NCBI GenBank assembly: GCA_029555925.1
Contig: JAKPQU010000097.1
Span: 1 to 14,095, forward strand
Direction of reading: 5' to 3'
Source of the DNA: Bacillota bacterium
GTDB lineage: Bacteria; Eremiobacterota; SpSt-956; JAKJGF01
DNA: 14,095 nt
Part shown: piece after piece, positions 1 through 14,095 of the stretch
Position numbering within the stretch: the stretch's first letter is position 1
How the letters are laid out: each line of letters starts with the position of its first letter
Notes under the pieces: model-generated
The model's input: only the letters and a program-made list of their open reading frames with translations
Database searches by the model: none
Told to the model about the DNA's origin: nothing
Translations under genes and position numbers: made by a program

Positions 1-37
1 AAGCTTTTTATGGATACCCTTTTACCTGTTACGGTAC
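1..37 (-). mobile_element. Cut terminal end of a MITE-like element (copy 1)
   Basis: These 37 bases are the reverse complement of the left end of the complete element at 2083-2290, with only two mismatches (at about positions 11 and 20). The outer end is at position 37 (terminal GTAC), followed by TTA at 38-40. That fits the 3-bp TNA target seen at the other two copies. The rest of the copy lies outside the window, so its other end and the matching duplication cannot be checked. It is in the opposite orientation to the copies at 2083 and 13960. Confidence 0.8.
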
Positions 38-71
38 TTAGGAATGAAAATTTATTAATTGTCTCTTTCCT

Positions 72-101
72 CGCGTCACGCGTTACGCGTTACGCGTCAC
101 G
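72..101 (-). repeat. Heptamer array A (CGTRACG type)
   Basis: Four 7-bp units plus two bases. Read on the minus strand the units are CGTGACG, CGTAACG, CGTAACG, CGTGACG, then CG, preceded by AAT. The same order of G and A variants occurs in the arrays at 7724 and 7945. It lies downstream of the stop codon of the minus-strand lipoprotein gene, between that gene and the mobile element at 1-37. I see no clear terminator between 72 and 142. Confidence 0.9.
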
Positions 102-142
102 ATTAATATATTTGAGACATTTATTTAACTGCCATTCCTTAT

Positions 143-1957
143 TTACTGTCTCTTTTTCCCGTAAACTTTAATATATAAATTATTGTTGAGATTACAGGAT
201 TGGTTTTCCAGAAAAACAGCAATAACGGAGACTTTATCTTCAAAGGGAAAAACCATATCAGTAATATCCTGATTTTCATATTCTCTGGCATCACTGAGTT
301 CAAAAAGTCCGTTGTCTTTTTTGAAGGAACAGATTTTTACTTTGAAATTCTCTTTTATGCCGGGATTTATTGTTATGTAGAGATTTCCTTCGTTACCGTC
401 TGCCGCAAAATAATAATAATTTCCGCTCATATATGTTATATTTATGTTTTTGTCGAATTTAAAATCACTCTTAAAAGGATAGTAATAAGATAGGCCGGTA
501 TTACTGGCATCAACAGTGTAAGGCTGTCCTTCTTCTCTTTTAGGAAGATTAACGAAATATTTCTTATTATAGACCTGACCATAAATATAAAAATCCTCAA
601 AGGCTTCGAAATATGCAGAAGAAAGGGATGTGCCTGTAATAGTCCTAAAATGCTGATCAGTCTGCTGAAGGGTAACTTTTTTTCTGCCATTTTTCATCCA
701 CGAGTAATTATTACTATCTGAAAAGATTGCAGATATAAGATTTTTAAAGGTTGAGTCTTTGTATTTTATGAGAAAATAGCTCCATATAACGCCGTTTTTA
801 TACTGTCTGTTGTCGTTAGCATCATCAAAAGAATAGGTGAACTGTCTGGCGCCATCCCATATAACCTGCCTGTTATAGGGTATATCATATTTGTATGTAT
901 CAGATGTAAATATTTGATTATATCCTTCTGCACCTGTAGCAGTTGCAGTACTTTCAGTAACCCATACATCCAGGGTGCTTCTGTTGGCATAATAGTTTTG
1001 AATCAGATGAAATAATTCATGTGGAATAGACATAGTCTGCTGTTCCGGTCTTCCCGGCATATAAATTACACCTTGAAAATTAGCCCATGCATTCTTCGCC
1101 TTCGTGCTGCCGTCACAGTAAACCATAATTTTGCTTGAAGCATAAGTCTGATTGTTTGTAGGATAGGTAAGGAGAAAATTTACAGGAGGATCATAGGAGA
1201 GTCCTCTGAAAAAGTCATAGGCTTTTTCATAATTATCTCCTACAGTCATGGCATTTTCTTTTGTAAAATTATTATCATAGTGGATGGTAAAATGATTGTT
1301 TCTGCTTGTAAGATTATGTTGATATTTATGATATACGTTATAGTGATAAAACCAGGAAAAAGCTGTTACATTTATTGGACCTGTCAGGCTTCCTCCTTCT
1401 TCTCCTTCAAAAATGACTTTCTCTAAATCCTGACCTATAACAGAAATATATGTAGTAACGGTATTTTTATCCTTATCATATAAAACACAGTTCGGATCCA
1501 CAGGAAGCCATTGATCACCACCCCAGATTGCAATAGTTGGAGATGAAGCATTGGGATCTACAGGAAGCTGAATTTCTACAGGTTTATTCAGAACAATACT
1601 TCTGTCAGGATTACCTGTAGATATTTCATAGACCTTTCCATGTCCTTCTTCATCACTGCTGTGTATATTGCCGGAAGGGTCTTTAATATTTACCTCTGCT
1701 AATTCTATAGCAGTGGATTCTGATAGTGAATCTGAAGGTATTTTCAGGTTTATATCTTCAAATTCCATTACTCCTTCCTGGCCAGGAGAGAAATTTTCTG
1801 TTTTGTATGATATTTCCTCTGATATTGATAATACTTCTTCGTCAGAGAAAGGTGTTGCTGTTGCAATTGGAGTAGTAACAGGATTTACAGTGGTACTGTC
1901 TCCACATCCGATATGCAGAAAAAGTAGAAAGATTATAAAATAATACAGATTTTTCAT
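143..1957 (-). CDS. Putative lipoprotein zinc metalloprotease with ZU5-like domain
   Basis: This 604-residue protein is probably an exported, lipid-anchored peptidase. Residues 1-17 form a short positive N-terminus and hydrophobic stretch ending at Cys18 (LHIGC). The lipobox is imperfect, with His rather than Leu at -3. Residues about 19-40 are a Thr/Pro/Ser-rich tether. Residues about 55-175 resemble a ZU5 or related beta domain (LKIPSDSLSE, VYEIS, NKPVEIQLP, QWLPVD). The zincin motif is H313-E-L-F-H317, and E335 in WVTESTATA is a plausible third zinc ligand, as in gluzincins. The C-terminal third (about 480-604) is probably a beta domain; I do not recognise it. LPVDPN occurs twice (131-136, 151-156). 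The ATG has a good Shine-Dalgarno, AAGGAGG, at 1962-1968. Substrate and peptidase family are unknown; an inactive homologue is possible. Confidence 0.75.
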   Translation of the reverse strand: MKNLYYFIIFLLFLHIGCGDSTTVNPVTTPIATATPFSDEEVLSISEEISYKTENFSPGQEGVMEFEDINLKIPSDSLSESTAIELAEVNIKDPSGNIHSSDEEGHGKVYEISTGNPDRSIVLNKPVEIQLPVDPNASSPTIAIWGGDQWLPVDPNCVLYDKDKNTVTTYISVIGQDLEKVIFEGEEGGSLTGPINVTAFSWFYHYNVYHKYQHNLTSRNNHFTIHYDNNFTKENAMTVGDNYEKAYDFFRGLSYDPPVNFLLTYPTNNQTYASSKIMVYCDGSTKAKNAWANFQGVIYMPGRPEQQTMSIPHELFHLIQNYYANRSTLDVWVTESTATATGAEGYNQIFTSDTYKYDIPYNRQVIWDGARQFTYSFDDANDNRQYKNGVIWSYFLIKYKDSTFKNLISAIFSDSNNYSWMKNGRKKVTLQQTDQHFRTITGTSLSSAYFEAFEDFYIYGQVYNKKYFVNLPKREEGQPYTVDASNTGLSYYYPFKSDFKFDKNINITYMSGNYYYFAADGNEGNLYITINPGIKENFKVKICSFKKDNGLFELSDAREYENQDITDMVFPFEDKVSVIAVFLENQSCNLNNNLYIKVYGKKRQ

Positions 1958-2082
1958 AATAACCTCCTTAAATATTTTGATAATAATATTTATATATCGA
2001 CAGAATAAGATTAAACTTTATTGTTTTCTTTTCCTGCACATAAATAACTCGACTCTGTCATATTTACAGCTGGCACCACTAA

Positions 2083-2290
2083 GTACCGTAACAGGTAAAA
2101 TGGTATCCGTAAAAAGCTTCTGCCTGGCGGGCTCTGGAGAAGAAAAATTAGTTTTTTCTATAGTATTAGAAATTAACCAGTGGTTAATTTATTGTCTGTA
2201 AAACAAATTAAATAAGGCAAATTATTTTTCTTCGTAAAAGCCTGTCAGGCAGAAGCTGATAAATGGTTACTAATTTACCTGTAGCGGTAC
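2083..2290 (+). mobile_element. Complete 208-bp MITE-like element (copy 2) with TAA duplication
   Basis: The element has no plausible coding sequence and long imperfect terminal inverted repeats. The first 68 bases (GTACCGTAACAGGTAAAA...) match the reverse complement of the last 69 at roughly three quarters identity with one 1-base gap; the block AGCTTCTGCCTG is identical in both arms. The direct repeat TAA flanks it exactly at 2080-2082 and 2291-2293. A near-central palindrome, TTAACCA-G-TGGTTAA, lies at 2173-2187. A second copy at 13960 is collinear over all 136 bases visible there with about 8 mismatches. These are the features of a non-autonomous element moved by a transposase elsewhere. 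A 3-bp TNA duplication is known for the IS1031 group of the IS5 family; assigning this element there is only a guess. The long inverted repeats could fold into a hairpin. With array B it fills most of the 480-bp gap upstream of the lipoprotein gene. Confidence 0.85.
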
Positions 2291-2335
2291 TAAGGAACAA
2301 TCCGAAAATAACTACATCATAGTTACAGTTTATAT

Positions 2336-2372
2336 CGTAACGCGTAACGCGTAACGCGTGACGCGTGACGCG
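2336..2372 (+). repeat. Heptamer array B (CGTRACG type)
   Basis: Five 7-bp units plus CG: three CGTAACG followed by two CGTGACG, preceded by TAT-AT. It sits 45 bp beyond the MITE and about 67 bp beyond the 3' end of the minus-strand DHH phosphoesterase gene. Unit order (A, A, A, G, G) differs from arrays A, F and G. Confidence 0.9.
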
Positions 2373-2439
2373 AAGATACTAATCGTCCTAATAATTTGCC
2401 GGAGTTATCTTTCTTACAGTCCTAAGTACTGATCTATTC

Positions 2440-3414
2440 TCAGCAGTGAGACATGGTTTCCTTCAGTTTTTCCATTACCCTATGTTGAACTTCATCCACA
2501 GTTCCCTTTATTATGCAGCTACATGCCTGACTGTGGCCTCCTCCGCCGAAAAATCTTGCAACAGGACTGACATCAATACCATTATTGGATCTGAAACTTG
2601 CTCTCACATGTCCTTCAGGCATTTCCGTAAAGAGAATAAAAATATCAAACCCCTTCAATGTTCTGAGCTCATCAAAAAGTCTGTCACTTTCCAGTTCAAT
2701 GGAGTGAAGAGAAAAATCTTCCTGTAATTTTTCTGTTACCGTATAAGAAGCTATTTTACAGGAACTATCAGCTATGAGAGTTTTATTTATTTCTGAATAA
2801 AGTCTGAGGGAACCCGGAGTTTCCTGGGCCATTATTCTGGTACATATAATTTCCGGAGAAATTCCTTTTTCAAGCAGTTTTGCAGCTATTCTATGAGTCC
2901 CGGGAGTAGTATTGGAATATCTGAATCTCCCTGTATCTGTAACTATCGCAGTATATATACTTTCGGCAAGAGGCTCATCTATTTCCATATCCAGATATGA
3001 GAGAAGAGAAAAAATAATTTCTCCTGTAGAAGAAGCACAGTGATTTATATAATTTAAAGTACCTATTCCGGCGGAATCCCTGTGATGATCCATATTAATA
3101 ATAAAAGGAGATTTTCTGGCAATAAAAGCTACATCTTCTATCCTGCTCCATTTTCCGCAGTCAAGGACGATAGATACATTGTATATTTCTTCTTCACTCC
3201 ACGATGACCTTATCTTATCAAATAAAGGAAGGAAATCAAATCTCTTCTTCGGACAATCGGGGTTTATGATTTCATATTTCTTACCGAGTTTTTCGAGTAT
3301 AAGGCCCATAGCTATCTCACTTCCGATACAATCGCCGTCCGGCCTTACATGAGATGTGATAAGAAAATTATCTTCTTTTTTTATTGTTTCCGCTATTTCT
3401 TTAAGGATTTCCAT
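2440..3414 (-). CDS. nrnA: DHH/DHHA1 phosphoesterase, NrnA-like (oligoribonuclease / pAp phosphatase type)
   Basis: This 324-residue cytoplasmic protein has the full layout of the DHH superfamily subgroup that hydrolyses short RNAs, pAp or cyclic dinucleotide products with Mn2+. Visible metal-binding motifs are SHVRPDGDCIGS (H22, D26, D28), VLDCG (D85), NMDHH (D109, H110, H111) and VTDTGRFRYSN (D160). The DHHA1 substrate-binding domain is at the C-terminus, with VRASFRS (270-276) and the glycine motif FFGGGGHSQACSC (289-301). The usual AAG after GGGGH is here ACS, a small departure. Length fits NrnA (a little over 310 residues). The ATG is preceded only by a weak AGG about 10 bases upstream. 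A good promoter lies at 3450-3478. NrnA is the closest type I recognise; other DHH enzymes acting on c-di-AMP products cannot be excluded, so the symbol is at family level. Confidence 0.85.
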   Translation of the reverse strand: MEILKEIAETIKKEDNFLITSHVRPDGDCIGSEIAMGLILEKLGKKYEIINPDCPKKRFDFLPLFDKIRSSWSEEEIYNVSIVLDCGKWSRIEDVAFIARKSPFIINMDHHRDSAGIGTLNYINHCASSTGEIIFSLLSYLDMEIDEPLAESIYTAIVTDTGRFRYSNTTPGTHRIAAKLLEKGISPEIICTRIMAQETPGSLRLYSEINKTLIADSSCKIASYTVTEKLQEDFSLHSIELESDRLFDELRTLKGFDIFILFTEMPEGHVRASFRSNNGIDVSPVARFFGGGGHSQACSCIIKGTVDEVQHRVMEKLKETMSHC

Positions 3415-3449
3415 TGAATTAATTACCTGTCTATATGTAAATTTTCAAT

Positions 3450-3478
3450 ATTATAACACCGGTGAGTTAATTTATCAA
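3450..3478 (-). promoter_or_regulatory. Sigma70-type promoter of the DHH phosphoesterase gene
   Basis: On the minus strand there is TTGATA (3473-3478), a 17-bp spacer and a perfect TATAAT (3450-3455), about 35 bp upstream of the ATG. The spacer holds the 8-bp palindrome CACCGGTG (3457-3464), adjacent to the -10 box, which could be an operator or chance. Confidence 0.7.
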
Positions 3479-3566
3479 TTTCTTTTTCTCTGCGTTTTTT
3501 GCAACAGCCAGATTCAATTTTACTGAAAATTGCAGATGATTTCATAAATCTATTTTATATGAGAAT

Positions 3567-3583
3567 CGTAACGCGTGACGGGT
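3567..3583 (+). repeat. Short heptamer array C (CGTRACG type)
   Basis: Two units, CGTAACG and CGTGACG, followed by GGT and preceded by AAT. The start (AATCGT) and end (GACGGGT) match the array at 7065, so this is a short version of the same cassette. It lies in the roughly 350-bp gap between the DHH gene and the tRNA. That gap also holds the two promoters and the TTCACTT array; I see no gene in it. Confidence 0.75.
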
Positions 3584-3657
3584 GGAACCAATTCTCATAC
3601 TTCGTTGTGACCGAATCGGTCATAGTTGTTAGTGAAAAGCCAATAAAATCCCATTTT

Positions 3658-3685
3658 TTCACTTTTCACTTTTCACTTTTCACTC
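3658..3685 (+). repeat. TTCACTT heptamer array
   Basis: Four tandem 7-bp units: TTCACTT three times, then TTCACTC. A 9-bp inverted match (AGTGAAAAG at 3631-3639 with CTTTTCACT at 3662-3670) could form a hairpin. The same unit type follows CGTRACG arrays directly at 7093 and 7759; here about 75 bp separate the two parts. Confidence 0.85.
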
Positions 3686-3702
3686 TAATTATTCTCGTCA
3701 GG

Positions 3703-3731
3703 TTGAAAGAAAACTGATAATATGTTATAAT
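3703..3731 (+). promoter_or_regulatory. Sigma70-type promoter of tRNA-Arg
   Basis: TTGAAA (3703-3708), a 17-bp spacer and a perfect TATAAT (3726-3731). The expected start, near 3738, is about 26 bases upstream of the tRNA. Transcription may continue into the Memo-family gene, which begins 81 bp after the tRNA; no terminator is visible between them. Confidence 0.7.
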
Positions 3732-3763
3732 TTTGACTGTATATAAAATCCGTAATTAATTAT

Positions 3764-3837
3764 CCGCCTTTAGCTCAGTTGGATAGAGCGTCGGATTCCG
3801 GATCCGCAGGTCGGAGGTTCGAGTCCTCTAAGGCGGG
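3764..3837 (+). tRNA. tRNA-Arg (anticodon CCG)
   Basis: A 74-nt cloverleaf. The acceptor stem CCGCCTT (3764-3770) pairs with AAGGCGG (3830-3836), and the discriminator is G3837. The D stem is GCTC/GAGC. The anticodon loop TTCCGGA (3796-3802) has CCG at 3798-3800. The T arm is GGAGG-TTCGAGT-CCTCT, with one G-U pair. CCA is not encoded (CGA follows), so a CCA-adding enzyme is needed. The outermost anticodon-stem pair (U3791 with C3807) is a mismatch, which is slightly unusual. It reads the arginine codon CGG. Confidence 0.95.
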
Positions 3838-3842
3838 CGATT

Positions 3843-3900
3843 GGTCAGTTATCAGTACTTTTGTTATGTACTAAATTGGCTCGCCAGTCACTGGTCACTG
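3843..3900 (+). repeat. Degenerate heptamers between tRNA and Memo gene
   Basis: Two pairs of 7-bp units: GGTCAGT-TATCAGT (3843-3856) and a perfect GTCACTG-GTCACTG (3887-3900). The second pair ends three bases before the Shine-Dalgarno of the next gene. Both share the nnTCA(C/G)T core seen in the other arrays. On their own they would be weak; the context makes them likely members of the same family. Confidence 0.5.
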
Positions 3901-3918
3901 TAAAAGGAGGTTATTTAA

Positions 3919-4788
3919 ATGGTGAGAAAATCCGTTGTATCTGGAAGATTTTACCCGGAAGGCAGAGAACAATGTCTTTCAGAACTGAAGGAATGTCTGC
4001 AAAAGGAACACCTCACAGAGAAAATAGACACCAGAATATTTGGCGGTATAGTCCCCCATGCAGGATGGGTTTATTCGGGAAGTACTGCAGGTCTGGTATT
4101 TCAGGCAATAAAACAGCAGGCCACTTCTCCCCTCTTTCTTATATTCGGTGCAGTTCATGTCTATGGTGTCTCAGGGCCTTCTATCTGGAGAGAAGGGCAG
4201 TGGGAAACTCCTCTCGGTAATATAGAAGTGCATCAATCTATTGCTGAAGATATAATTAAAGAAGGTAAAGGATTAATAACTGAAAATCCGGCACCTCATA
4301 AAAAAGAACATTCTATTGAAGTACAGTTGCCTTTCATAAAATACCTGTTCCCTGAATCGCAGATAGTGCCGGTTATGGTACCGCCTGATAAACGGGCTTT
4401 ACAGGCAGGAGAAATAACAGGTCACGTCCTGGCACATTACAATAAAGAAGTCGTCGTTATAGGTTCAACGGACCTGACTCATTACGGCATGCATTACGGC
4501 CAGCTTGAAAAAGGAATCGGCAATGAGGCACTTGACTGGGTTAGAAATGTAAACGATAAAAAGATTCTTGAGCTTATGATTGCCATGAAATCGGAAGAAA
4601 TAGTTCCTGAAGCAGACAAATCCGGCAATGCATGCGGTGCAGGTGCCATTACGGCAACAATGAGTGCAGTGAATGTTCTCGGTGCGAAAGAAGGGAAACT
4701 TCTTAAATATACTACCAGCCATGACGAAATACCTTCTATGGGAGAAGCAACCAGTTTTGTCGGCTACGGAGGAGTAGTTTTTGTTTAG
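3919..4788 (+). CDS. amrB: Memo-family protein (AmmeMemoRadiSam system protein B)
   Basis: This 289-residue protein spans the whole Memo-like family, related in fold to class III extradiol dioxygenases. Conserved stretches are IVPHAGWVYSG (44-54, H47), FGAVHVYG (76-83, H80), PHKKEHSIEVQLPF (126-139), STDLTHYG (183-190, H188) and ACGAGAI (238-244, C239). H47, H80 and C239 correspond to the metal-binding residues known in human MEMO1. In bacteria and archaea the family often occurs with an AMMECR1 protein and a radical SAM protein; neither is in this window, so the system may be split or encoded elsewhere. Its chemistry is not settled. The ATG has a strong Shine-Dalgarno, AAAGGAGG, at 3903-3910. 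The gene lies downstream of tRNA-Arg and may share its promoter. The stop TAG overlaps the first base pair of a heptamer array and is followed at once by TGA. Confidence 0.9.
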   Translation: MVRKSVVSGRFYPEGREQCLSELKECLQKEHLTEKIDTRIFGGIVPHAGWVYSGSTAGLVFQAIKQQATSPLFLIFGAVHVYGVSGPSIWREGQWETPLGNIEVHQSIAEDIIKEGKGLITENPAPHKKEHSIEVQLPFIKYLFPESQIVPVMVPPDKRALQAGEITGHVLAHYNKEVVVIGSTDLTHYGMHYGQLEKGIGNEALDWVRNVNDKKILELMIAMKSEEIVPEADKSGNACGAGAITATMSAVNVLGAKEGKLLKYTTSHDEIPSMGEATSFVGYGGVVFV

Positions 4789-4858
4789 TGAACAGTGAGT
4801 AGTGAAAAGTGAATAGTAATTAGAGTAAACATTACACATCACTCATTACGTATCTACT
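4787..4858. repeat. Heptamer array filling the convergent amrB-holA gap
   Basis: The 68-bp gap between two convergent genes is almost entirely built of 7-bp units. They are AGTGAAC, AGTGAGT, AGTGAAA, AGTGAAT, then decayed AGTAATT and AGAGTAA (4787-4828), two bases, and ATTACAC, ATCACTC, ATTACGT, ATCTACT (4831-4858). The amrB stop (TAG, 4786-4788) and the holA stop (CTA on the plus strand, 4857-4859) both overlap the outermost units. No ordinary terminator hairpin is visible. Confidence 0.8.
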
Positions 4859-5933
4859 ATCTGGCTTTCATTTTAGCAGCTTCCTGACAGAGGAGTATTA
4901 TGAGTAATTCCAGGACATGTTCCGGGTCCTGCCGGCCTGTCTTAATGCTTATATCTGCTTCAAGAAGCCATCTGTGAGCCTTTCGCAGACTATTAAGAGA
5001 GAAATACTTTATGTCCATTGCTTTCTGTACCCTATAGGGATGTTCTCCCATTTTTTGCAGGAGAGATGTTATTCCTGCAGGGCTTATTCTTTTTTCTTTT
5101 AACTCCCTTACCTGCTTTATGAGATTAAAATGGTTACTTAAGAGGCCAAGTAATTTAAGAGGCTCTTCCTGTTGCTTCATCAGTTCTGAAAATATGCCGA
5201 GAGCCCTCATGGTCTGGCCCAGTCCGACTGCATCAGTCAGATCAAATACGCCTGACTGAGCTTCCTGATGGCAGCACATGTCTATAGCTTCTTTATTTAT
5301 CCTGAAATTGGGTTCTACAAAAGATGACAGTTTTTCAAGTTCCTTTGTTATAGACCTGAGGTCTGTGCCGGATTTTTTCAGTAAATAGGCACTGTCTTCC
5401 TGTCCTATTGTCTTACCGGTAAGCATAGCGGTTTTCTGCACAACCCATTTAACCATATCGGCTGATTTTAACGTACAGTTTATAACAGTTCTGGATTTCA
5501 GGCTTTTTTCCAGTTTAGCTCCAAGTAAAGAAGAGACACCTGCTTTTGCTTTACCTGTTGCCATAAGCACAAGAAGAGAGGCGGGAGCAACAGTCAAAAT
5601 ATAACCTGCCAGAGTATTTTTCTGGTTCATATCCAGTTTTTCTATATTCCTTACTGCTACGACCTTTTTCTCTCCTCCGAAAGGAAATGCTTCGAGATGT
5701 TCTATTATATCACTTACCGTGAGAGCTTTTTCACCTTCTTCCTTTTCACCTTTAAGGGAATCAGCTTTTAACAGAATATAATCAAAATCTCTGAAAGAAT
5801 TATCAACAGTTTCCTCCACTATACGTTCCAGCAGTTCTTCCATAAGGATGTCCTGATCTCCGTAAAGTAAAATAACATTACTTTTAGAGATATTTTTCAG
5901 CCCATCCTCTGATAATGCTTTAAAATAATCCAT
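4857..5933 (-). CDS. holA: DNA polymerase III delta subunit
   Basis: This 358-residue protein is the clamp-loader delta subunit, which opens the sliding clamp during replication. The N-terminal AAA+-like domain shows ILLYGDQDILMEE (21-33) and FPFGGEKKVVAVRNIEKL (83-100). It has no Walker ATP site, as expected for delta. Further family signatures are GTDLRSITKELEKLS (189-203), FDLTDAVGLGQTMRAL (230-245) and, near the C-terminus, IKTGRQDPEHVLELLIILLC (330-349). Length is normal for the family. It is the last gene of a minus-strand run after the acetyltransferase and mtnA, with a 65-bp gap upstream. The start is odd: no Shine-Dalgarno is present before the ATG, where a heptamer array begins within six bases. 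The N-terminus aligns with the family, so I keep this start. Expression may depend on read-through from mtnA. Confidence 0.92.
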   Translation of the reverse strand: MDYFKALSEDGLKNISKSNVILLYGDQDILMEELLERIVEETVDNSFRDFDYILLKADSLKGEKEEGEKALTVSDIIEHLEAFPFGGEKKVVAVRNIEKLDMNQKNTLAGYILTVAPASLLVLMATGKAKAGVSSLLGAKLEKSLKSRTVINCTLKSADMVKWVVQKTAMLTGKTIGQEDSAYLLKKSGTDLRSITKELEKLSSFVEPNFRINKEAIDMCCHQEAQSGVFDLTDAVGLGQTMRALGIFSELMKQQEEPLKLLGLLSNHFNLIKQVRELKEKRISPAGITSLLQKMGEHPYRVQKAMDIKYFSLNSLRKAHRWLLEADISIKTGRQDPEHVLELLIILLCQEAAKMKAR

Positions 5934-5938
5934 AATGA

Positions 5939-6013
5939 ACGTAATGCGTAACGCGTGACGCGTAACGCGTAAAGAACAGACTCATTACGCGTTACTCGTT
6001 ACCTACCTGTTAC
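5939..6013. repeat. Inverted pair of heptamer arrays (D1/D2) with hairpin between mtnA and holA
   Basis: D1 (5939-5973, plus orientation) reads ACGTAAT, GCGTAAC, GCGTGAC, GCGTAAC, GCGTAAA. D2 (5984-6013) is the opposite orientation: on the minus strand TCGTAACAGGTAGGT leads into AACGAGTAACGCGTAAT. The facing arms form a perfect 11-bp inverted repeat, GTAACGCGTAA (5962-5972) and TTACGCGTTAC (5985-5995), with a 12-base loop. D2 contains the last codons and stop of mtnA (TAA at 5999-6001); D1 ends six bases short of the holA start codon. The hairpin could affect the amount of transcript passing from mtnA to holA, but it has no T tract. Confidence 0.8.
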
Positions 6014-7039
6014 GATTTTCCTTATATTTTCTTCGAAAGGAGGTTTTATTATGCCTCTTTCCGTTATTATTCCCGTAAGATATCTGTTAGGAGTCATGTC
6101 AAAGGAAGGATTCCTCACATTTACTCCATGAGGTGCTATCTGCATATCAAAGATATGGGTAACTTCACGGGCATTTCTTTCTTCAATTGGAATCTCAAGA
6201 CCTGACTTAAGAGTAATATCAAAAGTAGAAATAGGAGCGGCAGAATAAAATGGTATATTATTTTCTTTTGCAAGTACTGCCAGAGAATAGGTACCTATTT
6301 TATTAACAAAATCGCCATTTGCAGCGATTCTGTCGGCACCGAGTATGACTATGTCAACCATATGGCGGCTCATAAAGTGGCCTGCCATATTATCGGTGAT
6401 AAGGCTCATATTTATGCCTTCCTCCATAAGTTCCCATGCAGTAAGTCTTGCCCCCTGAAGATATGGCCTGGTTTCATCTACAAAGACATGTATGTCTTTA
6501 CCCTGTTCATGGGCTGCTCTTATCACTCCAAGGGCGGTTCCGTAATCGGCAGTGGCAAGAGCACCGGCATTACAATGAGTCAAAATACTGGCTTTAGCAG
6601 GTACCACCTGTGCTCCTACCCTTCCTATTTCTCTGCATATATTTGCATCTTCCATTTCAATATTTTTTGCTTCTTCTATCAATAGTTTCTTCATTGCTTC
6701 AATAGAAAAAGAAATAGAATTGTTTGCCACTTCAAGCATTCTCTCAATAGCCCAGAAAAGATTTACCGCAGTCGGACGGCTTTCCCTTAACACAACAGCA
6801 GCTTTAGAGAGGTCATGCATAAGTTCCTCTACAGTAACAGCTTCGGAATTCTGTCCGCAGAGAGCCATACCGTAGGCTGCTGCAACGCCTATGGCAGGTG
6901 CCCCTCTTATATGCATTTTTTTTATTGAATCTGCTACTTCTTCATACGTTTTACATATAACCCACTCTTTTATAAGAGGAAGTTTTGTCTGATCTATCAT
7001 TTTAACAGTTCCGTCTATAAATTCTATTGTTCTTACCAT
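5999..7039 (-). CDS. mtnA: S-methyl-5-thioribose-1-phosphate isomerase
   Basis: This 346-residue cytoplasmic enzyme converts methylthioribose 1-phosphate to methylthioribulose 1-phosphate in methionine salvage. It belongs to the eIF2B alpha-like family. Signatures are MHIRGAPAIGVAAAYG (42-57), ILTHCNAGALATADYGTALG (152-171) with the expected catalytic Cys156, FVDETRPYLQGARLTAWEL (186-204), VILGADRIAANGDFVNKIGT (231-250) with the expected catalytic Asp236, and FYSAAPISTFD (264-274). Length matches the family. The ATG has a Shine-Dalgarno, AAGGAGAGG, at 7050-7058. No other salvage genes are in the window. The final codons (Ile-Val-Thr-Gly-Arg-stop) are made by the edge of a heptamer array, so repeat growth may have set the C-terminus. 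Confidence 0.95.
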   Translation of the reverse strand: MVRTIEFIDGTVKMIDQTKLPLIKEWVICKTYEEVADSIKKMHIRGAPAIGVAAAYGMALCGQNSEAVTVEELMHDLSKAAVVLRESRPTAVNLFWAIERMLEVANNSISFSIEAMKKLLIEEAKNIEMEDANICREIGRVGAQVVPAKASILTHCNAGALATADYGTALGVIRAAHEQGKDIHVFVDETRPYLQGARLTAWELMEEGINMSLITDNMAGHFMSRHMVDIVILGADRIAANGDFVNKIGTYSLAVLAKENNIPFYSAAPISTFDITLKSGLEIPIEERNAREVTHIFDMQIAPHGVNVRNPSFDMTPNRYLTGIITERGIIKPPFEENIRKIVTGR

Positions 7040-7064
7040 GTATTGTTTTCCTCTCCTTATTAAT

Positions 7065-7120
7065 CGTGACGCGTAACGCGTGACGGGTAAATTTCACTCT
7101 TCACCCTTCACTTCTCACTT
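7065..7120 (+). repeat. Compound heptamer cassette E
   Basis: Three CGTRACG units (variants G, A, G; 7065-7085), a GGTAAAT junction, then TTCACTC, TTCACCC, TTCACTT, CTCACTT (7093-7120). It is preceded by AAT. The cassette at 7724 has the same parts in the same order. The stop codon of the acetyltransferase gene (TCA on the plus strand, 7115-7117) lies in the last unit. It fills the acetyltransferase-mtnA gap up to the mtnA ribosome binding site. Confidence 0.9.
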
Positions 7121-7687
7121 CTTTAAAATTTCTTCAAAAAAATCTTTAAACCTGTTATTTTTAATTTCTTCAAATTCATATTTCAACAGAGCCATTTCAA
7201 TGATATCCACATATTGCCCTCTGTAGAGAAAGGCTTCTCTTTTTATACCTTCTTTTTTAAAACCGCATCTTTCATAAAGATTTATGGCATGTTTATTATA
7301 ACTTATAACAGAAAGATAAACTCTGTGAAAATTCAACTGTTCAAATATAAAATGTAAAGCTGTAAGAGTTGCATCAAGTCCGAGGCCTTTCCCGCGAAAT
7401 TCCTTTTTGCCTATAAGAATACCTATTTCCAGATTTTTATTTATCCAGTCAATGGAATTTAATTCTATATTACCTATATACTCTCCATCTTTTGTCCTTA
7501 TAGCAAAAAATTTATTACCCGGGTTTTTTATGGCCTGTTGATACCAGTTTTCAAGTTCATTCATTGATTTAGGTAACACAGGCATTCCTGTTAAATGTAT
7601 TAATTCTCTGTCATTTGACCACTTGAGGTATTCAAGAAGGTCATACCTTTCGAGAGCCCAGAGATTAATGTTTTTGCCTTTAATCAA
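7115..7687 (-). CDS. GNAT-family N-acetyltransferase, RimJ/RimL-like
   Basis: This 190-residue protein has the GNAT fold. Beta4 is at LEIGILIG (86-93), followed by the acetyl-CoA loop FRGKGLGLDA (97-106), matching R/Q-x-x-G-x-G. The later signature is HRVYLSVISYNKHAINLYERCGF (121-143), then the family ending IKREAFLYRGQYVDIIEMALL. RimJ/RimL-type enzymes acetylate protein N-termini, amino sugars or small amines; the substrate cannot be read here. The start is TTG at 7687. No ATG or GTG occurs upstream before an in-frame stop, and the N-terminus (IKGKNINLWALERYDL) fits the family. The Shine-Dalgarno is poor (GAAG). It heads the run with mtnA and holA. The stop TGA lies inside a heptamer array. 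Confidence 0.82.
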   Translation of the reverse strand: MIKGKNINLWALERYDLLEYLKWSNDRELIHLTGMPVLPKSMNELENWYQQAIKNPGNKFFAIRTKDGEYIGNIELNSIDWINKNLEIGILIGKKEFRGKGLGLDATLTALHFIFEQLNFHRVYLSVISYNKHAINLYERCGFKKEGIKREAFLYRGQYVDIIEMALLKYEFEEIKNNRFKDFFEEILKK

Positions 7688-7703
7688 TTTCTTCAGGTAA
7701 AGA

Positions 7704-7807
7704 GTGATGCGTGATGCTATAATCGTGACGCGTAACGCGTAACGCGTGACAGGTAAATTTCACCCTTCACTCTTCACTTCTCACTTTTCACTCTTCACTT
7801 CTCACCT
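7704..7807 (+). repeat. Compound heptamer cassette F with leading GTGATGC pair
   Basis: GTGATGC twice (7704-7717), then AAT and four CGTRACG units in order G, A, A, G (7724-7751, last unit CGTGACA). The GGTAAAT junction follows, then seven TTCAC-type units (7759-7807). The junction GACAGGTAAATTTCAC matches cassette E except for one base. Compared with E, the first part has one more unit and the second part three more. It lies upstream of the acetyltransferase gene in the roughly 400-bp divergent gap, where no gene is visible. Confidence 0.9.
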
Positions 7808-7817
7808 CTTAACATTT

Positions 7818-7845
7818 AAAATAGTGACTTAAGGATCCGGTGCAA
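7818..7845 (-). promoter_or_regulatory. Possible weak promoter for the acetyltransferase-mtnA-holA run
   Basis: On the minus strand TTGCAC (7840-7845), a 16-bp spacer and TATTTT (7818-7823). Neither box is close to consensus, and the transcript would cross the whole of cassette F. I offer it only because no better candidate is visible upstream of 7687. Confidence 0.25.
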
Positions 7846-7913
7846 TCAATCGTAATTTTTATTCAGAAACTATTCAATCATATTGTTAAATATCCTTCTT
7901 AAAAAAATAGGAG

Positions 7914-7942
7914 TTGAGAAAGTTATAATAAATATGTATAAT
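7914..7942 (+). promoter_or_regulatory. Sigma70-type promoter of the giant TPR gene
   Basis: TTGAGA (7914-7919), a 17-bp spacer and a perfect TATAAT (7937-7942). The expected start, near 7949, falls inside array G, so the transcript would begin with the heptamer repeats. It would carry a leader of about 145 bases before the ATG at 8096. Confidence 0.65.
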
Positions 7943-7944
7943 TC

Positions 7945-7972
7945 CGTCACGCGTTACGCGTTACGTGTCACG
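7945..7972 (-). repeat. Heptamer array G (CGTRACG type)
   Basis: Exactly four units. On the minus strand they are CGTGACA, CGTAACG, CGTAACG, CGTGACG, preceded by GAT: again the G, A, A, G order of arrays A and F. It starts three bases after the -10 box of the TPR gene promoter, placing it at the transcription start. Confidence 0.9.
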
Positions 7973-8095
7973 ATCTATATAATTTTTGAAACTATTAAGT
8001 AACAGAAGGAATAAAGAGATAAATAACGAATTAGAATATTTGCTCTAAAGTTGCTTAATATTTTATATTTATTTTTAGAAAGGTTAGGATGCACT

Positions 8096-11000
8096 ATGGC
8101 TATATCTACAGGTTCTCTTCTGGGGCAATCAATCAAGAAATTTCAAACTATTATATCTGTTGATGAAACCAATCTTGAAGCACATTACGGTCTTGCTCTT
8201 GCTTATGATACTGATAATAATGTAAGTTCCGCTATAAAAGAATATAAAAGGTGTATTGAAATTCAACCGAATTTTGCACCTGCTCATTTTAATCTGGGGT
8301 TGTGCTATGCAACTCTTGATGAACTTGAACTTGCAAAAAACGAATGGCAGATAGCAATAGATCTGGATCCTATGCTTCCTGAGAGGCTATATGAACCGGA
8401 AATTGCTCAATTTTACAAAGAAAGAACAGAAAAAGCCATAAAGAATTTTAAGCAGCCCGTAAGTTCTGATCATGATGACAGTTATGCTCATTACAATCTT
8501 GGTTTTGCCCAGTTCTGCTTTGGAGACTTCAGAAAAGCCCTGGAGAGATATAAAAGAGCCATAGAATTAAATCATAAATTATGGGAGGCCTTCAGCGGCG
8601 GAGGTATGGCCTATCTTCGTCTCGGCGATTACAATGAAGCGGCGAAACACTTTAAAAAAGCTCTGGAGTTAAATCCTGCCTATGGAGAGGCTCATTACAA
8701 CCTGGGTATTGTATATGAAAAACAAAACAGGTTGCCTCTTGCAGTAAAAGAATATGAGAAGTCTTTAGCCATACAGCCCGATAATGCAAAGGTTAATTTC
8801 AGTCTTGCCCTTATTTATGAGAAGCAGCACAAATTAAACCTTGCCATAAGAGAATTACAGAGAGCCATAGATTTAGATCCGAATAATCCGAAACCACGTT
8901 TCTATCTTGCCCAGGTATGTGAGAAAAAATTCCAGCTTGATTTTGCAGTTCAGATGTATCAGGAAGCGATAGAATTAGATCCCCAGTATACGGAAGCATA
9001 TTTCAACCTTGGAATGGTCTATACAAAACTCGGTCAGCATAATATGGCAATAGAAAATTTAAGAAAAGCCATTGAAATTGACCCGAATGATGCATATGCC
9101 CATTATCATCTGGCTATGGCATACAACACACAGGAGGAATATGCACAGGCTATAGAACATTTTAAAGTTACTATAGACTTAAATCCTCAGGATGCCTATG
9201 CTCATTTTAATATCGGACTTGCATATAATAAAGAAGGCCTGTATGAGCAGGCAATAAGCAGTTTTCATAAGGCTATAGATCTTAAACCAAACGATTCCCT
9301 TACTCATTACCATCTCGGTATAGCATGGAGTAATATGGAAGAATACGATTCTGCCATACAGGAATTTACAAGAGCCATAAATCTGAATCCCAATGACCAG
9401 AATTCTTATTTTCAACTTGGTATTACCTACACCCATCTTGCAAAATTCGAGCAGGCTATAGATTGTTTCCTGAAAGTTACAGAGCTTAACCCCAATCATG
9501 TAGATGCCCATTTCCAGCTCGGTGTATGTTATGACCTTCAGTCTGAAGATGATTATGCCTTTGAATATTATCTCAAAACCACCAATCTGGATCCGAAACA
9601 TGCGAGAGCAAATTATCAGCTGGCTAAATTCTATGCAGTTAACCGTAATAATCCTGAAAAAGCCCTTGAATATTTCCAGAAAGCCATAGAACTTGCACCT
9701 GAATTCGATCAGGCATACTGTGATCTCGGTAAAGTCTATGCAGATATGGGAAGAAATGAGGAAGCCATAGAACAATATAATAAAGCAATAGAAATCAATG
9801 AAGAAAATGAAAATGCCTATAAAAATTTAGGTCTTGCCTATATAAATATGCAGAAATTTGACAGGGCCATAAAGGTTTTCCAGAGAGTTCTGGAGAAAAA
9901 CCCGCATGATCCCGTATGTCATCTTAATCTTGGAGCTGCCTACGAAAAACAGAATCAAATCACCTCTGCAATTCAACATTACCAGGAAAGCCTTGTATTA
10001 AATCCGAACCAGTTTATGCCACATTACAGACTGGGAGAAGCACACTCCAAAATAGGAGAATATGAGAAAGCAGTTGTAAGCTATAGAAAAGCTCTTGATT
10101 TTGAGCCGGATTTTGTAGATGCCAGAGTTTCCCTTGGAAATACCTATATGGCACAGGGTAAAATAGATATGGCCATTGATGAATATAAAAATGCCCTGGA
10201 ACAGTCTCCGAATATGATAGATGCCCATTGTAAACTCGGAGAAGCTTACCTTAAAAAGAATGAACTGGATAGAGCTCTTGCAGAATTCAAACTGGTAATA
10301 GCTTCAGAACTCAGTCATAAAGAGGCAAATTTAAATATAGGTCTTGTTTACAGTAAACAGGGTAAATACGATCTCGCCATATCTCAAATTGAAAAGGTTA
10401 TAAACATACATCCTGAAGACAGTCTTGCCTATTATCATTTAGGACTTGTTTACGATTCTTCCGGCATGAAAGACCAGGCTAAAGAGAATCTGGAAAAAGC
10501 TTTAACTATGGTCAGGAATGATTATAGATTAGAGGATAATATAAAAAGAGAACTCGGAAGACTGGGCGGCAAAATAGTAGAACGTGTACAGGAAACCAGA
10601 AGAATAGAAGAGATCAGAGAAGAACCTGTCAGGGAAATTGAAGAAGAAGAAACCGGAGAAGAAGAGGAAGAAAAAGAAATAGATGTAGATGAGATTCTGA
10701 GGCTTGCCGGAGGTCATGAAGAAGAGGAAAAAACAGTTGAAGAACCTCCACATGAAGAAGAAGCAGTAGAAGAAAAAGTAGTAGAAGAAAAAGATAGTAT
10801 GGATGTAGATGAAATCTTGAGACTTGCCGAAGATAGTATGAAAAAGAAAATAGTGGAAGAGGAAGATGAAGAGGCGGAAAAACCTCCGGAAGAAGAAGAG
10901 GAAGAAGAGGAAGATCTCATACAACTGCCTGTAGAAGAAGAAGAGCCTCCTAAAGAAGAAGAGGAAGAAGAATTTGCAGAAGTAGATATAGAAGAGCCGG

Positions 11001-13906
11001 GTGGAGAAGAACCGCCACTTGAAGAAGAAGAAACAGTATCTGTGAGAGAAGATGAAAAATCTCTATACGAAGAAGATAAGGTAGAGATTTATGAAAGTAC
11101 ACCTGCCGATGTTCAGGTACATTTTGATCTTGGTCTGGCCTATGCACAGCTCGGTAAATATGAAGATGCCATAGAAGAATTTAAAAGAGTTATAAATAAA
11201 TATCCCGGACATCTGGAGTCAAGGAAACAGCTCGGAAATCTTTATGAGAAAATTGATAAACCGGATGAGGCAATAGAACAGTATTCCAGGCTTGCAGGTT
11301 TAAAACCGGGAGATCTGGATATACGTATAGGAATGGCTTCCATATACTCTAAAGCAGGCCAGGATGATAAAGCCAGAAGAGAATATGAAAAAATTCTGGA
11401 TATAGATGCCTGTAATATATCGGCCCTGGAAGCACTTTCATCTGTTCACTATGAAAACCAGGATTACGAACCGGCAATAGAACTTTATCAAAAACTTCTG
11501 GATCTTATAGAGCCCAGGCCTGATGTACTTACCAGACTTGGCGTTTCTCTTATAAAACTTGAGAGATTCGATGAAGCGATACCTCATCTTCAAACTGCTA
11601 TTAATTTAAATGAAAAGAACCTTGATGCCAGGTATAATCTGGCTTTATGCCTTTATAATATAAAAGAATATAATGCAGCTGTTGAAGAATTTCAACATAT
11701 AATTAAAAAGGATAAAACCTATGGACCTGCCTATTTTGAGCTTGGCAGGGTCTTTATGAAAGCAGGCAGAATGGATCTCGCAATAAGTCAGTATCAAAAA
11801 GCCATAGAATTATCGCCTGACAACGGGAAAGCCCATCTTAATCTGGGTATAGCTTACGGAAAGATGGGAAAAATAAATGAATCCATAGCCTGTTATAGAA
11901 AAGCACTGGAGCTTGACTCAAATGACAGTCAAATACATTATAATCTGGGACTTGCCTATGCACAGCTCGGGAAGATTGATAATGCCATAGTAGAATATAA
12001 AAAAGCTATAAGAATTGACCCGAATGATTCACACAGTTATTGCAATCTCGGACTCGCTTATGCCCAGAAAAATGCCATAGGGCCTGCCATTAAAGCCTAT
12101 AAAAAATCTATCGATCTGGATTCAACCTATTATCTATCATACGGGAATTTAGGTATTGCCTATTCCAAAATGGATAAATATGAAGAAGCAATCAGTCAAT
12201 ATCAGAAAGCTATAAAACTTAATCCTGCCTATGCACAGGGTTATTACAATCTTGGCCTTGCCTATGCAAAGGTCGGTGAACTGGATAAGGCAATAGAAAG
12301 TTATCAGAAAGCTGCAACCCATAACCCGAAACATTCTGCAGCAAGATATAATCTCGGTATAGCTTATATGAGACAGGAGAGATACGATCTCGCAATAAAA
12401 GAGTATCAGCAGTCAATAAAATTAAATCCGAAATTTGCTCCTGCTTATAGAAATATTGGTATGGCTTATTCACAGATGGAACAGTTTGATGCGGCAATAA
12501 AATCTTTCAAAAAAGCCCTGTCTTTCAATCCGAACGATGCAAAAAGCCATTACCATATTGCACTGGCTTTATTCTATAAAGATAATTTCACAGAGGCAAT
12601 AGAAGAATATAAAGCTGCAATAGAAATTACCCCTGATGATGTGGAAATAAGAAGAAACCTTGGTATTGCCTATACAAAAACAAAACAATATGAAGAAGCA
12701 CTGGTAGAATTCCGTAAGGCTGTAGAACTGGATGACAGGGATCAGCTTGCCCATTACTATATGGCAAGCTGTCTTGATGAAACAGGAGAACTCGACAGAG
12801 CAATAGAAGAATATCAGAAGGTTTTATCACTTACGCCAAATGATGCCCAGGCTTATTATAATCTTGCCCTTGTTTATGATAAAAAAGGCCTTACGAATAA
12901 AGCAAATGAAAGTCTTATGAAAGCCCGTGAAATAGTTGAACAGTTAAAAGACACAGATGCTATAAATATGGTCAACAGGGAACTGGACAGAATATCTCAA
13001 AAACTCAAGATTGTTACTACAGATAAATCAGAGATGTACTACAGCGCAGGTGTGGCTTCGACAAAATCGGGCAAATATGAAGAAGCAGCAGTGCAGTTTG
13101 AAAAAGCTATAGATATAGATCCTAAGGATCCGAAAATTTATAATAATCTTGGTATTGTTTATGTAAAACTCGGAAAGATTGCCGAGGCGGAAGCACAGTA
13201 TAAAAAGGCTCTTGAGCTTGACGCTTCTAACAGCCAGGCCTATTTTAATATGGGTCTTGCCTGTTCTTTCCAGGGTAAAACGCAGGAAGCAATTGCATCA
13301 TTTGAGAAAGCGATTGAACTGGGTCTGAAGGAAGCCAAGGTATATGACAATCTCGGCCAGATGTATATTAAAGCAGGACATGGAGATAAGGCTGTTAAAG
13401 CTTACAAACTGGCTATCCAGTGTGATAATAAATTCTATCAGGCCTATGCAAATCTCGGTTTCGCCTATGCAAAAGCCGGACATGATCAGGAAGCCATACA
13501 GGAATATAATAAATCCCTTAAGATTAAAGCCGATTATGATCAGGCTCTTACTTACCTGGGTATAGCCAATGCCCGTGCAGGTAAAAATGAAGAAGCCATC
13601 AAAAATTACCAGGATGCAATAAAATCCAACAGTTCCAACATTCAGGCCATTACCAATCTTGCCATACTTTATGATAAAACAGGCCAGACAGATAAATCTA
13701 TCGTAGAATATTCCAGAGCATTAAAGTTAAAACCGAAAAATGCGGATCAGATACTTTATGGTCTCGCAAAAGCCTATGAAAAGAAGGGTGATAAACAGAA
13801 AGCTCTGGGAGCATATCAAAAGGCCCATGAATTTGCAGTAAAGAGAAAAAATCAAAAGTATGTGGAAGCAACGAAAAAAGATATTGAACGTCTGAAAAAG
13901 GGGTAA
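8096..13906 (+). CDS. Giant three-block TPR repeat protein with acidic linker
   Basis: From the ATG at 8096 this is a 1936-residue protein made almost entirely of 34-residue TPR units of the xAxxNLGxxYxxxGxxxxAIxxYxxAIxLxP type. I count about 48: 22 plus one decayed unit at residues about 26-804, 18 at about 1000-1610, and 8 at about 1645-1936. The first two blocks end in similar capping helices (KRELGRLGGK; NRELDRISQK), and the protein ends with a comparable helix (KDIERLKKG). A Glu-rich linker (about 832-1000) separates blocks 1 and 2. No signal peptide, membrane segment or enzymatic domain is visible, so a large cytoplasmic scaffold is likely; partners are unknown. The frame is open back to TTG 8051. 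I prefer ATG 8096, with AGGA at 8086-8089, because the extra 15 residues are not TPR-like. No frameshift is apparent. Confidence 0.9.
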   Translation: MAISTGSLLGQSIKKFQTIISVDETNLEAHYGLALAYDTDNNVSSAIKEYKRCIEIQPNFAPAHFNLGLCYATLDELELAKNEWQIAIDLDPMLPERLYEPEIAQFYKERTEKAIKNFKQPVSSDHDDSYAHYNLGFAQFCFGDFRKALERYKRAIELNHKLWEAFSGGGMAYLRLGDYNEAAKHFKKALELNPAYGEAHYNLGIVYEKQNRLPLAVKEYEKSLAIQPDNAKVNFSLALIYEKQHKLNLAIRELQRAIDLDPNNPKPRFYLAQVCEKKFQLDFAVQMYQEAIELDPQYTEAYFNLGMVYTKLGQHNMAIENLRKAIEIDPNDAYAHYHLAMAYNTQEEYAQAIEHFKVTIDLNPQDAYAHFNIGLAYNKEGLYEQAISSFHKAIDLKPNDSLTHYHLGIAWSNMEEYDSAIQEFTRAINLNPNDQNSYFQLGITYTHLAKFEQAIDCFLKVTELNPNHVDAHFQLGVCYDLQSEDDYAFEYYLKTTNLDPKHARANYQLAKFYAVNRNNPEKALEYFQKAIELAPEFDQAYCDLGKVYADMGRNEEAIEQYNKAIEINEENENAYKNLGLAYINMQKFDRAIKVFQRVLEKNPHDPVCHLNLGAAYEKQNQITSAIQHYQESLVLNPNQFMPHYRLGEAHSKIGEYEKAVVSYRKALDFEPDFVDARVSLGNTYMAQGKIDMAIDEYKNALEQSPNMIDAHCKLGEAYLKKNELDRALAEFKLVIASELSHKEANLNIGLVYSKQGKYDLAISQIEKVINIHPEDSLAYYHLGLVYDSSGMKDQAKENLEKALTMVRNDYRLEDNIKRELGRLGGKIVERVQETRRIEEIREEPVREIEEEETGEEEEEKEIDVDEILRLAGGHEEEEKTVEEPPHEEEAVEEKVVEEKDSMDVDEILRLAEDSMKKKIVEEEDEEAEKPPEEEEEEEEDLIQLPVEEEEPPKEEEEEEFAEVDIEEPGGEEPPLEEEETVSVREDEKSLYEEDKVEIYESTPADVQVHFDLGLAYAQLGKYEDAIEEFKRVINKYPGHLESRKQLGNLYEKIDKPDEAIEQYSRLAGLKPGDLDIRIGMASIYSKAGQDDKARREYEKILDIDACNISALEALSSVHYENQDYEPAIELYQKLLDLIEPRPDVLTRLGVSLIKLERFDEAIPHLQTAINLNEKNLDARYNLALCLYNIKEYNAAVEEFQHIIKKDKTYGPAYFELGRVFMKAGRMDLAISQYQKAIELSPDNGKAHLNLGIAYGKMGKINESIACYRKALELDSNDSQIHYNLGLAYAQLGKIDNAIVEYKKAIRIDPNDSHSYCNLGLAYAQKNAIGPAIKAYKKSIDLDSTYYLSYGNLGIAYSKMDKYEEAISQYQKAIKLNPAYAQGYYNLGLAYAKVGELDKAIESYQKAATHNPKHSAARYNLGIAYMRQERYDLAIKEYQQSIKLNPKFAPAYRNIGMAYSQMEQFDAAIKSFKKALSFNPNDAKSHYHIALALFYKDNFTEAIEEYKAAIEITPDDVEIRRNLGIAYTKTKQYEEALVEFRKAVELDDRDQLAHYYMASCLDETGELDRAIEEYQKVLSLTPNDAQAYYNLALVYDKKGLTNKANESLMKAREIVEQLKDTDAINMVNRELDRISQKLKIVTTDKSEMYYSAGVASTKSGKYEEAAVQFEKAIDIDPKDPKIYNNLGIVYVKLGKIAEAEAQYKKALELDASNSQAYFNMGLACSFQGKTQEAIASFEKAIELGLKEAKVYDNLGQMYIKAGHGDKAVKAYKLAIQCDNKFYQAYANLGFAYAKAGHDQEAIQEYNKSLKIKADYDQALTYLGIANARAGKNEEAIKNYQDAIKSNSSNIQAITNLAILYDKTGQTDKSIVEYSRALKLKPKNADQILYGLAKAYEKKGDKQKALGAYQKAHEFAVKRKNQKYVEATKKDIERLKKG
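10595..11095 (+). other. Poly-Glu linker coding region with two DVDEILRLA motifs
   Basis: This part of the TPR gene encodes about 165 residues very rich in Glu with Pro, probably disordered and strongly negative. The plus strand is nearly all purine (GAA/GAG runs). Within it the nonapeptide DVDEILRLA occurs twice, at 10682-10708 and 10802-10828 (residues 863-871 and 903-911), 40 residues apart. The two copies differ at four bases, all synonymous. A short amphipathic helix between charged stretches would suit a docking motif. Confidence 0.85.
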
Positions 13907-13937
13907 CAATACAGAGATACCTTGCATCTCTGTATTG
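13907..13937. terminator. 12-bp perfect hairpin directly after the TPR gene stop
   Basis: CAATACAGAGAT (13907-13918) and ATCTCTGTATTG (13926-13937) are perfect inverted repeats with a 7-base loop, ACCTTGC, beginning at the base after the stop codon. No run of T follows, so it is not a classical rho-independent terminator. It may protect the 3' end of the mRNA, slow polymerase, or act with a factor. Confidence 0.5.
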
Positions 13938-13959
13938 GAAACAGCTATTGTATCGCTCA

Positions 13960-14095
13960 GTACCGTAACAGGTAAAATGGTATCCGTAAAAAGCTTCTGC
14001 CTGGCGGGCTCTGGAGAAGAAAAATTAGTTTTTTATATAGAATTAAAAATTAAATAAGGGCTAATTTATTGTCTGTAAAACAAATTAAATAAGGC
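13960..14095 (+). mobile_element. MITE-like element, left part (copy 3)
   Basis: It begins GTACCGTAACAGGTAAAA after the flank TCA (13957-13959, a TNA triplet), and the first 75 bases are identical to copy 2. All 136 bases to the window end align with 2083-2218 without gaps, with about eight mismatches clustered in the middle. The central palindrome of copy 2 is not preserved here, which argues that it is not essential. The right end lies beyond the window. It stands 22 bp after the TPR gene hairpin. Confidence 0.85.

Follow-up and report, generated by a model that had tools for sequence, protein, structure and literature searches.

Heptad Arrays in the Window

The window, meaning the whole 14,095-nucleotide stretch analyzed here, contains 23 exact CGTRACG units, whereas 200 shuffles yield a mean of 0.46 and a maximum of 3. 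The units fall into seven clusters: 74-101(-), 2336-2370(+), 3567-3580(+), 5947-5967(+), 7065-7085(+), 7724-7744(+) and 7945-7965(-). The original prediction of tandem arrays at seven sites is therefore borne out, and its claim that the arrays are confined to gaps agrees with the gene map: all seven clusters lie outside the Pfam-matched ORFs and the 604-aa ORF, and the 1951-aa TPR ORF (8051-13906) contains none. Many copies between genes are a trait of STRR repeats; here there are seven clusters in 14 kb, and 258 matches occur in a relative's genome (G010). The features are listed below, where 4HB denotes the four-helix-bundle gene (PF05635, the 23S rRNA intervening-sequence protein of the S23 family).

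72..103, minus strand: array G,A,A,G; AT entry from the right; facing partner not within the window
2334..2372, plus strand: array A,A,A,G,G; AT entry; no facing partner seen
3565..3580, plus strand: short array A,G; AT entry; within an 8-nt inverted repeat, 3559-3566/3591-3598 (by eye)
3658..3686, minus strand: heptads of a second type, TTCACNN, which read GTGAANN on the opposite strand; repeat D5
4788..4817, plus strand: GTGAANN heptads immediately after the Memo-like gene; inverted repeats I16 and I17
5940..6001, no strand assigned: two closely spaced heptad arrays in inverted orientation (by eye), the second inverted pair in the window
7063..7121, plus strand: array G,A,G; AT entry; continues as TTCACNN heptads
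7722..7974, no strand assigned: MITE-like element of 253 bp with 29-nt inverted heptad-array termini and no 4HB gene
7722..7750, plus strand: left terminal array, AT followed by G,A,A,G; last unit CGTGACA
7766..7808, minus strand: TTCACNN heptads inside the 7722-7974 element; repeats D5 and I16
7946..7974, minus strand: right terminal array, AT followed by G,A,A,G, inverted; outer unit CGTGACA

Read from the outer end, six of the seven arrays are entered by AT, as had been stated for most of them; the exception is at 5940. The unit order proposed earlier, G,A,A,G in three arrays and G,A,G in one, holds for the four arrays that read G-A-(A)-G, but the other three differ. The order G-A-A-G occurs at 74(-) and, counting the variant CGTGACA as a unit, also at 7724(+) and 7945(-), and G-A-G at 7065; the remaining orders are A-A-A-G-G at 2336, A-G at 3567 and (A)-A-G-A at 5940. 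Each array has 2 to 5 units. The pair at 5940-6001 occupies the whole gap between the holA start (5933) and the mtnA stop (5999-6001), touching the latter, and 7065-7120 is 93% alike to 7731-7786 (direct repeat D4).

A Paired Element at 7722-7974

The arms 7722-7750 and 7946-7974 face each other and are 97% complementary over 29 nt (repeat I11), a pair that the original prediction overlooked. The transcript of this element is predicted to fold with a closing 29-bp stem (-76.4 kcal/mol), and CTATA flanks the element on both sides (by eye). No ORF of at least 80 aa is found within it, and a search of the window for PF05635 or a 4HB remnant finds none (best E 3.8), so that 7722-7974 is at most a non-autonomous copy. 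In a search of the window with Rfam a tRNA is the only match, and no 23S rRNA gene is found. Complete 4HB elements that end in the window's units exist elsewhere, in three phyla: L128 and L145 have CGTGACG/CGTAACG termini, and the termini of L138 and L148 are close variants.

The intergenic location and the predicted 29-bp stem are also what would be expected of structural or regulatory host sites (for instance terminators, stems processed by RNase III, or sites bound by a regulator), and passages of one account describe RNase III cutting the stems of 23S rRNA intervening sequences (PMC4990558). We consider this very improbable as the explanation of the arrays, because in relatives a gap is empty or differently filled (see below), which speaks against a conserved host function there, and because the link to 4HB genes would be left unexplained; a host role may still be a secondary effect.

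Pairing and Unit Order in Other Genomes

The arrays recur across many phyla, mostly facing each other. Among 44 neighboring arrays less than 600 bp apart, 27 are convergent, 6 divergent and 11 on the same strand, and 7 of these 11 are less than 50 bp apart, often representing one interrupted array. In genomes G010 and G007 all 21 of 21 are convergent among the matches listed. Viral contigs contribute seven stretches with the pattern.

Short elements with terminal inverted repeats, and the CTATA that flanks the window element at either end, suggest ordinary MITEs, in which an unseen DDE transposase, possibly encoded elsewhere in the genomes, reads the heptad termini and the 4HB gene is cargo or helper. 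However, 22 of the 23 listed pairs are at most 551 bp long and thus too short for a transposase gene. By eye, no target duplication is seen in the 22 listed pairs besides that of the window; the outer flanks of these 22 are not direct repeats but carry a common inverted motif instead. Target duplication, for which CTATA at 7722-7974 had looked promising, was consequently rejected as a diagnostic. Together with the tracking of units by protein described below, this makes an ordinary MITE quite unlikely.

Unit order was tabulated for 55 arrays of at least three units, each without a further unit preceding, at loci titled Aminicenantes or Acidobacteria. The outer unit is G in 54/55, the second A in 46/55 and the third G in 40/55; order is fixed, not random, in this set, as the original prediction required, and the remaining loci have mostly GGG or AAA arrays.

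Association with Four-Helix-Bundle Genes

Array pairs enclose a 4HB gene in four phyla. Convergent GTRAC arrays surround the gene at L076, L128, L138 (same gene as L115), L145 and L148, with wider spacing at L253, and surround a 4HB remnant at L028; L149 (same gene as L043) has both-strand arrays on each side and no clean pair. The window's second unit type, TTCACNN/GTGAANN, likewise flanks a 4HB gene (L147). In the part of the PF05635 matches examined, GTRAC arrays lie beside a 4HB gene or remnant in at least 7 of the 20 array-bearing genomes; three of the 20 (G008, G011, G017) have no PF05635 match.

The association extends beyond GTRAC units. A single 4HB query matched 5815 proteins, and at 91 of 151 4HB loci the gene lies between inverted repeats with a flank score of at least 14, most of them built of tandem 7-bp units. 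The same score is reached by 0/151 mismatched flanks, 0/140 distal windows and 1/57 other ORFs. The inverted score is below 14 at the other 60 of the 151 loci, and 21/151 reach 14 in direct orientation. The period of the 91 inverted flanks is 7 or 14 in 64 cases and 8 or 16 in 18. Elements between tandem genes are mostly in sense orientation (49 vs. 7). In cyanobacteria, too, heptamers lie on the flanks of 4HB genes, but their units, such as GGGAACA, GTCAGGA, AAAGCTA and GGTGACA, differ from CGTRACG. The original prediction had noted a resemblance to cyanobacterial STRRs with a different sequence; the difference stands, but the connection is stronger than resemblance, as both kinds of heptamer flank 4HB genes. 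No literature link between heptamers and 4HB genes was found among openly licensed PMC papers.

Unit sequence follows the enclosed protein. Over 3063 cross-phylum pairs, unit sequence and 4HB protein correlate with a rho of 0.116, reached by 0/2000 permutations, and for the nearest cross-phylum protein the array cosine is 0.181 vs. 0.075 (0/5000 permutations). All six GTRAC-type loci fall within one 26-row clade of the 150-protein tree (SH-aLRT 93; clade chosen after the tree was seen). The GTRAC label needs 4 changes on this tree against a shuffled mean of 5.9, with 2/500 shuffles as low, although the tree consists of short proteins with many weak forks and the label test does not establish a single GTRAC origin. 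Units that vary widely among 4HB loci and yet track the protein are difficult to reconcile with the transposase of an ordinary MITE.

The arrays might instead have come first, arising and spreading by another process and offering safe harbors in which 4HB genes settle. Consistent with this, L076 is the only one of the listed pairs in which a 4HB gene was found, G008 and G011 combine many arrays with no PF05635, and insertions are repeated into one gap. This order of events appears unlikely in view of the tracking of protein similarity across phyla and of two observations in relatives: one site holds two 4HB proteins within two different units, and L164 and L170 have gene and arrays in common but different flanks.

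Mobility in Relatives

Moved copies are represented by L164/L170, L263/L282 and L194/L195. The site of the L128 element is empty in the related genomes G272 and G280; G276, G007 and G273 give one-sided matches only and are left out of the empty/filled count. In another gap two relatives carry different elements (L195 vs. L315). No empty site was found for L195, the same place being occupied by another element in G058, and in the search for L187 the flank is crowded with other repeats. Insertions recur in one gap, which among relatives is empty or has a different unit. Reverse transcriptase (PF00078), considered as a possible factor acting in trans, is present in 6 of 12 4HB genomes, including one each in three genomes with near-identical or similar internal copies (G034, G032, G209); none is found in the six other 4HB genomes, which as drafts may be incomplete.

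That independent slippage would not keep the unit order, as originally argued, is supported by the fixed order in one set of relatives and by the presence or absence of whole elements among relatives of one genome of that set. Immobile simple sequence repeats that had expanded in situ by slippage would be short tandem arrays with variable unit number, as in the window, but the fixed order, convergent pairing, whole-element empty sites and flanking of a single gene family make this extremely improbable. Unit order, pairing and empty sites are also why independent slippage was rejected.

A Probable Minimal Mobile Element

The arrays of the window, whether paired or solo, are probably the inverted terminal repeats of a small 4HB mobile element, present here as non-autonomous copies. 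Convergent pairing, enclosure of the 4HB gene, tracking of unit and protein, unrelated flanks, empty sites and the occupation of one site by two elements are all observed in relatives. The original view of the arrays as dispersed copies of a master cassette is right about dispersal; the cassette, however, would be the element, and the array merely its terminal repeat. A full element would measure about 450-570 bp and consist of inverted tandem heptad arrays around one PF05635 gene. Each 4HB protein may recognize the heptads of its own element, either as DNA or within a transcript hairpin. Because the short elements encode no recombinase, host enzymes would copy them into intergenic gaps, mostly in sense orientation. 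After insertion, slippage could shift the unit number, and loss of the gene would leave MITE-like pairs and solo arrays, the state seen in the window.

Several known systems resemble this element. Passages of PMC4990558 report that the Coxiella intervening sequence has a terminal stem of 28 bp and, upstream of S23p, three heptamers in tandem. 23S rRNA intervening sequences share the PF05635 family, complementary ends and a proposed selfish or mobile origin with the present element (same passages), whereas the window copies sit between protein genes, lack an ORF and have heptad arrays at both ends. MITEs are likewise short, dispersed and non-coding with inverted termini; the differences are termini of tandem heptads, the lack, by eye, of a consistent target duplication, and a likely partner that is not a transposase but a four-helix-bundle protein. 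In the fold search Avd of diversity-generating retroelements ranks high, but other four-helix bundles are close, and Foldseek gives Avd an E value of only 0.08.

STRRs and other heptamers (cyanobacteria; TAACTGA in Beggiatoaceae; GGGAATC in Xanthomonas) are also tandem 7-bp units, mostly intergenic and dispersed, but CGTRACG is another unit, and a 4HB link is absent from the consulted parts of the published accounts. According to passages of PMC4692102, Xanthomonas repeats form 70 and 75 convergent pairs and generally no link to mobile elements was found, inverted pairs are few in Nostoc, and between two Xanthomonas species the repeat type is usually preserved while lengths differ; this preservation fits frequent mobility less well. 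In a broader and more tentative reading, heptamer repeats across bacteria, STRRs included, could largely be complete or decayed termini of minimal mobile elements that form a single ancient superfamily. Every member would be defined by an Avd-like 4HB protein with a heptad code of its own to read, and would move although it encodes neither recombinase nor reverse transcriptase; 23S rRNA intervening sequences would be the rRNA-resident members. The Xanthomonas and Nostoc passages lower the probability of this reading, which we regard as possible but somewhat doubtful.

In the relevant passages, a 2018 survey leaves heptamer abundance unexplained (PMC6344855), and rRNA intervening sequences are described as unclear in both functionality and origin (PMC4990558). 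Arrays as the ends of widespread 4HB jumping DNA may explain why intergenic heptamers are frequent in bacteria. If 4HB elements make heptamer repeats, both the abundance of heptamers and the origin of intervening sequences would become testable through one large protein family, and a readable protein-to-heptad code would be predicted.

Heptamer arrays of the window

In the window, exact CGTRACG units occur 23 times, as against 0.46 expected from shuffling. The protein nearest to the HolA of the window (93% identity) carries the name 'Candidatus Eremiobacterota bacterium'. The original prediction of heptamer arrays at seven sites between genes is borne out: the units form seven clusters, all outside conserved genes. 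Entry by AT holds at six of the seven and fails at one. The proposed common unit order appears as G-A-(A)-G, read from the outer end, in four of the seven clusters, in two of which the variant CGTGACA is counted as a unit; the other three have other orders. The facing arrays at 7722-7750 and 7946-7974, with 97% complementarity across 29 nt, delimit a 253-bp element (7722-7974), whose 29-bp stem closes the predicted fold, and by eye the gap 5940-6001 contains a tighter inverted pair. Besides CGTRACG, the window has a second type of heptad, GTGAA.

Further repeats occur in the same stretch. A 41-nt sequence at 1-41, 2079-2119 and 2263-2297 is present as inverted copies (95%) and, a third time, as a direct copy; the copies bracket an ORF of 604 aa (143-1957) with no Pfam match. 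Its core, CCGTAACAGGTAAA, resembles degenerate heptads, and an imperfect 39-nt hairpin (2115-2257) lies between two of the copies. A 1951-aa TPR-like ORF (8051-13906), which includes an acidic E-rich stretch, has zero CGTRACG units.

Array pairing and unit order in other genomes

A scan for three consecutive units, with one genome per species, returned at least 120 stretches, whose record titles point to many phyla; the matches in GC-rich Streptomyces may be due to chance. When these stretches, seven viral loci and the window were combined, neighbouring arrays of at least two units lying less than 600 bp apart (n = 44) were convergent in 27 cases, divergent in 6 and on the same strand in 11. 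In two genomes selected for holding arrays, all such neighbours among the places listed were convergent (14/14 in G010, 7/7 in G007), and G010 had 258 matches to the pattern vs 0 to its reverse. Among 55 arrays without a further unit before them, from a set of 24 Aminicenantes-titled and 36 Acidobacteria-titled arrays, 54 have G as the outer unit, 46 have A as the second and 40 have G as the third. The 86 arrays of the remaining genome loci were mostly GGG (40) or AAA (13). The fixed order is therefore a trait of the Aminicenantes/Acidobacteria lineage, and partly of the window, rather than universal.

CGTRACG arrays also occur on viral contigs (L007, L005, L001), the last of which encodes a four-helix-bundle (4HB)-like protein distant from its arrays. 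At locus L106, nested inverted CAAATTCC/GGAATTTG repeats inside the array pair possibly represent a further unit type.

4HB genes between inverted arrays

PF05635 (23S_rRNA_IVP), the 4HB family of 23S rRNA intervening-sequence (IVS) proteins, was found in 17 of the 20 array-bearing genomes searched (all but G008, G011 and G017) and in none of 14 control genomes. One pair of GTRAC arrays (CGTRACG-type units) encloses a PF05635 gene (L076), another a 4HB-like remnant (L028), and at L043 and L115 4HB ORFs touch the arrays. Among 30 4HB loci read, the gene lies between convergent GTRAC arrays at four (L128, L138, L145, L148), and L149 has arrays of both strands on each side; the L138 and L149 genes are those of L115 and L043, respectively. 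With L076 and L028 counted, 7 of the 20 genomes show GTRAC arrays next to a 4HB gene or remnant. Many others of the 30 loci show, by eye, inverted arrays of other units (GATAGTT, GGCAATA, GGGTATA, CAGTTAT, GTGAANN and more). The pattern was also searched in independently drawn sets of 60 and 61 genomes, 118 of which were not selected for arrays; it occurred in one of the 118, G170, as a convergent pair; this genome also carries a 4HB locus, L253, with widely spaced convergent GTRAC arrays around the gene.

PF05635 matches turned up in draws from the phyla of G014 (32/61 genomes), G010 (31/60), G003 (45/61) and G006 (20/49). The census comprised 163 loci, namely those returned by these searches (best matches first) and 19 additional hand-picked copies, and is not a random sample; three fall under the Pfam cut-off and some form orthologous pairs (L207/L209, L234/L236, L163/L168, L166/L188). 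Each upstream flank was scored by its best ungapped match to the reverse complement of the downstream flank, after 12 loci with a flank below 250 nt were dropped. Scores of at least 14 were reached by 91 of the 151 loci, vs 0/151 mismatched flanks and 0/140 distal windows; in direct orientation, 21/151 reached this score. Among other ORFs of these loci, 1/57 did so (L129), and a second 4HB fragment lies near its genome place. The best period of the 91 loci was 7 or 14 in 64, 8 or 16 in 18 and other in 9, and the upstream arm was G-rich on the coding strand in 82/91, vs 42/88 distal windows. Two genomes drawn from G006's phylum, G199 and G211 (L273, L275, L289, L290), have 25 and 21 PF05635 matches, which diverge from the other matches.

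Unit sequence and 4HB protein

Array similarity increases with protein similarity over 3063 cross-phylum pairs (rho 0.116; within-phylum permutations, mean 0.010, sd 0.035, 0/2000 reaching this value). For the 91 loci, array cosine with the nearest other-phylum protein was 0.181, vs 0.075 for random partners (0/5000 as high). This is a modest effect overall, most marked among close proteins. In a protein tree of 150 rows (13 of 163 left out as short or weak), the six GTRAC loci, with three-unit arrays on one or both sides, all fall in a 26-row clade (SH-aLRT 93), which was chosen after the tree was viewed, while the chance of 1.6e-5 applies to a clade named beforehand. The GTRAC label requires 4 changes on the tree, vs a shuffled mean of 5.9 (2/500 as low). 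Other members of the clade have, by eye, GTGAA, GTTAT or GTRACAGA units, and some have quite different ones, e.g., GGGACAT.

Probable mobility of 4HB elements

Loci L164 and L170, from different genomes, have 441 bp in common at 94%, with flanks showing no further similarity. Copies also occur within genomes (L263/L282, 452 bp, 88%; L194/L195, 411 bp, 80%). At the L128 site, both flanking genes are kept in relatives (72-82%) around gaps of differing content.

Gap between the matched parts at the L128 site
G010: 681 bp, CGTRACG 4HB element
G272: 43 bp, no array by eye
G280: 100 bp, no array by eye
G009, G008, G011: 294-317 bp, different inverted heptad type by eye, too short for a 4HB gene
G277: 237 bp, only the right-hand part of the G009/G008/G011-type array visible, next to two Ns

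One gap has flanks that are 89-91% identical between G032 and G058; each genome has a 4HB element in it, and the two elements differ from each other, as do their units. Both neighbours were available for 77 of the 91 loci. Of these, 21 lie between convergent or divergent genes; at the others, which lie between tandem genes, the 4HB gene has sense orientation in 49 cases and antisense in 7. At L315 (G058:C28), the 3' end of the element seems, by eye, to give the next gene an in-frame ATG.

Cyanobacterial plasmids

A plasmid search with one 4HB protein gave 27 records, mostly cyanobacterial, from which ten loci were chosen by hand. Inverted flanks scored at least 14 in six of the ten (units e.g., GGGAACA, AAAGCTA, GGTGACA), although at one of these six, L343, the arrays adjoining the gene point in the same direction. 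By eye, three more of the ten have GTCAGRA heptads upstream; the remaining locus had no convincing array. The 4HB gene is co-directional between two genes in 8/10, e.g., cas6 and cas4. Cyanobacterial heptamers are thus tied to 4HB genes in these plasmid loci, whether or not they are the classical STRR sequences. In plasmids of Pseudanabaena galeata (L343) and Anabaena sp. 90 (L350), cas6 and cas4 flank the 4HB gene; at L344 its neighbours are cas10 and a Cmr3-family gene.

Relation to known repeats

Heptamers are already known, and in the accessible parts of the sources are left without explanation (PMC6344855; PMC4692102; PMC4679880). In one source, two Xanthomonas species are reported to have usually kept the same repeat type, and Nostoc to have only few inverted pairs (PMC4692102), which counts against a general reading of heptamers as 4HB-element termini. 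The Coxiella IVS, termed selfish, has complementary ends as well as three tandem heptamers (PMC4990558), and the likeness of PF05635 to Avd, a protein of diversity-generating retroelements, has been noted (PMC10053308), both according to the accessible text. No report uniting heptamers and 4HB genes as one element class was found in the accessible parts of the openly licensed literature searched. The arrays of the window are best read as the termini of non-autonomous 4HB elements. The 4HB protein may be what moves such elements, an inference from the arrays that flank its gene.
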